A stretch of DNA of 56,374 nt from the NCBI GenBank assembly GCA_021777475.1, contig JAJYDM010000003.1:1-56374 (forward strand), read 5' to 3'. Both the position numbers and the translations under genes were made by a program. Positions 1 through 56,374 of the stretch are shown here, piece by piece. The DNA comes from Actinomycetes bacterium (lineage in GTDB: Bacteria; Actinomycetota; Acidimicrobiia; Acidimicrobiales; Acidimicrobiaceae). The notes below the pieces were generated by a model. That model was given only the letters and a program-made list of their open reading frames with translations. It was not told the origin of the DNA and ran no database searches. Position 1 is the first letter of the stretch, and each line of letters begins with the position of its first letter.

Positions 1-1675
1 CCAAGAGGCGTGTTTTGGTTCGTCTTCCTATCGTCGGCGTGGAGACCCCATCCTTTAGGACAGGGAGGATCGCCGACTCCTCCTTTCTCGTGTATTCATA
101 ACCATCGGATCTCTGCAGCAGCTCGCAGTACTTCCACGTAATGCCGTCGACGCTCCCGACCTTGAAGGACCCGCTGGTTCGCACAGCCACTCTCCCTGTA
201 TGGATGCCAGCATGCTTGCCTCTCGGAATCACTGCTCGTACTAAATCTCCGGTCGCAAAGCTGTGCACCTGCCTGTTGCGTGGCAGATGCAGTCTTGGAA
301 ACCCGTAGGCGTCTGAACGCGTGCGGGCGTAGGATCCGCGACCCGTGGCTTTTACTGTAAGCACTTCGCCCGAATAGGACTGAATTCCATCCACGTCTCC
401 CACGCACAGCGCGTCGAGCGAGTGCGACTTCGCCAGTCCGAACCGGCTCCGGTTCCACTTGGTCCGTCCACCAGAACTGACGAACACTGGCAGGCCCGAA
501 TTCTTTAGCTCTTGGTACAACGCCCAGCGGGTGGAATTCACAGCAGCAGCGTCTCTGAGCGGGCTCTTCGCCCGCGCCAGAACTTTGTTGACGATAACAC
601 CGCCCTTGTCAGCGCCGTATTTGCTTGTCAGCCACTCCTCAACCGGCAAATCGTTTTTCGACTGGTTGCAAGAAACGCACGCCAGTGCCAGGTTCGACAC
701 CCGGTTCGATCCGCCACTGGACTTGGGTCGGATGTGGTCGATATTCAGTGGCGTGTTTTTGTCGCCGCAATAAGCGCAAGTATGGTTGAACTTCTCCAGC
801 AGGTACTCCCGCACTTCATAGCCGAAAAGCTCTCCATGTTGGTACTCGACCCCCGAGATCTCCGGGTTCTCCATCTCCTGCGTGTCAAAGCGCCACAGTC
901 CCTGATGAATGGCCGTCACCGGGGTCCACCGCCTTAGCCTTGCAACCATGGCCGTCGTCGAGTCCACCCGGTGCCGGAGACTCGGTGCGAGCCATCCGCT
1001 AGGTCTCGTCCGATTGTTGAACCGTGGTGCCCTGTAGCGAAGATTGGCCGAACGCCTTCTGCGCCGGTAGTTGGCCCGCTGCTGCATCTTCTTGTGGATC
1101 TGTTGGCCACGGTGCCCGATCTCGATGGAGACAAGGCCCTCGCACCCGCCTTGATTGTTCGTGAACACCGACACGCCTGTGACCTTCGACCCCGGAGCTA
1201 TACCCAACTCGACCCCGGACACCTGTGACTCCGCCACATCCCTATCCACCAATCGGATTACGAACGGGACCAGCCGGTGGACCCGCGCCCGTCCATGTGC
1301 CAACAGCTTGCGCGCCCTCGCCGGGCTGCATGGCTCCAATGGCTGTCCAAGCTTGTCCAGCACGAATACGCACTGGTGGTTTTGCTTTGGTACGACAATA
1401 ATGCTTGCTGCTTTCGTACTGCACGGGGTCGCAAGACCCCGGTCTTCCTCTGGGTTGGCCAAAGCCCTCCCATCAGAGTGACGCTTCTCATCCGAGGTGA
1501 CGGTTTGAGAAGTCTCCCCTCGACCATGTTGCACACCAGTTGCCCGGATTTGACTCCGAGCGTCCACACCCCGTTTCGTACCTACTCCGGGCTTGTCTGC
1601 TGATGCGGATTCAAGAGCAGGGGACTGAGGAAGCATCCCCTGGTTGGTCGTCTCGCTCGTGTGCAACGTAGACAC
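1..1675 (-). CDS. iscB: IscB, OMEGA RNA-guided HNH nuclease with altered RuvC site (3' end outside window)
   Basis: The frame is open from a GTG at 1675 (AGGAGGTG just upstream) to the window edge, 558 codons without a stop. After an unusual ~95-residue N-terminal extension comes the PLMP domain (residues ~103-140, QPLEPCSPARARKLL), RuvC-I (~157-165), an Arg-rich bridge helix (~204-222), RuvC-II (~253-265), an HNH domain (~300-342) with paired cysteines C300/C303 and C333/C336 and DHI at 313-315, RuvC-III (KSHSLDA, 416-422) and a TAM-interacting-type C-terminus. The family cuts DNA guided by an omegaRNA encoded upstream. Oddity: the RuvC-I motif reads GIAPGS, with Ala160 where the family has Asp, and RuvC-II reads IHQGL, with Gly259 where the family has Glu. 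HNH His314 and Asn residues 328 and 337 are present. It may therefore nick rather than cut both strands. Identity is firm; loss of RuvC activity is inferred. Confidence 0.93.
   Translation of the reverse strand, partial: MSTLHTSETTNQGMLPQSPALESASADKPGVGTKRGVDARSQIRATGVQHGRGETSQTVTSDEKRHSDGRALANPEEDRGLATPCSTKAASIIVVPKQNHQCVFVLDKLGQPLEPCSPARARKLLAHGRARVHRLVPFVIRLVDRDVAESQVSGVELGIAPGSKVTGVSVFTNNQGGCEGLVSIEIGHRGQQIHKKMQQRANYRRRRRSANLRYRAPRFNNRTRPSGWLAPSLRHRVDSTTAMVARLRRWTPVTAIHQGLWRFDTQEMENPEISGVEYQHGELFGYEVREYLLEKFNHTCAYCGDKNTPLNIDHIRPKSSGGSNRVSNLALACVSCNQSKNDLPVEEWLTSKYGADKGGVIVNKVLARAKSPLRDAAAVNSTRWALYQELKNSGLPVFVSSGGRTKWNRSRFGLAKSHSLDALCVGDVDGIQSYSGEVLTVKATGRGSYARTRSDAYGFPRLHLPRNRQVHSFATGDLVRAVIPRGKHAGIHTGRVAVRTSGSFKVGSVDGITWKYCELLQRSDGYEYTRKEESAILPVLKDGVSTPTIGRRTKTRLL
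48..65. repeat. Inverted repeat, left end of IscB element
   Basis: CCATCCTTTAGGACAGGG. Its reverse complement matches 1753-1770 at 15 of 18 positions. It lies inside the 3' part of the iscB frame, coding for PVLKDG, so the element end and the protein C-terminus overlap. Confidence 0.6.
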
Positions 1676-1776
1676 TCTGTTCACCTCCTTGGTGATGTCT
1701 TGATCTGGTCAACCGGCCCTATCGGACGGAACCCGCAGGGATTTCCTACAAGCCCTGTCCTTTAGGACGGAGTGGT
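1676..1776 (-). ncRNA. Putative omegaRNA of IscB
   Basis: IscB omegaRNAs are encoded directly upstream of iscB on the same strand, with the guide at the 5' end. This 101-nt interval separates the pilC stop from the iscB start. On the minus strand it opens with the hairpin GTCCTAAAGGAC, then GGGCTTGTAGG, a G/C-rich segment and GGCCGGTTGACC, and ends near the iscB ribosome binding site. GGCCGGTTGACC resembles the conserved 3' part of known omegaRNAs. The guide would then be read from the last codons of pilC. The 5' boundary is not determined. Confidence 0.65.
1753..1770. repeat. Inverted repeat, right end of IscB element, within omegaRNA
   Basis: CCCTGTCCTTTAGGACGG, itself a small hairpin (GTCC/GGAC), paired with 48-65 in inverted orientation. 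It lies 7 bp from the pilC stop, so the element sits directly behind pilC without disrupting it. Confidence 0.6.
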
Positions 1777-3006
1777 TTACGGATGGCCTCCCGTGCTGTG
1801 GAGAACCGCCTGACCAAAAGAGATGGTCGGGAGGTAGATTGCAATGCCAACAGGACCGAGCAGAAGTCCGAAGAACACCGTCATGATCGGCTCGAGCAAC
1901 CCTGTGAGTGCTTTGAGCTGGGAGTCGACCCAGTTGGAAAGGTCCTCCGCGTAGTTCGCTATCGCGCCAGAAACCGTGCCGGAAGCCTCCCCTGTGGCTA
2001 TCGCGTACCCGAGATCTTTGGGCAGTCCCTTCGTTCTCGCCAGAGCGACAGATAGCTGGACGCCCGAGGTGACCACCTCTTCCGCCGCTTCCCTTACAGC
2101 TAGGCGAATACAGAGAAAAGAAGATATGTTCGATGCGTATTCCAGTGCGTCTCTCAACGGAACAGAGGAAGAGGTCAAACCCGCGAGCGCAGTCGAGACC
2201 CGCGCCGTCGCGGTGGCCTGAGCCAGCTCGCCCACTACGGGTAGCCGGAAAAGCGCCAACTCTGCCCGGACCCTCGTATCGGGCCGCTTCCAGAGAAGCT
2301 TTAGTCCGCGCCACACCAGAAAGAGTCCGATAACGACGAACACCGTGTCGTGGGTTATCGTATGTGACATATTGAGATAGAACTGTGTTATCCCTGGAAG
2401 CTTGGCCCCAAGGCTTGAAAACATCTTGGCGATCCGGGGAACCACGAACGCTATCAGCCCGACTGTTACCAGCACCGCTAGTATCCCCTCGGCCACAGGA
2501 AGCGTGAGCGCGGACTTCACCGCCTGCTTCAACCTCACTCTCTTGGTGAGCAGCTCCGAAGCCATCCGCAGGGTATCTTCGAGCTTGCCTGAGCGCTCCC
2601 CCGCTTCGATCATGGACACGATAAGCGGCTCGAACTTCCCGGTCTCTCTGAATGCCTCTGCTATGGAGCTTCCAGAGGTTAGCCTTTCCTCCACCTCTCC
2701 CAACGCCCGCGCTGCAGCTCCCCGCGGCTTCTGCTCAATGAGCGCAGCCACCGCCCTCCGTAGAGGCATTCCAGCTTTTTGGTACGAGGCGAGCTTCCTC
2801 ATGATCCAGACAAGCTCAGCGGTGTTGAGCTTGCGGTTCTTTCTCAGTTCAAACTGCCTTTTCAAAAATGGCTGTTCAGCAACCGCCATCGGTATCAAAT
2901 TGGCCTTCTTGAGCTGCGCGAGCGCGTCCGTCTCGTTCTCGGCCTCGATCGAGCCCTTCTGCGTTCTGCCCAGGAGCGTGACTGCTTCGTAAGCGTATTT
3001 GGCCAT
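1777..3006 (-). CDS. pilC: Type IV pilus inner-membrane platform protein PilC (GspF family)
   Basis: A 409-residue polytopic protein with two GspF/T2SF domains (roughly residues 65-190 and 265-395), near the usual ~400 of the family. The C-terminal hydrophobic stretches (LLGPVGIAIYLPT) are typical. PilC is the membrane platform that couples the PilB ATPase to pilin assembly. The ATG overlaps the pilB stop by one base (TAATG), showing translational coupling. The stop codon is followed at once by the omegaRNA region of the IscB element, so iscB may be read through from the pilus operon. Confidence 0.9.
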   Translation of the reverse strand: MAKYAYEAVTLLGRTQKGSIEAENETDALAQLKKANLIPMAVAEQPFLKRQFELRKNRKLNTAELVWIMRKLASYQKAGMPLRRAVAALIEQKPRGAAARALGEVEERLTSGSSIAEAFRETGKFEPLIVSMIEAGERSGKLEDTLRMASELLTKRVRLKQAVKSALTLPVAEGILAVLVTVGLIAFVVPRIAKMFSSLGAKLPGITQFYLNMSHTITHDTVFVVIGLFLVWRGLKLLWKRPDTRVRAELALFRLPVVGELAQATATARVSTALAGLTSSSVPLRDALEYASNISSFLCIRLAVREAAEEVVTSGVQLSVALARTKGLPKDLGYAIATGEASGTVSGAIANYAEDLSNWVDSQLKALTGLLEPIMTVFFGLLLGPVGIAIYLPTISFGQAVLHSTGGHP

Positions 3007-4751
3007 TACTGACCACCCAAAACGCGCTGCACCTCACTAAGTGAGGTTCTCCCCGCTGCTACGAGCTTGACCGCGTTCTGAAACATCGTTTCCATTCCTT
3101 TTTCCCCAGCGATCTCCATAAGCCGTCCCCTCGGTGCCCCTTCTGCAATCGCATCCGACAGATCGTCGTCGACGACGAGTAGCTCCCCTACTGCGGTCCT
3201 GCCCCGATACCCAGTCCCGTGACACAGTGCGCACCCAGCATGACGGTAGACCACCTCTTCGGTCGAAAAGACGCCGCTGTTTACACCACCCAAGCCCTCC
3301 AGCAGCTGCCGCGTCTCTCCGCTCACCAGGTCGGCCACTTTGCAGCTGCAGAGCAGGCGCAGCAGGCGCTGAGCCAAAACGCCCCTGAGACCTTCGGCGA
3401 TTTGGTACGGCTCCACCCCGATGTCTCTCAGACGCCTAACGGCTGAAACGGCGTCGGTGGTGTGCAATGTCGAGAGCACAAGACGCCCCGCGATGGCGCT
3501 CTCCGCCGCAATCGCAGCTGTTGCCGCATCGCGGATCTCACCGAGAATGATCACGTTGGGATCATTTCTGACCAGGTGTCGCAGCGAACTGGCGAATGTG
3601 ATCCGCGGCTCTCTCACGCCGATCTGGACGATGCCGTCGATAATGGCCTCAACCGGGTCTTCAAGGGACAGGATCTCTTTCGAGCCGTCATTTATGGACT
3701 GCACCGATGAATACAGCGTGTGCGTCTTGCCCGCTCCTACCGGCCCTGCTATCAAGACCAGCCCCCAGCTTGATCTCAAGAGCTTCTCGTACTCGGACAA
3801 AAAGCGACCGTCGAATCCAAGCTTTGCTATGTCGGACACGGCTTCGTCGGTTGTGGACAGACGGATGGTCAGCTTGTCCATCTCATACACCGTCGGAAGC
3901 GTGGCTATGCGAAAGTTCTTCTTCGTCCCGTCCACCGCGACTGCGTACCGTCCGTCCTGTGGGGGAAGGTTCCTCGAAGGATCCAGTCCAGATTCCACCT
4001 TGATGTGGTTGACCACCCGGACTGCGAGTTCCGCCGGAAGTACAGATTCCCGGACGATCATGCCGTCTATCCTGTAGCGGATCTCAACCCCTGTAGCAAC
4101 TGGATCGAGGTGCACGTCCGACGCACGAGCACGTAAGCCCTCGGTGATGATCTCCCGCGCCAGGCGCTGCTCTTCCGAACCGAGAACCTCTTCCGCGCCT
4201 GCGAACACCGCGTCCTGGTTCCTGTCGCTGAACCGGACTGAGATACCTGCGACATTCTCTCTCGCCAGTCGCGCCCCGACCCCGCTCAACGCCGTCTCCA
4301 GCGCGACGGGTGTGGTCAAATGAAGGACCGGCTCCACATCGGGAAACGCAGCACGGAGGATCGAGTACTGCTGGTTCAACCTAAAAGGATCGGCGGAGAT
4401 GGCCTGGAGTTTCCCTCCCTCACGCGAGTACGGGCAGACCTGCTCCGATTTAGCTCGCGAGAGTGTAAGCGCTTCGAACAGCGAGATGTCAATGGACGTG
4501 ACATCTACGATCACGAACTCTTCGCCGTTTCGGGCGAGCATTTCGAGAGAGAAGAGCGCCTCGGGAGTGATCCCCAGGTTCAAAAGCGCCAGTACCGCAG
4601 GCACGCCGTCGGCAATCTGAGCCTCGGCGTCCGCCCTTACTCGATTCCAGTCGTAACCCAGCTGGCTCCAGCTCGCCGGGGTTCGTGAAAACGCTTCTAT
4701 GTATATGTCCCCATCCGCTCCGCCCAACGGTTCCGCCAATGAGTCGATCAT
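3006..4751 (-). CDS. pilB: Type IV pilus assembly ATPase PilB (GspE family)
   Basis: A 581-residue secretion ATPase. An N-terminal GspE_N-like region precedes the catalytic core: Walker A GPVGAGKT near residue 336, Asp box around 365 (LSLEDPVE), Walker B with IILGEIRD near 401, and a His box with STLHTTDAV near 427. Four cysteines in two pairs (CSC near 465, CALC near 505) match the PilB/GspE zinc-binding segment. It powers pilus extension from the cytoplasm. The ATG at 4751 overlaps the preceding stop (TGATG); an in-frame GTG one codon earlier is possible. No pilT-like retraction ATPase is in the window. Confidence 0.93.
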   Translation of the reverse strand: MIDSLAEPLGGADGDIYIEAFSRTPASWSQLGYDWNRVRADAEAQIADGVPAVLALLNLGITPEALFSLEMLARNGEEFVIVDVTSIDISLFEALTLSRAKSEQVCPYSREGGKLQAISADPFRLNQQYSILRAAFPDVEPVLHLTTPVALETALSGVGARLARENVAGISVRFSDRNQDAVFAGAEEVLGSEEQRLAREIITEGLRARASDVHLDPVATGVEIRYRIDGMIVRESVLPAELAVRVVNHIKVESGLDPSRNLPPQDGRYAVAVDGTKKNFRIATLPTVYEMDKLTIRLSTTDEAVSDIAKLGFDGRFLSEYEKLLRSSWGLVLIAGPVGAGKTHTLYSSVQSINDGSKEILSLEDPVEAIIDGIVQIGVREPRITFASSLRHLVRNDPNVIILGEIRDAATAAIAAESAIAGRLVLSTLHTTDAVSAVRRLRDIGVEPYQIAEGLRGVLAQRLLRLLCSCKVADLVSGETRQLLEGLGGVNSGVFSTEEVVYRHAGCALCHGTGYRGRTAVGELLVVDDDLSDAIAEGAPRGRLMEIAGEKGMETMFQNAVKLVAAGRTSLSEVQRVLGGQ

Positions 4752-5458
4752 CACAAAGTCTCCACGTCGAGTGTCAGCACAGCGTTGTCGATGCTGCCGC
4801 TAAAAGTTTGGGTATGCCCTGCAGCCGCCCCCGGCCCGGCGGTTGTTGAACCGACGCTTGCGACCCCGATCTGCGCCTGTGTGACCTGGTAGAGCCGTGG
4901 CTCGCCCTGGAGCGCGTCTATATAACTCTGGATCGCGGGAAACGAGCCCGTAATCGTCGTATTGACCGTCCACTGGTAAACCGAACCCGCTATCGGGGCT
5001 GGCCTCTTACTTGGCGCGGATACCGTGACCAGCTCCACTCCGGTGCGACCCGCCAGAGTTGTAAGGGTGCTGACGATCCCTGAATACCCGACGCTCTTGG
5101 GAACCTTCAGGGAGTCTTTGGCTTGAAGCGCCTTATAGCTCCCCTCCTTCGACAAAAGAGACTGTCCTTGTGAAATCTGTTCCTGAACAGCAGCCCTGTG
5201 CGCTTGCGTATTCGCGATGTAAGCCAGATCCCCGTCGCGGATACCCCAGATGATCCTCGACGGGATAGCCAAAAGAAGCGCGACAACCACAAACTCTGTC
5301 AGTGCCCGTCTTCCAGCACCCGAGCCAACCGCGCCACCTTGCATCGCCTGACTCTGCCTTTTACCACCCCCCGCCCGGTCGCCGAAAAGCCGCTTGACCC
5401 CAGACGAAACCGCGTCAGCCTTGTTCCCAATCCCAGATACCACATCGAACGCGCTCAA
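4751..5458 (-). CDS. PilO-like pilus alignment subcomplex protein
   Basis: A 235-residue protein with a basic N-terminal cytoplasmic stretch, one membrane helix (VVALLLAIPSRIIWGI, about residues 58-75), and an extracytoplasmic part with a coiled region then a ferredoxin-like domain, the layout of PilO. PilO proteins link the cytoplasmic PilM/N side to the pilus channel. Position between pilM/N-like and pilB genes, with overlapping stop and start codons on both sides, supports the role. The start at 5458 is TTG. Sequence identity to PilO cannot be judged by eye. Confidence 0.7.
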   Translation of the reverse strand: MSAFDVVSGIGNKADAVSSGVKRLFGDRAGGGKRQSQAMQGGAVGSGAGRRALTEFVVVALLLAIPSRIIWGIRDGDLAYIANTQAHRAAVQEQISQGQSLLSKEGSYKALQAKDSLKVPKSVGYSGIVSTLTTLAGRTGVELVTVSAPSKRPAPIAGSVYQWTVNTTITGSFPAIQSYIDALQGEPRLYQVTQAQIGVASVGSTTAGPGAAAGHTQTFSGSIDNAVLTLDVETL

Positions 5459-6936
5459 CCTTGCCCTCCTTGCCCGCCCGCGCTGCCCGCCTTTACGGGA
5501 GGCTTTACCCCTGTGGCGCTTCCGACACTGAACTGGAGCGAAAAGCTTGTCGTCTGGATGCCGTTGTTAGCCGAATACGTCATCGTCGAGGTCTGTACCG
5601 AGATAGCCCCATGCGACTTCATAGCGTTGATCCATGCAACAATCGGCGCGAAAGGCTTCTGGGATGGGATCTCAGCGGAGAAGTCCACCGTGACCACCCC
5701 CGGAGTGCCCTCGGTCATCTCCAGGTTCGTCACTATCGCGCCCGACGGCTGCGTCGACTGAAGAAACTGCCATACCTTCGTCCAATCCGGAGCGTCGGCC
5801 TCAGCTGTCCTGATCGGCGTCGTCTCCGAGCTGACCGACTTGTACATCGCGAGAATTGGCTGGTACTTCGCCAACTCGCTCCCCTGGGTCGTTATGTCGG
5901 ATGCGGTACGGTCCTTGGCGATCCCGGCGGCTACAGTAGGAACGACTGTCAGGGCGAGAACGCCGCAGGTCATCGCGCCGATGCGTACTGCTCTGGTCCG
6001 AGATTCGCTTGCGTGGATATGCTCGAGCCTCTTGCTCTCCCATGCGGGGTTTGTAAACGAACGGATGTCATCGCTTGTGTCGTCGAGTGCCGCGAGCCGA
6101 GCGATTGCAAACTCCGGCCCTGGTCCTCCACCATCTGCACCTCCAAGGACTTCCACCTCGATCTCCCTCAGCGCGAAGCTTTGGACGACCACTGATGAAA
6201 GCGCCGCGCCCGCGCCATGCGCGAAGATGCGGTTGGGAATGGCGGGATCGTTTCTCCGCCAGCCCGTTAGATCCTGAGAGACGCTGTTGGTCAACCGCCT
6301 CAGGTAGTCTGCAACCCGCTGAGCTTTCTCCTCCGCGCTCCCCTGTTCGTCCGGGCCTGCTGAAAAGCCCTCGAATCTACAGCTGTCCACGAATGAGCTT
6401 CTCCTGGTTGCTCCACCCTCGACGAAATAGAGTGCCGCTCCCTTGCGCCCCATATGCAGATGGACGCCATCAGATTGGGAAACTCCCTGAACCGGAGTGG
6501 TAAAGCACTGCTTCGCGCCCAGATGGGAGAATAGTGCGTCTATTTCGGACGCGCCTATCATCCCCATGAGGACTACCTTCACCAAAGAGGGATCGTCGCT
6601 TGGAATTCGCCTGGCCGCAGTGTATGCCACGTCGCCCATTTCGGTACTCGCCGCATTCTTGATCAGCGCCTTCAGCACCACCGGGTTGGGAGCGGCCATC
6701 GAACGCAACAAGGTTTCTTTCACGTCCACCGGCCCGTTTATCGCGATCGCGATCTTACTTTTCTCATCTGTACCTTTTAGCGCCTGTGCGATGGCCGCTG
6801 TGGTGGGCAAATCGTGATACTCCCGGCTGTCCGTTATTACGCCATCTACGCAGCGCACGCTGTATACGGCGCTACCGTCGATCTCCAAGCCATAGCTAAC
6901 TGTGTGACAGGTCTTCTTCTTCCTGCCGAGTCTCAC
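5455..6936 (-). CDS. PilM-like / PilN-like fusion protein
   Basis: A 493-residue protein. The first ~300 residues contain an actin-like PilM-type fold (start RKKKTCHTVSYGLEIDGSAV). Around residues 318-340 comes a hydrophobic segment (IGAMTCGVLALTVVPTVAAG), and the remaining ~150 residues form an extracytoplasmic domain like PilN (VWQFLQSTQPSGAIVTNLEM). In most species PilM and PilN are separate and bind through the PilN N-terminal tail; a fusion would fix that contact. The GTG start overlaps the upstream stop (GTGA). The PilM role fits the operon order M/N-O-B-C; the fusion reading is my inference. Confidence 0.7.
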   Translation of the reverse strand: MRLGRKKKTCHTVSYGLEIDGSAVYSVRCVDGVITDSREYHDLPTTAAIAQALKGTDEKSKIAIAINGPVDVKETLLRSMAAPNPVVLKALIKNAASTEMGDVAYTAARRIPSDDPSLVKVVLMGMIGASEIDALFSHLGAKQCFTTPVQGVSQSDGVHLHMGRKGAALYFVEGGATRRSSFVDSCRFEGFSAGPDEQGSAEEKAQRVADYLRRLTNSVSQDLTGWRRNDPAIPNRIFAHGAGAALSSVVVQSFALREIEVEVLGGADGGGPGPEFAIARLAALDDTSDDIRSFTNPAWESKRLEHIHASESRTRAVRIGAMTCGVLALTVVPTVAAGIAKDRTASDITTQGSELAKYQPILAMYKSVSSETTPIRTAEADAPDWTKVWQFLQSTQPSGAIVTNLEMTEGTPGVVTVDFSAEIPSQKPFAPIVAWINAMKSHGAISVQTSTMTYSANNGIQTTSFSLQFSVGSATGVKPPVKAGSAGGQGGQG

Positions 6937-7325
6937 CCCAGCCCCCCGTCGTTATGCTGCGACACCAGGTTTTCGATGGAGCGCGCAGTCGCAATCTTGC
7001 TCCGCTCGGCGGCCATATGCTCTTCCCGCCACTTCGAGTTGTTCACCGCCGCCTGGAGCTGGTCCTTACGCGGAATGCCCGCAAATACCAAGCCCGCCTT
7101 CTCAGCTAGTTGCACAAGCGGTCTGCAATCTTGCGAACATACGATCACAGCCACTTCTTCTCGTCCGCTCAGAGTTGCGCACAGTTGTTCCCGCTCATCC
7201 GCAGTACACACCACGGCCATATAGCGGTCGGTCTCCCCTATAGAGGACATAGAACGGTATGGTAACCCTAATTGACCTGCCGCTCGTCGTCCGTAGAACT
7301 CGTCGCCCACTATAACTAAATCCAT
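6933..7325 (-). CDS. Uncharacterised protein, first gene of the pilus operon
   Basis: 130 residues from the ATG at 7325 (AAAGGCGAGC lies just before it). The N-terminus MDLVIVGDEFYGRRAAGQLG and the later VAVIVCSQDCRPLVQLAEKA look like alternating strand and helix of a small Rossmann-like or receiver-like fold. This resembles ATPase-regulatory or V-type ATPase subunit F-like proteins, but I do not recognise a family. The stop overlaps the pilM-like start. It heads the operon, divergent from the peptidase gene, so it may have a regulatory or assembly role. Confidence 0.7.
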   Translation of the reverse strand: MDLVIVGDEFYGRRAAGQLGLPYRSMSSIGETDRYMAVVCTADEREQLCATLSGREEVAVIVCSQDCRPLVQLAEKAGLVFAGIPRKDQLQAAVNNSKWREEHMAAERSKIATARSIENLVSQHNDGGLG

Positions 7326-7440
7326 TTTTGTGCTCGCCTTTCTTCCAGGGTTAGTCAAGGCTGTGCATACTACTTATAGATATACTATAACCTATGTATG
7401 CGCCACGAAAAGTCGTTGGGAGAACTTTCTCGCCATACTC

Positions 7441-8160
7441 ATGGGAGTTGTTATGTGGCATTCTGTAATACTTCTCGGCGTCGTTATTGCCGGACTGATG
7501 GCAGGGTTCGCAATTGTTATAACGACTGACATGTTCTTCCTCGTGGATGTGACAGGTGCCAACCCAGCGCTCGACCCGGACGAAGCGCAAACCCACGTAG
7601 AGGAGTCCGCTCTGCCTACCTGGTCGACTGTGGCCGTTCTCCTAGCCGCAGAGCTGCTCTCCTTGGGGGCGTTCACCCGCTCCGAAGGGCTGCTTTCCTA
7701 CCTCGCTCTGTTCCTCGTCCTCTTCAGCCTCTTCGCCATCACGCTGCTGGACGTACGCTGGCAGCGGATTCCGCTATCCCTCTTTATCCCTCTTGGCATC
7801 GGCTCGGTTGCATGGGTCCTTCTGCATCCGATAACCATATGGTCGTGGGTGATCTCGGGCGGCCTCGCACTAGTTGGTGTCCTGATTTGGCTTACCCACC
7901 CCGGCCGGCAAAACTACGGCGATTTGTTGCTGGCGATTTTTGTCGGGCTGTTCTGCGGTGCCGGTATTACAAGTTTTTGGCAGGGCCGCGCCGTAGGACT
8001 CCGCCTGTCTATCGGAATCTGCGTTGGCTATCTGGCGATCCTGGTTTACAGCTTCGTGACGCGGCCAGATAATCCCAAAGGCGAGCCTTTCGTAAAGCAA
8101 GTCGTCGCCGCAGGGCCATTATTTCTATCGACCGCGCTTTTTGTCGTGTTTCTGCGTTGA
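7441..8160 (+). CDS. Prepilin peptidase-like membrane protein (A24 family, no methylase domain)
   Basis: About 239 residues and strongly hydrophobic, with 6-8 predicted membrane segments. Two Asp-centred motifs resemble the aspartic prepilin peptidase sites: LLDVRWQRIP after the third helix, and NYGDLLLA in place of the usual GxGD motif. The N-terminal zinc/methylase part of classical PilD is absent. It would remove the leader of the pilins of this locus. The start is uncertain: the frame is open from 7330, and ATGs at 7441 and 7453 are candidates without a strong ribosome binding site. It is divergent from the pilus operon. Confidence 0.65.
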   Translation: MGVVMWHSVILLGVVIAGLMAGFAIVITTDMFFLVDVTGANPALDPDEAQTHVEESALPTWSTVAVLLAAELLSLGAFTRSEGLLSYLALFLVLFSLFAITLLDVRWQRIPLSLFIPLGIGSVAWVLLHPITIWSWVISGGLALVGVLIWLTHPGRQNYGDLLLAIFVGLFCGAGITSFWQGRAVGLRLSIGICVGYLAILVYSFVTRPDNPKGEPFVKQVVAAGPLFLSTALFVVFLR

Positions 8161-8197
8161 CTGGTCTGTGAACCTCCCCACCCCTGCTCGCAATCGG

Positions 8198-8251
8198 GTG
8201 GACCGAGGCGTCAGTAACCTGGGTTTCGCATCCTATTTGGCCCCGGTCCAC
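8198..8251 (-). repeat. 54-nt palindromic element, copy C
   Basis: On the minus strand it reads GTGGACCGGGGC, 30 nt, then GCCTCGGTCCAC. Length and core match copies A (28268-28321) and B (30682-30735) exactly: 12-nt arms and a 30-nt centre with CGAAACCCA. Relative to the others, arm position 2 changes C-G to T-A in both arms, so pairing is kept. It lies between the convergent ends of the peptidase gene and the 8343-8651 gene. Confidence 0.7.
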
Positions 8252-8256
8252 TATCA

Positions 8257-8274
8257 ACATATGCGCCAGATCCG
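8257..8274 (-). promoter_or_regulatory. Degenerate copy of the element promoter box
   Basis: The minus strand reads GCGGATCTGGCGCATATG, close to the element consensus GCGAATCTCCCGCATATATATG, and lies just upstream of palindromic copy C, the same order as at 30.7 kb. It precedes no gene and is probably a remnant. Confidence 0.35.
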
Positions 8275-8342
8275 CAGGTGTCGCGCGACCTTCAACCGTA
8301 CACGCGCACGCGCCTTCATTTAGAGAGGGATCCGGTCCACAA

Positions 8343-8651
8343 TTATTCCTCGTCTTCGGCGCTATACGCTAACACCTGCTGCCGCGCCTTCACCTCTTCA
8401 CCAGCTTGGATCTTCGCGTACCTTGTCAGCAACTTTGCCGCACACCACGTTAGGATGTTCATGGTGAAGATCGCCTCTGTAAAATGGACAAGCGTGACTA
8501 TCGGTGACAAGCCTTGTGTCAACATCGCGTCAAAACTCGGCAGCGACACGCCCACCGCCAAACTCACCATGACCAGGGGGCGAAATCGCTGTAGATCCGC
8601 ACGAAAACGCACCCACTCTCGTTTCACCGATTTCGTCTCTTTCGGTGGCAC
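8343..8651 (-). CDS. Small membrane protein of unknown function
   Basis: 102 residues starting with GTG (AGGAAAGG about 9 nt upstream). It has a basic N-terminus, two hydrophobic stretches (LVMVSLAVGVSLPSF and TLVHFTEAIFTMNILTWCAA) and a charged tail ending EDEE. I do not recognise the family. It sits alone on the minus strand immediately downstream of the YVTN gene (39 nt gap), so co-transcription is likely. Confidence 0.55.
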   Translation of the reverse strand: MPPKETKSVKREWVRFRADLQRFRPLVMVSLAVGVSLPSFDAMLTQGLSPIVTLVHFTEAIFTMNILTWCAAKLLTRYAKIQAGEEVKARQQVLAYSAEDEE

Positions 8652-8690
8652 TTACGTGAACCTTTCCTGCCCATAACAACGCTTTCTCGT

Positions 8691-11600
8691 CTAGGTCCGC
8701 TGAATTTGTGCGCGCAATGCCACTCGCGGCGTTGACCCAGAAGGCGGCCCGGTGGTCGAAGTGATCATGCTTGTTGGCATGAACTCGTATCCACTGGGCG
8801 GATTGGGCTGGTTCCAGGTGACCCCAACGATGTTCGAAATATCTGGGCTCACGCTTACGCCTGGCGGCGGGTACGCCGTTGCGCTGAAGTCATAGGTGCC
8901 TGCAACTGTTGTGGTGACCTGCTCTGTGCAGGTGATCGTTGATCCAGACGTGGTGCAGTTTTGGCTAACCTGCGAGACATTTGCTGGATTGTTGAATCCT
9001 ATTGTCACCCCTGAGCCCTCATTGGTTCCAACAGCTGTGATCGTGACTGAGTTTGCAACGGTTTGCGAAGTTGGCGAGGCGGACACGACCGGAGGTGTCA
9101 GTGGTTGTGTCCAGCTGATCGAGACGGAATTTGAGGTAGCGGATGATGCGGTTATCGCACCAGGGGCATACGGCTGCACCGATCCGGTTTGCGTCAGCTG
9201 GATATCGGAAATCTGGAACGCGGACCCGCTAGTTACGGTTGCACTCGCGGCTGCCACCTGGAGATAGGCAGTAGTCACCCCACTTGGTATCACTACTTGA
9301 CTTGAATAGCCCCTATTTGCCGCTCCCGTGCCCCACTGAATCCACCCGTACGATCCCATTGAACCAGGGGAACTTTGCACTCCAATCGAGAACTGTCCCG
9401 AGATGATAACACTTGGATTTACCGTTGCACTCAGGGTGTACGTGTCCCCAGCAATAACTTGGATCGCCTGACTGTCTGTACCCTCATAGGAGCCAGATGG
9501 ACCACCGGTATATGTCCATGCAGCGCTTCCGGCCCCCGGGTTGATTATGTTCCATCCCGTGCTGCCGCCAATTGTGGCCCCACCATATGCTGTCCACGTC
9601 GGATCATTAGGATACGTTGCATATTTCAGGCTTGAATCCGGCACCATGTTCCCCGCGAGATTTGCAGTGGCGCTGAAATTGTACGTGCCCGCAGTATTGC
9701 TCGTAACATTTTCGCTGCAGGTCATAGCCCCGCCCGTAGTGGTATAGCAACCGCTTGCTCCCGAACCGGTGACGCCCGACGGAATATTCATAGCAATACT
9801 TGTGCCGTTTGGCTCACTCGGAGACGTGGCAGTAAGCGTAGTGCTTTGGCCTACCGAAAGACTCGCGGATCCCGCCGACAGTGTTGGTGCTGACACTACT
9901 GGACTGGTGATAGTCTCGGTGAGCGTTCCGGAGGTTGAAGATAAATAGTCAGCGCTGCCCGAGTAACTGGCCACTATCGCATGCGATCCAGGAGCAGCGT
10001 AAGGCAGCTCACAGGTGGCCTGACCGCTCGAATTCAGCGACTGCGCCGTGCAGCCGTTTATCTGTGTACCGTTGTCGGAAAACGAGACTGTACCTGTCGT
10101 CGGGGTCGGCGCACCGCTGACAGTCGGCGAGACCGTGGCGGTGTAGGTGACGAGATTGTCGCTAAGCACTGGATTGGCGCTTGAGGACAGGCTCGTAGCG
10201 GTAGGGATTTGACTGATCACCTCGGACAACGTGGGAGATGTAGAGGGAGCGTAGTTGATGTCACCGGAGTTGTTGGCGACGACGCTGTATGTCCCTGGAG
10301 TCGTGTATGTCGTGGTACAGCTTGCTGTTCCCGTTGATTTGTTGATCGGGACATAGCCACAGCCCGGGATGGTTGTTCCGTCGCTCGTGAAGTCCATTGT
10401 CGCAAACTCTGGGGCAGGCGAGACCGTGGCGCTATAGGTGACCGGCATCCCCACGTACTGGGGGTTTGCCGAGGCGGATATGGCCGAGACGGTGGTCGGG
10501 ATAAGACGACCGGAGAATATGGACATAGCGGGCGCATAGGCATTTGGCTGCGCGATCCATACGGTATTAGTCCTCGGGTTGACCGCGATGGCATCGGGTT
10601 CGAATCCTGAACCCGTATTTATAGTTGCAACGACGGTGTTGGTAGAGCCGTCGATTACCGAGATGCTGTCACTCGAATAATTGGCGGTGTAGATCGTGTT
10701 GGTGATCGGGTCTACGGCGATCCCTTCCGGCCCAGTTCCAACTGGGATGGTTGCAACCACCGTGTTGTTCGCGCCGTTGATGACAGAGACAGTATTGCTC
10801 GCATCGTTGGCGGTGTAGACCATCTTCGTGGTCGAGTCGACGGCCACGTGGGTTGGCATGTATGCGCTGGTTCCGAGGTTGATTGTTGTAACCCAAGAGT
10901 TGGTCGCAGTATTGAATACCTCAATGGTGTCGGCTGATCCACAGGACGAACACGCATATATGTTTCCCACATAGAGCATGTTGGTGTTCCGGTTAAATGC
11001 AAGTCCCCACGGCGTGGCGCCGGTAGGCGTATAGAAGGTTGATACCGATTGCGTAGAGCCGTTTACCGCCTGGATAGCTCCATATGTCTCGCTGCCTGTA
11101 TAAATGGTATTCGTGCTTGGGTCTACGGCGATCCCGCCTGCATCGCTGCTTATGTACATGCTGCCCAGACTTGTTGACCACAACAGTTGATTGGTCTGTC
11201 CGGAAAATGCGTCAAGGCTCCCCTGATTAAGTAAATACCAGATGTTGCGAGTGGTGTCGACCGCGACTCCATTTGGGTAATTCCCGCTCGAAACCGTTGT
11301 CGTCCAGATGTTGTTCGCTCCGTTTATCACAGCTGCGGTATCGGCCTGTTGGTTAGCTACATATCCCAGGTTTGTCATCTGGTTGACCGCGACCGCGATC
11401 GGATATGCACCGCTCGGAGTGTATTGGCTGAAGACGACATTGCTTGTCCGGGCTCCGCCAACAAATCGATATGAGCTCAACTGACTGGCCCAGGAAAGCT
11501 GCTGAACTGTGTTCGCGCCTTCTTCTGCAACCCATGCGGTATTGTTATTTGGGTTTACGGCCATTCCCCAGGACCCCAAAGCAGTTGGCATAGAATTGAC

Positions 11601-13454
11601 AATCTGGTTCGTAGCGGTATCGACAACCAACACACGCTGGGCATTGTTGCTCGCGTCTGAGACGTACAGCGTCCCTGTGGTTGGATTGACGGCGATCCCT
11701 TCTGGACTCGTCCAACCGCTGATTAGATCCGTAAGGGTATTACTCTGCCCGTCAATGACCGATACGTTCCCACTGTTTGGATTTGCTGTGTAAATCATGT
11801 TGTTAGCAGAATCCACAGCAATTGCGTAAGGGAATTCGTAACCTCCCGCCGCCACCTCCGTGACGTAGGTATTCGTCGCACCATTGATGACTTGGACGTA
11901 ACCATTGCTGCCCGTCGCATAAACCATATTAGTTACGGGGTTCACCGCCACCGTTGGACCCGAGAGGCTTTCCTGGGGGCCAGAGGATATTGGAATGGTT
12001 GTTGTCACCGCGTTCGTCGCGCCGTTGATCACAAAGACAGAGTTGGTGATGCTAGTGGCGGCATAGATCGTATTCGTGTGAGGATTGACGGCAAGTCCAG
12101 ATGTGTCACTGGTGGGGAGACCTATCGCTGCGGTCACTGCGTTCGTTGCCCCGTTGATTACGGTTATTTGAGCAGCATACGTGTAGCTGACGTAGATCAT
12201 ATTGGTCACGGGATCTACAGCAATTTCTTGTGGGTCGACTTGGGGAACATATATAGTTGTCGTCACTGCGTTCGTTGCCCCGTTGATCACTGAAATGGTA
12301 GACGAGAAGAGATTCGTGACATATGCGGTGTCAGTGTTGGGATTGACGGCGACTGCCTGTGGATTTGTGCCAACAGTGAGTTGCGGCCCAGTCTGGGGAT
12401 AGTTCCACGCCGGCGTTGCTCCGGCTATTACCGAAACTGTGTTCGAGCCGTAGTTTGCAGCGTAGATAAAATTCGTCTGTGGATCGACGGCAAGCCCACG
12501 CGGGCTGGTCCCGACGTTTATGGTGTCCACGACAGCGTTGGCAAGGCCGTTGATCACCGATACTGCATTGCTTCCCCCGTTGGCCACGTAGGTCATGTTG
12601 TTTTCCGGATCTACCGTCACCCCATAGGGATTGCTCCCAACCGGAATGCTCACTGTGATGGTTGCCGTTGCACCATTAATGATCGAGAGGGAGTTGGAAC
12701 CATAATTGGTGACGTAGATGGTATTTGTCTGGGTATCTACGCCCACCCCTTGAGGCCCTGTGCCGACGGGCACCGTGGAGCTGACCGTATTTGTTGCACC
12801 ATTGATGATCGAAACGTTATTCGAGCCATAATTTGCCACGTAGATGGTGTTGGTGGCAGTATCAACGGCAATCCCCTGCGGATTGCTACCTACGGTCACC
12901 GTCGTCGCCACCGTGTTACCGATGCCCGCGGTGCTGCTAGCCCCGCTGAACACCGAAACAGTCCCGCTGGCTGCGTTGGTGACATACACCATGTTGGTTG
13001 CCGTGTCGACAGCGACGTTCGACGGTTGGCTCCCAGTCGTTATTGATCCAACCATCGCGTTGGTTGCCCCATTGATCACAGAGAGGTTATTCGAGCCGAA
13101 ATTAGGCACATAGATGAAGTTGGTCACCGGGTCAACGGCCACCGCATAAGGGCTGTTATAGACGGGGATGGTGGTCGTCACCGAATCCGTCGACGCGTCT
13201 ATGACCGAGACGTTGTTGGAATTGATGTTCGCGACGTAAAGGTTGTCTGTAACGGGGTTCACCGCAGTCCCCCACGCCCCGTTGAACCCGCCGATTGTGT
13301 CTATTACGGTATCGGGTAGGATCGCAGCGGAGGCGGGAGCGGCATCGATGATGGTGAGTGTGCCAGCCACCAGAAATGTCGTCGTCAGAGCCAAGGCAGA
13401 GCGCAAGGCCAATGCGCGTAGCTTCCGCGATCCGTTATGATTCGATCCGGCCAT
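8691..13454 (-). CDS. Large secreted YVTN beta-propeller protein with Ig-like domains
   Basis: 1587 residues. A Sec signal peptide (basic start, LALTTTFLVAGTLTI, cleavage after APASA near residue 43) is followed by about 20 or more ~42-residue repeats of the type GxxPxxVAVDxxTNxIYVxNxxSNxVSVINGATN up to about residue 1010. These form several YVTN/NHL-type propellers. Then come two Ig-like repeats (each starting PTxxSxxSSANP), a Ser/Thr-rich region with paired Cys and a lectin- or CBM-like segment. No sortase motif or membrane anchor is visible at the C-terminus. It is likely a surface or matrix protein. The start is ATG with GAAAGG upstream. Its place next to a pilin suggests an adhesion role. 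Confidence 0.88.
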   Translation of the reverse strand: MAGSNHNGSRKLRALALRSALALTTTFLVAGTLTIIDAAPASAAILPDTVIDTIGGFNGAWGTAVNPVTDNLYVANINSNNVSVIDASTDSVTTTIPVYNSPYAVAVDPVTNFIYVPNFGSNNLSVINGATNAMVGSITTGSQPSNVAVDTATNMVYVTNAASGTVSVFSGASSTAGIGNTVATTVTVGSNPQGIAVDTATNTIYVANYGSNNVSIINGATNTVSSTVPVGTGPQGVGVDTQTNTIYVTNYGSNSLSIINGATATITVSIPVGSNPYGVTVDPENNMTYVANGGSNAVSVINGLANAVVDTINVGTSPRGLAVDPQTNFIYAANYGSNTVSVIAGATPAWNYPQTGPQLTVGTNPQAVAVNPNTDTAYVTNLFSSTISVINGATNAVTTTIYVPQVDPQEIAVDPVTNMIYVSYTYAAQITVINGATNAVTAAIGLPTSDTSGLAVNPHTNTIYAATSITNSVFVINGATNAVTTTIPISSGPQESLSGPTVAVNPVTNMVYATGSNGYVQVINGATNTYVTEVAAGGYEFPYAIAVDSANNMIYTANPNSGNVSVIDGQSNTLTDLISGWTSPEGIAVNPTTGTLYVSDASNNAQRVLVVDTATNQIVNSMPTALGSWGMAVNPNNNTAWVAEEGANTVQQLSWASQLSSYRFVGGARTSNVVFSQYTPSGAYPIAVAVNQMTNLGYVANQQADTAAVINGANNIWTTTVSSGNYPNGVAVDTTRNIWYLLNQGSLDAFSGQTNQLLWSTSLGSMYISSDAGGIAVDPSTNTIYTGSETYGAIQAVNGSTQSVSTFYTPTGATPWGLAFNRNTNMLYVGNIYACSSCGSADTIEVFNTATNSWVTTINLGTSAYMPTHVAVDSTTKMVYTANDASNTVSVINGANNTVVATIPVGTGPEGIAVDPITNTIYTANYSSDSISVIDGSTNTVVATINTGSGFEPDAIAVNPRTNTVWIAQPNAYAPAMSIFSGRLIPTTVSAISASANPQYVGMPVTYSATVSPAPEFATMDFTSDGTTIPGCGYVPINKSTGTASCTTTYTTPGTYSVVANNSGDINYAPSTSPTLSEVISQIPTATSLSSSANPVLSDNLVTYTATVSPTVSGAPTPTTGTVSFSDNGTQINGCTAQSLNSSGQATCELPYAAPGSHAIVASYSGSADYLSSTSGTLTETITSPVVSAPTLSAGSASLSVGQSTTLTATSPSEPNGTSIAMNIPSGVTGSGASGCYTTTGGAMTCSENVTSNTAGTYNFSATANLAGNMVPDSSLKYATYPNDPTWTAYGGATIGGSTGWNIINPGAGSAAWTYTGGPSGSYEGTDSQAIQVIAGDTYTLSATVNPSVIISGQFSIGVQSSPGSMGSYGWIQWGTGAANRGYSSQVVIPSGVTTAYLQVAAASATVTSGSAFQISDIQLTQTGSVQPYAPGAITASSATSNSVSISWTQPLTPPVVSASPTSQTVANSVTITAVGTNEGSGVTIGFNNPANVSQVSQNCTTSGSTITCTEQVTTTVAGTYDFSATAYPPPGVSVSPDISNIVGVTWNQPNPPSGYEFMPTSMITSTTGPPSGSTPRVALRAQIQRT

Positions 13455-13473
13455 TTACAGACAACCTTTCACG

Positions 13474-13509
13474 AAAAAGTGCGCCACCTCGACAATCGGG
13501 GCGGCGCAC
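13474..13509 (-). terminator. Rho-independent terminator after the pilin-like gene
   Basis: Minus strand GTGCGCC, 17-nt loop, GGCGCAC, then TTTTTC. It lies 31 nt beyond the pilin-like stop and before the YVTN start, so it would end or attenuate transcription between them. Confidence 0.75.
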
Positions 13510-13539
13510 AGTGGACAATTGATCAACGGTTTGTAGGAA

Positions 13540-14217
13540 TTACCCAGAGATCGGCGAAGTCAGCCATGTGGATATCGCAGTTCCGCTGGAAGGGTAGGCC
13601 GCGCCAGTCGGCAGACCGCCAACCCCGGTGATGGCGCACGAGCCCGAGGAGGCAGGAGCCGCCGCATAATACGTCCCTGGCTGCGTGACCCCAGGAGGTT
13701 GCGTGCCGGTGAGCAGCGTCGATGATGCCGACTCGATATCGAGCGCATACATACAATGACCGTTACCATCCGGCACCGAGAACTCGACAGACTGGGGCTG
13801 GCCGGTGGTACCTCCGCCGGAACCGGCCTCGTAGACCACGTCGCTCGTACTGGTAGATGTGCCCGGAGTTGCTGTGAATTTCAACAGCGGGTCAGAAACC
13901 CCAAGCGAGGCACCCAGAGTTGTCGAGCCGGGCAGGGGTGTAAAGCTATCCTGCTGGTCATAGACAGAACTCGCAGCTGTGAGCGCAGCAGACAAGTTGT
14001 TGTTCGTGGCCGAAGTATGGGCGGAACTCAGATAGCTACCCGCGTAACTCCCACCCACTACCAGAACGATGGCCGCTATCGCGATGCCGATCATCTGGTT
14101 GGTGATTCCACCCGGGACAGAACGAACCCGCCGCCTCTTCGAAACAGGGATTCCCCGACGCCTAACTAATAGTGCAAACCGATGCCGTGGGCCGAGCCTG
14201 CGAAGTGACCTGTTCAA
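13540..14217 (-). CDS. Pilin-like secreted protein (class III signal peptide candidate)
   Basis: 225 residues starting with TTG after GGGAGG. The N-terminus is very basic and ends RSVPGG, followed by a hydrophobic helix (MIGIAIAAIVLVVGGSYAGSYL, two pieces around residues 46-67). This is the layout of prepilins cut after Gly. The usual Glu at +5 is not seen. The C-terminal ~150 residues are Ser/Gly/Thr-rich with two Cys, as in a pilin globular head. The gene lies upstream of the YVTN gene and near the peptidase-like gene. It could instead be a simple membrane-anchored protein. Confidence 0.6.
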   Translation of the reverse strand: MNRSLRRLGPRHRFALLVRRRGIPVSKRRRVRSVPGGITNQMIGIAIAAIVLVVGGSYAGSYLSSAHTSATNNNLSAALTAASSVYDQQDSFTPLPGSTTLGASLGVSDPLLKFTATPGTSTSTSDVVYEAGSGGGTTGQPQSVEFSVPDGNGHCMYALDIESASSTLLTGTQPPGVTQPGTYYAAAPASSGSCAITGVGGLPTGAAYPSSGTAISTWLTSPISG

Positions 14218-14440
14218 AATATACCTCCCAAGTGACGGCGCACGATTTCGCCATGACTGTTATTACTTTATCAGACATACATACCGACTGCAACATATCA
14301 TAGGGGCGTGTTTGACTAATGCGAGGGGCACACACAGTCTGCATATTTACTGCGTGTAGTCCTCACTCTGGGCACAGTGGTGCTCTCATATGTCTTCACG
14401 GAGGCTTACCGCATCCGGTGGGCTGCAAGCACTACACCAG

Positions 14441-15841
14441 TTAAGCCCACAAATCGCCGCCCGCCTCCGCCCGCTCTTTGGATGCGTCGAACTGAATGTC
14501 GCGACCCCGCGGGAAAACCTCCGATACGATCTCTCTGGGATCTACGAGGTCGCCAAAGCGCATAAGCGAGGGCTCGAACCAAAGCGAGATCTTCCCAGTC
14601 GGGCCGTTCCTGTGTTTGGCGACTATGACCTCAATAATCCCTTTTTTCGGCGTGTTCTCGTCATACATCTCTTCGCGATGCAAGAATAGGACCAAGTCGG
14701 CATCCTGTTCAATCTGACCAGAATCTCTGAGATCTGACAACTGAGGCCGCTTATCGTGCCTGCTTTCGAGGTTTCTGGAAAGCTGCGACAAAGCCACAAC
14801 TGGGATCTCGAGTTCACGCGCCAGGATTTTGAGGCTGCGTGAAATCTCGGCGACCTCCGCCTGGCGGTTTTCAATGCTCTTAGTCTTACCCGAAGTCATC
14901 AGCTGTAGATAATCCACAACAATCAGACAGAGACTTCCTCTAGCCTGCTCGCGCAGGGATGCAGCCCTTATGTCGGACACTCGCACCATCGGGTCAGAGT
15001 TGAGGACCAGATCCACTCCAGAAAAGGAGGTGACCGCCTCTCTCACTCTCTCGAGTTCCCCGCCGTCAAGGTCCCCCGACTGAACCCGCGAAAGATTCAA
15101 TTCGGACTCTGAGGCGATCATTCTCTCAGTCAGCTCTTCAGTGCTCATCTCCAAGCTGAAAAAGAGAACCCTCTTCCCCCCTGCCGCCGCTACACGCCTG
15201 GCCACATCGAGCGCAAACGCAGTCTTGCCCATCCCGGGACGAGCGCCGATGACGATGAGCTGACCAGAGCGAAGGCCCTTGACCACCGAGTCGAGAGCCT
15301 TGAACCCGGTCATTACCTTGTCGATCACCAGCTCGCCATTCCCAAGCGCTAAAAGCCGGTCATGCACCTCTTCAGCAGATCTCGACAGATCGGAGACAAA
15401 GCGCTCCTTACCCTGAGTGAGGTCCAAGAGAGCGCCACTCAGGGCGGCCCCATATGGGGCGAGGTCTACCCCCTCTTCGGCCTTCTTGGAAATCTGCGCA
15501 CCGAGAGTTCCAATCCTCCTGCGCTTGGCTCCATCGGCTATGAGGTCTGCGTAATGAGCCACTGACGATAGTTCGAATACATCGGACTCGAGCACGGCGA
15601 TCGCATACACCTCCCCGCCCAAGGCGTCAAGGTCGGCTTTGGCCCGAAGTCCCGCGAGCACGCTTACGCGGTCGATCGGCAGACCCGTCAACACCTGGTC
15701 GCGCAATACGTCAAAGATCGCACCGTGCAAAGGATTGCGAAAATCAGATGGAGAGAGCTTGTGTGCGACTTCGAATAGGGCATCGCCATTCGCGTAGATA
15801 GCGGACACAAGCGCAGTCTCGACGTTGAAATCCCGATCCAT
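14441..15841 (-). CDS. dnaB: DnaB-type replicative helicase
   Basis: 466 residues from the ATG at 15841 (GGGAGTTAAGA upstream). An N-terminal DnaB domain (residues ~3-100) is followed by a RecA-like core with Walker A GARPGMGKTAFA (near 197), Walker B LIVVDYLQLM (near 305), and the SRNLESRxxKRPxLSDLRDSGQIEQDADLV signature of DnaB seen near 355 in two parts. No intein is present. It unwinds DNA at forks as a hexamer. It follows the ydjM-like gene by 2 nt, under an element promoter box, so it is probably the element's own helicase, not the chromosomal one. Confidence 0.92.
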   Translation of the reverse strand: MDRDFNVETALVSAIYANGDALFEVAHKLSPSDFRNPLHGAIFDVLRDQVLTGLPIDRVSVLAGLRAKADLDALGGEVYAIAVLESDVFELSSVAHYADLIADGAKRRRIGTLGAQISKKAEEGVDLAPYGAALSGALLDLTQGKERFVSDLSRSAEEVHDRLLALGNGELVIDKVMTGFKALDSVVKGLRSGQLIVIGARPGMGKTAFALDVARRVAAAGGKRVLFFSLEMSTEELTERMIASESELNLSRVQSGDLDGGELERVREAVTSFSGVDLVLNSDPMVRVSDIRAASLREQARGSLCLIVVDYLQLMTSGKTKSIENRQAEVAEISRSLKILARELEIPVVALSQLSRNLESRHDKRPQLSDLRDSGQIEQDADLVLFLHREEMYDENTPKKGIIEVIVAKHRNGPTGKISLWFEPSLMRFGDLVDPREIVSEVFPRGRDIQFDASKERAEAGGDLWA

Positions 15842-15843
15842 TC

Positions 15844-16632
15844 TTAACTCCCGTTCCCGAGATGGAGAAGTGAGAGCAGCCGCTTGGTGATCGATCCACT
15901 GACTCCCTGTGCCGCTGATGAAGCTGCATGTGATTGCGGCACCACTGAGGCGATATGCGGCCCGCTGGGAATTATTGCCGCGTGGTGAATCCACCAGAAT
16001 CCCGCCAAGAAGAAGAAGCCGAGGTAGAGGCATGTCGCAAACACCGACTCGGCCCACGATCCCGTCACTCCGAAAATCGGGTAGGACGATTTTTCGCTCT
16101 TTGGATACAGAAGCGGAATTCCCCCTCTCGTTAGAAAGTCGCCCAGCATGTGAACAAGCCACCCGAGCCCGACGAACAAGACGAACCAGTGATTGGAAAC
16201 CGGGTGGTACCGATAGTCCAGCACGCCGCTTCCAACACCGACGAGAAGAAATGTCATTCGTCGAAATGGCAACACCCGTGGAATCGACAGTCGCCACGCG
16301 GTAGCGGTGAGCAGCCCGAACATCACGGCGCTCGCCTCTCTCGCGAACGAGAGCGGAACCAAGAGCGCGATTACGATGCCGAGCCCCAGGAGCGAATGCG
16401 TGAGCTTCCTGTGTCCACCAGCAACCCTATTAACCCCTTTTGAAAACCAGCGGCTGACTATTCCGAACTCGCGCGACACGCTCGAATCAGGCTCATCTAT
16501 ATCGGGGAGCACTGCCGCCCCGCAAACTGCCAAAGAGGAAACTAACCAGTCGGGAGAGCCCAGGCCAAAAAGCGCGACCCCGAGCCCCGTGCCAACTGCT
16601 AGACCCATTGCTGCATGCGATTTTCCCATCAT
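15844..16632 (-). CDS. YdjM-like membrane-bound metal-dependent hydrolase
   Basis: 262 residues with several membrane helices and the conserved polar signature of the YdjM/LexA-regulated family (PF04307): KSHAAMG at the start, LPDIDEPDS near residue 45, HRKLTHSLL near 75, and HMLGDFLTRGGIPLLYP near 165. The His and Asp residues suggest a metal site in the membrane. The ATG at 16632 directly follows an element promoter box (GGGGC then ATGATG), with no room for a ribosome binding site, so translation is probably leaderless. It is the first gene of a unit with dnaB. Confidence 0.8.
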   Translation of the reverse strand: MMGKSHAAMGLAVGTGLGVALFGLGSPDWLVSSLAVCGAAVLPDIDEPDSSVSREFGIVSRWFSKGVNRVAGGHRKLTHSLLGLGIVIALLVPLSFAREASAVMFGLLTATAWRLSIPRVLPFRRMTFLLVGVGSGVLDYRYHPVSNHWFVLFVGLGWLVHMLGDFLTRGGIPLLYPKSEKSSYPIFGVTGSWAESVFATCLYLGFFFLAGFWWIHHAAIIPSGPHIASVVPQSHAASSAAQGVSGSITKRLLSLLHLGNGS

Positions 16633-16633
16633 G

Positions 16634-16656
16634 CCCCATATATATGCGGGAGATTC
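16634..16656 (-). promoter_or_regulatory. Element promoter box 1 (ydjM-dnaB)
   Basis: Minus strand GAATCTCCCGCATATATATG then GGG. If TATATA is the -10 hexamer (-12 to -7), +1 falls on the A of the ydjM start codon. No conserved -35 hexamer is shared with the other copies. Confidence 0.75.
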
Positions 16657-16867
16657 GGATAGCGCGGAGAAATCGCGAAGCCGCTTTTAGGTATACCCTG
16701 GTTGCAGCGACCGGGCCAGAACAAACCCGACACCCAAAAGCGTCACGCTCCGGGCCGTCCTGGAGAAGGTGTTTTGGCCTAGCGGCTGGTAAACGGCAGC
16801 CAATCGGTACACAACCTTCTGCCGAGAGGCAAACGAATCCCCCTAGTTAATAGGTCACGAGTCGGAG

Positions 16868-17428
16868 CTACTCTGCCGTATGAATCAATTGGTAATCCAG
16901 CCTTCCGGGCGCAGAGAAGGAAATCCTCAGCTCATAGTCTGGACCACTTTTAGCCTGCAATAAGTTGTTTAGCCGACCGGTGGGATCTTCGCCGAGCAAT
17001 TCGTTGACGCCCTTCGTAGCCCGTGTCACATCGAACCATTCGCCTTTCAAGTTACGCGCGACAACACCCAAGAGCGCCGGCTCATTGGGATGCAACGGGT
17101 CACAAGCTCCCAGCTGCGAGAGTTTTCCTGTCATTACAGGTGACTCTCGGGAAAGCATTCCGAAATTGATCCACAAAAAGCCGTTCCATCCCCAGAGTGA
17201 AACGCATTGAGGGCAATACGCGCCTGAATGCCGTACCGAAATCGTTATATCGTCAGACTCGAAATAGTCGACGTTGAAAATCGGAAATATGAATTCGTCA
17301 AGGCGACGCGCTTCTTGGGCAAGTGACAACAGTTCCTGGTTCTGTCTAAAAACCTTCCAAGAAAGCCATACAGCACCAACTGCTGCCAGAGATGCAAGGA
17401 TGCTAAAAAACAGGGTCAGCAATCTCAT
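16868..17428 (-). CDS. Uncharacterised protein with N-terminal membrane helix
   Basis: 186 residues, ATG start with GAGGA 9 nt upstream. One membrane helix (FFSILASLAAVGAVWLSW, residues ~7-25) and a short coiled segment (RQNQELLSLAQEARRL) are followed by a soluble domain of unknown family with three Cys (two as CPQC). Similar small membrane-anchored proteins occur beside defence genes. Here the MmeI-like enzyme gene lies 117 nt upstream on the same strand. No function can be assigned. Confidence 0.7.
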   Translation of the reverse strand: MRLLTLFFSILASLAAVGAVWLSWKVFRQNQELLSLAQEARRLDEFIFPIFNVDYFESDDITISVRHSGAYCPQCVSLWGWNGFLWINFGMLSRESPVMTGKLSQLGACDPLHPNEPALLGVVARNLKGEWFDVTRATKGVNELLGEDPTGRLNNLLQAKSGPDYELRISFSAPGRLDYQLIHTAE

Positions 17429-17545
17429 ATTCTGATCGTCCTCGACTCAAGATCCAAATAACGAAACCTCGTTTCAGTTGACCCTTCCGTTTCCTGCACC
17501 GTACCTCCAAGTCGTACTACCCAGCGCTGATAACAAAGGTACCAG

Positions 17546-20293
17546 CTATATTCCCAGACGTCCTTCGACCTCTCGTTTCGGGAACGGCGCGTACTCCTCG
17601 CCAGATGCAATCCGCGCATTGCGATCACTCAGCAGCCGGATGAGTTCGGTTGGATTTTGGGCAACCGTGTCTTCCCAGCCATAGCACCTCGCAACAGCAA
17701 TATCTAGATGCCGATGAAGCTCAGCGAGGCTGCGATGGCCACCCATTTCCATTGTGTTGTAAAGCTTTGTCAGGCCCACGTTGAATTCAGCGCAAAGTGC
17801 TCTTCTGAGTTCAAATAGTTCTCTTGCAAACTCGGCAACAGCTTCTCGGTCGCTTTCTTCAACCGGATAGGGCCAGGCAAAAGTGACAAATGCCGTGCTC
17901 GGAGTGTATCGTAATCGCGTTTCTAGAGTTGATGAGGTATGCCGAGCCCACACAGCGTGCGCCGTTGAAGAGAGAATCCCGAAGGAGTAGTCGTCGTCGA
18001 AGGCGAAGACATTAGTTAAGTTACTCGGACACCACGAAGCATTACACCACGTCAAAAATAATCTTTTCCCTGTCGCCGTGCCCGCAATATACCGCGGAAG
18101 ACCGGCTATGGCTTTGCGTAATTCAGATGCTAACGAACCGAATTGCCACCAATAGTCCCGACGATGTTTCATTGCGTTACGATCTCGAAGTGGCTTGACG
18201 CGCTCTTTCACAATCGTCAATGCCTTTGGGTATTGCTCTGCATGTTCGAGTGGCATGGACCCAAAGTCGATGATCCAACGCTGTGGACGTTGGTTGGGAT
18301 CGTTGGCGATTTCCTCGCCAATCAAATACGGTCTTACGACGTCCAAATAGTGGGCGTCCTTGCGAGCTAAAAGAGCGGCGGCTTCGTCAGGTGTCAAGAT
18401 AAAACCCTCACCCACGGGGATTGGCCCCTGAAAGACCCATCCTTGATTCTCTCTTAGTGGAACAGGGGCGGGAAGTCCCTCGTCAGCTCTCAACGATGAG
18501 GTAATTCCCTTCACCACTTCGTCATCAAGGACATACCGCTTTGGTGATTCAGTAGGATTCTTGATCCAATTCACTAGGCTGACGTGTACTTTTGCATCTC
18601 CCGGCCACTTCTCACTCGACACAGCAGAAGTGATCACACCACCATTTGCAACCACATAGTCGAGACTTGCTGCTCTTGCCTTGTTCTGCGAAATTGAATT
18701 GGTTCCAACAAGACCCGCCCTGCCACCCTCTCCTAGGTGGTCAATGGCCTTGCGAAACCAATAGACGCACAGATCTTGCACCCCACAGTCAAACCGATCT
18801 ACGAGCCACCTGAGATAATCATTGCCCAAAGCTTCCCGTAGATGTTGGCCTCCCTGAAAAGGTGGATTGCCAATTATCACATCCACTTCCGGCCACTCCA
18901 TTTGGAGAGCATCTCCTTGTTGAATACCCGAAAGGTCCACCAGTGGCAATACCGGCTCCACCAGACCGTATGTGTCAGTCACGAGCTTGTGACCCATCCA
19001 AAGAGTCACCCTGGATATCATGACTGCGAACTCCTCGATTTCAATTCCGTAAAGATTGGAAATCGGATATGACGGCAAATCGCTCGGAGCAACAACTCCT
19101 GCGCTTCTGCTGAGTTCCTCAACCTTCGCCTTCGCTAGTTGTTCAAGGTGTCTCAGCTCCCTGTAGGCCACGTACAAGAAGTTGCCACAGCCACAAGCAG
19201 GGTCAAGCACTTTGAAGCGGCACAGATCTTCTAGAACCCCCAGCGCTTCAGATGGAACCTTTGTACTATTTATTCTTTCCGTCCATGGTTCAATAATGCT
19301 CGGGGTGACTATCTTTAGAATGTCGTCTTCATGGGTGTAATGAGCACCCAGCTCCCATCTCCGGTCTCTGCCGAGACATTCTTCCATCAGTGCGCCAAAA
19401 ATAGTTGGGTCGACCTCTCTCCAGTCGTATCTGACCACCTCAGCTAGGAGCAACAATTCCGAGTGCTGCAGATGCACTCGAGCCGGATTGGCGAAAAGCC
19501 CTCCGTTGACATAAGGAGCACCGGAATACAGCCCACCGCGAAGAGACTGGTCTTGGGAATTGAGGACGTCAAAAAGGTAACCAAGCTCAGATGCTGACGA
19601 CCGCTGCAAATCTGAAAGTAACCCTGTGATTATTCGTTCGACCGGACGACCGTGAATAAGTTCAAGACTTTCTGCAAAGAGACACCACACCATCTGGAGT
19701 AAGAACAGCCTGATCGTTTCTGGCGAGGCTGCATTTCGTTTCTTCAAAGACTCGTTGAGCAGCGCAACCCGTTTGGCGGCGTCAGTCGTGAGCTGCTTCC
19801 GGTGCGCGAGGAATAATGGTTCTTCGTCTGCGAGGAAAAGTAGTGACTCAAACCGATCCGGTAGCTCGGAGATGTCAAAAGTCTCCCTTGGACCCGATGG
19901 GTATCGTCCGGGTTCCCAGACTTCGAAGCGCTTGAAAGCACATAGAACCACGAAGGGAGTCGCTGGCCTGTTCGATGCAGGATCGGACGAATATTTCCAG
20001 TAATTCAGAGCCTGCTCACGATGCCGTTCAAGATGACTGGCCTCAGACGGAGCCTTCATTTCGACTATCGCGTGATTAGGGTATATGAGATCAACAATGC
20101 CACCTTCTTGAGGCCGTTCAAAGAAAGCGACGGTGTTTCCTTCAAGATCTATGCGAGGATTGCCGTACACGACGAACAGTTCATTTAGGAAGGTTTGAGC
20201 TTCGGCGCGCTCCGTGCCTTCGTAATCCTTCCAACGCTTTACAAAATCCGCGAGCGCTCTCTTGATCTCTTCACCGGAAACCTTATTGGGCAT
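17546..20293 (-). CDS. MmeI-family single-chain restriction-modification enzyme (type IIG/IIL)
   Basis: 915 residues, the usual size for this family. An N-terminal PD-(D/E)XK nuclease domain shows D68, E78 and K80 (IVEMK). A helical spacer follows, then a gamma-class N6-adenine methyltransferase core with motif I LDPACGCGNFLYVA (near residue 365) and catalytic motif IV NPPF (near 475), then a target-recognition domain and C-terminal helical region. Such enzymes cut on one side of an asymmetric site and protect by modifying one strand. The upstream 20300-20545 gene lies 6 nt away. The ATG start has a weak AGGTAAG upstream. It appears intact. Confidence 0.88.
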   Translation of the reverse strand: MPNKVSGEEIKRALADFVKRWKDYEGTERAEAQTFLNELFVVYGNPRIDLEGNTVAFFERPQEGGIVDLIYPNHAIVEMKAPSEASHLERHREQALNYWKYSSDPASNRPATPFVVLCAFKRFEVWEPGRYPSGPRETFDISELPDRFESLLFLADEEPLFLAHRKQLTTDAAKRVALLNESLKKRNAASPETIRLFLLQMVWCLFAESLELIHGRPVERIITGLLSDLQRSSASELGYLFDVLNSQDQSLRGGLYSGAPYVNGGLFANPARVHLQHSELLLLAEVVRYDWREVDPTIFGALMEECLGRDRRWELGAHYTHEDDILKIVTPSIIEPWTERINSTKVPSEALGVLEDLCRFKVLDPACGCGNFLYVAYRELRHLEQLAKAKVEELSRSAGVVAPSDLPSYPISNLYGIEIEEFAVMISRVTLWMGHKLVTDTYGLVEPVLPLVDLSGIQQGDALQMEWPEVDVIIGNPPFQGGQHLREALGNDYLRWLVDRFDCGVQDLCVYWFRKAIDHLGEGGRAGLVGTNSISQNKARAASLDYVVANGGVITSAVSSEKWPGDAKVHVSLVNWIKNPTESPKRYVLDDEVVKGITSSLRADEGLPAPVPLRENQGWVFQGPIPVGEGFILTPDEAAALLARKDAHYLDVVRPYLIGEEIANDPNQRPQRWIIDFGSMPLEHAEQYPKALTIVKERVKPLRDRNAMKHRRDYWWQFGSLASELRKAIAGLPRYIAGTATGKRLFLTWCNASWCPSNLTNVFAFDDDYSFGILSSTAHAVWARHTSSTLETRLRYTPSTAFVTFAWPYPVEESDREAVAEFARELFELRRALCAEFNVGLTKLYNTMEMGGHRSLAELHRHLDIAVARCYGWEDTVAQNPTELIRLLSDRNARIASGEEYAPFPKREVEGRLGI

Positions 20294-20299
20294 TCTTAC

Positions 20300-20545
20300 C
20301 TAAAAAAGTGGGAGTTGTGGAACGGAGAGGTAACCCCGCTGGTGGAGGAGTTTGCGGATAACTTCGAGCTTCTCCTGGGCTTCCTTGAGCGCGCTTACCG
20401 CATAGTCGTCAAACAGTTCGTTCTTATCCAAGGTGTCCAACGCCTTATCCACACGAGCCTGTGCAGTTTCAATGGCTAGCATCACTTCGCCAAGTTCACG
20501 AAATATCCGCTCGCGGTTGTCTTGTTCCTTCGAAAGTCGTTCCAC
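20300..20545 (-). CDS. Small coiled-coil protein preceding the restriction enzyme
   Basis: 81 residues, GTG start, almost entirely helical (ERIFRELGEVMLAIETAQAR and later VSALKEAQEKLEVIRKLL), ending SVPQLPLF. It is probably translated together with the MmeI-like gene 6 nt downstream. It could be a controller or accessory subunit, but it has no recognisable HTH. Family unknown. Confidence 0.65.
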   Translation of the reverse strand: MERLSKEQDNRERIFRELGEVMLAIETAQARVDKALDTLDKNELFDDYAVSALKEAQEKLEVIRKLLHQRGYLSVPQLPLF

Positions 20546-20627
20546 GTCGAAAATTCTAACATCTCACAAGATCCTCGTTGGAAAGTACCGAAGTTGCATC
20601 ATTAGAGATGTGACCGATAAATGGACC

Positions 20628-21212
20628 TCATTCGGTGCCTGATACCACCCCCGCGCGATTACCCCCGAGGTACCGGTACAGCGTCTGTCGAGTGATCCCG
20701 AACTCCTGTATCAAGTTTGCCTTGGATTCGCCGGCATCAATGCGTCTCGACAACTCTTCGATCTGCACCTTATTTAATGCTTTCCGTCTTCCCTTGTATG
20801 CACCGCGCTTTTTTGCCATGGCGATGCCCTCTCTCTGGCGCTCGCGGATCAGCTCCCGCTCGAACTCCGCCACTGCTCCCATGACCGAGAGCAACAGATG
20901 TGACATTGGAGAGTCGTCACCGGTAAAAGTCAGGGCTTCCTTCACGAACTCGACTCTCACGCCCCTTCGGGTGAGATCTTGTACTATCGTGCGCAGATCG
21001 AGAAGATTTCTCGCCAACCGATCCATTGAGTGGACCACAATGGTGTCGCCCTCGCGTACATAGGCGAGCATCTCGGTCAGTTGAGTCCGCACTGTGTCTC
21101 TACCCGAAGCTTTGTCAATAAAGACCCTGTCCAACTTCAAGTTCTCTAGTTGACGATCAGGATTCTGGTCGAGACTGCTGACTCTTACGTATCCAACTTT
21201 TTGTGTGTTCAA
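20628..21212 (-). CDS. Small serine recombinase (resolvase/invertase family)
   Basis: 194 residues. The catalytic domain has GYVRVSSLDQN with nucleophile Ser (residue 13), the conserved Arg region VHSMDRLARN (near 66) and the E-helix AEFERELIRERQREGI. A C-terminal HTH (ANLIQEFGITRQTLYRYL) is of the Hin/Tn3-resolvase type. It is the short form, so it probably resolves dimers or inverts a segment, not a large serine integrase. The TTG start follows GGAG. Repeats resembling its binding sites lie just upstream (21223-21288). Confidence 0.92.
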   Translation of the reverse strand: MNTQKVGYVRVSSLDQNPDRQLENLKLDRVFIDKASGRDTVRTQLTEMLAYVREGDTIVVHSMDRLARNLLDLRTIVQDLTRRGVRVEFVKEALTFTGDDSPMSHLLLSVMGAVAEFERELIRERQREGIAMAKKRGAYKGRRKALNKVQIEELSRRIDAGESKANLIQEFGITRQTLYRYLGGNRAGVVSGTE

Positions 21213-21222
21213 AGCAACTCCG

Positions 21223-21288
21223 TGTTACATGAAGTCTAGACTTGCTGTTACAAGTGTAACAAAATGCTCATTATGACTCTAATGTTAC
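21223..21288. repeat. TGTTAC repeat cluster, candidate recombinase (res) site
   Basis: TGTTAC occurs at 21223 and 21283, and a 16-bp inverted repeat TGTTACAAGTGTAACA lies at 21246-21261, all within 80 nt upstream of the recombinase start. Resolvases commonly bind repeated sites next to their gene; it could equally be an operator. Confidence 0.5.
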
Positions 21289-21307
21289 GTGTTTGTCGCC
21301 CCCGGAA

Positions 21308-21352
21308 GGGCAATCTTTAGGGTACACCCTAAACATACAGTCGGCTTTGCCC
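21308..21352. other. Nested hairpin
   Basis: GGGCAA (21308-21313) pairs with TTGCCC (21347-21352) and encloses the near-perfect palindrome TTTAGGGT-AC-ACCCTAAA (21316-21333). No T-run follows, so it is unlikely to be a simple terminator. Confidence 0.5.
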
Positions 21353-21377
21353 ATTCTGAGCACACAAGAGCGAAACC

Positions 21378-21460
21378 GTCGGCGGGAGAGCTTGGGTGTA
21401 ATAAAACTCAGTGAACACCAAACCAGCTCTCCCTTCGGGCGGGGGTATGCCCTAGCCGAC
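21378..21460. other. Three-way-junction structure of unknown role
   Basis: GTCGGC (21378-21383) pairs with GCCGAC (21455-21460). Between them are two hairpins: a long one, GGGAGAGCT (21384-21392) with AGCTCTCCC (21425-21433), and a short one, GGGC (21437-21440) with GCCC (21449-21452). It lies between the zinc-repeat gene stop and the recombinase start. It could be a structured RNA, a single-strand origin or a recombination site. Confidence 0.55.
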
Positions 21461-21480
21461 GAGACTTGTAGTGCAAGTGC

Positions 21481-22446
21481 CTAACTCGCACTCTCCACAA
21501 GCACGTAGCACTCGCTCCCATCATCGCCAAAATGCGCCTGTGGTTCCAGGTGACCTATCGCCAACTGGTTGAGTTCGGTCCTGACCGCGTTCGCCACTTC
21601 GCTTGTAGTTATATCTTTGGCCGACTGTCCCCTTGCTCCTGTCACCGCCGCAATTGCCGCTTCCAGGATGAGTTCGCTGTCCTCGTCATCAAGACCCAAG
21701 AGCCTGGTCACCTGGGCCGCCTTCTCGGGCAGCACCGTCACCCATTTTGGAACTTCCGCCGCAGTTGTCCCACTAGTGGTAGCCGTCTTGGCCATGGCTA
21801 CAGCCGTAGGTGCGCCGTGGGCAGGAGGCTCTCCCTGGGGCGGCTCGTCTGCTGGATTCGGGTCATCCTGCTTCCCATTCGAAAAGGTGTACTTGATCTT
21901 GTGCTCGTCGAAATCCCACTCCACCGTAGCCCGATACTTTGTACCTTTCGTCCTGGACGTCATGACCCACGGACCGAGTTCGACGCCTAGAAGCAGCTGA
22001 CCCAGCTCTTCTGGCGTCAGTGCGTGACCGTTGCAGTCGCGCCATGCCTTCACTGGGCACCATTCTTCGTTGGACAGCTTCGTCGGACAGTAGAACGTCT
22101 TCTCCGATGAGCGGAGCGGAACATTGTGGTCCGGGCACAGCACATCTTTCAGGGCCTCGTTCAGTTCGTCATTCGCGAACCGCAATCTGACTTTCCTCTC
22201 CTTCGAATCCCAAGCCATCTTGGCCGGAAATGCCTTATTCTTGGCCTGCGAGAAGAACTCACGCTCCGCTGTCACCGCTCCATTGCAGATGTCTACTAGA
22301 TCTGCTGCGGTAAGTGCGTACCCCGAGATAGTCTTGTAAACCTTGAAGTTCTCCGGACACTTATCCCCCGCCTCACATCCCCAGAACTTTTCATAATCAA
22401 GTATCGTGCCGCCGCATATTGGACAAGCCACCGTACTCTGTGCCAT
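21481..22446 (-). CDS. Topoisomerase-type zinc-repeat protein without catalytic domain
   Basis: 321 residues from the ATG at 22446 (AAGGGAG upstream). Two repeats of the topoisomerase C-terminal type can be seen: CPICGG ... GYALTAADLVDICNG ... FPAKMAWD (residues ~9-90), and a second starting CPDHNVPL ... GHALTPEELGQLLLG ... YRATVEWD (~105-190). These domains normally follow topoisomerase I/III cores and bind single-stranded DNA; no Toprim or active-site Tyr region is present. A Pro/Ala-rich linker leads to a helical C-terminal region. It is under element promoter box 2 and is likely a ssDNA-binding accessory factor of replication. Confidence 0.7.
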   Translation of the reverse strand: MAQSTVACPICGGTILDYEKFWGCEAGDKCPENFKVYKTISGYALTAADLVDICNGAVTAEREFFSQAKNKAFPAKMAWDSKERKVRLRFANDELNEALKDVLCPDHNVPLRSSEKTFYCPTKLSNEEWCPVKAWRDCNGHALTPEELGQLLLGVELGPWVMTSRTKGTKYRATVEWDFDEHKIKYTFSNGKQDDPNPADEPPQGEPPAHGAPTAVAMAKTATTSGTTAAEVPKWVTVLPEKAAQVTRLLGLDDEDSELILEAAIAAVTGARGQSAKDITTSEVANAVRTELNQLAIGHLEPQAHFGDDGSECYVLVESAS

Positions 22447-22476
22447 TTGATTACTCCCTTCGGATTGAGTATTGCA

Positions 22477-22499
22477 CTCCATATATATGCGGCAAATTC
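22477..22499 (-). promoter_or_regulatory. Element promoter box 2 (zinc-repeat gene)
   Basis: Minus strand GAATTTGCCGCATATATATG then GAG. Predicted +1 near 22475 gives a ~29-nt leader containing GAAGGGAG before the ATG at 22446. Confidence 0.7.
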
Positions 22500-22575
22500 A
22501 GATCTCTGCGAAAGAAATGGCGGTAAAGATCCCACAATCTCGCCTACATAGCCCCTCATGTAAGAGCACTAGTGT

Positions 22576-22827
22576 ATGATTACTGTGATGACGTCTACGC
22601 CACGTATCCGCACACCTGGGAGCCGAATACTACACCGCGCACGTTCAGCGGCGGGAATCACCCAAAGAGAGCTCGCGGCGAGATCCGGAGTCCCCCACGC
22701 CACAATCGCCCGCATCGAAGCCGGGTTCATCGCTTCACCAAAGCTGGATACGCTTCTGGTGATCCTCGCCGGCATCGGCTTCGGGCTTGAACTTGCAGGA
22801 TTAGAGGCAGACGAAGGAGCCGTGTGA
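22576..22827 (+). CDS. XRE-family HTH regulator
   Basis: 83 residues, mostly one Cro/C1-type HTH: LHRARSAAGITQRELAARSG, PHATIARIEAG, then a helix SPKLDTLLVILAGIGFGLEL. Such proteins bind operators as dimers. The stop overlaps the start region of the EAL gene (TGA-G-ATG), so the two are co-expressed. The ATG at 22576 or 22591 may be the start; no clear ribosome binding site is seen. Confidence 0.85.
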   Translation: MITVMTSTPRIRTPGSRILHRARSAAGITQRELAARSGVPHATIARIEAGFIASPKLDTLLVILAGIGFGLELAGLEADEGAV

Positions 22828-22828
22828 G

Positions 22829-24034
22829 ATGACGCAAGGAGACAACCACGCGCAGAACTTCCCGGCAACGGACTTTGTGACGCAGACCTTCATGGCGGAA
22901 CTCAAAAGAGTAATCGCGCTCCTCCGGGGATGGTACCGGACATTTCAGCCAGATGGAAACACGCTGTCTTCTTGGGCGTTTCTTCTCAGGGATCTTGACG
23001 CCTCACTATTTGTTCCCGCCGCCGAGATCTGGGCAATTTCCCACACGCAATGGCCTCCAGAAGCCAGCCAATTCAGAGAGCTTGTCGAAGACCTGGAACG
23101 CAAACGAGAGAACGACGCCGCCCGTCTCTCCAATACGAAACTCGTCGAACTCTCTAAGGCACGCTCCCTACGCAACTACAGCCCAGCCATCTGCGAGGGG
23201 ACCACGTCGGCGCTGCATGCGTTGGCGAGGAGTGAGACCGGAGGGGATTTTCCACTGGATGTTTCAGAGCAACGGTTGTTCCAAGCGCTGAGAGACAACG
23301 AGCTGTTTTTGGTCTACCAGCCCATCGTTGACATGGGATCGGGAAGTATCTGTGGTGCGGAGGCGCTCATCAGATGGAACCACCCGGAATTTGGTACAGT
23401 CATGCCGGAAGCGTTTGTACCGCACCTAGAAGTAACCGGACTGATCGGAGTGGTTGACGCGAGCATGATTCGCCAAGCATGCCGCCAGGCGCGTGAATGG
23501 CTTACCGCGAATCTTGTCGGACCAGATTTCGCGCTGCATGTAAATGTTTCAGGAGTCGAGCTTGGTTCGGACCAGCTGGAAGAATACCTCGGAATGATCC
23601 TGGCGGAATCCGGTGTGCCGCCGAAAAATCTCGTCATTGAGATTACCGAAACTGCATTGCCACCAAGAGCGGATCTTTCAGCAAATGCAGCAGGAATGCG
23701 AAAGATCTCCGATCTCGGCGTGCGGATCGCCCTCGACGACTTCGGGTCCGGCTTCTCTTCGCTCTCCAGGCTCGCGGAGTTCCCTGTCGATCTACTGAAA
23801 ATCGACAAGAGCTTCGTGTCTCAGATCGGGAATGAGCGCGAAAACATCAGGTGCGAAAACATCTTGGGGTCAATCTTCGATATGGCGCACCGGATGGGTC
23901 TCGGTGTGATTGCAGAAGGTGTGGAGACCGATGAGCAAGCCGGCCTACTTATACAGCTCGGATGCCAACTTGGGCAGGGCTTTCACTTTGGCAAGCCAAT
24001 GCCGCCTGCGGACCTTGCCGCATCGCTGGGATGA
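22829..24034 (+). CDS. EAL-domain c-di-GMP phosphodiesterase with helicase-loader-like N-terminus
   Basis: 401 residues. Residues ~150-398 form an EAL domain with the active-site motifs preserved: EALIRW (178-183), NVSG, VIEITETAL, DDFGSGFSSL, LLKIDKSFV and AEGVETDEQ. It should hydrolyse c-di-GMP. Residues ~25-95 do not look like a sensor. The pattern W-x2-L-x-D-x5-F-x2-A-x2-W ... W-P-P-x4-F-R-x-L (around W49 to L85) resembles phage helicase loaders of the G39P type. The gene follows the XRE regulator with one base between stop and start. The EAL call is firm; the loader call is pattern recognition only. Confidence 0.88.
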   Translation: MTQGDNHAQNFPATDFVTQTFMAELKRVIALLRGWYRTFQPDGNTLSSWAFLLRDLDASLFVPAAEIWAISHTQWPPEASQFRELVEDLERKRENDAARLSNTKLVELSKARSLRNYSPAICEGTTSALHALARSETGGDFPLDVSEQRLFQALRDNELFLVYQPIVDMGSGSICGAEALIRWNHPEFGTVMPEAFVPHLEVTGLIGVVDASMIRQACRQAREWLTANLVGPDFALHVNVSGVELGSDQLEEYLGMILAESGVPPKNLVIEITETALPPRADLSANAAGMRKISDLGVRIALDDFGSGFSSLSRLAEFPVDLLKIDKSFVSQIGNERENIRCENILGSIFDMAHRMGLGVIAEGVETDEQAGLLIQLGCQLGQGFHFGKPMPPADLAASLG

Positions 24035-24094
24035 TTTCGGCCTAGGGCAAACACCGTTCCGCGCTCGAGATCGGAGAAAATCCTCGACCTGGCC

Positions 24095-24517
24095 CTAACG
24101 CGCCACTGCGACATCCCTGGGGATGCACAGATCCAGGTACAGCTCTTCGAAAGTCCAATAATGGCGGACCCTGGACGCGAGATAGAAAAGGTTCTCACGC
24201 GGACCGACCACAAATAGCCGGAGTCCCGCCGCTAGCGCAATTCCGAACTCGACGTGCCTGCCACCTCTCGAAAACCCGCTGTCGGCGGGCTCGGTAAACG
24301 CAATGAGCGCGTCTGCGACCAAGAGGTCCTGCATATCGTCCTCGAAGAACTTTTGGGCAAGTCTGCGATTAATCGGACTCAACAACTCCGAATCCAGAGC
24401 CTCGTGCTCTCCGCTTATCCAACGCGAAGTCACGACATGCCCGTGGTGTTCGAGCTGGTCGGCGTATCCCCTCAGCTCTTCATGCCGCGAATACCGCGCG
24501 GCCAAATAGAACTTCAA
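24095..24517 (-). CDS. Nucleoside 2-deoxyribosyltransferase-like protein
   Basis: 140 residues. The start MKFYLAARYSRHEEL, the DLLVADALIAFTE segment and the GGRHVEFGIALAAG motif fit the nucleoside 2-deoxyribosyltransferase/DUF4406-like Rossmann family, in which the Glu in the HVEFG motif is the usual nucleophile. Members exchange or release bases from deoxynucleosides, and several occur in phages. The TTG start follows GAGGAGG. It is the last gene of the parA operon, 12 nt after the NYN gene stop. Confidence 0.75.
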   Translation of the reverse strand: MKFYLAARYSRHEELRGYADQLEHHGHVVTSRWISGEHEALDSELLSPINRRLAQKFFEDDMQDLLVADALIAFTEPADSGFSRGGRHVEFGIALAAGLRLFVVGPRENLFYLASRVRHYWTFEELYLDLCIPRDVAVAR

Positions 24518-24529
24518 ATTTCAACCTCC

Positions 24530-25093
24530 TCATGCCAAAACGCGCTCTGCGCACGGTTTCAGCGGATCCCTCCGGCTCCACTTGGGAATTCTCTCGGGCA
24601 AGCCCGAAACGCTCTCATCAAAGCTCAAGATTCGCCCCGCTGCCATTCGCAAGCTTGGCGCTAACGCCTCCGGACGGGAAATAACCGTGACGAGCGTTCT
24701 CTCTCTGGCTATCCGGGAAGCCAACGGCCCAAAAATGTGGTCGCCTGATGCGATCAAGACCTCGGCGAAGCGCTCCGTGCTTGCCGAGAGGTCTTCCCAA
24801 ACTTCGAGAAGCGCCATATCCGCGCCATCCTGCCCGGACCGGACCACAAACCTCGGTCCTCGCCAATCGAACATGATGGCCTTGGCCATCCAGTGGGAAC
24901 ACCCGACAACCACTAGATCACACTCTTGCGGACGCGCGATCTCCAAGTACCGTCTGCTGCATTGGCGGATCAGGTGCATATCCGGGCTATGGTCGCATAC
25001 GAGATTCTCAATGTCCACAAGGTGCAGCCGCCTCTGCGGGTGTGTTCGAGCATGACTGCGACCCGAACGGCTTTGGGTTTGGTAAACGGTCAT
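24530..25093 (-). CDS. NYN-domain (PIN-like) putative ribonuclease
   Basis: 187 residues from the ATG that overlaps the preceding stop (ATGA). Acidic NYN/PIN-like motifs are in place: HLVDIENL near residue 27, DGADMALLE near 98, ASGDHIFGPLA near 120. The first ~20 residues are basic and probably disordered. These proteins are metal-dependent RNases. Its position between a SLOG gene and a nucleoside-processing gene is unusual. The assignment is by motif. Confidence 0.75.
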   Translation of the reverse strand: MTVYQTQSRSGRSHARTHPQRRLHLVDIENLVCDHSPDMHLIRQCSRRYLEIARPQECDLVVVGCSHWMAKAIMFDWRGPRFVVRSGQDGADMALLEVWEDLSASTERFAEVLIASGDHIFGPLASRIARERTLVTVISRPEALAPSLRMAAGRILSFDESVSGLPERIPKWSRRDPLKPCAERVLA

Positions 25094-25899
25094 GTCATTG
25101 CTCCAACATCTGGGATCTCTGTGCCGATATCGTCCGGTTCCCAAACGGGTACGCCTTTCCGTCGTGCCCGGCGCACCATATCCGCGGTACCCCGCCCACC
25201 AGGGAATGCAACGACCAAGTCGATGCCACTATCTAACATCTCCTTGTTCCTGATCGGACCCGCCTTGTGTCCGTAAACGTTCCATCTAGCTGGATGGGCC
25301 TCGATGGAAAAGCCAGCCAGTCCGCCGTAGTAGCCACACCACGAATCCGCGCCAGGGGCGCAGCCGTGAACGAGCGTTGCACCGAAATGCCTCCTAGCGA
25401 GCTTCCTTAGAACGACTTGTATGGTCTCGGTGTCGTTGTAGTCCCTTCCTCCGCACACCAGGATCCGCAGAGCCCCGACTTCCGGTTGCCGGGGCTTCTC
25501 TATCTCGGCGACCAAATGATGGCAACCCCGGTTGTGAATGATACGACCCTCCGCAACGAAGCAGTATTGCACGGGGGTATCGGGCACGGCCTCGAGCCAA
25601 ACTGGATCGCATGGTTCGAACCTTTCGCTATCCTCGATACCATCCGCCAACTCCAAGACCGGACCTTCGGGGCCCCATGCGACCTCTACCGGAATCCGCA
25701 CAACGCCCTCGGTTTCGATCTCCTGCTCGTCAATCCAAAGCCTGGCGTTGCACTCGCCGAGGTCTTCGCGGGAAATCTCATTCCCAGCCTCGTCGCACTC
25801 GTAGCTGTACCAGCACGGAGGCGAGGTTCCGTTCTGCGGCTTCGCGTTGCAATGAAAGCGCAACTCTCCGTCTTCGACTACCAGCTCATGCAAGGCCAT
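25090..25899 (-). CDS. SLOG-domain (YspA/DUF2493-like) protein with novel N-terminal domain
   Basis: 269 residues. The C-terminal half (~140-255) matches the YspA-like SLOG fold: RILVCGGRDYND, LVHGCAPGADSW, HPARWNVYGHKAGPIRNKEM, LVVAFPGGRGTADM. SLOG domains bind nucleotide-derived ligands. The N-terminal ~130 residues are rich in acidic residues, Trp and Cys, and match nothing I recognise. The ATG overlaps the parA stop (TGATG), and the stop overlaps the NYN start. It could sense a nucleotide signal for the NYN RNase. Confidence 0.78.
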   Translation of the reverse strand: MALHELVVEDGELRFHCNAKPQNGTSPPCWYSYECDEAGNEISREDLGECNARLWIDEQEIETEGVVRIPVEVAWGPEGPVLELADGIEDSERFEPCDPVWLEAVPDTPVQYCFVAEGRIIHNRGCHHLVAEIEKPRQPEVGALRILVCGGRDYNDTETIQVVLRKLARRHFGATLVHGCAPGADSWCGYYGGLAGFSIEAHPARWNVYGHKAGPIRNKEMLDSGIDLVVAFPGGRGTADMVRRARRKGVPVWEPDDIGTEIPDVGAMT

Positions 25900-26795
25900 C
25901 ACCGACCTCCCTCTTCTCCGGCATTTTCCTCCGCCGAGTCGAATTCCGGCCCACCCGATGCCTGGGCATCAGGTGCCAACTCCACCGCGCCGAACAGCTT
26001 CCCGCGAGTGGATTTGAGGCCGTCGGACAGGTTGACTGTCGCTTCGGCAAGGATTGAATCGGCCATTGCTTCTTTGGCGTTGTGCCAGAACAGCTGCAGG
26101 CTTGCTCCGACGATGGGATCACTACCGTTGAGATCCGCCACTGTCTGGGGAATCAGCCTGCTGTCGCGTTGTATGAGCTCGACGAGCTGGGGGTGTGCCT
26201 TCTCGATGGAAATGACGCGCACGCCCCCGATCTTGAGCCATTCGGTGAAGCGTGGATCGTCGTGCCAACATCTCTGACCCCGGTAGGCCAGCTGAAACGG
26301 CTGCTTTACCGCAGTGACCCGCCCCTTTGTCATCGCGCTCAGCATCCCACTATCAAGCGAGGTAAGGATGCCATCGTCTTCGCTATCCGCCACAGTGCGA
26401 TCGGCGTTGACCGACAAAGACCACGCCGCCCTGAGATCGTACTCCTGCTTGAACGCCGCCAGAATCTCGGGATCGTTCTCGAACGGACGCACCCCGCTGG
26501 CGGGGGTATTCACGATTATCCATTCACTATCAAGCGCCCTCAATGCGTCAGCAAAGGCCACCGACCCGGATCTGTCCACCAAGCCAGCCAGATCGACCTC
26601 GGCGACGCTCACGTCGCTGTCAGCGTATCTCCGCACCAGTGTCGGCGAGTGCTCGTCGCCCTCGATGCAAGCCACGCTCTGTCCGGTCTCCCTTAGCGCT
26701 TCTATCGCAAGGACCGCCAGTGTGGACTTGCCTACGCCGCCCTTAGCGCCGGTGGAAAAGACCAATTTTTTCGATTTCTTGGCTTCAGTAGCCAT
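25899..26795 (-). CDS. ParA/MinD-type ATPase
   Basis: 298 residues. A deviant Walker A KGGVGKST sits at residues ~18-25, followed by CIEGDEHSP and IIVNTPASG (Walker B region) as in ParA/MobD-like ATPases. The C-terminal ~40 residues are acidic and low-complexity. Such proteins position plasmids or other cargo; no parB-like gene is adjacent. It starts with ATG after AAAGGAGAAAG and heads the operon parA-SLOG-NYN-deoxyribosyltransferase, whose genes overlap or nearly touch. It is transcribed from element promoter box 3, through a leader with a stem-loop. Confidence 0.85.
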   Translation of the reverse strand: MATEAKKSKKLVFSTGAKGGVGKSTLAVLAIEALRETGQSVACIEGDEHSPTLVRRYADSDVSVAEVDLAGLVDRSGSVAFADALRALDSEWIIVNTPASGVRPFENDPEILAAFKQEYDLRAAWSLSVNADRTVADSEDDGILTSLDSGMLSAMTKGRVTAVKQPFQLAYRGQRCWHDDPRFTEWLKIGGVRVISIEKAHPQLVELIQRDSRLIPQTVADLNGSDPIVGASLQLFWHNAKEAMADSILAEATVNLSDGLKSTRGKLFGAVELAPDAQASGGPEFDSAEENAGEEGGR

Positions 26796-26811
26796 AACTC
26801 TTTCTCCTTTC

Positions 26812-26849
26812 GGTCTCGGAACGCCCGAGAGCCAATACCAGCCGAGACC
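26812..26849 (-). promoter_or_regulatory. Stem-loop in parA leader
   Basis: GGTCTCGG and CCGAGACC form a perfect 8-bp stem around a 22-nt loop, between promoter box 3 and the parA ribosome binding site. It may be an operator or an RNA control element. Confidence 0.5.
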
Positions 26850-26872
26850 TGAGCCTCGTTCTTCTATCTCCG

Positions 26873-26896
26873 CCCCATATATATGCGCGAGATTTC
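26873..26896 (-). promoter_or_regulatory. Element promoter box 3 (parA operon)
   Basis: Minus strand GAAATCTCGCGCATATATAT then GGGG. Predicted +1 at about 26871 gives a ~76-nt leader. It is divergent from box 4, about 150 bp away. Confidence 0.75.
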
Positions 26897-27041
26897 AAGA
26901 AATCCGAAGACAAAAAGTTTCCTGAGCACAGGACGCGGGCCGAGAGAAGATGACTCCAGTAGACGAGAAAAGACCGGACGCCTCAGATCCGGTCCAAAAC
27001 CGGAGAATTCCAAAAAAAATCCCTCGGTCACAAAATTGCGT

Positions 27042-27065
27042 GAAATCTCCCGCATATATATGGGG
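27042..27065 (+). promoter_or_regulatory. Element promoter box 4 (sigma-like gene)
   Basis: Plus strand GAAATCTCCCGCATATATAT then GGGG. The following C and ATG place +1 at the start codon itself, so the transcript should be leaderless, as at box 1. Confidence 0.78.
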
Positions 27066-27066
27066 C

Positions 27067-28191
27067 ATGAAGGGACTACAACAACTGCTGCAATCCACAG
27101 GATGCCCCGATGCCGACACGCAGATGTCCAACGAGGAGATTGTGGCCAAAATCCAAAGTCTTGTCTCCGCTTGCGACCCGGCGGATAGGAAAAAGCTAGC
27201 CCACCTGCAGGAGGAACTCTATAGAAAAACCGCCGCGCTGGTAACCACGCTTGCACGGCAATACAACCGAGGGCACCCACTAACCGAGGACGAGCAGTCA
27301 GAGCTCCCTCTCGCGGTATTTGACGCTGCACGCAAGTACGATCCCGCTCGTGGCGCGCAGTTCAGCACCTACCTCGCGTTCTATGTCCGCAGCGCGCTCC
27401 AGCGGGAGCACGCCTTCACCCATGGTCAATCCCAGGCGAAGTACGCACGGGCCGCGAGGATGCTCAACAACCCCCAAAACTACGATCGGGAGCAGGTCCG
27501 GCGAGCCGAGGCTTTCCTGCGGAGTAAGAAGGCTTTCTCGGAGGAAACCGTTCTGTCGGACTCCGACACGCAGATGTCCGCAGAAGACCTGTTGTTCATG
27601 ATCACCGAACAGAACTTAGATGACGCCAAAAACGATCGGCTGCTCGCGCTTGCGCGGGAGGCAATCCTCAACCTCGGTGGAGAGGAGCAGCGGGTGCTCT
27701 TGTCAATGCTCGATCCGCAGAAGGCGACGACGGAGTACGGTTTGAAGACAATTGGGGCCGTCGCGAAGGATATCGACTTGGACGAGCTCAGCGTCGAGGT
27801 CGACCGCCAACGAGTATTCGTGACTATCCGCGACTATATATTCGAGCGCGACCCCAGTCTGGCCCCTCCCGGATGGACCAGCGAGCAAAAGGGCATCCAG
27901 GTGCCAGGTACGGAGGTATTCGTCCTCGGCCTTTTCGGAATGCCGACATCGGGGGAAATGGGCAACTACGCCAAGCGCATCGGGGGAATCCATGTGCGCC
28001 AGCACTGCGCCACGCCAACGCCCAGGCAGCATCGCGTCGCTGGCGACCCCTCCGAAACCGCAGGAGAAGATGACCGGCTGTCGCTATTCCCTGACGACAC
28101 ACAAGAAGAGCTGTGCACGCCATCCAGCGCGGCCGAAACTGCTGAGACCAAGAGTGTCGGTTACGGACTGGGTATGGGGAGGATGCGCTAA
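27067..28191 (+). CDS. Sigma-70-family-like transcription factor of the element
   Basis: 374 residues from the ATG at 27067. Residues ~50-120 match sigma region 2: LYRKTAALVTTLARQYNRGH, AVFDAARKYDPARG, then FSTYLAFYVRSALQRE, the -10 recognition helix. A weaker region-4-like stretch follows around 215-275 (EEQRVLLSML ... LKTIGAVAKDIDLDEL ... VDRQRVFVTIRDYI). The C-terminal ~90 residues are low-complexity. It would direct RNA polymerase to element promoters. The frame is open upstream to 26950, but the promoter box directly before this ATG argues for a leaderless start here. It lies behind its own copy of the shared box, implying autoregulation. Region 2 is convincing; region 4 is degenerate. 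Confidence 0.78.
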   Translation: MKGLQQLLQSTGCPDADTQMSNEEIVAKIQSLVSACDPADRKKLAHLQEELYRKTAALVTTLARQYNRGHPLTEDEQSELPLAVFDAARKYDPARGAQFSTYLAFYVRSALQREHAFTHGQSQAKYARAARMLNNPQNYDREQVRRAEAFLRSKKAFSEETVLSDSDTQMSAEDLLFMITEQNLDDAKNDRLLALAREAILNLGGEEQRVLLSMLDPQKATTEYGLKTIGAVAKDIDLDELSVEVDRQRVFVTIRDYIFERDPSLAPPGWTSEQKGIQVPGTEVFVLGLFGMPTSGEMGNYAKRIGGIHVRQHCATPTPRQHRVAGDPSETAGEDDRLSLFPDDTQEELCTPSSAAETAETKSVGYGLGMGRMR

Positions 28192-28259
28192 GCCGCGAAG
28201 GGCGTGACCGTCCTAGTAGTCTTAGTATCCACGGCGTTAGATGCCAGGAGGTGATAGCA

Positions 28260-28616
28260 TTGAGATCGCGGACCGGGGCCAATGCCAAAACGAAACCCAA
28301 TGCGATTGCGCCCCGGTCCGCCAAATCGCGCAAGTTGGCCATGCGGACTGCAGCGGCCAACCGGCTCGCGTCTCGGCGGCAAGAGGACTGGGCCGGGAAA
28401 ATTGCCACCGCCTGGTTGCGCAGCAATGGAGTAAAGTTTTATTGCGACATCCGCCGCGCGCACCTTTGGCGAATCTGCGCCCTGGCGGTTTTTGTGACGA
28501 TCCTGAGCTGCGCATGCGGCATCGGTGCCGCATCCATGGTGACCGCAGCACACCACAGCGTGAATATGGCACAGCCATGGTACCGGCTCATGACATGGGA
28601 GCCGCATCTTCCTTGA
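28260..28616 (+). CDS. Small membrane protein with palindromic element in its N-terminus
   Basis: 118 residues from the TTG at 28260, chosen because AGGAGG lies 8 nt upstream. A very basic N-terminus (RSRTGANAKTKPNAIAPRSA) is encoded by palindromic copy A. Then come a helix, and one membrane segment (ICALAVFVTILSCACGIGAA, residues ~78-97). No family recognised. Translation across the hairpin means that the palindrome is compatible with coding. It follows the sigma-like gene by 68 nt. Confidence 0.6.
   Translation: MRSRTGANAKTKPNAIAPRSAKSRKLAMRTAAANRLASRRQEDWAGKIATAWLRSNGVKFYCDIRRAHLWRICALAVFVTILSCACGIGAASMVTAAHHSVNMAQPWYRLMTWEPHLP
28268..28321 (+). repeat. 54-nt palindromic element, copy A
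   Basis: GCGGACCGGGGC, 30 nt, then GCCCCGGTCCGC: perfect 12-bp arms. The centre shares CGAAACCCA with copy C and the pattern CGAnAnCCA with copy B. It lies within the first codons of the 28260-28616 gene. Confidence 0.8.
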
Positions 28617-28629
28617 TCTACTGAATGCG

Positions 28630-29631
28630 TTACGGCTTGAGAACCAGGAGTTCCTGAACGACAGCGTGATGGGTAGTTTTCATCGGCACAAGAGCAGTGC
28701 GCAAACCGTGGCGTTCCGCCATTGCCCTGACTTCCGGCACATCGTCGTAGGTCATCATCGCCGCTCCGCGCACAGACGCCATGAGAGCAAACAAACACTC
28801 ATGATCGATTTGGTTGTGGGTGTAAAGGCGCTTGCCTGCATTCTTGCCACCTGCCGTGTAGGGTGGATCCACAAAAAACACTGCGTCTGGGTCGTTGGCG
28901 TACGCCTCGATCACAGCGAAGGCATCCTTGTGCTCGAAGCTGACGCGCTCACGCATCGAGCGAAGTGCCAAAATTCGTTTTACCAGCGTCTCTGGATACC
29001 AGCGGGACAGAAGTCCTCGCCCATTCTCACCTTCCTTGATTAGTCCGGCACCTGCCGCCAGAATGCCGCCACGCTGCATCCGGTTCTTTATGATCGTGCG
29101 AAAAGCGCGGCTCTTGCAACTGATGGGCGCGCCATCGAGAACCTCCCTGACATTTCCAAGCGTCACATCAAAGCTGACGATGCGTTCGCACAGCCAGCGA
29201 ACATCCGAATCCGTCCCGCTGAAAACCGTTTGCCATACGGCGGCCACGTCGTCGTCCAACTCGGACAAGACGACATGGTCAGCTAGGCTTTCCGCTGCAA
29301 CGGTAAGGCCCGCCATGGCTCCGCCTGCAAACGGCTCGACGAAGACCGAAGGTGCGCGCACCGGTGTTGTCACCCACTTGCGGACTTCCGGCACAAGCCA
29401 GGTTTTTCCTCCTGGATACCGGAAGGGGCTGAGCTGGCGAACCTGGGCGACATTCGTTGGACTCTGCTTGTCGCGCAATTGTTCCACGAAGGCGGCAAGA
29501 GCCCCGATCCGTGTCTGACCGATCATGGAATCCGGTTTTTGGCCAAGGCGGACTCCAGCCAGCGCGCCGCGATCAACAGCGAGTTCCTCGGCGCATTGGA
29601 AACAACAACTCTCATGCAGTCGGAGCGACAT
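28630..29631 (-). CDS. D12-class N6-adenine DNA methyltransferase (Dam-like)
   Basis: About 333 residues. The AdoMet-binding motif FRYPGGKTWL (near residue 70), VFVEPFAGGAMAG (near 95), VLSELDDDVAAVWQ, and catalytic DPPYTAGG (near 255) are diagnostic of D12-class alpha enzymes. No partner nuclease is adjacent, so it may be an orphan protecting the element or setting replication timing. The start is uncertain: ATG at 29631 (used) or 29526. It is the last gene of the operon from box 5. Confidence 0.88.
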   Translation of the reverse strand: MSLRLHESCCFQCAEELAVDRGALAGVRLGQKPDSMIGQTRIGALAAFVEQLRDKQSPTNVAQVRQLSPFRYPGGKTWLVPEVRKWVTTPVRAPSVFVEPFAGGAMAGLTVAAESLADHVVLSELDDDVAAVWQTVFSGTDSDVRWLCERIVSFDVTLGNVREVLDGAPISCKSRAFRTIIKNRMQRGGILAAGAGLIKEGENGRGLLSRWYPETLVKRILALRSMRERVSFEHKDAFAVIEAYANDPDAVFFVDPPYTAGGKNAGKRLYTHNQIDHECLFALMASVRGAAMMTYDDVPEVRAMAERHGLRTALVPMKTTHHAVVQELLVLKP

Positions 29632-29649
29632 GGAACCCACCGCCGGTCC

Positions 29650-29943
29650 TCAGCCGATCTGCCCGGGCAACCGTGGATGAAGCGTCACTTGGCTAACCTC
29701 CGCGAACTCCGACTCCGTCCGGCTTTCGGGGCGCGCCTGCTTAGGGCGCGTCTGTTTCCGAGGTCCGCTCGTCTTCTCCTTGTGCTTTCTGTTGTCGATC
29801 TTGTTCGCGATGTAAACGCCCGTCATCTGGCCCATAGCCCCGCCGATGGTCGCGCCTGTCGGCCCCGCAACGTGCCTACCCATGACCGCACCCGCCACTC
29901 CGCACACGGTGCCCACGCACTCTTCCAAAACTGGCTTTGACAT
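29650..29943 (-). CDS. Small glycine-zipper-type protein with basic tail
   Basis: 97 residues. The first half is Gly/Ala-rich (VAGAVMGRHVAGPTGATIGG) and could insert in a membrane as a glycine zipper; the second half is strongly basic (KHKEKTSGPRKQTRPKQ). The start touches the previous stop (TAGATG). Family unknown; it belongs to the methylase operon. Confidence 0.6.
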   Translation of the reverse strand: MSKPVLEECVGTVCGVAGAVMGRHVAGPTGATIGGAMGQMTGVYIANKIDNRKHKEKTSGPRKQTRPKQARPESRTESEFAEVSQVTLHPRLPGQIG

Positions 29944-30651
29944 CTACCGCTCCCAGGCTGCGTCCAGCGCCGCATAGAGGTTCCCCAATAGGAGACGCAG
30001 CAACGCCGGCACGCGCGCCCGGATCTCATCCCCGGACCTGCCGGTCTGGGTCGAAGTCGCTTCGATGCACTCGTCGATACTGCGCACGCCGTCAAAGGTG
30101 GTCCACAAGAAATAGTCCAAACCCCCGAGCGCGATAGCCTCGGTTTTTGCAAAGACAGGAGGCCCGCCTTGAACGGAAGAAGGTTCGACCGCCCTTTGGC
30201 CCGCCGCGATCAACAGATAATGCTCTTTGTCGTTTGGGGCCTGGCCCAGTCCGCTCGCATGCGAGACCACCTTGAGCCTTGTCACCTCGCTCCACGCTGG
30301 CGATTCGTCGTCTGCCGGAAGCATCGCGACCAGGTTCGCATCAAGCAGATCCTTGAGAAGCTCGCCTGAATCGCCGAGATCAGCCCCTGCGCAGAAGGCG
30401 TCTATGCTGGAACGGTCCATCGGGACGGCCAGCGCGCTCAACAGTACGTATGACAACCAATCGATCTGCAAAAATCGTTTTCCCTGCCGAAACCACGGCG
30501 AAGCGAAGGGTTCGGGGCCCTCCGGATCCCGATCCACCCCGTCGTCGAGAACGCCCAACCCGACGCCGACCGCCACGTAGGTATCTAGCGCGGAAATGTC
30601 GCCAACTGATTGTTCCATCTGCTCCTCCATTTCTGATACGTACGACTGCAT
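29944..30651 (-). CDS. Uncharacterised protein, possible winged-helix or PqqD-like C-terminus
   Basis: 235 residues from the ATG at 30651 (AAGGAG 8 nt upstream). The N-terminus is acidic. A central LSYVLLSALAVPMDRSSIDA ... LLKDLLDANLV segment looks like a winged helix. The C-terminus (LDYFLWTTFDGVRSIDECIE ... LLRLLLGNLYAALDAAWER) resembles PqqD-like or wHTH folds. No clear function. It is the first gene of the methylase operon, with palindromic copy B in its leader. Confidence 0.7.
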   Translation of the reverse strand: MQSYVSEMEEQMEQSVGDISALDTYVAVGVGLGVLDDGVDRDPEGPEPFASPWFRQGKRFLQIDWLSYVLLSALAVPMDRSSIDAFCAGADLGDSGELLKDLLDANLVAMLPADDESPAWSEVTRLKVVSHASGLGQAPNDKEHYLLIAAGQRAVEPSSVQGGPPVFAKTEAIALGGLDYFLWTTFDGVRSIDECIEATSTQTGRSGDEIRARVPALLRLLLGNLYAALDAAWER

Positions 30652-30681
30652 TCGCAGTCTCCTTCTTTGTTCTGCCGTGGT

Positions 30682-30735
30682 GCGGACCGGGGCGTAAATA
30701 CCCTGGTTATCGTCTTGGCGATGGCCCCGGTCCGC
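30682..30735 (-). repeat. 54-nt palindromic element, copy B
   Basis: Minus strand GCGGACCGGGGC, 30 nt, GCCCCGGTCCGC: perfect 12-bp arms. It lies in the predicted 5' leader between promoter box 5 and the start codon at 30651. Like copy A it is preceded by GATC. Confidence 0.8.
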
Positions 30736-30761
30736 GATCTTGAGGAATTGTGATTCCACAT

Positions 30762-30783
30762 CTCATATATATGCGGGAGATTC
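30762..30783 (-). promoter_or_regulatory. Element promoter box 5 (methylase operon)
   Basis: Minus strand GAATCTCCCGCATATATATG then AG. Predicted +1 near 30759 gives a ~108-nt leader containing palindromic copy B. Confidence 0.75.
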
Positions 30784-31144
30784 GCAAGAAGCTCTGCCCA
30801 TGTACAAAGATCGGCTTGCCAGGTAGGCTCAGTGGCTTCTGCCTGGATGCTCTTTACCACTATCGGGTGTGGCTCGGAATGCCACTGGCTCCAGCCATCG
30901 GAACACAGATCCCCACCCGGGCGAAGCCCCGAGATCAACTCGGACGTTGCATTCTCCGACGATCCGGCGAAGCGGGGCAGTAGTCTGACAGTAGTCTGAC
31001 AGTAGTTGCGGGAATGACGGGGACGTATCTCAGCGCACAATGGCGTACAAGGGCGTACGAACGATTGCAGAGATCAGGGGTTTAGAAGTATTATCGGCCC
31101 TGGTCACGGGCCTATTATCCATGCTGCGACCTGCAATGTTTTAG
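30784..31144. other. Gene-free boundary region beside tRNA-Pro
   Basis: No convincing gene. It contains the 11-bp direct repeats at 30978-31007, a GGGCGTAC/GGCGTAC pair at 31041-31060, and a short hairpin GGCCC/GGGCC at 31096-31112 downstream of the tRNA. These would suit an integration boundary, but no tRNA 3' duplication or integrase gene is visible. Confidence 0.5.
30978..31007. repeat. 11-bp direct repeats (CAGTAGTCTGA)
   Basis: Two exact copies at 30978 and 30989 and a truncated third from 31000, about 140 bp from the tRNA-Pro 3' end. Possibly integrase arm sites; role unproven. Confidence 0.6.
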
Positions 31145-31219
31145 TCGGGCTGAGAGGATTTGAACCTCCGGCCTCTTGACCCCCAGTCAAGCGCGCTAAC
31201 CAAGCTGCGCCACAGCCCG
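31145..31219 (-). tRNA. tRNA-Pro (GGG)
   Basis: A cloverleaf can be drawn on the minus strand: acceptor CGGGCTG/CAGCCCG, anticodon stem CTTGA/TCAAG with loop CTGGGGG giving anticodon GGG, and T-loop GGTTCAAATCC. CCA is not encoded. It marks the junction between the accessory element and the conserved chromosomal block; tRNA 3' ends are common integration sites. Confidence 0.93.
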
Positions 31220-31316
31220 AATTGTCACTTCGATAGTAACAAGTGACGGTTTGCGATCATGCAGGATATGTCGATTATCTCCAGTTCGTGCAAGCGCAAC
31301 CGGACTGGAGCTACTG

Positions 31317-31520
31317 TCAATGGCCCAGAACCTTTATCAGCCAGAAGATCAACTGAAAAAGTCTGTAGCCCAGATAGATGACCGTGGCCACGATCAGCAG
31401 CTTAAAGTGCCACGGTGCCTTTTTTGGCGGTGCGATGACTGCCCCACATGTTGGGCAGTCCCCTTTTCTACCAACAGCATCGGCCTCGTGAAACTTGGCA
31501 CAATTCTCACAAAATGGCAC
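31317..31520 (-). CDS. Small zinc-ribbon membrane protein
   Basis: 67 residues from a GTG at 31520 (GGAG 6 nt upstream; an in-frame TTG is two codons earlier). Two Cys pairs (CENC and CPTC) form a zinc ribbon, followed by one membrane helix (LLIVATVIYLGYRLFQLIFW). Family function unknown. It lies 62 nt downstream of der on the same strand. Confidence 0.7.
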   Translation of the reverse strand: MPFCENCAKFHEADAVGRKGDCPTCGAVIAPPKKAPWHFKLLIVATVIYLGYRLFQLIFWLIKVLGH

Positions 31521-31582
31521 TGCCAACTCCGACCAAATTCAAGTGACTCGCTGGTAACATTCCTTGTCCAATCGCCCCGACA

Positions 31583-32968
31583 CTACCGGCTTGACCTACG
31601 TCGTACGCGTAACTTTATTGGTGTTGGACCTAAAGCGAACCGCTCTCTAAGTTGTCTTTCAAGATAACGCAGGTAGCCTGTGGACAGTTCCTTTGTGGTG
31701 AAAAGGGTGAAAGTGGGCGGATCCGTGGCGCCTTGAACTCCGTAAAGTATTTTCGAACCTCTCGGTGCGCTTTTAGCCTGGGCCTGCTGCAGAAGGACAT
31801 TCAGTTCTCTGGTTGGAATCCTATTCCTATAGGCCACGATCGAGTCAGAAAGTGCCCGCCACAGTTTGGTCACACCAAGGCCCGACAGGGCCGAGATTCG
31901 AAGCACCGGAGCATAACTCAGATAGGCCAACCTATCGTCAACCTGGTCATTGACAGTAAGTTTCTCTTCAGTTGTAAGCAGGTCCCATTTGTTGAGCAAA
32001 ACCACCACCGGAGAGCCGGCCGCATCGATTCTCTCAGCCAGACGCTGATCCTGATGGGTGACGCCCTGAGTGCCATCGATTACGAGCAGAGACACATCGG
32101 CTTCATCGATTGAACGTAGCGTCCTGACCATGGAGTAGTACTCAGTACCGCCTTCAATTCTTGACTTCCGCCTCATTCCGGCTGTGTCGATGAATTTCAG
32201 CGTGCCGATTTCAGTTTCGACCACCGTATCGACTGAATCGGTGGTGGTGCCGGCCTGGTCATGCGTAATTGACCTTTCATCACCTATGAGCCGGTTGAAT
32301 AGGGTTGACTTGCCGACGTTCGGTCTTCCGACGATAGCTACCGAAAATGAGGTTCGTTTGGATAATTCTTTCTCAAATTCTTCAGTCTCATCTGTCCCGC
32401 TGTCGTGGTCGGAATAAGTCTGATCGGGGTGTAGCTTCTGCAACTCCGTTACAATGCGATCCAATAGATCACCAGTAAGCCGACCGTGAAGTGCGGAAAT
32501 GTTCAGAGGTTCCCCAAATCCGAGACGCAAGAACTCCCATGCATCGAGGTCTCTTGCCGGTGAGTCAGCCTTATTAACCACCTGAATCACCGGCATCGAA
32601 AATCTCCGCAACATGTCAGCCACGGCCTGGTCCTCGTCAGTAATCCCCACCGTTACATCCGTCATAAAAATGATGAGATCCGCCTGCTTCGCGGCCGATT
32701 CAGCCTGGTCAGATATCTTGCCCTCGAGGGTCCCGCCTGACGCCAGCCAACCACCCGTATCGATGATCTCGAAATCGAATCCTTGCCAATTGGCGGTTAG
32801 AATTTTCTGGTCGCGTGTCACACCTGGTCGTGCGTCAACTATTGCAACCTGTTTGCCGACAATCCGATTTATCAAGGTCGACTTGCCGACGTTTGGCCGT
32901 CCAATAATCGCGACCCTTCCAATTGGTCGCTGACTGGGTAGAAATTTGTTGATTCTCTGGGTACTCAA
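31583..32968 (-). CDS. der: Ribosome-assembly GTPase Der (EngA)
   Basis: 461 residues with two tandem GTPase domains, each with GRPNVGKST (near residues 23 and 217), DTGG/DTAG, and NKAD/NKWD motifs, and a C-terminal KH-like domain. It acts in 50S subunit maturation. The start is TTG with AAGGA upstream. A position after ispH and the DUF512 gene is common in Actinobacteria. Confidence 0.97.
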   Translation of the reverse strand: MSTQRINKFLPSQRPIGRVAIIGRPNVGKSTLINRIVGKQVAIVDARPGVTRDQKILTANWQGFDFEIIDTGGWLASGGTLEGKISDQAESAAKQADLIIFMTDVTVGITDEDQAVADMLRRFSMPVIQVVNKADSPARDLDAWEFLRLGFGEPLNISALHGRLTGDLLDRIVTELQKLHPDQTYSDHDSGTDETEEFEKELSKRTSFSVAIVGRPNVGKSTLFNRLIGDERSITHDQAGTTTDSVDTVVETEIGTLKFIDTAGMRRKSRIEGGTEYYSMVRTLRSIDEADVSLLVIDGTQGVTHQDQRLAERIDAAGSPVVVLLNKWDLLTTEEKLTVNDQVDDRLAYLSYAPVLRISALSGLGVTKLWRALSDSIVAYRNRIPTRELNVLLQQAQAKSAPRGSKILYGVQGATDPPTFTLFTTKELSTGYLRYLERQLRERFALGPTPIKLRVRRRSSR

Positions 32969-33051
32969 TGAAATCCTTAGGATTCGTGTCCGAACACGGT
33001 CAACACAGCTGCTATATAGCCTACCTGGAGTTTCAGCCCAGGAGAACCCAC

Positions 33052-34431
33052 CTATTGGACGGATAGCGCCTTTGAAAGCGAGAGGCCGTCCGTCTTGATA
33101 ATCTCAACTGAGCGCGGCAGGTCAAAGGGAGTCATCCCATCGAGGAAGCGGCCTTGGGACAAACAGACATCGGGAAGCAGGTACCGGTACCCTTCTGGTT
33201 CATTGGAGAGTGACTCCATCAAATCCTGGCCTACCATCAACCCGGCAACCGAGATATTTCCACCGAAAAACTTGTTCTCCACTATCACGAATCTGATGTC
33301 GTTTCTTGAGTGGCGCGCAATCAAGGGGGATAAAACCTTAAATCCATAAGATCCAGTGATTATCGCAACAGGTCGAACACCGAGGCTTCGCCTAATCTCG
33401 ATCCTGAGGGAGTCACTCGCGGTCCTCTCAGCCCGATATCCTGAGGCAGGGGCGCCATCGACCGATCCGAAAAAGCCTGGTTTGATACCAAATGCCCGGT
33501 CACTGTCGCCTTTGAAGGCTGCCTCAAAAGCTCGGGCCATGCCGATCCCATTTTCATGTTGGGGAAAGCCGTCATAAACCTCGATCCGGGGAAACTCCCG
33601 CTCTGCCAGCAAGTAGTACTCGTCAGAAGCGTAGATCATTCGCCGACCCAGCAGTCTTAAAAAGATTTCCTGAAATTTCTCAACAGAGTCAACAATGCTC
33701 TGAGCCTCTTTCAGGGAATGGGGACGCATGTTCGACTCCTGTGAAAACTTCGAAATACCTAGAGGTACTGCACCCACGGAAGCAAGATCCGGATATTCCT
33801 CCAATATTCCTATGAGGGTTTCCTCGAAATGATCTCCGTCGTTAACACCAGGACAGACGACAATCTGACCGTGCACCTCGATACCGGCCTTTAAAAGCTC
33901 CTTCAGCCATCTCAAAGAGGTTGCTCCACGTTTATTCCGCAGCAGTTTCGACCGAAGCAAGAAGTCTGTCGAATGGATCGAGACAAACAACGGGGACAAT
34001 CTTTCTGTAATGACTCTTTCCAGATCAGACTCGGTAAACCGCGTAAGAGTAGTAAAGTTTCCATAAAGGAACGAGAGCCGATAGTCGTCATCTTTCATGT
34101 ACAAGCTCTTACGCATTCCCTCGGGAAGCTGATAAATGAAGCAGAACTCGCAGTGGTTGTCACACGTCCGGACTTGGTCGAATAACGCCGACTCGATCTC
34201 CGCCCCCAATGGCTCTCCTGCTAGTTTCTCTACTGTGATGAGTTGATGTAGTCCACCACGATTCAATTCGATTTCGAGTTCCGGCTCGTCGACGAGGAGT
34301 TGGTACTCAATGATATCCCGAGGGCGTCGTCCGTTTATTGTAAGGAGCTCATCTCCCTGATGAATCTGGGCTCTTTCAGCTATCGATCCTTTGCTGACGG
34401 ATAGAACGCGGGGCAAAGACATACAATCCAT
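33052..34431 (-). CDS. DUF512 protein: PDZ domain plus radical-SAM-like domain
   Basis: 459 residues. A PDZ-like N-terminus (VLSVSKGSIAERAQIHQGDE, LLTINGRRPRD) precedes a segment with CDNHCEFCFI, an iron-sulfur/radical-SAM-type cysteine cluster, and the DUF512 C-terminal region with conserved VPLGISKF. Widespread beside der in Gram-positive bacteria. The biochemical role is not established. Confidence 0.9.
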   Translation of the reverse strand: MDCMSLPRVLSVSKGSIAERAQIHQGDELLTINGRRPRDIIEYQLLVDEPELEIELNRGGLHQLITVEKLAGEPLGAEIESALFDQVRTCDNHCEFCFIYQLPEGMRKSLYMKDDDYRLSFLYGNFTTLTRFTESDLERVITERLSPLFVSIHSTDFLLRSKLLRNKRGATSLRWLKELLKAGIEVHGQIVVCPGVNDGDHFEETLIGILEEYPDLASVGAVPLGISKFSQESNMRPHSLKEAQSIVDSVEKFQEIFLRLLGRRMIYASDEYYLLAEREFPRIEVYDGFPQHENGIGMARAFEAAFKGDSDRAFGIKPGFFGSVDGAPASGYRAERTASDSLRIEIRRSLGVRPVAIITGSYGFKVLSPLIARHSRNDIRFVIVENKFFGGNISVAGLMVGQDLMESLSNEPEGYRYLLPDVCLSQGRFLDGMTPFDLPRSVEIIKTDGLSLSKALSVQ

Positions 34432-34460
34432 AGTATTGCCGACCCACTACTCTGGTACAC

Positions 34461-35513
34461 GTGGAAGTCCAAAAGGTCATACTGGCGAGACCGCGCGGTT
34501 TTTGTGCAGGCGTTGAGATGGCAATAAAGTCACTCACGTGGATGGTGAGGGTTTTTGAACCACCTGTCTACTGTTATCACGAGATTGTACATAACAAGGT
34601 AATCGTTGACCGGTTCAGAAATCTCGGAGTAATTTTTGTCGACGATATTTCGGAGGTTCCCAAGGGGGCTCCCGTAATGCTCTCCGCTCACGGTTCAGCG
34701 CCGGAGTTGGTGGCAAAAGCTCATGCCGTAAGTGGAATAACCGTCAATGCCGTTTGTCCCCTTGTCACAAAGGTGCATCACGAGGTCAAGGTCAGATCCC
34801 AAAGAGGCTACTCCATAATTTATGTGGGGCACAAAGAACACGACGAGGCAATCGGAACCATAGCAATTGCTCCCGAATCAGTTACGTTGATCGAGAACGA
34901 GGATCAGCTCGTTCGAATTCCGGACAATCTTGAGCCAGTGGCAATGATCAACCAGACCACTTTGTCATTGGATGAATGGGCGGGAATCAGAGAGTTGGCT
35001 GAGCGGAAGTTCCCAAATCTATGGATGGCCAGCAGATCAGATCTGTGCTTTGCGACGACGAACAGGCAACTCGCCATAAGAGAGATCACAACGCTGGCAG
35101 ACACAGTGGTGGTAATTGGGTCGGCTAATTCCTCGAATACTGTCGCGCTTGAGAAGACAGCCCGGAGATACGGCGCCAGAAAGGTTTACCGAATAAATCA
35201 TCCTTCTGAGCTTCCCAGCGACATCAACGGAATCGTAGGGATAACCGCTGGCGCGTCGGCACCGGAGGACTTGGTTCAGGCGGTGGTGAACAGGCTCAAC
35301 CCAAAGGCGGGAGTGCAGGAGATATGTGTGACTGATGAAGACGAGTATTTCCCCCCTCCTCCTGAGCTGAGGGAGCTTTTGCGAGCAATTAGTGCCTTAG
35401 TTGCGCTTACATTTTTGACACCGATCGGTTCTGACTCACCCCTAGACGACGATCGTTCGACCTCGGCTTCGGATACACTTAATGACCTTAGGACGGCTTC
35501 GACCATTCTGTAG
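34461..35513 (+). CDS. ispH: 4-hydroxy-3-methylbut-2-enyl diphosphate reductase
   Basis: 350 residues, the last step of the MEP isoprenoid pathway. The three cluster cysteines are visible (RGFCAGV, AVCPLVTKVH, DLCFATTNRQ), with HEIVHN and LSAHGSAP active-site segments. The C-terminus carries an extra Ser/Asp-rich tail (about 45 residues after PPELRELL). The start is GTG at 34461, with no clear ribosome binding site. It is divergent from the DUF512 gene and convergent with plsC. Confidence 0.96.
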   Translation: MEVQKVILARPRGFCAGVEMAIKSLTWMVRVFEPPVYCYHEIVHNKVIVDRFRNLGVIFVDDISEVPKGAPVMLSAHGSAPELVAKAHAVSGITVNAVCPLVTKVHHEVKVRSQRGYSIIYVGHKEHDEAIGTIAIAPESVTLIENEDQLVRIPDNLEPVAMINQTTLSLDEWAGIRELAERKFPNLWMASRSDLCFATTNRQLAIREITTLADTVVVIGSANSSNTVALEKTARRYGARKVYRINHPSELPSDINGIVGITAGASAPEDLVQAVVNRLNPKAGVQEICVTDEDEYFPPPPELRELLRAISALVALTFLTPIGSDSPLDDDRSTSASDTLNDLRTASTIL

Positions 35514-35640
35514 TTGCGTCCGCGGAGATTTTCCCATTTGCCGCCCCATGAGTTCGTTGCGGGGGTTGGAGAAAACCATCTTGAATGTGTTTCTTTTTGA
35601 GTGGGGGGGGTTGGTGATAGCGGAGCTGCCGGATCCTTTG

Positions 35641-36339
35641 CTATTGGAGGCCGAGCATGGCCTGAGCCTGGTCGAAGAGATCCTGCAACTTGGAGGTGAG
35701 TTCACCGGAAAGTTTCATTAACGAAGACCGCGAGACCCGTCCACCGCCGTTCGTCTCGGGATAGATTGGATCGCCAACAATAACTACGATCTTGGTAAAG
35801 CGCGGTAACTTCATGGACTTTCCCCAGGCCCGCTCCGATCCACCAATCCCCACTGGAACAATTGGGACGTTTCCCTTGATAGCTATGTAGGCTGCTCCTT
35901 CAAAAAGTCCTTCCACTGTAGGACCGCTCTTGCGTGTTCCCTCCGGGAATAGAACCAGGGGCTCACCACCTTTAAGAACTAGGTTGCAGCGTCTCATAGC
36001 CTCTCTGTCGGCACTCCCGCGATGAACTGGGAATCCGCCTAGCGCACTCAGGATTGCCCCGCTCAACTTATATTTCCAAATAGCATCTTTGCCCATATAG
36101 CGCAGACGCCGTGTCGTGAGAGACGCCACTAAGAGCGTATCCAAATTGGAACGATGTACTGGAGCGAGAATATAGGGACCGCTGGGCAGCTTTTCGGCAC
36201 CGATCACTTTGATCCGCCAGAAAGCCCGGTTTGCGGAGTGCACCAATGTGCGGGCAAGGCCGTAGGCATATAACTCCCACGCCGCAGGCGGCCGCATGTG
36301 GAAGGCTTGAATGCTTGTTCGATCAGATTCTGAAGCCAT
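35641..36339 (-). CDS. plsC: 1-acyl-sn-glycerol-3-phosphate acyltransferase
   Basis: 232 residues with the acyltransferase motifs HRSNLD (HX4D), GGFPVHRG, FPEGTR and VPVGIGGS. It makes phosphatidic acid at the membrane. The gene begins 7 nt after the cmk stop, so it forms one unit with cmk, as in many Actinobacteria. Confidence 0.94.
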   Translation of the reverse strand: MASESDRTSIQAFHMRPPAAWELYAYGLARTLVHSANRAFWRIKVIGAEKLPSGPYILAPVHRSNLDTLLVASLTTRRLRYMGKDAIWKYKLSGAILSALGGFPVHRGSADREAMRRCNLVLKGGEPLVLFPEGTRKSGPTVEGLFEGAAYIAIKGNVPIVPVGIGGSERAWGKSMKLPRFTKIVVIVGDPIYPETNGGGRVSRSSLMKLSGELTSKLQDLFDQAQAMLGLQ

Positions 36340-36346
36340 TAAATGT

Positions 36347-36985
36347 CTAACCTATCCCCTGCCGCGATGCTTTGTGCTTTTCCCATAAGTCGACCACTAG
36401 ACCTTCGACCTCTTCAACCGTCAAACTGGTAGTGTCGATCTCCACAGCCCCAGGTACCTTTTGCAGCGGAGCAACGGCCCGTTCACTATCCCTTTTGTCT
36501 CGTTCCGTAATGCGATCTGCCGTAGCCTCAGAGCGCCTTATGGCTCTCACCTGGGGATCTGCAGCCAAGAAAATCTTCACCGGAGCATCGGGAAAAACAA
36601 CCGATGTCATGTCGCGACCCTCGACAACAGAGTCGCCATGATCGGCAACCCATCTACGTTGCCACAACAGGAGCCTCTCCCGGAGCTGGGGAAAAACTGC
36701 AATCTTGGAGGCTGCAGATGATACCGCATCTGTTCGGATCTCGTCGGTCACCTCTGTCCCATTCACGAAACACCTCCCGTCTTCAAAGGCGATTTGAGCG
36801 AAGTCCGTGGCGTTCATCACCTCGGCCTCGCTTTCAAGGTTTGCCTTTGAACTCAAAGCAGCCCAAGCCATCATGCGAAAAGTCGCACCCGTATCAAGGT
36901 AATTTAGACCCAGTCGGGCTGCCAGACTCTTTGCCAATGTCGACTTGCCTGTTCCCGCCAAGCCATCGATAGCTATAAGTTCCAA
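36347..36985 (-). CDS. cmk: Cytidylate kinase
   Basis: 212 residues, the usual length. P-loop GLAGTGKSTLAKSLA at residues 8-22, YLDTGATFR, the GRDMTSVVFPDA motif and the lid RITERDKRDSER mark the family. It phosphorylates CMP and dCMP. It follows the conserved aroA-cmk order, interrupted here by the htpX-pspAB pair on the opposite strand. Confidence 0.96.
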   Translation of the reverse strand: MELIAIDGLAGTGKSTLAKSLAARLGLNYLDTGATFRMMAWAALSSKANLESEAEVMNATDFAQIAFEDGRCFVNGTEVTDEIRTDAVSSAASKIAVFPQLRERLLLWQRRWVADHGDSVVEGRDMTSVVFPDAPVKIFLAADPQVRAIRRSEATADRITERDKRDSERAVAPLQKVPGAVEIDTTSLTVEEVEGLVVDLWEKHKASRQGIG

Positions 36986-37111
36986 ACTGCCACTCCTATG
37001 ATCAGCGGTTAGATATATTCAGCTGCGATACATTACAACACTCACCCTTCTCTCAGCCAAAACACAGCTCAGTGAGGAGCGGATCTCATTGCCTAGTGCT
37101 TTAATGTATAT

Positions 37112-38038
37112 ATGGCTATAACTAGGTTTCCAAAAGATAGAGGACTAAGCGCGAGAATGGGGCTTACCGTTTTCCTGATCGGTCTTTTATACGTTGTCTT
37201 TATTTCACTTCTCATTGCTGTTGGAGTTCAGTCCATAACAGTAATAATCATCGCTGGTGCTCTTCTCTTTTCCCAATACTATTTTTCCGACAAGATTGCA
37301 ATGTACTCAATGGGAGCGAGAATCGTTTCCGTTGAACAAGCTCCTGAACTCCATGCTATCGTCGACAGACTCGTTGCAATGGCCGACATGCCGAAACCGC
37401 AAGTTGCTATAGCCGATATTGATATGCCTAACGCATTTGCGACTGGCCGCTCGCCAAAAGCAGCGGTTGTTTGCGCAACGACTGGCCTTCTTCGGAGATT
37501 GGACACCCAAGAGGTCGAGGCTGTCTTGGCCCATGAACTCTCCCATGTCGCTCACAAGGATGTGGCGGTAATGACAATAGCCAGCTTTCTTGGGATGGTT
37601 GCCGGATTCCTCACTCGTATCGCTCTTTGGTCAGGGATGTTCATGGGAGGTGGCAACTCCCGGGGAAATAACAACTCAAACAACAATGCGGCGGCTATTG
37701 AACTGGCTGTAGTGCTAGTTTCAGCGATCATCTATGCCATCTCTTTCCTCCTCACGAGGGCTCTTTCCCGCTACAGGGAACTGTCTGCCGACCGTTCTGG
37801 TGCAATTCTGATTGGCCGGCCATCGATGTTGGCTTCCGCCCTTGTAAAAGTGAGTGGTGAGATGGGGAGGATTCCGACCAGGGACTTGCGCTCAGCCTCA
37901 GCTTTCAACGCTTTCTACTTCACGCCAGCCTTGACTCAGGGAGTATCACTTGGGAATCTCATGTCAACTCACCCCACTTTGGAAAGGCGTCTGGAGCAGT
38001 TGTCGAAGCTTGAAGAGCAAATGAACCGCCCCGGTTAG
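37112..38038 (+). CDS. htpX: HtpX-like M48 membrane metalloprotease
   Basis: 308 residues. Two N-terminal membrane helices precede the zinc site HELSH (near residue 141) and the third ligand in ELSADRSGA (near 220), with two further membrane segments between them. HtpX degrades misfolded membrane proteins. It is followed 10 nt later by the PspAB-like gene. It is on the opposite strand to its neighbours, so it is an independent stress unit. Confidence 0.95.
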   Translation: MAITRFPKDRGLSARMGLTVFLIGLLYVVFISLLIAVGVQSITVIIIAGALLFSQYYFSDKIAMYSMGARIVSVEQAPELHAIVDRLVAMADMPKPQVAIADIDMPNAFATGRSPKAAVVCATTGLLRRLDTQEVEAVLAHELSHVAHKDVAVMTIASFLGMVAGFLTRIALWSGMFMGGGNSRGNNNSNNNAAAIELAVVLVSAIIYAISFLLTRALSRYRELSADRSGAILIGRPSMLASALVKVSGEMGRIPTRDLRSASAFNAFYFTPALTQGVSLGNLMSTHPTLERRLEQLSKLEEQMNRPG

Positions 38039-38047
38039 AATCAGATC

Positions 38048-38617
38048 ATGAAGATCTTCGACACAATACTTGGCCGAACGCAACCGGCAAAGTCGAATCT
38101 CGACAACCTGTTTTCATTGCCAGGTGCAAGCATAACTCTTTCGATATCAGGCAACCTGGTTCCTACTGGAAAGGCCGGTGTGTGTTTCAAACCCGCCTCT
38201 GGGGCGTCTTTTGAAAACGCGATCGCCGAATTTCAGACCGTCATCGAGACAATGGGTACCAAGAAACCTGCGCCAAGTGCCACAGACTCATACGGGTATG
38301 ACTGGGTGACACTGTCAGACGAGGATTTTGGCACTCTTGTGACCAAGGCTCATGTTCTAAACTCCACAATTGATAATGCTGGTTTTGGTTCACAGCTACT
38401 TTGTTCGGTCTTTCCGTTCAAGGAGACCGAATCTGGGGAAATCGTCTACTTCGTTTATCTGTTCAAAAGAGGATCCTTTTATCCTTTCGTCCCGACTGGG
38501 CAAGAGAAGCGCGACAGCGAGAGAGAGATGGCAGTAAGAGCCTTGATTGAAAAAGAGTTACCAATCGAACAGGATCTCGCTCACTGGTTCCCGTTATGGG
38601 AAATTCCGCTGAAGTAG
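38048..38617 (+). CDS. PspA-associated protein PspAB-like
   Basis: 189 residues, no membrane segment. It matches the actinobacterial family called PspAB that lies directly after htpX (start MKIFDTILGRTQPAKSNLDN, end HWFPLWEIPLK). Function is not known beyond association with envelope stress genes. The assignment rests on sequence recall and on the neighbour. Confidence 0.8.
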   Translation: MKIFDTILGRTQPAKSNLDNLFSLPGASITLSISGNLVPTGKAGVCFKPASGASFENAIAEFQTVIETMGTKKPAPSATDSYGYDWVTLSDEDFGTLVTKAHVLNSTIDNAGFGSQLLCSVFPFKETESGEIVYFVYLFKRGSFYPFVPTGQEKRDSEREMAVRALIEKELPIEQDLAHWFPLWEIPLK

Positions 38618-38697
38618 CAAGGTCAGATCTGGTTGGAGCCAGATCTGTTCCTATTCGAGCCGGCGCCTTGAATCGTCTGTCGGTGCCTCAGAAGTTA

Positions 38698-40005
38698 TCA
38701 GAACTGGACCTTAGTGAGATTCCAAAGATCCCCCAAGAAGGCCGGATACGAGGATTCTACGCTTTCAAATCCGCTAATTTCGGTGTCACCCGTCACCGCC
38801 GCACCCAGGATGGAGCAAGCCATGGCTATTCTGTGGTCGAGGTGGGCCGATACTTTTCCCGCTTGGAGTTTCTCACCTCCGGATATGGCCATCCCGTCCG
38901 GAAACTCTTCAACCTTTGCACCGAAAGACCGGAGGGCCTCGACCATTACCGAAATCCGGTCGGATTCCTTGACTCTTAGTTCCGACGCTCCCGTGATGAC
39001 AGTGGTTCCATTGGCACAGGCGGCAGCAGCGGAGAGTATGGGGATTTCATCGATAAGTCCCGGAATCTCATCGGGCATAATTTCGGTGGAGTTAAGTTGG
39101 GACGATCTTGCGGTGACATCGCCTGAATTTCGGGATCTGTAGACGACGTCGATCTCGGCACCCATCCTTGTCAGTACGGGTATGAAATCGCTCCTTAGAT
39201 CACCCAGATAGATATTTTTGACGGTGATTTGGGAGTGTGGCGTAATTAGTGCGGCTACCAGCCAGTAGGCAGCTTGTGACGGGTCGCCGGGAATCTCATA
39301 TTCGAGCGGGTGGAGACTACTTTGTCGAATATGTATCTCGCTTCTGTCGGCGTAGCGCGCGACATCGATCTCAGCACCCGCATCCAGTAGCATCTCCTCG
39401 CTGTGATGCCGGGTAGGTATCCGCTCAACCACCGTAGTCGTTCCACTGGCCCCAAGACCAGCAAAAAGAATAGCCGACTTCACTTGTGCGGAGGGAACGG
39501 GCATTTCGTAGGTGATGCCGTTAAGTCCATGGCTTGTCAAGGTAAAAGGCGCGTTATCTCCATGATTCGAGGCTTGTATCACTGCTCCCATCTGCATCAG
39601 AGGTGTGAATACTCTCTTCATGGGTCTGCGGTTCACCGACTCGTCCCCGCTGAAGGTGTAACTCCCACCAAGTCCTGCCACCATGCCAGCCCCAAGCCGG
39701 ATTAGCGTGCCGGAATTGCCAACGTCCAAGATAGTGTCGGGAGCATGGAGGCGATCGCGGCCACCTTCGACGAAAATACGGCCTCCTATGTCATCGACCC
39801 TTGCGCCAAGCTTGGCAATCAGAGCCTTGGTTGCCTGAACATCTTTGCCCTGGGAGAGGCCCTTGATCATCGAAGTACCAGATGCGAGGCATGAGATCAA
39901 AAGGGCACGATGCGAAATTGACTTGTCACCGGGAACCGTTAGTGATCCGTTAAAACTTCGACTGCCCGGGATAGATACAACGGAATCTGAAGCAGTTTCT
40001 GCCAC
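38698..40005 (-). CDS. aroA: 3-phosphoshikimate 1-carboxyvinyltransferase (EPSP synthase)
   Basis: 435 residues with GDKSISHRAL near the N-terminus, GNSGTLIRLGAG, RPMKRVFTPL and SDRISVMVEAL-type C-terminal motifs. It catalyses the sixth step of the shikimate pathway. The aroH gene lies just upstream (39 nt), giving an aromatic amino-acid unit. Confidence 0.96.
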   Translation of the reverse strand: MAETASDSVVSIPGSRSFNGSLTVPGDKSISHRALLISCLASGTSMIKGLSQGKDVQATKALIAKLGARVDDIGGRIFVEGGRDRLHAPDTILDVGNSGTLIRLGAGMVAGLGGSYTFSGDESVNRRPMKRVFTPLMQMGAVIQASNHGDNAPFTLTSHGLNGITYEMPVPSAQVKSAILFAGLGASGTTTVVERIPTRHHSEEMLLDAGAEIDVARYADRSEIHIRQSSLHPLEYEIPGDPSQAAYWLVAALITPHSQITVKNIYLGDLRSDFIPVLTRMGAEIDVVYRSRNSGDVTARSSQLNSTEIMPDEIPGLIDEIPILSAAAACANGTTVITGASELRVKESDRISVMVEALRSFGAKVEEFPDGMAISGGEKLQAGKVSAHLDHRIAMACSILGAAVTGDTEISGFESVESSYPAFLGDLWNLTKVQF

Positions 40006-40043
40006 CTATTCACCTTCCCCCATTGCGATCAAATTAGCTTGTC

Positions 40044-40406
40044 TCATTCTGGTAAATCATCTCGTAGGTTCTTTGCCCCCCTCAGGTAAACATGGCGCAT
40101 CTCAGTCCTTTTCCGTGAACTCTCGAGGTGCATCATGACTCTGATGCAAAGGGGAGCCGAGTTTATGATCTCCAACTCCCCAGCACACATTAAAGGAACG
40201 TCTCCCAATCCCAGTTCACGTGCCGCTGCTGCCGGAAAGGCCGAATGAATGTCGCTGGTTGAGGTAAATAAAATACTGATCAGGTCTTCCTTGTCGATCT
40301 CATTGCGATCTATCATTTGGATTAGCAGTTCTTTGGTGTATTTTGACACCTCCTCTGCGGTATCAAAATCAATCGTTGTTGCGCCTCGTAACGCTCTAAT
40401 AGCCAT
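40044..40406 (-). CDS. aroH: Chorismate mutase, AroH class
   Basis: 120 residues of the trimeric AroH fold: RALRGATTID start, IDKEDLISILFTSTSDI, PAAAARELG, VPLMCAGE, and CIRVMMHLES. It converts chorismate to prephenate. The length is typical. It sits between rluB and aroA. Confidence 0.95.
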   Translation of the reverse strand: MAIRALRGATTIDFDTAEEVSKYTKELLIQMIDRNEIDKEDLISILFTSTSDIHSAFPAAAARELGLGDVPLMCAGELEIINSAPLCIRVMMHLESSRKRTEMRHVYLRGAKNLRDDLPE

Positions 40407-40433
40407 CTCGGTCAGCCTAATTTCTCCGTTGTG

Positions 40434-41198
40434 TTATCGATGTCTTGTAACATTAGTTTGTGACGCGGCATTTCTCAGAGCGACCACTTCACTCAATTCC
40501 AGATAGCGCCATTCACCTTGACGCAGTCTCTGATCTCGTATGGGGCCGATCCGCGTACGTGCCAGCCTGACCACCTTGTGTCCAACGGCCTCACACATCC
40601 GTCTCACTTGCCTGTTGCGGCCTTCATGAATAGTGATCCGAATCAGGTCATCTGAGACTTTACCCACCTTTGCGGGTGCGCTCATTCCATCCTCAAGCTC
40701 CACTCCACGGCGGAGTCGCGCAATTGCCCTTTCGGAGATCGGACCGTCAACATGTACCAAATACTCTTTATCCACTCCATGCGAAGGGTGGGTGACCAAA
40801 TTTGTCAGGTCTCCGTCGTTGGTAATTATCAGTAGGCCTTCGCTGTCGTAGTCGAGGCGGCCTACGGGAAAGAGCCGGACCTCGCTCGGTACAAGATCCG
40901 TGACAGTTGGACGGCCAAGCGGATCGGTCACAGCACTGATGAACTCGGGCGGCTTATTGAGAAGTATGTAAACGAAATCTGGACGGATACCGACCTGTTT
41001 CCCGTCCACCATTACCGAATCAGCTTCGACGTTGACTCTGGCGCCAATATGAGCGACCTGCCCATTAACCTCGACTCGTCCCTCGGCGATCATGTTCTCG
41101 CAGCTCCTCCGGGAGCCGTATCCTAGCCTTGCCAACACTTTGTGTAGTTTCTCGCTGAGTACGGCCTTGCCAGCCTCGCTTGCCGAGTTTTCACCCAT
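40434..41198 (-). CDS. rluB: 23S rRNA pseudouridine synthase, RluB/RsuA family
   Basis: 254 residues. S4 domain (KVLARLGYGSRRSCENMIAE) then the catalytic GRLDYDSEGLLI with the essential Asp, and EGRNRQVRRMCEAVGH. It modifies ribosomal RNA. The start and position after scpB are usual for Actinobacteria and Firmicutes. Confidence 0.95.
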   Translation of the reverse strand: MGENSASEAGKAVLSEKLHKVLARLGYGSRRSCENMIAEGRVEVNGQVAHIGARVNVEADSVMVDGKQVGIRPDFVYILLNKPPEFISAVTDPLGRPTVTDLVPSEVRLFPVGRLDYDSEGLLIITNDGDLTNLVTHPSHGVDKEYLVHVDGPISERAIARLRRGVELEDGMSAPAKVGKVSDDLIRITIHEGRNRQVRRMCEAVGHKVVRLARTRIGPIRDQRLRQGEWRYLELSEVVALRNAASQTNVTRHR

Positions 41199-41276
41199 TT
41201 CAAGCAGTCTCCCAACAACCGCAAAACGTCAATGGACCTGTTGTCGTGCTAATAAATCTGAATTCAAGATGATCCA

Positions 41277-41855
41277 CTAATAACTGCCATCGAAAAGTGA
41301 GGCCTCCAGGGCTTCCGCAACCTCAGGCAAGGGCATAAAACCTTCTACTTTTGGAAGTTCCGCCAAACTGAAAATTCCCAGTTTTTCCAAAAAAGCCGGA
41401 GTGGTTGTGTAATACCGTGGACTCCCGGGTCCAGTCTCCGCAACAGTCGATTCAATGTAGCCTCGCGAAATCAAAACCTTGATGACGTAGTCCGAGTTCA
41501 CTCCTCTGATCGAGGATATTTGCGCCCTTGAGATTGGTTGCCGGTAGGCAATTATCGCCAAAGTTTCCAAAACTGCACCCGAAAGCCTTGGATGGATCTG
41601 GCTGAGTGCAAACTTCTCAATGACCGATGACATTTCAGGACAGGAAGCAAATCGATAACCTTCAGCAACCTTTTGGATATAAAATCCGCGGTCTGAGGAT
41701 AGATAAAAACTGGCCAGTTCATCGATCGCAGCCTCAAACTCCTCATTACGGACCCCAAACACTTCCGTGGCCCGTTCAATCGACAGGGGTTCGGATATGA
41801 CCATTAATACTGCCTCAATCTCTTTCGACAACGCTGCTCTGTCCGCCGAATTCAA
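41277..41855 (-). CDS. scpB: Segregation and condensation protein B
   Basis: 192 residues, tandem winged helices (IEAVLMVISEPLSIERATEV, ETLAIIAYRQPISRAQISSI), with SRGYIE and YYTT. It works with ScpA and SMC in chromosome organisation. The TTG start follows GGAG. Confidence 0.95.
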   Translation of the reverse strand: MNSADRAALSKEIEAVLMVISEPLSIERATEVFGVRNEEFEAAIDELASFYLSSDRGFYIQKVAEGYRFASCPEMSSVIEKFALSQIHPRLSGAVLETLAIIAYRQPISRAQISSIRGVNSDYVIKVLISRGYIESTVAETGPGSPRYYTTTPAFLEKLGIFSLAELPKVEGFMPLPEVAEALEASLFDGSY

Positions 41856-41972
41856 ATCGGCTCTCCGTCAATCATCGCTCTTCCTTTCACATTCACAATA
41901 TAGCCCTTACGTGCAGCAGCGAATCAAGTCCATCGTTGAAGCTGGGGCCACACCCCCGCTTGGTGCCACCCG

Positions 41973-42767
41973 TCAGTCCTCCCCAAGATGAAATCCGGAC
42001 TCCTCAAGAAAATTATCAAGCTCCGCAGTAGAAAACTTTGCCGAAATCCACTGGACCACAATTTTTCCAAGTGAACGTTCCTGTTCGATTTGTATCCGCG
42101 ACTGTCGGTAAAGCTCGAGAACCGCCAAGAATCCAACAACGACTTCTATCCTCGTTTCGGCATTGTCCATGAGCTCTTCAAAGGTACATCGGTGCAGTTC
42201 AATTAGACGAAGTACCACTGCTCTTGCGGCCTGGGAGATAGAAACGGGGTGAGCCGGGAGATGTGAAACGTCGACAGATGCATCTGGTTCGAGCACAACG
42301 AACCGTTTCAGACTGTTGGCCAAACGTTGTCGGGTGACCCCGGCAAGGAGGTCCGGCATAAGTGAAGCATACGGTTCTTGCAACACTCCAATGTGTGGAG
42401 TGCTCCTAGAGGCAGTTTCCATCAGATCAAGAAAAGCAGTTGATACATCGCGGTACGTCTTCACCTCCAGAAGCCTGGCAATCAAAAGGTCCCGTTCTTC
42501 GAAGAAGGCGAAATCCTCGTCCATCTCAAGTGGATTGGAATTTGGAAATAACCTTCGGCATTTGAGTTCAATGAGCGTGGATGCGACAATTAGGAACTCT
42601 GTGGCAATCTCCAGGTCTAACTGACGCATAGACTCAAGCTCAGCCAAATAGCCATTGACTAATTCAGAAACGGACAACTGCCACAAATCAACTTTCTGAG
42701 CTGTTATCAGGGAAAGCAACAGTCCGATTGGACCTTTGTACGCATCAGTCTCGACTTCAAAAGACAA
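41973..42767 (-). CDS. scpA: Segregation and condensation protein A (kleisin)
   Basis: 264 residues; N-terminal YKGPIGLLLSLITAQKVDLW and C-terminal winged-helix region, typical of kleisins that bind SMC. The start is TTG at 42767. The gap to scpB contains no other gene. Confidence 0.94.
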   Translation of the reverse strand: MSFEVETDAYKGPIGLLLSLITAQKVDLWQLSVSELVNGYLAELESMRQLDLEIATEFLIVASTLIELKCRRLFPNSNPLEMDEDFAFFEERDLLIARLLEVKTYRDVSTAFLDLMETASRSTPHIGVLQEPYASLMPDLLAGVTRQRLANSLKRFVVLEPDASVDVSHLPAHPVSISQAARAVVLRLIELHRCTFEELMDNAETRIEVVVGFLAVLELYRQSRIQIEQERSLGKIVVQWISAKFSTAELDNFLEESGFHLGED

Positions 42768-42900
42768 ACTACGACCTCATATCCACAAATGAAAATCTCA
42801 AACAAACTTTAGCTTTGGAAAAAGTAATAACCCCACCGTGCCTCTCCGGCTAAAATCGTTCCATAAAGGTTCATGGATCTTCAAGGTCTCTTTTGGGGGG

Positions 42901-42952
42901 AAAGAAAAACTGCCCCTTCGCAGCCACAGGATATCTGGCGGCAAAGGGGCAG
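42901..42952 (-). terminator. Rho-independent terminator after the symporter gene
   Basis: Minus strand CTGCCCC...GGGGCAG, a long stem with an additional inner paired stretch, followed by TTTTTCTTT. It ends 17 nt beyond the symporter stop and insulates scpA. Confidence 0.9.
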
Positions 42953-42968
42953 GTCAAAACAGGTGTTC

Positions 42969-44525
42969 CTAGTGAGACTCCAGCTCACGTGCTGGCTCGC
43001 TCTCTTCGGTGTAGTCACCTGGCGAAGTCCGGTCAACTCCGTTGGAAATATTCGCAGCGTTGAAGATTGCCGAAAGGACAACCACGATAATCAAGTTCGC
43101 AATAACCGCCCACACCGCGGCATATCCAAGCTCGCTGTGGCCAAAAATGCGAAGAGAGTAGGTCGAGGAGGCAAACTTGAGGGTATAGGCCATATACGTT
43201 CCCCAGCCCATTCCCACCAGCCAACCGATCAACAGAGCCTTCTTATGGAACCAGCGTGTCCATAGACCACCAATAATTGCAGGACCGGTCTGAAGAATCC
43301 AGATTCCGCCGAGCGTCTGAAGGTAGATGGCATACTTGAGTGGAATCACAACAACAAAAAGTAGCGCGCCGAGCTTTACGATCAGCGAGACTACCTTGGC
43401 TACCTTAGCTTCCTGCTGGGTTGTGGCATCCGGCTTAAAGAAGTCCTTGTAGATGTTCCTGGAGAAGAGGTTTGCTGCGGCAATTGACATTATTGCGGCA
43501 GGAACCAATGCACCAATCCCAATGGCAGCAAAGGCAATTCCCACAAACCACTGGGGAAGCGTCTTTAGTAGGAGTAGTGGGACCACTTCCGACGACACGC
43601 TTGTCTTGATGCCAGCTGCGAGTGCCATGAAGCCGAGGAGAGCAAGCAGGGCAAGCGCGACCGAGTAAAGCGGCAACAAAGCAGAGTTCCGCTGAATTGT
43701 TCGTCCGGACTTTGCTCCCAAAGTTCCAGTTATTACGTGAGGATAGAGCAGAAGCGCGAACGCTGAGCCAAGTGCAAGAGTTGAAAACGCTCCGTACAGT
43801 TTTGGCGACAGATTGATGTTCCCATGCTTGGCAGCCAAGGCGGATTGCGATAACGAAAAGATGTGCGAAAATCCGCCCAACTTCGCAGGAATTGCAATGA
43901 CCGCCACTATTACAGTCGCGTAAACAAGGATGTCCTTGACAACAGCGGTTAACGCTGGCGCTCTAAGTCCGGAGGTGTAGGTATACGCAGCCAGAATCGC
44001 AAAGGCGATAAAAAGCGGTAGATCCTTCAGAGCTCCCGTGGTTGATACACCCATTGCAACTAGGACAGCCTGAATACCTACAAGCTGCAGTGCAATATAC
44101 GGCATCGTTGCAAGAATGCCTGTAATCGCGACGGCCAGCGACATCGACCTCGAGTCAAATCTGGCCCGAACAAAGTCTGATGGTGTAACAAAGCTGTTAG
44201 CTTTGCACACCCGCCACAAGCGCGGCATGACGATAAACATGATCGGATAAAGAACAATCGTATATGGAACCGCAAAAAACCCAAACGCGCCAACACCGTA
44301 GATCAGGGCTGGTACGGCGATGAATGTGTAGGCGGTGTATAGGTCTCCTCCAAGTAAGAACCATGTGACCCAAGTGCCGAACCTGCGTCCGCCCAATCCC
44401 CACTCATCTAGAAGACCCAGGTCCCCTTTCTTCCATCTGGCAGCCCAAAAACCCAGCCCTGCCACGAAGAGAAAGAGGACGAGAAAAATAACGAATGCCT
44501 GCCACTTAATATTGATCACCCCCAT
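42969..44525 (-). CDS. Sodium:solute symporter (SSS family)
   Basis: 518 residues with about 13 membrane helices. It has the SSS features GLGFWAARWKKGDLGLLDEW and the helix WVTWFLLGGDLYTAYTFIAV near the N-terminus. It imports an unknown organic solute; similarity to actinobacterial YidK/acetate-type transporters is only by general pattern. The companion gene just upstream is a DUF3311-type small subunit, as usual for this subgroup. Confidence 0.93.
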   Translation of the reverse strand: MGVINIKWQAFVIFLVLFLFVAGLGFWAARWKKGDLGLLDEWGLGGRRFGTWVTWFLLGGDLYTAYTFIAVPALIYGVGAFGFFAVPYTIVLYPIMFIVMPRLWRVCKANSFVTPSDFVRARFDSRSMSLAVAITGILATMPYIALQLVGIQAVLVAMGVSTTGALKDLPLFIAFAILAAYTYTSGLRAPALTAVVKDILVYATVIVAVIAIPAKLGGFSHIFSLSQSALAAKHGNINLSPKLYGAFSTLALGSAFALLLYPHVITGTLGAKSGRTIQRNSALLPLYSVALALLALLGFMALAAGIKTSVSSEVVPLLLLKTLPQWFVGIAFAAIGIGALVPAAIMSIAAANLFSRNIYKDFFKPDATTQQEAKVAKVVSLIVKLGALLFVVVIPLKYAIYLQTLGGIWILQTGPAIIGGLWTRWFHKKALLIGWLVGMGWGTYMAYTLKFASSTYSLRIFGHSELGYAAVWAVIANLIIVVVLSAIFNAANISNGVDRTSPGDYTEESEPARELESH

Positions 44526-44591
44526 CTGAAGAAAATATCAAGATTTTCGAAACAATATGCATTAGCCCGAAATTGCTGTCCGACGTACCAA

Positions 44592-44789
44592 TTAACTCCG
44601 CGGCTCGGAGAGAAAATATACGATACCGCCAATTATCCCGGTGATAACGATCCAAAGTATCAAGTACCAATAGAAGTACGGCAATCCAAACAATGTCGGC
44701 GTTATCTTGGCATAGAAAGACGGAATTAATGTACCGATGAACGGAAGAATGAAAAGCCAATAGTACCCCCGCTTTGCTTTTTCCGCCAC
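44592..44789 (-). CDS. DUF3311-type small membrane subunit of the symporter
   Basis: 65 residues from a GTG at 44789 (GGAGGTG just upstream), with two membrane helices (YYWLFILPFIGTLIPSFYA and FYWYLILWIVITGIIGGIVY). It is the usual partner encoded before an SSS transporter. A longer frame upstream is rejected because of the strong ribosome binding site here. Confidence 0.85.
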   Translation of the reverse strand: MAEKAKRGYYWLFILPFIGTLIPSFYAKITPTLFGLPYFYWYLILWIVITGIIGGIVYFLSEPRS

Positions 44790-45091
44790 AGGCTCACCTC
44801 CTCTACTAATTAATATGTAGTCCTCCGGCCCTAGGGACGAAGTGTCCAACTTTTATGCTGTTTGTTGTGTAAACAAAAGAGCATTCTTTGCAGCTAAGGC
44901 GAATAATACAATAACTAGAACTGTAAGGAGTGAAATAAAAGAATTAGAATTACAATTTTGTGCTTCTCCGAACAGGACCTGTCCAGGACAATGGAATTCT
45001 CCGCCACTTGCAGCGTAACGCTGTGCCGGAATGATCGGTGGGAATTTGCCACAGCTTGTTTGGATACCAATGTCGCCTAACATCTAAGGCT

Positions 45092-46072
45092 GTGATACGA
45101 GTCCTTTCCGGAATACAGCCGAGCGGCGATCTTCATGTTGGAAACTACCTCGGGGCAATTCAAGCCTGGCTCCAGGATCAGCATGAATTCGACGCCTTTT
45201 TTACGATAGTTGATCTTCACGCTATTACCGTGGAACACTCACCAGAGTTGCTTCGTGCCAATACCCTCAAACTCGCGATGACGCTTTTGGCTGCTGGACT
45301 TGATCCGGAGATCTGCACGATCTTTGTGCAAAGCCATGTTTCCGCACATGCTGAACTGTCCTGGATACTTGAGTGCACCGCCACCTATGGCGAACTTTCG
45401 CGAATGACCCAGTTCAAGGACAAAGGTAAGAGCAACGACTCAATCAGGGCCGGACTATTTACCTATCCAGCTTTAATGGCGGCAGATATCCTTCTCTACC
45501 AGGCTGAACGGGTTCCTGTCGGCGAGGACCAGCGTCAGCATCTAGAATTAACAAGAGATCTCGCCATTCGTTTCAACACTAAATATGGAGAAACCTTTAC
45601 GATTCCGCAAGCGACAATACCTCCTCTTGGAGCCAGAGTTATGGACTTGGCGCATCCAACCGCGAAAATGTCCAAATCTTCAAAATCTCCGGCAGGTACC
45701 TTGTTCATTCTCGATTCCCCAGATGAAATTTCGAAGAAGGTCAGCCGAGCCGTAACCGACACTGAAAATAGCGTGAGGTTCGATCCTGTGAATCAGCCGG
45801 GCGTATCAAACTTGATTGATCTCTATTGTGCCGCTACCGGTGAATCCCCTGTTGAGGTCGCTTCAAGACACACCATGTATGGGGAGCTAAAAAAAAGTGT
45901 CGCTGACGCGCTGATCGCCCTATTGAAGCCTGTTCAAGACAGATATAGTGAATTTTGCAAGGACCCGGCGGAAGTCAGCCGGATCCTTAAGCTTGGGGCT
46001 CTGAAGGCTGGCGAGGTTGCCAACCCTACTCTGATCGCGGCTAAGACCAATATTGGACTAGTTACACCTTAA
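45092..46072 (+). CDS. trpS: Tryptophan-tRNA ligase
   Basis: 326 residues of a class I synthetase with GDLHVGNYLG (HIGH-like) and KMSKSSKSP (KMSKS). It charges tRNA-Trp. The start is GTG at 45092, chosen because it precedes VIRVLSGIQPSGD, the typical beginning. No T-box motif is seen upstream. The stop overlaps the convergent dksA-like stop by a few bases. Confidence 0.95.
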   Translation: MIRVLSGIQPSGDLHVGNYLGAIQAWLQDQHEFDAFFTIVDLHAITVEHSPELLRANTLKLAMTLLAAGLDPEICTIFVQSHVSAHAELSWILECTATYGELSRMTQFKDKGKSNDSIRAGLFTYPALMAADILLYQAERVPVGEDQRQHLELTRDLAIRFNTKYGETFTIPQATIPPLGARVMDLAHPTAKMSKSSKSPAGTLFILDSPDEISKKVSRAVTDTENSVRFDPVNQPGVSNLIDLYCAATGESPVEVASRHTMYGELKKSVADALIALLKPVQDRYSEFCKDPAEVSRILKLGALKAGEVANPTLIAAKTNIGLVTP

Positions 46073-46413
46073 CGCAGGAGACTTGCACACGGAGCACAGT
46101 ATTTTGTTTTCGGCACGGCTTCCAGGCGCTCCAGGGGAATATCCTTTCCACATTTCATGCATAGGCCAAAAGTACCATCGGCTATCCTGCCCAGTGCTTC
46201 GTCAATTTCAATGAGAGTCTCCCTCAATGGCTGCACCAGTGCCTCAGCCTCACCTTTTTCCGCTGTCACTTGGGAAATATCCGCAAAGTTCGGATCGTAT
46301 CCTCCATCGGTATTCCTTGACAAACCAAAAGTCTCGAGCGCCTCCGTGACCTCTTTGCGCTCGTCAAGCAGCAATTGCTTCAATTGGGAAATCTCAAAAT
46401 TGTCTAAAGCCAT
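46069..46413 (-). CDS. DksA/TraR-type zinc-finger protein
   Basis: 114 residues: a coiled-coil N-terminal part (ISQLKQLLLDERKEVTEALE) and a four-Cys finger (CMKC ... CAPC) typical of the family. Such proteins bind RNA polymerase in the secondary channel. The ATG at 46413 follows an AT-rich box without a clear ribosome binding site. Confidence 0.9.
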   Translation of the reverse strand: MALDNFEISQLKQLLLDERKEVTEALETFGLSRNTDGGYDPNFADISQVTAEKGEAEALVQPLRETLIEIDEALGRIADGTFGLCMKCGKDIPLERLEAVPKTKYCAPCASLLR

Positions 46414-46427
46414 AGAAAACAATACAC

Positions 46428-47339
46428 CTAGGCATCTATTGCGCGAGGATGTGCACTGAAATAAACCGAACGAATTCTCTCATTGGAAACTTTCGTATAT
46501 ATCTGTGTCGTGGCTACAGAGGCATGTCCCAATAGTTCTTGAACAATTCTAAGGTCAGCACCATTATCCAACATATGGGTGGCGCATGAATGTCTGAGCA
46601 CATGGGGCGAAAACTTATTCGCGAGACCTGCCCTGTTGGACCGCTCTTTTAGGACTAGCCAAGCACCCTGTCTAGTCAGCCGAGTACCTCTCAAATTAAG
46701 AAACACCGCATCGAGTGAATCCCTGGATCGTTTTGATTTGCCCAGAATCTTCATTCTCCCGTCGGGACCAATCCAGTTCATGATGGCCTGATATGCATAT
46801 CTGCCCAAGGGAAGCAGTCGTTGCTTGCTGCCTTTACCGGTTACCACTACCAGCTGCTCCTCCAAATACAGGTCGACCATAGAGAGGTTGACCAATTCGG
46901 AGATTCTCATCCCGGTACCATATAAGAGTTCCATGATTGCCAGGTCTCTCAGATCCACAGGTGAAGAATGGGAAATAGATCCCAGTAATTGCTCCACCTC
47001 AACTTTTGTGAGTGACTTTGGCAATCTCAACGGCACGCCCACACTTGTGATTCCGGAAAAAGGACTTGACGCAATCAGGTCTGATTGGTAGAGAAAAGCG
47101 TAAAAACCTTTGATTCCAGAGATGATCCTGGCTTGTGACGCTTTTGAGTGGCTCGCGCTGATCGCTTCAAAGAAGAGGTTGAGATCTTTCAAGGTGAGAT
47201 TCAGATAATTGAGTTTCTTCTTCTCAAGGAACTGAAAGAATAGGGTTAGGTCCCTACGATATGACTTAACCGTGTTATCCGACCTGCCACGGACTACGGA
47301 AAGAGTGAAGAGATATTCTTCAACATGATCACCTTCCAT
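46428..47339 (-). CDS. xerD: Site-specific tyrosine recombinase XerD
   Basis: 303 residues with catalytic residues visible: TGMRISEL (Arg), HVLRHSCATHML (His-Arg), LGHASV (His) and QIYTK (Tyr). It resolves chromosome dimers with XerC. It lies between the nudix and dksA-like genes, the usual chromosomal location, so it is not the integrase of the accessory element. Confidence 0.95.
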   Translation of the reverse strand: MEGDHVEEYLFTLSVVRGRSDNTVKSYRRDLTLFFQFLEKKKLNYLNLTLKDLNLFFEAISASHSKASQARIISGIKGFYAFLYQSDLIASSPFSGITSVGVPLRLPKSLTKVEVEQLLGSISHSSPVDLRDLAIMELLYGTGMRISELVNLSMVDLYLEEQLVVVTGKGSKQRLLPLGRYAYQAIMNWIGPDGRMKILGKSKRSRDSLDAVFLNLRGTRLTRQGAWLVLKERSNRAGLANKFSPHVLRHSCATHMLDNGADLRIVQELLGHASVATTQIYTKVSNERIRSVYFSAHPRAIDA

Positions 47340-47345
47340 GACTGG

Positions 47346-48002
47346 TTAGAGCCTCGGCAAAGAATGTGACCAAAAGGCGACTTCGTCCGAATCTGCCAGT
47401 GTGCCAAAGGTCGATTTATTACTTGACCAAGCAATTGGATATAGCATGTCTCTCTCCTGGGGACCTGACGAGAGATATCCGGCAACCCTTGAAAGACCAA
47501 TAATTGTCTTGGCGTCGGAGATGATCCCATCGGAAATCAACCCTTGAACTTTGGACAGTTCGACCGAGATTATCGATGACTCGACCTCCTCAATCGATTG
47601 CGGTGCCATTTGGCCCAATGTCAAGCCACGGGCAAGGTATGAAAAAGAGTGCTCATCGGTAAAACCGGGGGAGTTGTCAAACTCTCCAAGCTTGATCAAT
47701 GCGGAGCATCTGAGGCCCATCTCCTCCTCCAGCTCTCGGATCGCCGCTATTTGTGGAGGCTCATTTGCAACATCTCGTTTGCCGGCTGGAACTTCAATCA
47801 AGTTTCTACCAAGTGAAGCTCTGAACTGTGAGAGCAAAAGAACGCTTTTGTTATCCTCTAGAAGTGGAACAATGCTCACTGCACCAAGATGCCTGACTAC
47901 GTCACGTTCGAAAACCGATCCGTCATGTGTTGAAAATAGCGCTTTGACTAGTGAAATCACGCTGTTTCGATACAGTTCGACCTCAGAGATCTTTTGAAAC
48001 AT
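47346..48002 (-). CDS. Nudix hydrolase, ADP-ribose pyrophosphatase type
   Basis: 218 residues from the ATG at 48002 (AGGAG 6 nt upstream). The Nudix box GKRDVANEPPQIAAIRELEE then EMG is present with one extra residue in the first spacer compared with GX5E. Such enzymes hydrolyse ADP-ribose or similar nucleotide sugars. A position between pyrG and xerD is conserved in Actinobacteria. Confidence 0.92.
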   Translation of the reverse strand: MFQKISEVELYRNSVISLVKALFSTHDGSVFERDVVRHLGAVSIVPLLEDNKSVLLLSQFRASLGRNLIEVPAGKRDVANEPPQIAAIRELEEEMGLRCSALIKLGEFDNSPGFTDEHSFSYLARGLTLGQMAPQSIEEVESSIISVELSKVQGLISDGIISDAKTIIGLSRVAGYLSSGPQERDMLYPIAWSSNKSTFGTLADSDEVAFWSHSLPRL

Positions 48003-48072
48003 TCGCGGCTCCTGCCTTCTTATAAGCGCTATCGCCAGATTCAAGGCTAATCCCACATTTTATCTAGGATTA

Positions 48073-49695
48073 TCACCCAGCATCGCTGTCAGCATTCTTA
48101 CGATCAACAGCAGCCCTCATGAAGGATGCGAATAGTGGGTGAGGACGGTCTGGCCTCGATTTGAATTCGGGATGGGCTTGGGTTCCAACCCAGAACGGGT
48201 GATTTGGTAGTTCGATGAACTCAACCAAAGCCCCATCAGGCGAGAATCCAGAGCAAACGAGTCCCGCATCTTCAAGCCGCTGGCGATACTTTGGATTAAC
48301 CTCAAATCTGTGCCTGTGTCTCTCAGATACCACAAGCTCGCCATAGGCCTTGGCGACGATGGTCCCGGGCTTGAGCACGGCTACGTAAGCGCCCAGCCTC
48401 ATCGTGCCTCCGAGATCTGTGATACTTTTCTGGTGCTCCATGAGGTCAATTACTAGATGGGGAGAATCCCGCCGGAACTCGCCGGAATGTGCGCCTTCTA
48501 GTCCAGCTACATTCCTGGCGTAGTCGATGACCATTGTTTGCAACCCTAAACAGAGTCCCAGGGCAGGAACCTCATTCTCCCTGGTCCATGTCGCAGTAGC
48601 AATTTTACCCTCAATGCCTCGCTCGCCGAATCCTCCGGGAATCACAATCCCATCCAAGTGACCCAACAGGCCTGGTGCCATCATGGGCGTGACATCCTCG
48701 GCCTGTATCCACTCCAGGTCCACCTTGACGCCGCATTGAATGGCCGCGTGGCGCAGCGATTCAACGACGCTTAGGTACGCATCTGGAAGATTGATATATT
48801 TGCCAATTAGACCTATCTTGACACGCCCAGTAGCATTGTTCGACTTCTCGACCACATTCTCCCATGAACGTATCTCCAGAGGGTAATCATTGTGGTCAAA
48901 GCGCAACAAGGAAAGAACCAGCTCATCAAGGCCTTCCTGGTGGAGCACAATAGGCAGCTCGTAGAGGTTCTTGGCATCCACTGCTGAAACTACAGCGTCC
49001 TGCGAAACGTCACAGAGCATAGATATCTTGGCTTTCAATCCCTCGGAAAGCGCCTTGTCTGATCGGCAGACAATGATATCCGGCTGGATACCCCGTGATC
49101 GCAGCTCGGTAACTGAGTGTTGTGTGGGCTTCGTCTTCTGTTCACCGCTGGGACCGAGAAAAGGAACCAGTGTCAAATGTATGTAACATACGTTGTCTCT
49201 GCCGACGTCTTTTCGAAACTGTCTAATCGCCTCCAGGAATGGAAGAATCTCTATATCACCGACTGTGCCGCCGACCTCGGTGATAACTATGTCGACATTG
49301 TCATCGGCTAATGCCAATATACGACTCTTGATCTCATCGGTTACATGTGGGATAACCTGCACGGTCTTACCCAAGTAATCCCCGCGGCGTTCACGTGCGA
49401 TAACCGAGGAATAAATTGATCCGGTAGTCACAGAGGAAGGCCTGGTAAGATTAACATCCACAAAGCGCTCGTAATGACCTAGATCTAAATCGGTTTCCGA
49501 GCCGTCGTCGGTGACAAATACCTCGCCATGCTCGAATGGATTCATCGTGCCAGGATCGACATTTATGTACGGATCGAGCTTCTGCATTACGACACGCAAT
49601 CCACGTGACTTCAAAAGTCTCCCGAGGGAGGAGGCTGTTAGCCCCTTGCCTAAAGATGATGCAACTCCTCCAGTCACAAACACGTGCTTAGCCAA
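48073..49695 (-). CDS. pyrG: CTP synthase
   Basis: 540 residues. N-terminal synthase domain (FVTGGVASSLGKGLTASSLG, DPYINVDPGTMNPFEHGEVF) and C-terminal class I glutamine amidotransferase domain with catalytic Cys in LGLCLGLQ. It makes CTP from UTP. Start ATG at 49695. Confidence 0.97.
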   Translation of the reverse strand: MAKHVFVTGGVASSLGKGLTASSLGRLLKSRGLRVVMQKLDPYINVDPGTMNPFEHGEVFVTDDGSETDLDLGHYERFVDVNLTRPSSVTTGSIYSSVIARERRGDYLGKTVQVIPHVTDEIKSRILALADDNVDIVITEVGGTVGDIEILPFLEAIRQFRKDVGRDNVCYIHLTLVPFLGPSGEQKTKPTQHSVTELRSRGIQPDIIVCRSDKALSEGLKAKISMLCDVSQDAVVSAVDAKNLYELPIVLHQEGLDELVLSLLRFDHNDYPLEIRSWENVVEKSNNATGRVKIGLIGKYINLPDAYLSVVESLRHAAIQCGVKVDLEWIQAEDVTPMMAPGLLGHLDGIVIPGGFGERGIEGKIATATWTRENEVPALGLCLGLQTMVIDYARNVAGLEGAHSGEFRRDSPHLVIDLMEHQKSITDLGGTMRLGAYVAVLKPGTIVAKAYGELVVSERHRHRFEVNPKYRQRLEDAGLVCSGFSPDGALVEFIELPNHPFWVGTQAHPEFKSRPDRPHPLFASFMRAAVDRKNADSDAG

Positions 49696-49823
49696 AGTGC
49701 ACCATTGCCCGACTCTCCCGATTCAAATCAACTTCACCCGATAACCATTGGAAAAGTCTATACCACTCAACACGCCAATTTCTCGAACTTCTTCGCCGAG
49801 CCGTGAATTGTCGACCTAAATGT

Positions 49824-50045
49824 TCAGAACTTCTGAGGTGCCAAAGCAAAGTGAGAATAGATGTCCTCCCGCTTGTTAGAAAATATAACTAGAGTCACCG
49901 AAGTCACTGACGGATCCGCATCCAACTCTTGTCTACTCGGGAGGTTATCGGCCAGATTCACTTGTCTTATATCGGCGATCCCATTCACGACGATCTCCCC
50001 AGGGGTCGCAATATGCTCATCGCCGGTTAGAACCGTAATATTCAT
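49824..50045 (-). CDS. Possible small protein of unknown function
   Basis: 73 residues (MNITVLTGDEHIATPGEIVV ...) upstream of pyrG. Composition looks protein-like, with several strands, but there is no strong ribosome binding site and no known family. Confidence 0.4.
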   Translation of the reverse strand: MNITVLTGDEHIATPGEIVVNGIADIRQVNLADNLPSRQELDADPSVTSVTLVIFSNKREDIYSHFALAPQKF

Positions 50046-50901
50046 ACTTTGGATGTCGCCTTATCCCTGATTACTTGTCGCTTTATGACTCAGACAGCAA
50101 TTTTCCCAAATCGTTATGTCACGATCGGACCAAACATGATGATACTGGAACCTCTCCTCGCAACTTGTATAGCCGGTCGATCCGACAACTGCCGAGCATC
50201 TGTACCGTTTATTCCCTAAATGTCAATCGTGAACCTTGGTGAAATGTCCAGCGATTGTCTACCAGTGACAATTTGGGTTCGGACCATGGACCTGGGCGCG
50301 CTGGGAATGCTTTTTGCGGCGTCCTCGAAGGGAATACCTTTCTGAAAGGCCGGTTAGCGGAGACTCTCATCTGAGAGTTAGGGAACTTGCTAACATCATG
50401 CGCGCCAACCCGACAGAGAACACGCTCTTTGCTCATCTGGTGCAATGCCCCCAAGACATCGTTTATGTTGCCGTAGAGAGTGTCACTTCCGAGATCCGGA
50501 TCCTCGATAGACTGCAAAACCGAAGCTTCCGCCAGCAAACCTAGATGCTCGGAATCAGGGTCCCAACCGTCTTCTTCTTCGACCTCTCCAGACAGTCTCA
50601 TCCGGGAGAATTTCGTTGCATAACACGAACAGCTCACTGCAATCGCGAGTCGATGATTTCAACGGTCCAGTCACTAGTCTGGTCGACATTAATTGACTTA
50701 ATCCCAGACTTGTTCTTGAATACGTAGTAGAGCAATTGAAAAGGTTATGTCAGGAAACAAGATTATTGCGAAAGAAGCGTACGGTCTTACGTCTTGTTTA
50801 TTCCCCTGGGAAATGTCAACCTGGCATTGTGGTTTGGTATTACCGACAATGAAACAGGGCCAGCACTTCTATGCTTTAATCACGACACTGGAGGCATCAA
50901 C
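50046..50901. other. Region without a supported gene
   Basis: About 850 nt between the weak 49824-50045 gene and panD. A minus-strand frame from 50637 to 50209 has an acidic, helix-like first half but an implausible Pro/Arg-rich end. Overlapping plus-strand frames are no better. I see no tRNA or terminator. Confidence 0.4.
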
Positions 50902-51258
50902 ATGAACTACATCACCATGCTCAAAGGTAAATTGCACCGAGTAAAGGTGACGGCAACGGAACTCAATTACGAAGGATCTTGCGCAATCGACTCCGGACTG
51001 CTGAAATTGTCGGAGATCAGGCCGCACGAGCAGATTCACATTTACAACATCAACAATGGTGAGAGATTCATTACATATGCAATCGAAGCCCCTCTAGGAT
51101 CAGGGATCATCTCTCTCAATGGGGCAGCTGCACGGCTTGCTGCCGTGGGGGACCTCCTTATAATTGCGACGTTTGCGCAAATACCAGAAGAGTCAGCCGA
51201 TGACTTCCATCCCCTCGTCACCTATGTCGATGACAACAACCAGCCTGTGGCGAAGTAG
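50902..51258 (+). CDS. panD: Aspartate 1-decarboxylase
   Basis: 118 residues from the ATG at 50902, chosen for GGAGG 7 nt upstream and for the family start. The self-cleavage site is YEGSC (Gly24-Ser25), giving the pyruvoyl group. It makes beta-alanine for pantothenate. It lies alone on the plus strand between recN and pyrG. Confidence 0.96.
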   Translation: MNYITMLKGKLHRVKVTATELNYEGSCAIDSGLLKLSEIRPHEQIHIYNINNGERFITYAIEAPLGSGIISLNGAAARLAAVGDLLIIATFAQIPEESADDFHPLVTYVDDNNQPVAK

Positions 51259-51313
51259 AACCGCTCCTTTTTAAATCTGCACATGGCCTCAAGCGAAATT
51301 CCCCGCGCTAGTG

Positions 51314-52903
51314 TCACAACTTCCCAGCTCTCGACAGCATCTCCCTTGCGTGGTCCCTTGCTTTAACTGAATCATGATGGCCGGACAGCATCCTTGCAAG
51401 CTCAGAAACTCTTTCCTCACCTTCGACAAACTTCCCTGACGTGATGGTCCGGCCGTTCTCCTCCATTTTCGAAATGGCAATTTGGCGATCCGCGAATGAT
51501 GCAACCTGTGCGAGATGGGTTACTACAATAACCTGCTTGGACTTTGACAACTCCGCGAGGGCTTCACCGATACTCACGGCAGTTTTTCCTCCAATTCCAG
51601 CATCAACTTCATCAAAGACCATTGTTGGCACCGTTGAAGGGGAGACCAGCCGGATCGCAAGCATAACCCGGGAAAGCTCGCCTCCAGAAGCTACCTTCGA
51701 AACCGGTCCAAGTCTCTCTCCACTATTGGAAGAGAACATGAATGTAACAGGATCGCCCGTAGCTGATTTGCCAAAATGCACCTCAAAACGTCCGTTTGGC
51801 ATTGCGAGCGATGCTAGACGCTCCATTACGCATTTTGAAAAATCGTCCGCACCCGTCCGCCGAGAAGAAAGGACTTCGCTCTCCAGCTGGCCTATCTCAA
51901 CCTCGTACCCCTCGATCTCCTCTTCGAGCCTGCTTGCCACAAGTTCAAACGACGATAGCGCTTCGATCCTTTTGGAGACCCTTTCGCGATAGTCAATCAC
52001 CTCTTTAAGCGAATCTCCATATCTTCGCTTGATTTTCGACAGCTCCAAAAGCCTCTCCTGGAGCTGTTCGAACCTTCCCGGGTCAGGGTCAAGCCGGTCT
52101 ATCTCCGCTCGAATCTCCCGACCCACCTCTCTGAGAGAGTCGATCTCACCTGAAAGGCGATCAACTATCTGAGCGTAATTTCGGGTGTGGGTCAACAACC
52201 TTCTCGCTTCGCCAATCTGATCCATTGCACTGGCGTGTTCATTTCCTTCAATCAGTGCTGCCTGAACCTGTTCCAATGACTGTCTGAATTCGATCGCATT
52301 TGACAGAAGTTCCAGTTCCGCCTTGATTCGTGATTCTTCTTCGGGATCGGTCAGGCCGACTGCTGCTATCTGGTCGAATTCTGACTGGCAAACGAACAGC
52401 TCTCTTTGACGAGACCTTTCATCGCCGCCCAGCTCCGCAAGTCTTGCCCGCGCCTGCCTAAGTCTCGACCTCGCATCGTGCAGCCGCGAATGATCTACGG
52501 AACAGAAACTATCTAATGTCGCGGCCTGTGCCGTCGTGGAATACAACAACAGCGCATCATGCTGACCGTAAATGTGAAACAAATCGACACTTAAATCCCC
52601 CAGATCGCCAGCACGTGCTATTGAATTGTTTATGTAGGCCCGTGAGGGTTCAGACGCGGAAATTTGACGAACGACTACGGTCTCCGAGTCAGCCGCATAA
52701 AAGCGTCCCTCCACCCTCGCAGTTGTGTAACCCGACCTGATCAAATTGGTGTCGGCTCTCTGACCGCCAAGCAAAGATAGGGCATCCACAATTAGAGTCT
52801 TGCCAGCACCGGTTTCACCACTGATTACGGTCATTCCGGGACCCAGTTGAATGGTCATATCATCGATGACCCCAATATTCACCACGTGTAGTTCGTCAAG
52901 CAC
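51314..52903 (-). CDS. recN: DNA repair protein RecN
   Basis: 529 residues, SMC-like: Walker A SGETGAGKTLIVDAL (near 30), coiled coils in the middle, and ABC signature SGGELSRVMLA plus VFDEVDAGIGG at the C-terminal half. It acts in double-strand break repair. It follows nadK by 33 nt in the conserved tlyA-nadK-recN order. Confidence 0.96.
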   Translation of the reverse strand: MLDELHVVNIGVIDDMTIQLGPGMTVISGETGAGKTLIVDALSLLGGQRADTNLIRSGYTTARVEGRFYAADSETVVVRQISASEPSRAYINNSIARAGDLGDLSVDLFHIYGQHDALLLYSTTAQAATLDSFCSVDHSRLHDARSRLRQARARLAELGGDERSRQRELFVCQSEFDQIAAVGLTDPEEESRIKAELELLSNAIEFRQSLEQVQAALIEGNEHASAMDQIGEARRLLTHTRNYAQIVDRLSGEIDSLREVGREIRAEIDRLDPDPGRFEQLQERLLELSKIKRRYGDSLKEVIDYRERVSKRIEALSSFELVASRLEEEIEGYEVEIGQLESEVLSSRRTGADDFSKCVMERLASLAMPNGRFEVHFGKSATGDPVTFMFSSNSGERLGPVSKVASGGELSRVMLAIRLVSPSTVPTMVFDEVDAGIGGKTAVSIGEALAELSKSKQVIVVTHLAQVASFADRQIAISKMEENGRTITSGKFVEGEERVSELARMLSGHHDSVKARDHAREMLSRAGKL

Positions 52904-52936
52904 CTCTATACCACCGTGACTCCGCAGCGAATGCTG

Positions 52937-53791
52937 TCACTCCCCCATCCGCTTTGAATGCAGCCCAAACTTCTTTTTCAGAATTTGATGAAAATCGCGA
53001 TTCGCGAATGTTACAAGATGCGCCGAATTTCCATTTACGGTGCACCTTACCAAGTCACCCGGGTCGAGAATCACCTTGCGCGATCCATCCACCATTGCAG
53101 CCGCGGATGGCCCGTCAGCAAGCGTCAACTCAACTGTCTCAATCGGATCCAAAACTAATGACCTGTCAAAAAGCATGTGTGGGCTTATAGGAGTCAAAAT
53201 CATGGCCCTCAACCTCGGAGAAACTACGGGCCCTCTGGCTGAGAAACTGTAAGCGGTTGATCCCGTCGGCGACGAGACTATTAATCCGTCCGCCTCGTAG
53301 GTAAGGAAGTGGGTCGCTCCAAATGCGACATCAACCCTTATCACATGGCCTGAGTCCAGCTTCTCGACGACGAGATCGTTGAGTGCGATGTATTGTCTAC
53401 GCGATGAAGGCTGAGCATCCCCAATTTCGAATGTGGACTCGCCTCTTTCGACCTCAATTGCAAGCGTCATGCGCTCCTCAAGGGAAAACTCACCCGCAAA
53501 AAACCTCTCCAAGGCACGAAATAGTCCTTCCGGAACAATCTCGGTTAAATACCCGAGCGAACCGAAATTCACGCCTAAGACAGGAATCGGTAAAGGCAGA
53601 ACCTTGTCGATTGCCCTAAGCATTGTGCCATCACCACCCAGGGATACCACCAGATCAAGAGCGTTTTCCGAACCGCTTTCACCCATATAGACAGCACGGT
53701 GGCCTCTGTGACCCAACCACTCGTCTAGCTCGGCCGCCTTCTGACGCGCACTCTCACGTTGGGGATGATAAACAATGCCTACATTTGCCAT
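52937..53791 (-). CDS. nadK: NAD kinase
   Basis: 284 residues with SLGGDGTML (GGDGT), NFGSLGYLTE, the VEKLDSGHVIRVD region and ADGLIVSSPTGSTAYSFSA. It makes NADP. ATG start at 53791. Confidence 0.96.
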   Translation of the reverse strand: MANVGIVYHPQRESARQKAAELDEWLGHRGHRAVYMGESGSENALDLVVSLGGDGTMLRAIDKVLPLPIPVLGVNFGSLGYLTEIVPEGLFRALERFFAGEFSLEERMTLAIEVERGESTFEIGDAQPSSRRQYIALNDLVVEKLDSGHVIRVDVAFGATHFLTYEADGLIVSSPTGSTAYSFSARGPVVSPRLRAMILTPISPHMLFDRSLVLDPIETVELTLADGPSAAAMVDGSRKVILDPGDLVRCTVNGNSAHLVTFANRDFHQILKKKFGLHSKRMGE

Positions 53792-54302
53792 TGGCTACAA
53801 ACTAACAAATCCTAATGACCTTTGATCTCCTCCCACAGGATAAATGCGCGGAATTCCTCAGATCCTGCGGGAATGCCGCCAATCCTCACGGCGATTGAAA
53901 CTTTAGGGACAGCTTGCACGACACAAATGGGCTTTGCTCGCGGTATCCATCTGCGCACTTCAACCGTTGAGCCCGTAGCGAGAGTGTTATGTGGCACATT
54001 TATGTGCGAACCTACTTTGGAGGTATAGACGGTGCGCTACTAGACCGCTCGGCCGTTGAAATTCTCTTTGCCGGTGTGTTCGCACTTTTAGCAGGTCTGG
54101 GATATGCGATTGGGATTTACAGGTCCCACAACGACTGTGGGCAGTGGCAGAACTCTAATCCTCGATTGGCTAAGGGAACAAACAACGCTGGTGGATACTC
54201 CCTGGGTTACGTATTTCCTGGGTAGGACAGTCTCCCGGCCTTTCCACGATCGCCCCAGACCCCAAGTATGATTCCTAGGACATGCAATTCAGTTTTGGAG
54301 GA
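53792..54302. other. Region without a confident gene
   Basis: Between nadK and tlyA. A minus-strand frame 53812-53997 (61 residues, GTG start) ending near nadK, and a plus-strand frame 53989-54225 with one hydrophobic segment, are both weakly protein-like. Neither has a good ribosome binding site or a known family. Confidence 0.4.
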
Positions 54303-55115
54303 TCAGTTCCCGACTGAGTCTGCTCCCACGCGTGCAATCTCATTATCGATCAAGGCAGTGCAGTATTCAATCGTTTGGCCTGAACCTTTCGAAAGGTGAA
54401 AGAAAAACTCCACATTGCCCTGGGTTCCTCTCACTACCGACACCCCAATTGCTTTCACTATCGCTCCGCAGAGAAGAAATTCTTCCGCAACAGCAATTAG
54501 AGATTCCCGCCAGAGTAAAGGATCTTTGATGACCCCTCGAGTCCGGGAAGCATCCTTTCGGCCCACTTCAAACTGGGGCTTCGCCAGAATCAGCAGCTCA
54601 CCATCTCGCAATGTCAAGTCAAGCAATTCCTTGGCCATAATTCGAACAGACGTGAAGGAGACATCAGTAACTACAAGTGGAAAACCTTTTCCGTCAGGAT
54701 CCTTAAAGTCTCTAATATTGGTCTGCTCGAAGCTAACGACCCGCAGATCATTTCTGATCTTTTCGTGAAGCTGATTGGTACCAACATCCACCGCATAGAC
54801 CCTGCCAGCGCCATGTTGAAGCAAACAGTCTGTAAAGCCGCCGGTTGAACTCCCCACATCAAGTACCCGCAGGCCCTTCACTTCGATATCGAAGCGTTTC
54901 AAAGCGCCCTCTAATTTCATTCCGCCACGAGAAACGTAGGGGTTGGTAGCAGTTATGCGAAGTTGGTCGTTGACCTTAACCTGGCGCGAAGCCTTGACAG
55001 CTACCGAGCCATTGACCAAGACTTTCCCTTGCCTAATGAGCTCGGCAGCATTCTCGCGTGAACTCACGAAACCTCTGTCCACCAGGGCAAGATCTAACCG
55101 TGTAGCAGAGCGCAT
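54303..55115 (-). CDS. tlyA: TlyA family rRNA methyltransferase (FtsJ-like with S4 domain)
   Basis: 270 residues from the ATG at 55115. S4 domain (SRENAAELIRQGKVLVNGS) then an FtsJ/RrmJ fold with LDVGSSTGGFTDCLLQ and VVTDVSFTS. TlyA 2'-O-methylates 16S and 23S rRNA. First gene of tlyA-nadK-recN. Confidence 0.94.
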   Translation of the reverse strand: MRSATRLDLALVDRGFVSSRENAAELIRQGKVLVNGSVAVKASRQVKVNDQLRITATNPYVSRGGMKLEGALKRFDIEVKGLRVLDVGSSTGGFTDCLLQHGAGRVYAVDVGTNQLHEKIRNDLRVVSFEQTNIRDFKDPDGKGFPLVVTDVSFTSVRIMAKELLDLTLRDGELLILAKPQFEVGRKDASRTRGVIKDPLLWRESLIAVAEEFLLCGAIVKAIGVSVVRGTQGNVEFFFHLSKGSGQTIEYCTALIDNEIARVGADSVGN

Positions 55116-55215
55116 TTTGATGGAACCCATCATATATCAGGCAGGTTGTACCAAGGTCTACAAACGAAGAGTCGAACCGGAAAACCGCTCTAAATCCGAA
55201 GAAGTCCGGCGGAAA

Positions 55216-55845
55216 TCAGGGTTTCTTTGTGTCGTCATCGCCCGCCGTCTTTGCAACCGTGGCACTCTTAATTGAACCTGCCCTACTTCTTCCCTTTGGG
55301 ATTGGCGCAGTAGTTGTACCTTTAGTTTCAGCCTTCACCCTGGTTGCGCCCCCTACCCTGCTTGAGCTGGCGCGTCGTGGCTTAGCAGCAGCTGGTTTCA
55401 CCGTCTCCGTGTCAACTGTTGGTGCTACCTTGACTTTTGTCGCTTCGCCAGCGGACTCCGTCTTAGGGATCTGTCGGATAAGCGAATTCATCATTTCAGT
55501 TAGCCTTGCAAGGTCCTCTCGAATAGAAGACATCTTTCCAAGATCCTGACTGAGTGATAACAATCTGTCTGAAAACTTTCCGAACTCTTCTTTAGATATT
55601 GCATTGGCGGCACGCAATTGCTTTTCCATCTCCTTGCGCAGCCCGTTGATCAAGAGCTCAGTGTTCTCGCGGCTCTTCCTTGCAGTATCCTCGAAGATCT
55701 CACGCATTTGATTGCGCTGCACTTCGGAGATGTGCGCAACGTCACGCAAAGCCTCTTCCGCCTTTGCCTGAGCAATCTTGGCCACGGAAAGCCCAGTTTC
55801 TACCAGCTTTCCAAGTTTCTGAGAACCATCTTTAGCTGCCATCAT
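55216..55845 (-). CDS. Coiled-coil, phasin-like protein
   Basis: 209 residues from ATG 55845 (GGAAGG upstream). Helical N-terminal two-thirds (LGKLVETGLSVAKIAQAKAE ... QRNQMREIFEDTARKSRENT), then a Lys/Ala/Pro/Thr-rich basic tail reminiscent of histone-like tails. Such proteins lie before tlyA in several Actinobacteria. Function unknown. Confidence 0.75.
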   Translation of the reverse strand: MMAAKDGSQKLGKLVETGLSVAKIAQAKAEEALRDVAHISEVQRNQMREIFEDTARKSRENTELLINGLRKEMEKQLRAANAISKEEFGKFSDRLLSLSQDLGKMSSIREDLARLTEMMNSLIRQIPKTESAGEATKVKVAPTVDTETVKPAAAKPRRASSSRVGGATRVKAETKGTTTAPIPKGRSRAGSIKSATVAKTAGDDDTKKP

Positions 55846-56303
55846 TCCATCCTTCCCAGATAGACCACATGCTAAGAATACCATGCATCGTATAACAATT
55901 GCATGAGTCCTTTTTTGGCGGGATCTTATTGCGGTCCTTGGCGTCTCCTCCCCCTGCCAGCTGTTGCATTAGTCAGGACCTGCTCACACTCAAAGTCCAG
56001 TGTCAAATCAGCGAAACCGGTTGCGGGGAGCGAGGAAACACACTGACATCAAAATTGGGCAGTCTGAAACCCGAACCCTTTGACTTCGGTAATGGACGCA
56101 ATCAAACTGAACTGCTTCGGCACTCCCCCATACAAAACTCTCATTAATAACTGGGTCTACTTGGTACCAATATTTGCCCATCTGGTTTTGAAATTCAGGT
56201 CGAATAAAAGAAGCTCCAGTTTGCCGGCTTCAGTTTGCACCACTCCGTAGTGTCACAACGACATGACATAGTATGGAATAAGAGAGAAACAGAGAAAAAC
56301 ATT
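55846..56303. other. Gene-free region
   Basis: No convincing frame, tRNA or repeat seen. It probably holds promoters for the leftward coiled-coil gene and for the rightward gene starting at 56304. Confidence 0.4.
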
Positions 56304-56374
56304 ATGGTGAGAAATAGCCGATCAAGTCAGTGGATTGAGACCTCGAGGGGATATCGACTATCCAGCGGAAATAT
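56304..56374 (+). CDS. Possible start of a gene cut by the window edge
   Basis: ATG at 56304 opens 23 codons (MVRNSRSSQWIETSRGYRLS ...) without a stop to the edge. Only a weak purine-rich sequence lies upstream. Too short to classify. Confidence 0.3.
   Translation, partial: MVRNSRSSQWIETSRGYRLSSGN

Follow-up and report, generated by a model that had tools for sequence, protein, structure and literature searches.

An integrative element of Acidimicrobiaceae with its own sigma factor gene and a likely class of element-specific, partly leaderless promoters

Sigma factors of mobile elements and the present locus

On the Bacillus subtilis plasmid pBS32, the element-encoded sigma factor SigN (ZpdN) acts on private promoters, both that of its own gene and those of a regulon spanning the element (PMC6751061). 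These promoters comprise a -35 and a -10 element, SigN itself resembles ECF sigma factors weakly, and LexA represses its gene (PMC6751061). Another divergent element-encoded sigma factor is gp55 of T4, a very small protein built around region 2 which works with gp33/gp45, and the T4 late promoter is -10-like without a conserved -35 (PMC2988020, PMC7892883). For integrative elements, the portions of the sources available to us describe a sigma-like gene with proposed control of transfer in the ConjTn1549 family (PMC4701971) and sigma-like genes in C. difficile CTns, whose action on promoters within the element was posed as an open question (PMC3158075). Sigma-like ICE genes with unknown targets are on record, and the kind as such is therefore already known.

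In this study we analyzed a stretch of 56,374 nt, referred to as the window, from a member of the Acidimicrobiaceae (assembly GCA_021777475.1, contig JAJYDM010000003.1, positions 1-56,374, forward strand). The genome, called G000, comprises 2.28 Mb in 139 contigs and is 96% complete. As described for SigN, a sigma factor gene on a mobile element is accompanied by putative private promoters, including one before the sigma gene itself. In contrast to the -35 plus -10 arrangement of SigN promoters, the five boxes identified here share no -35; moreover, the protein belongs to another sigma-70 lineage, the start of its gene is leaderless in arrangement and the element is integrated at a tRNA-Pro gene. 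The boxes resemble T4 late promoters in being -10-like without a -35, whereas there are signs of a region-4-like C-terminal part in the sigma factor, and the conserved stretch reaches as far upstream as about -24. For ConjTn1549 and the C. difficile CTns no cognate promoter is described in the portions of the reports at hand (PMC4701971, PMC3158075), whereas a candidate set is visible here. As far as the open-access literature was searched, the sigma family, the promoter class, the element and the leaderless design are new. Taken together, we consider it likely that integrative elements of this type carry an autoregulated sigma factor of their own which reads element-specific, partly leaderless promoters, with variants that differ between elements.

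The boxes and the element in the window

Five copies of the 20-mer GAATCTCCCGCATATATATG are present in the window, none with more than two mismatches (Table 1), and no match was found in 100 dinucleotide shuffles of the window, which marks the five boxes as non-random. Each of the five boxes faces a gene start, namely that of ydjM, the topoisomerase-C-like gene, parA, the sigma gene and the short ORF/30651 gene. A shared -35 block was sought upstream of the five boxes and not found. A scan of the whole G000 genome with a 17-mer at up to three mismatches revealed no copy beyond the five boxes, the sixth match being box 3 on the opposite strand. The bare 10-mer GCATATATAT has six copies in the genome; five of them are the boxes in the element, and the stray copy at C34:2307 has no adjoining start codon. 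The first-pass annotation, which had proposed five little-changed copies, each directed at a transcription unit and without a common -35, and had noticed none in the housekeeping half, was borne out in these points. Copies before housekeeping genes would have spoken against it, but genome-wide all five boxes were placed in the element. For membership among SigN-like element regulons we had asked for a private motif that is confined to the element and also present before the sigma gene itself, and both were found.

Table 1. Positions of the boxes, genes and integration site in the window
Feature	Position	Strand	Remarks
Box 1	16637-16656	-	0 mismatches to the 20-mer; putative leaderless ydjM promoter (then dnaB, 2-nt gap); TATATATGGGGC-ATG
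Box 2	22480-22499	-	2 mismatches; leadered; upstream of gene starting 22446; SD AAGGGAG before ATG 22446
Box 3	26876-26895	-	2 mismatches; putative leadered parA operon promoter; SD and ATG 81 nt downstream
Box 4	27043-27062	+	1 mismatch; putative leaderless sigma gene promoter
Box 5	30764-30783	-	0 mismatches; upstream of 58-codon ORF (ATG 30761), 30651-29944 gene, 29650 gene, dam-like methylase
dnaB-like replicative helicase gene	14441-15841	-	Pfam DnaB_C 7e-95; directly after ydjM
ydjM-like membrane protein gene	15844-16632	-	Pfam YdjM 5.4e-24
Toprim_Crpt (topoisomerase C-terminal) repeat protein	21481-22446	-	8e-7, just under curated cut-off
parA - SLOG (YAcAr) - NYN - 24517 gene	24095-26795	-	Genes adjoin or overlap; box 3 unit
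Sigma-70-family factor, 374 aa	27067-28191	+	Pfam Sigma70_r2 1.2e-7; PHROG351 sigma
D12-class adenine methyltransferase	28630-29640	-	Pfam MethyltransfD12 1e-9; end of box 5 unit
tRNA-Pro(GGG)	31144-31219	-	3' end abuts element
44-bp attachment-site sequence	31144-31187		3' part of tRNA-Pro(GGG)

Before ydjM and the sigma gene the sequence runs TATATAT-GGGGC-ATG. The leaderless spacing that had been claimed for these two genes is therefore exact, while the +1 itself remains an inference without transcript data. If the A of the ATG is taken as +1, the core falls at -12 to -7. Box 5 leads with TATATAT-GAG-ATG (TATATATGAG-ATG) into the 58-codon ORF, where leaderless geometry is possible, and boxes 2 and 3 are followed by a leader carrying a Shine-Dalgarno sequence before the gene. 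One box pair is inverted with 131 nt in between and two boxes adjoin parA, as might be expected if the boxes were repeats spread by recombination or iteron-like parts of an origin or partition site rather than promoters. However, the boxes are scattered singly over 14 kb, each facing a gene start, and a spacing of 4-5 nt to the ATG recurs in independent elements, so that we regard this explanation as highly improbable.

A second dnaB is found on contig C12 of the same genome. The Toprim_Crpt-type protein has a 35% homolog in G020 that is likewise located behind a box. Some element genes lack a box of their own, among them the HTH-EAL pair, a resolvase and a type IIG-like restriction-methylase. 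The latter is a large protein (17546-20293, minus strand) which matched PADLOC type IIG restriction-methyltransferase models at 2e-197. The HTH-EAL pair forms a divergent, boxless unit (22576-24034, plus strand) that consists of an Xre-type HTH gene (22576-22827) and a gene for an EAL-domain, cyclic-di-GMP phosphodiesterase-like protein; this unit is a candidate regulator of the element. Besides, a 59-nt segment is present as an inverted repeat with 81% likeness (28263-28321, plus strand; 30682-30740, minus strand), and both copies have a strong GC hairpin (GCGGACCGGGGC...GCCCCGGTCCGC) and similar peptide starts (RSRTGA-AKT...PRSA). The GC-richer left part of the window contains type II secretion/type IV pilus-like genes (1777-8160; GspE, GspF, prepilin peptidase), for which it is unresolved whether they belong to host or element. 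Relaxase or transfer genes were not recognised in the window.

The right end of the mobile element lies at the tRNA-Pro(GGG) gene; the opposite end is either beyond the contig or lost. The 44-bp attachment-site sequence was observed in identical form at the far end of the element in G038 (C161), as well as on C52 of G041. In G038 the neighbours of the repeat are a tyrosine integrase gene and an excisionase-like gene of the HTH_17 type. Integration at a tRNA with an att repeat and a tyrosine integrase is hence fulfilled in G038, and the window shows the tRNA end only; a left att site was found neither in the window nor in the other contigs of G000. The GC content is 0.52-0.59 in the first 31 kb and lower, about 0.48-0.53, in the half from 31 to 56 kb. 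In G040, the 17 kb to the left of tRNA-Pro contain none of the genes of the first 31 kb. From this absence and the GC contrast it follows that the element may run beyond the contig end.

The sigma factor and the boxes of its relatives

The gene behind box 4 had been called sigma-like; judged from profiles and alignments, its product is a genuine sigma-70-family protein. Region 2 scored 31.8 bits with Pfam Sigma70_r2, above the cut-off of 24, and the profile of the sigma family matched SigA region 2 at 3e-11. Region 4 could be aligned co-linearly to SigA only below threshold, and Sigma70_r4 was matched by the G038 ortholog at 0.0085, also below the cut-off. With a pLDDT of 56 the AlphaFold model is weak; its best Foldseek matches are sigma subunits (sigmaS/SigA) over ~290 columns with low confidence. 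A region-4-like C-terminal part seems to be present, although no -35 is conserved. A gp55-like sigma factor with region 2 only is disfavoured by the fold and profile comparison, and a longer ORF from 26950 was ruled out as the sigma start, as the N-termini of the orthologs align at ATG 27067. In SigA, the positions of the WWIRQAIT stretch read the -12/-11 bases; this stretch is replaced by FYVRSALQ in alignments of the element sigma.

Orthologs of the sigma factor were identified in G038 and G039, which belong to the same genus, in G010 (four copies), and in G020, G016 and G021, the last being cut by the contig end with an unreadable start. The 5' end is readable at nine sigma loci, that of G000 and those of eight orthologs with identities as low as 32%. 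At all nine, the core GCATAT(A/G)(T/G)AT or a close variant is located 4-5 nt before the ATG, and the leaderless geometry is therefore conserved. The variant is GCATATATAT in G000, G039 and the four G010 copies, GCATATGTAT in G038 and G016, and GCATATAGAT in G020, where ydjM also shows the leaderless box arrangement seen in G000. In related elements the core and its position are the same before sigma orthologs, ydjM, parA, excisionase-like and relaxase genes, with the refinement that the conserved part across relatives is GCATAT(A/G)TA only, and GAATCTCCC is largely an extension of the G000 element's own, with GAAATCTCGCG in common with one G038 box. With boxes only inside the element and the same core before genes of related elements, the proposal of an element-specific promoter class is supported.

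In a sample of 298 genomes of the order the sigma family was confined to this bacterial family, and a collection of 84,980 species yielded seven loci, all in Actinomycetes/Actinobacteria MAGs. Searches of the IMG/VR, phage and plasmid collections brought up no ortholog, apart from one weak RpoS match. The more distant sigma matches that were checked proved to be boxless host sigma genes downstream of dnaG, and a pattern match on a viral contig (L007) was attributed to chance, as it falls within an HTH gene on the AT-rich contig of an unrelated phage. The draft genome G010 harbours its four close sigma paralogs on contigs C127, C179, C259 and C487 (L060-L063). Each has a divergent GTGCATATATAGA box in its vicinity, together with a homolog of the N-terminus of the EAL protein.

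In 42 genomes of the family the pattern GCATATATAT-N(3-6)-ATG gave 38 matches and the reversed controls none; in other genomes of the order the numbers were near chance (about 14 versus 6 controls). The seven sigma-bearing genomes account for 26 of the matches and the 35 others for 12, a co-occurrence observed at Fisher p=0.005 for presence and permutation p=4.5e-5 for counts. Two limits apply to these statistics: the pattern was picked once the sequences upstream of the sigma genes had been viewed, and related genomes do not count as independent samples. Of the 26 boxes in relatives, 22 are followed by a start that is either leaderless or preceded by a Shine-Dalgarno sequence; read in the opposite direction, 2 of the 26 are, and for random positions the share is 8.8%. 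Matches without a detected sigma ortholog occurred in nine family genomes, which are draft assemblies; several of the matches in sigma-less genomes look like chance or stand before TnpB-like genes. OrfB/TnpB-like genes (IS605-type HTH) that start 5 nt after GCATATATAT were seen at L075 (G010), L077 (G021) and L079 (G026), including one in a sigma-less genome.

Such matches in genomes without the sigma factor would also fit ordinary -10 elements for a host sigma factor, shared by the element genes through common descent. TATATA resembles TATAAT, and leaderless promoters, which need a -10 only, are common in actinobacteria. Nevertheless, host genes should then have the box too, yet five of six GCATATATAT copies are in the element; unrelated genes of the element have about 20 conserved bp in common, and the variants are coherent within the G038 box sets. 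We therefore consider ordinary -10 elements quite unlikely.

In the G000 element CATATATATG is a perfect palindrome. If the boxes were operators, a repressor such as the Xre-type HTH protein could silence genes that are transcribed by the main sigma factor of the host, and the overlap of the boxes with the likely start region as well as the boxless HTH-EAL unit would be compatible with this. However, the reading as operator palindromes is weakened because the variants of the relatives (CATATGTATA, CATATATAGA, CATATATATC, CATATAGATA) are non-palindromic, while the position relative to the ATG is kept. Moreover, a scan of the region for host-type -35/-10 promoters gave chance level only, and the box co-occurs with the sigma family. 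A role as operators thus appears unlikely to us, and promoters read by the element sigma remain the preferred explanation.

In G038 the boxes show coherence within an element. The variant CCGCGCATATGTATAGAGC has four copies, before sigma, parA, the excisionase-like gene and a TrwC relaxase gene; the first three stand at one or the other end of the tRNA-Pro element, and the relaxase gene is on a separate contig. Other G038 contigs carry other box variants before Prim-Pol, a WhiB-like gene and others. In total, no fewer than four box variants, spread over separate contigs, were seen in G038 (L141-L155, L162-L169), against a single clear sigma ortholog; a cognate sigma factor for the other G038 variants was not found.

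Proposed mechanism and meaning for the element family

Most likely, the element sigma joins host core RNA polymerase and the boxes are recognised by this complex; recognition is inferred, as are the +1 positions, in the absence of TSS, RNA or binding data. The TATATA core at -12 to -7 would be read without an ordinary -35, and the adjoining GAATCTCCCG may extend specificity upstream. The sigma factor would transcribe its own gene in a positive feedback together with parA and other element units, which leaves its first expression unaccounted for. At ydjM and sigma, transcription is predicted to start on or beside the A of the ATG, giving a leaderless mRNA, and at the other boxes a leader with a Shine-Dalgarno sequence would follow the start. 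In related elements the same code may drive the excisionase-like and relaxase genes, which is why we suppose that the regulon is probably a programme of excision, replication and transfer; its trigger is unidentified. A private transcription code is probably how the element turns on its genes for upkeep and mobility.

A tentative extension is that co-resident elements keep separate promoter dialects (GCATATGTATAGAGC, GCATATGTATAGAT, GCATATATATGGGGT and GCATATGTATAAGGT in G038), orthogonal codes that would insulate competing elements within a lineage-specific family of integrative elements with an autoregulated sigma factor and leaderless, -35-less promoters. The sequence itself reveals candidate cognate promoters, including those before excisionase-like and relaxase genes, and the question of the targets of element sigma factors therefore becomes directly testable. 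A compact leaderless -10-type promoter together with its own sigma factor would be useful as an orthogonal expression part, and the pair of box and sigma factor would be a natural case of promoter-sigma co-evolution.
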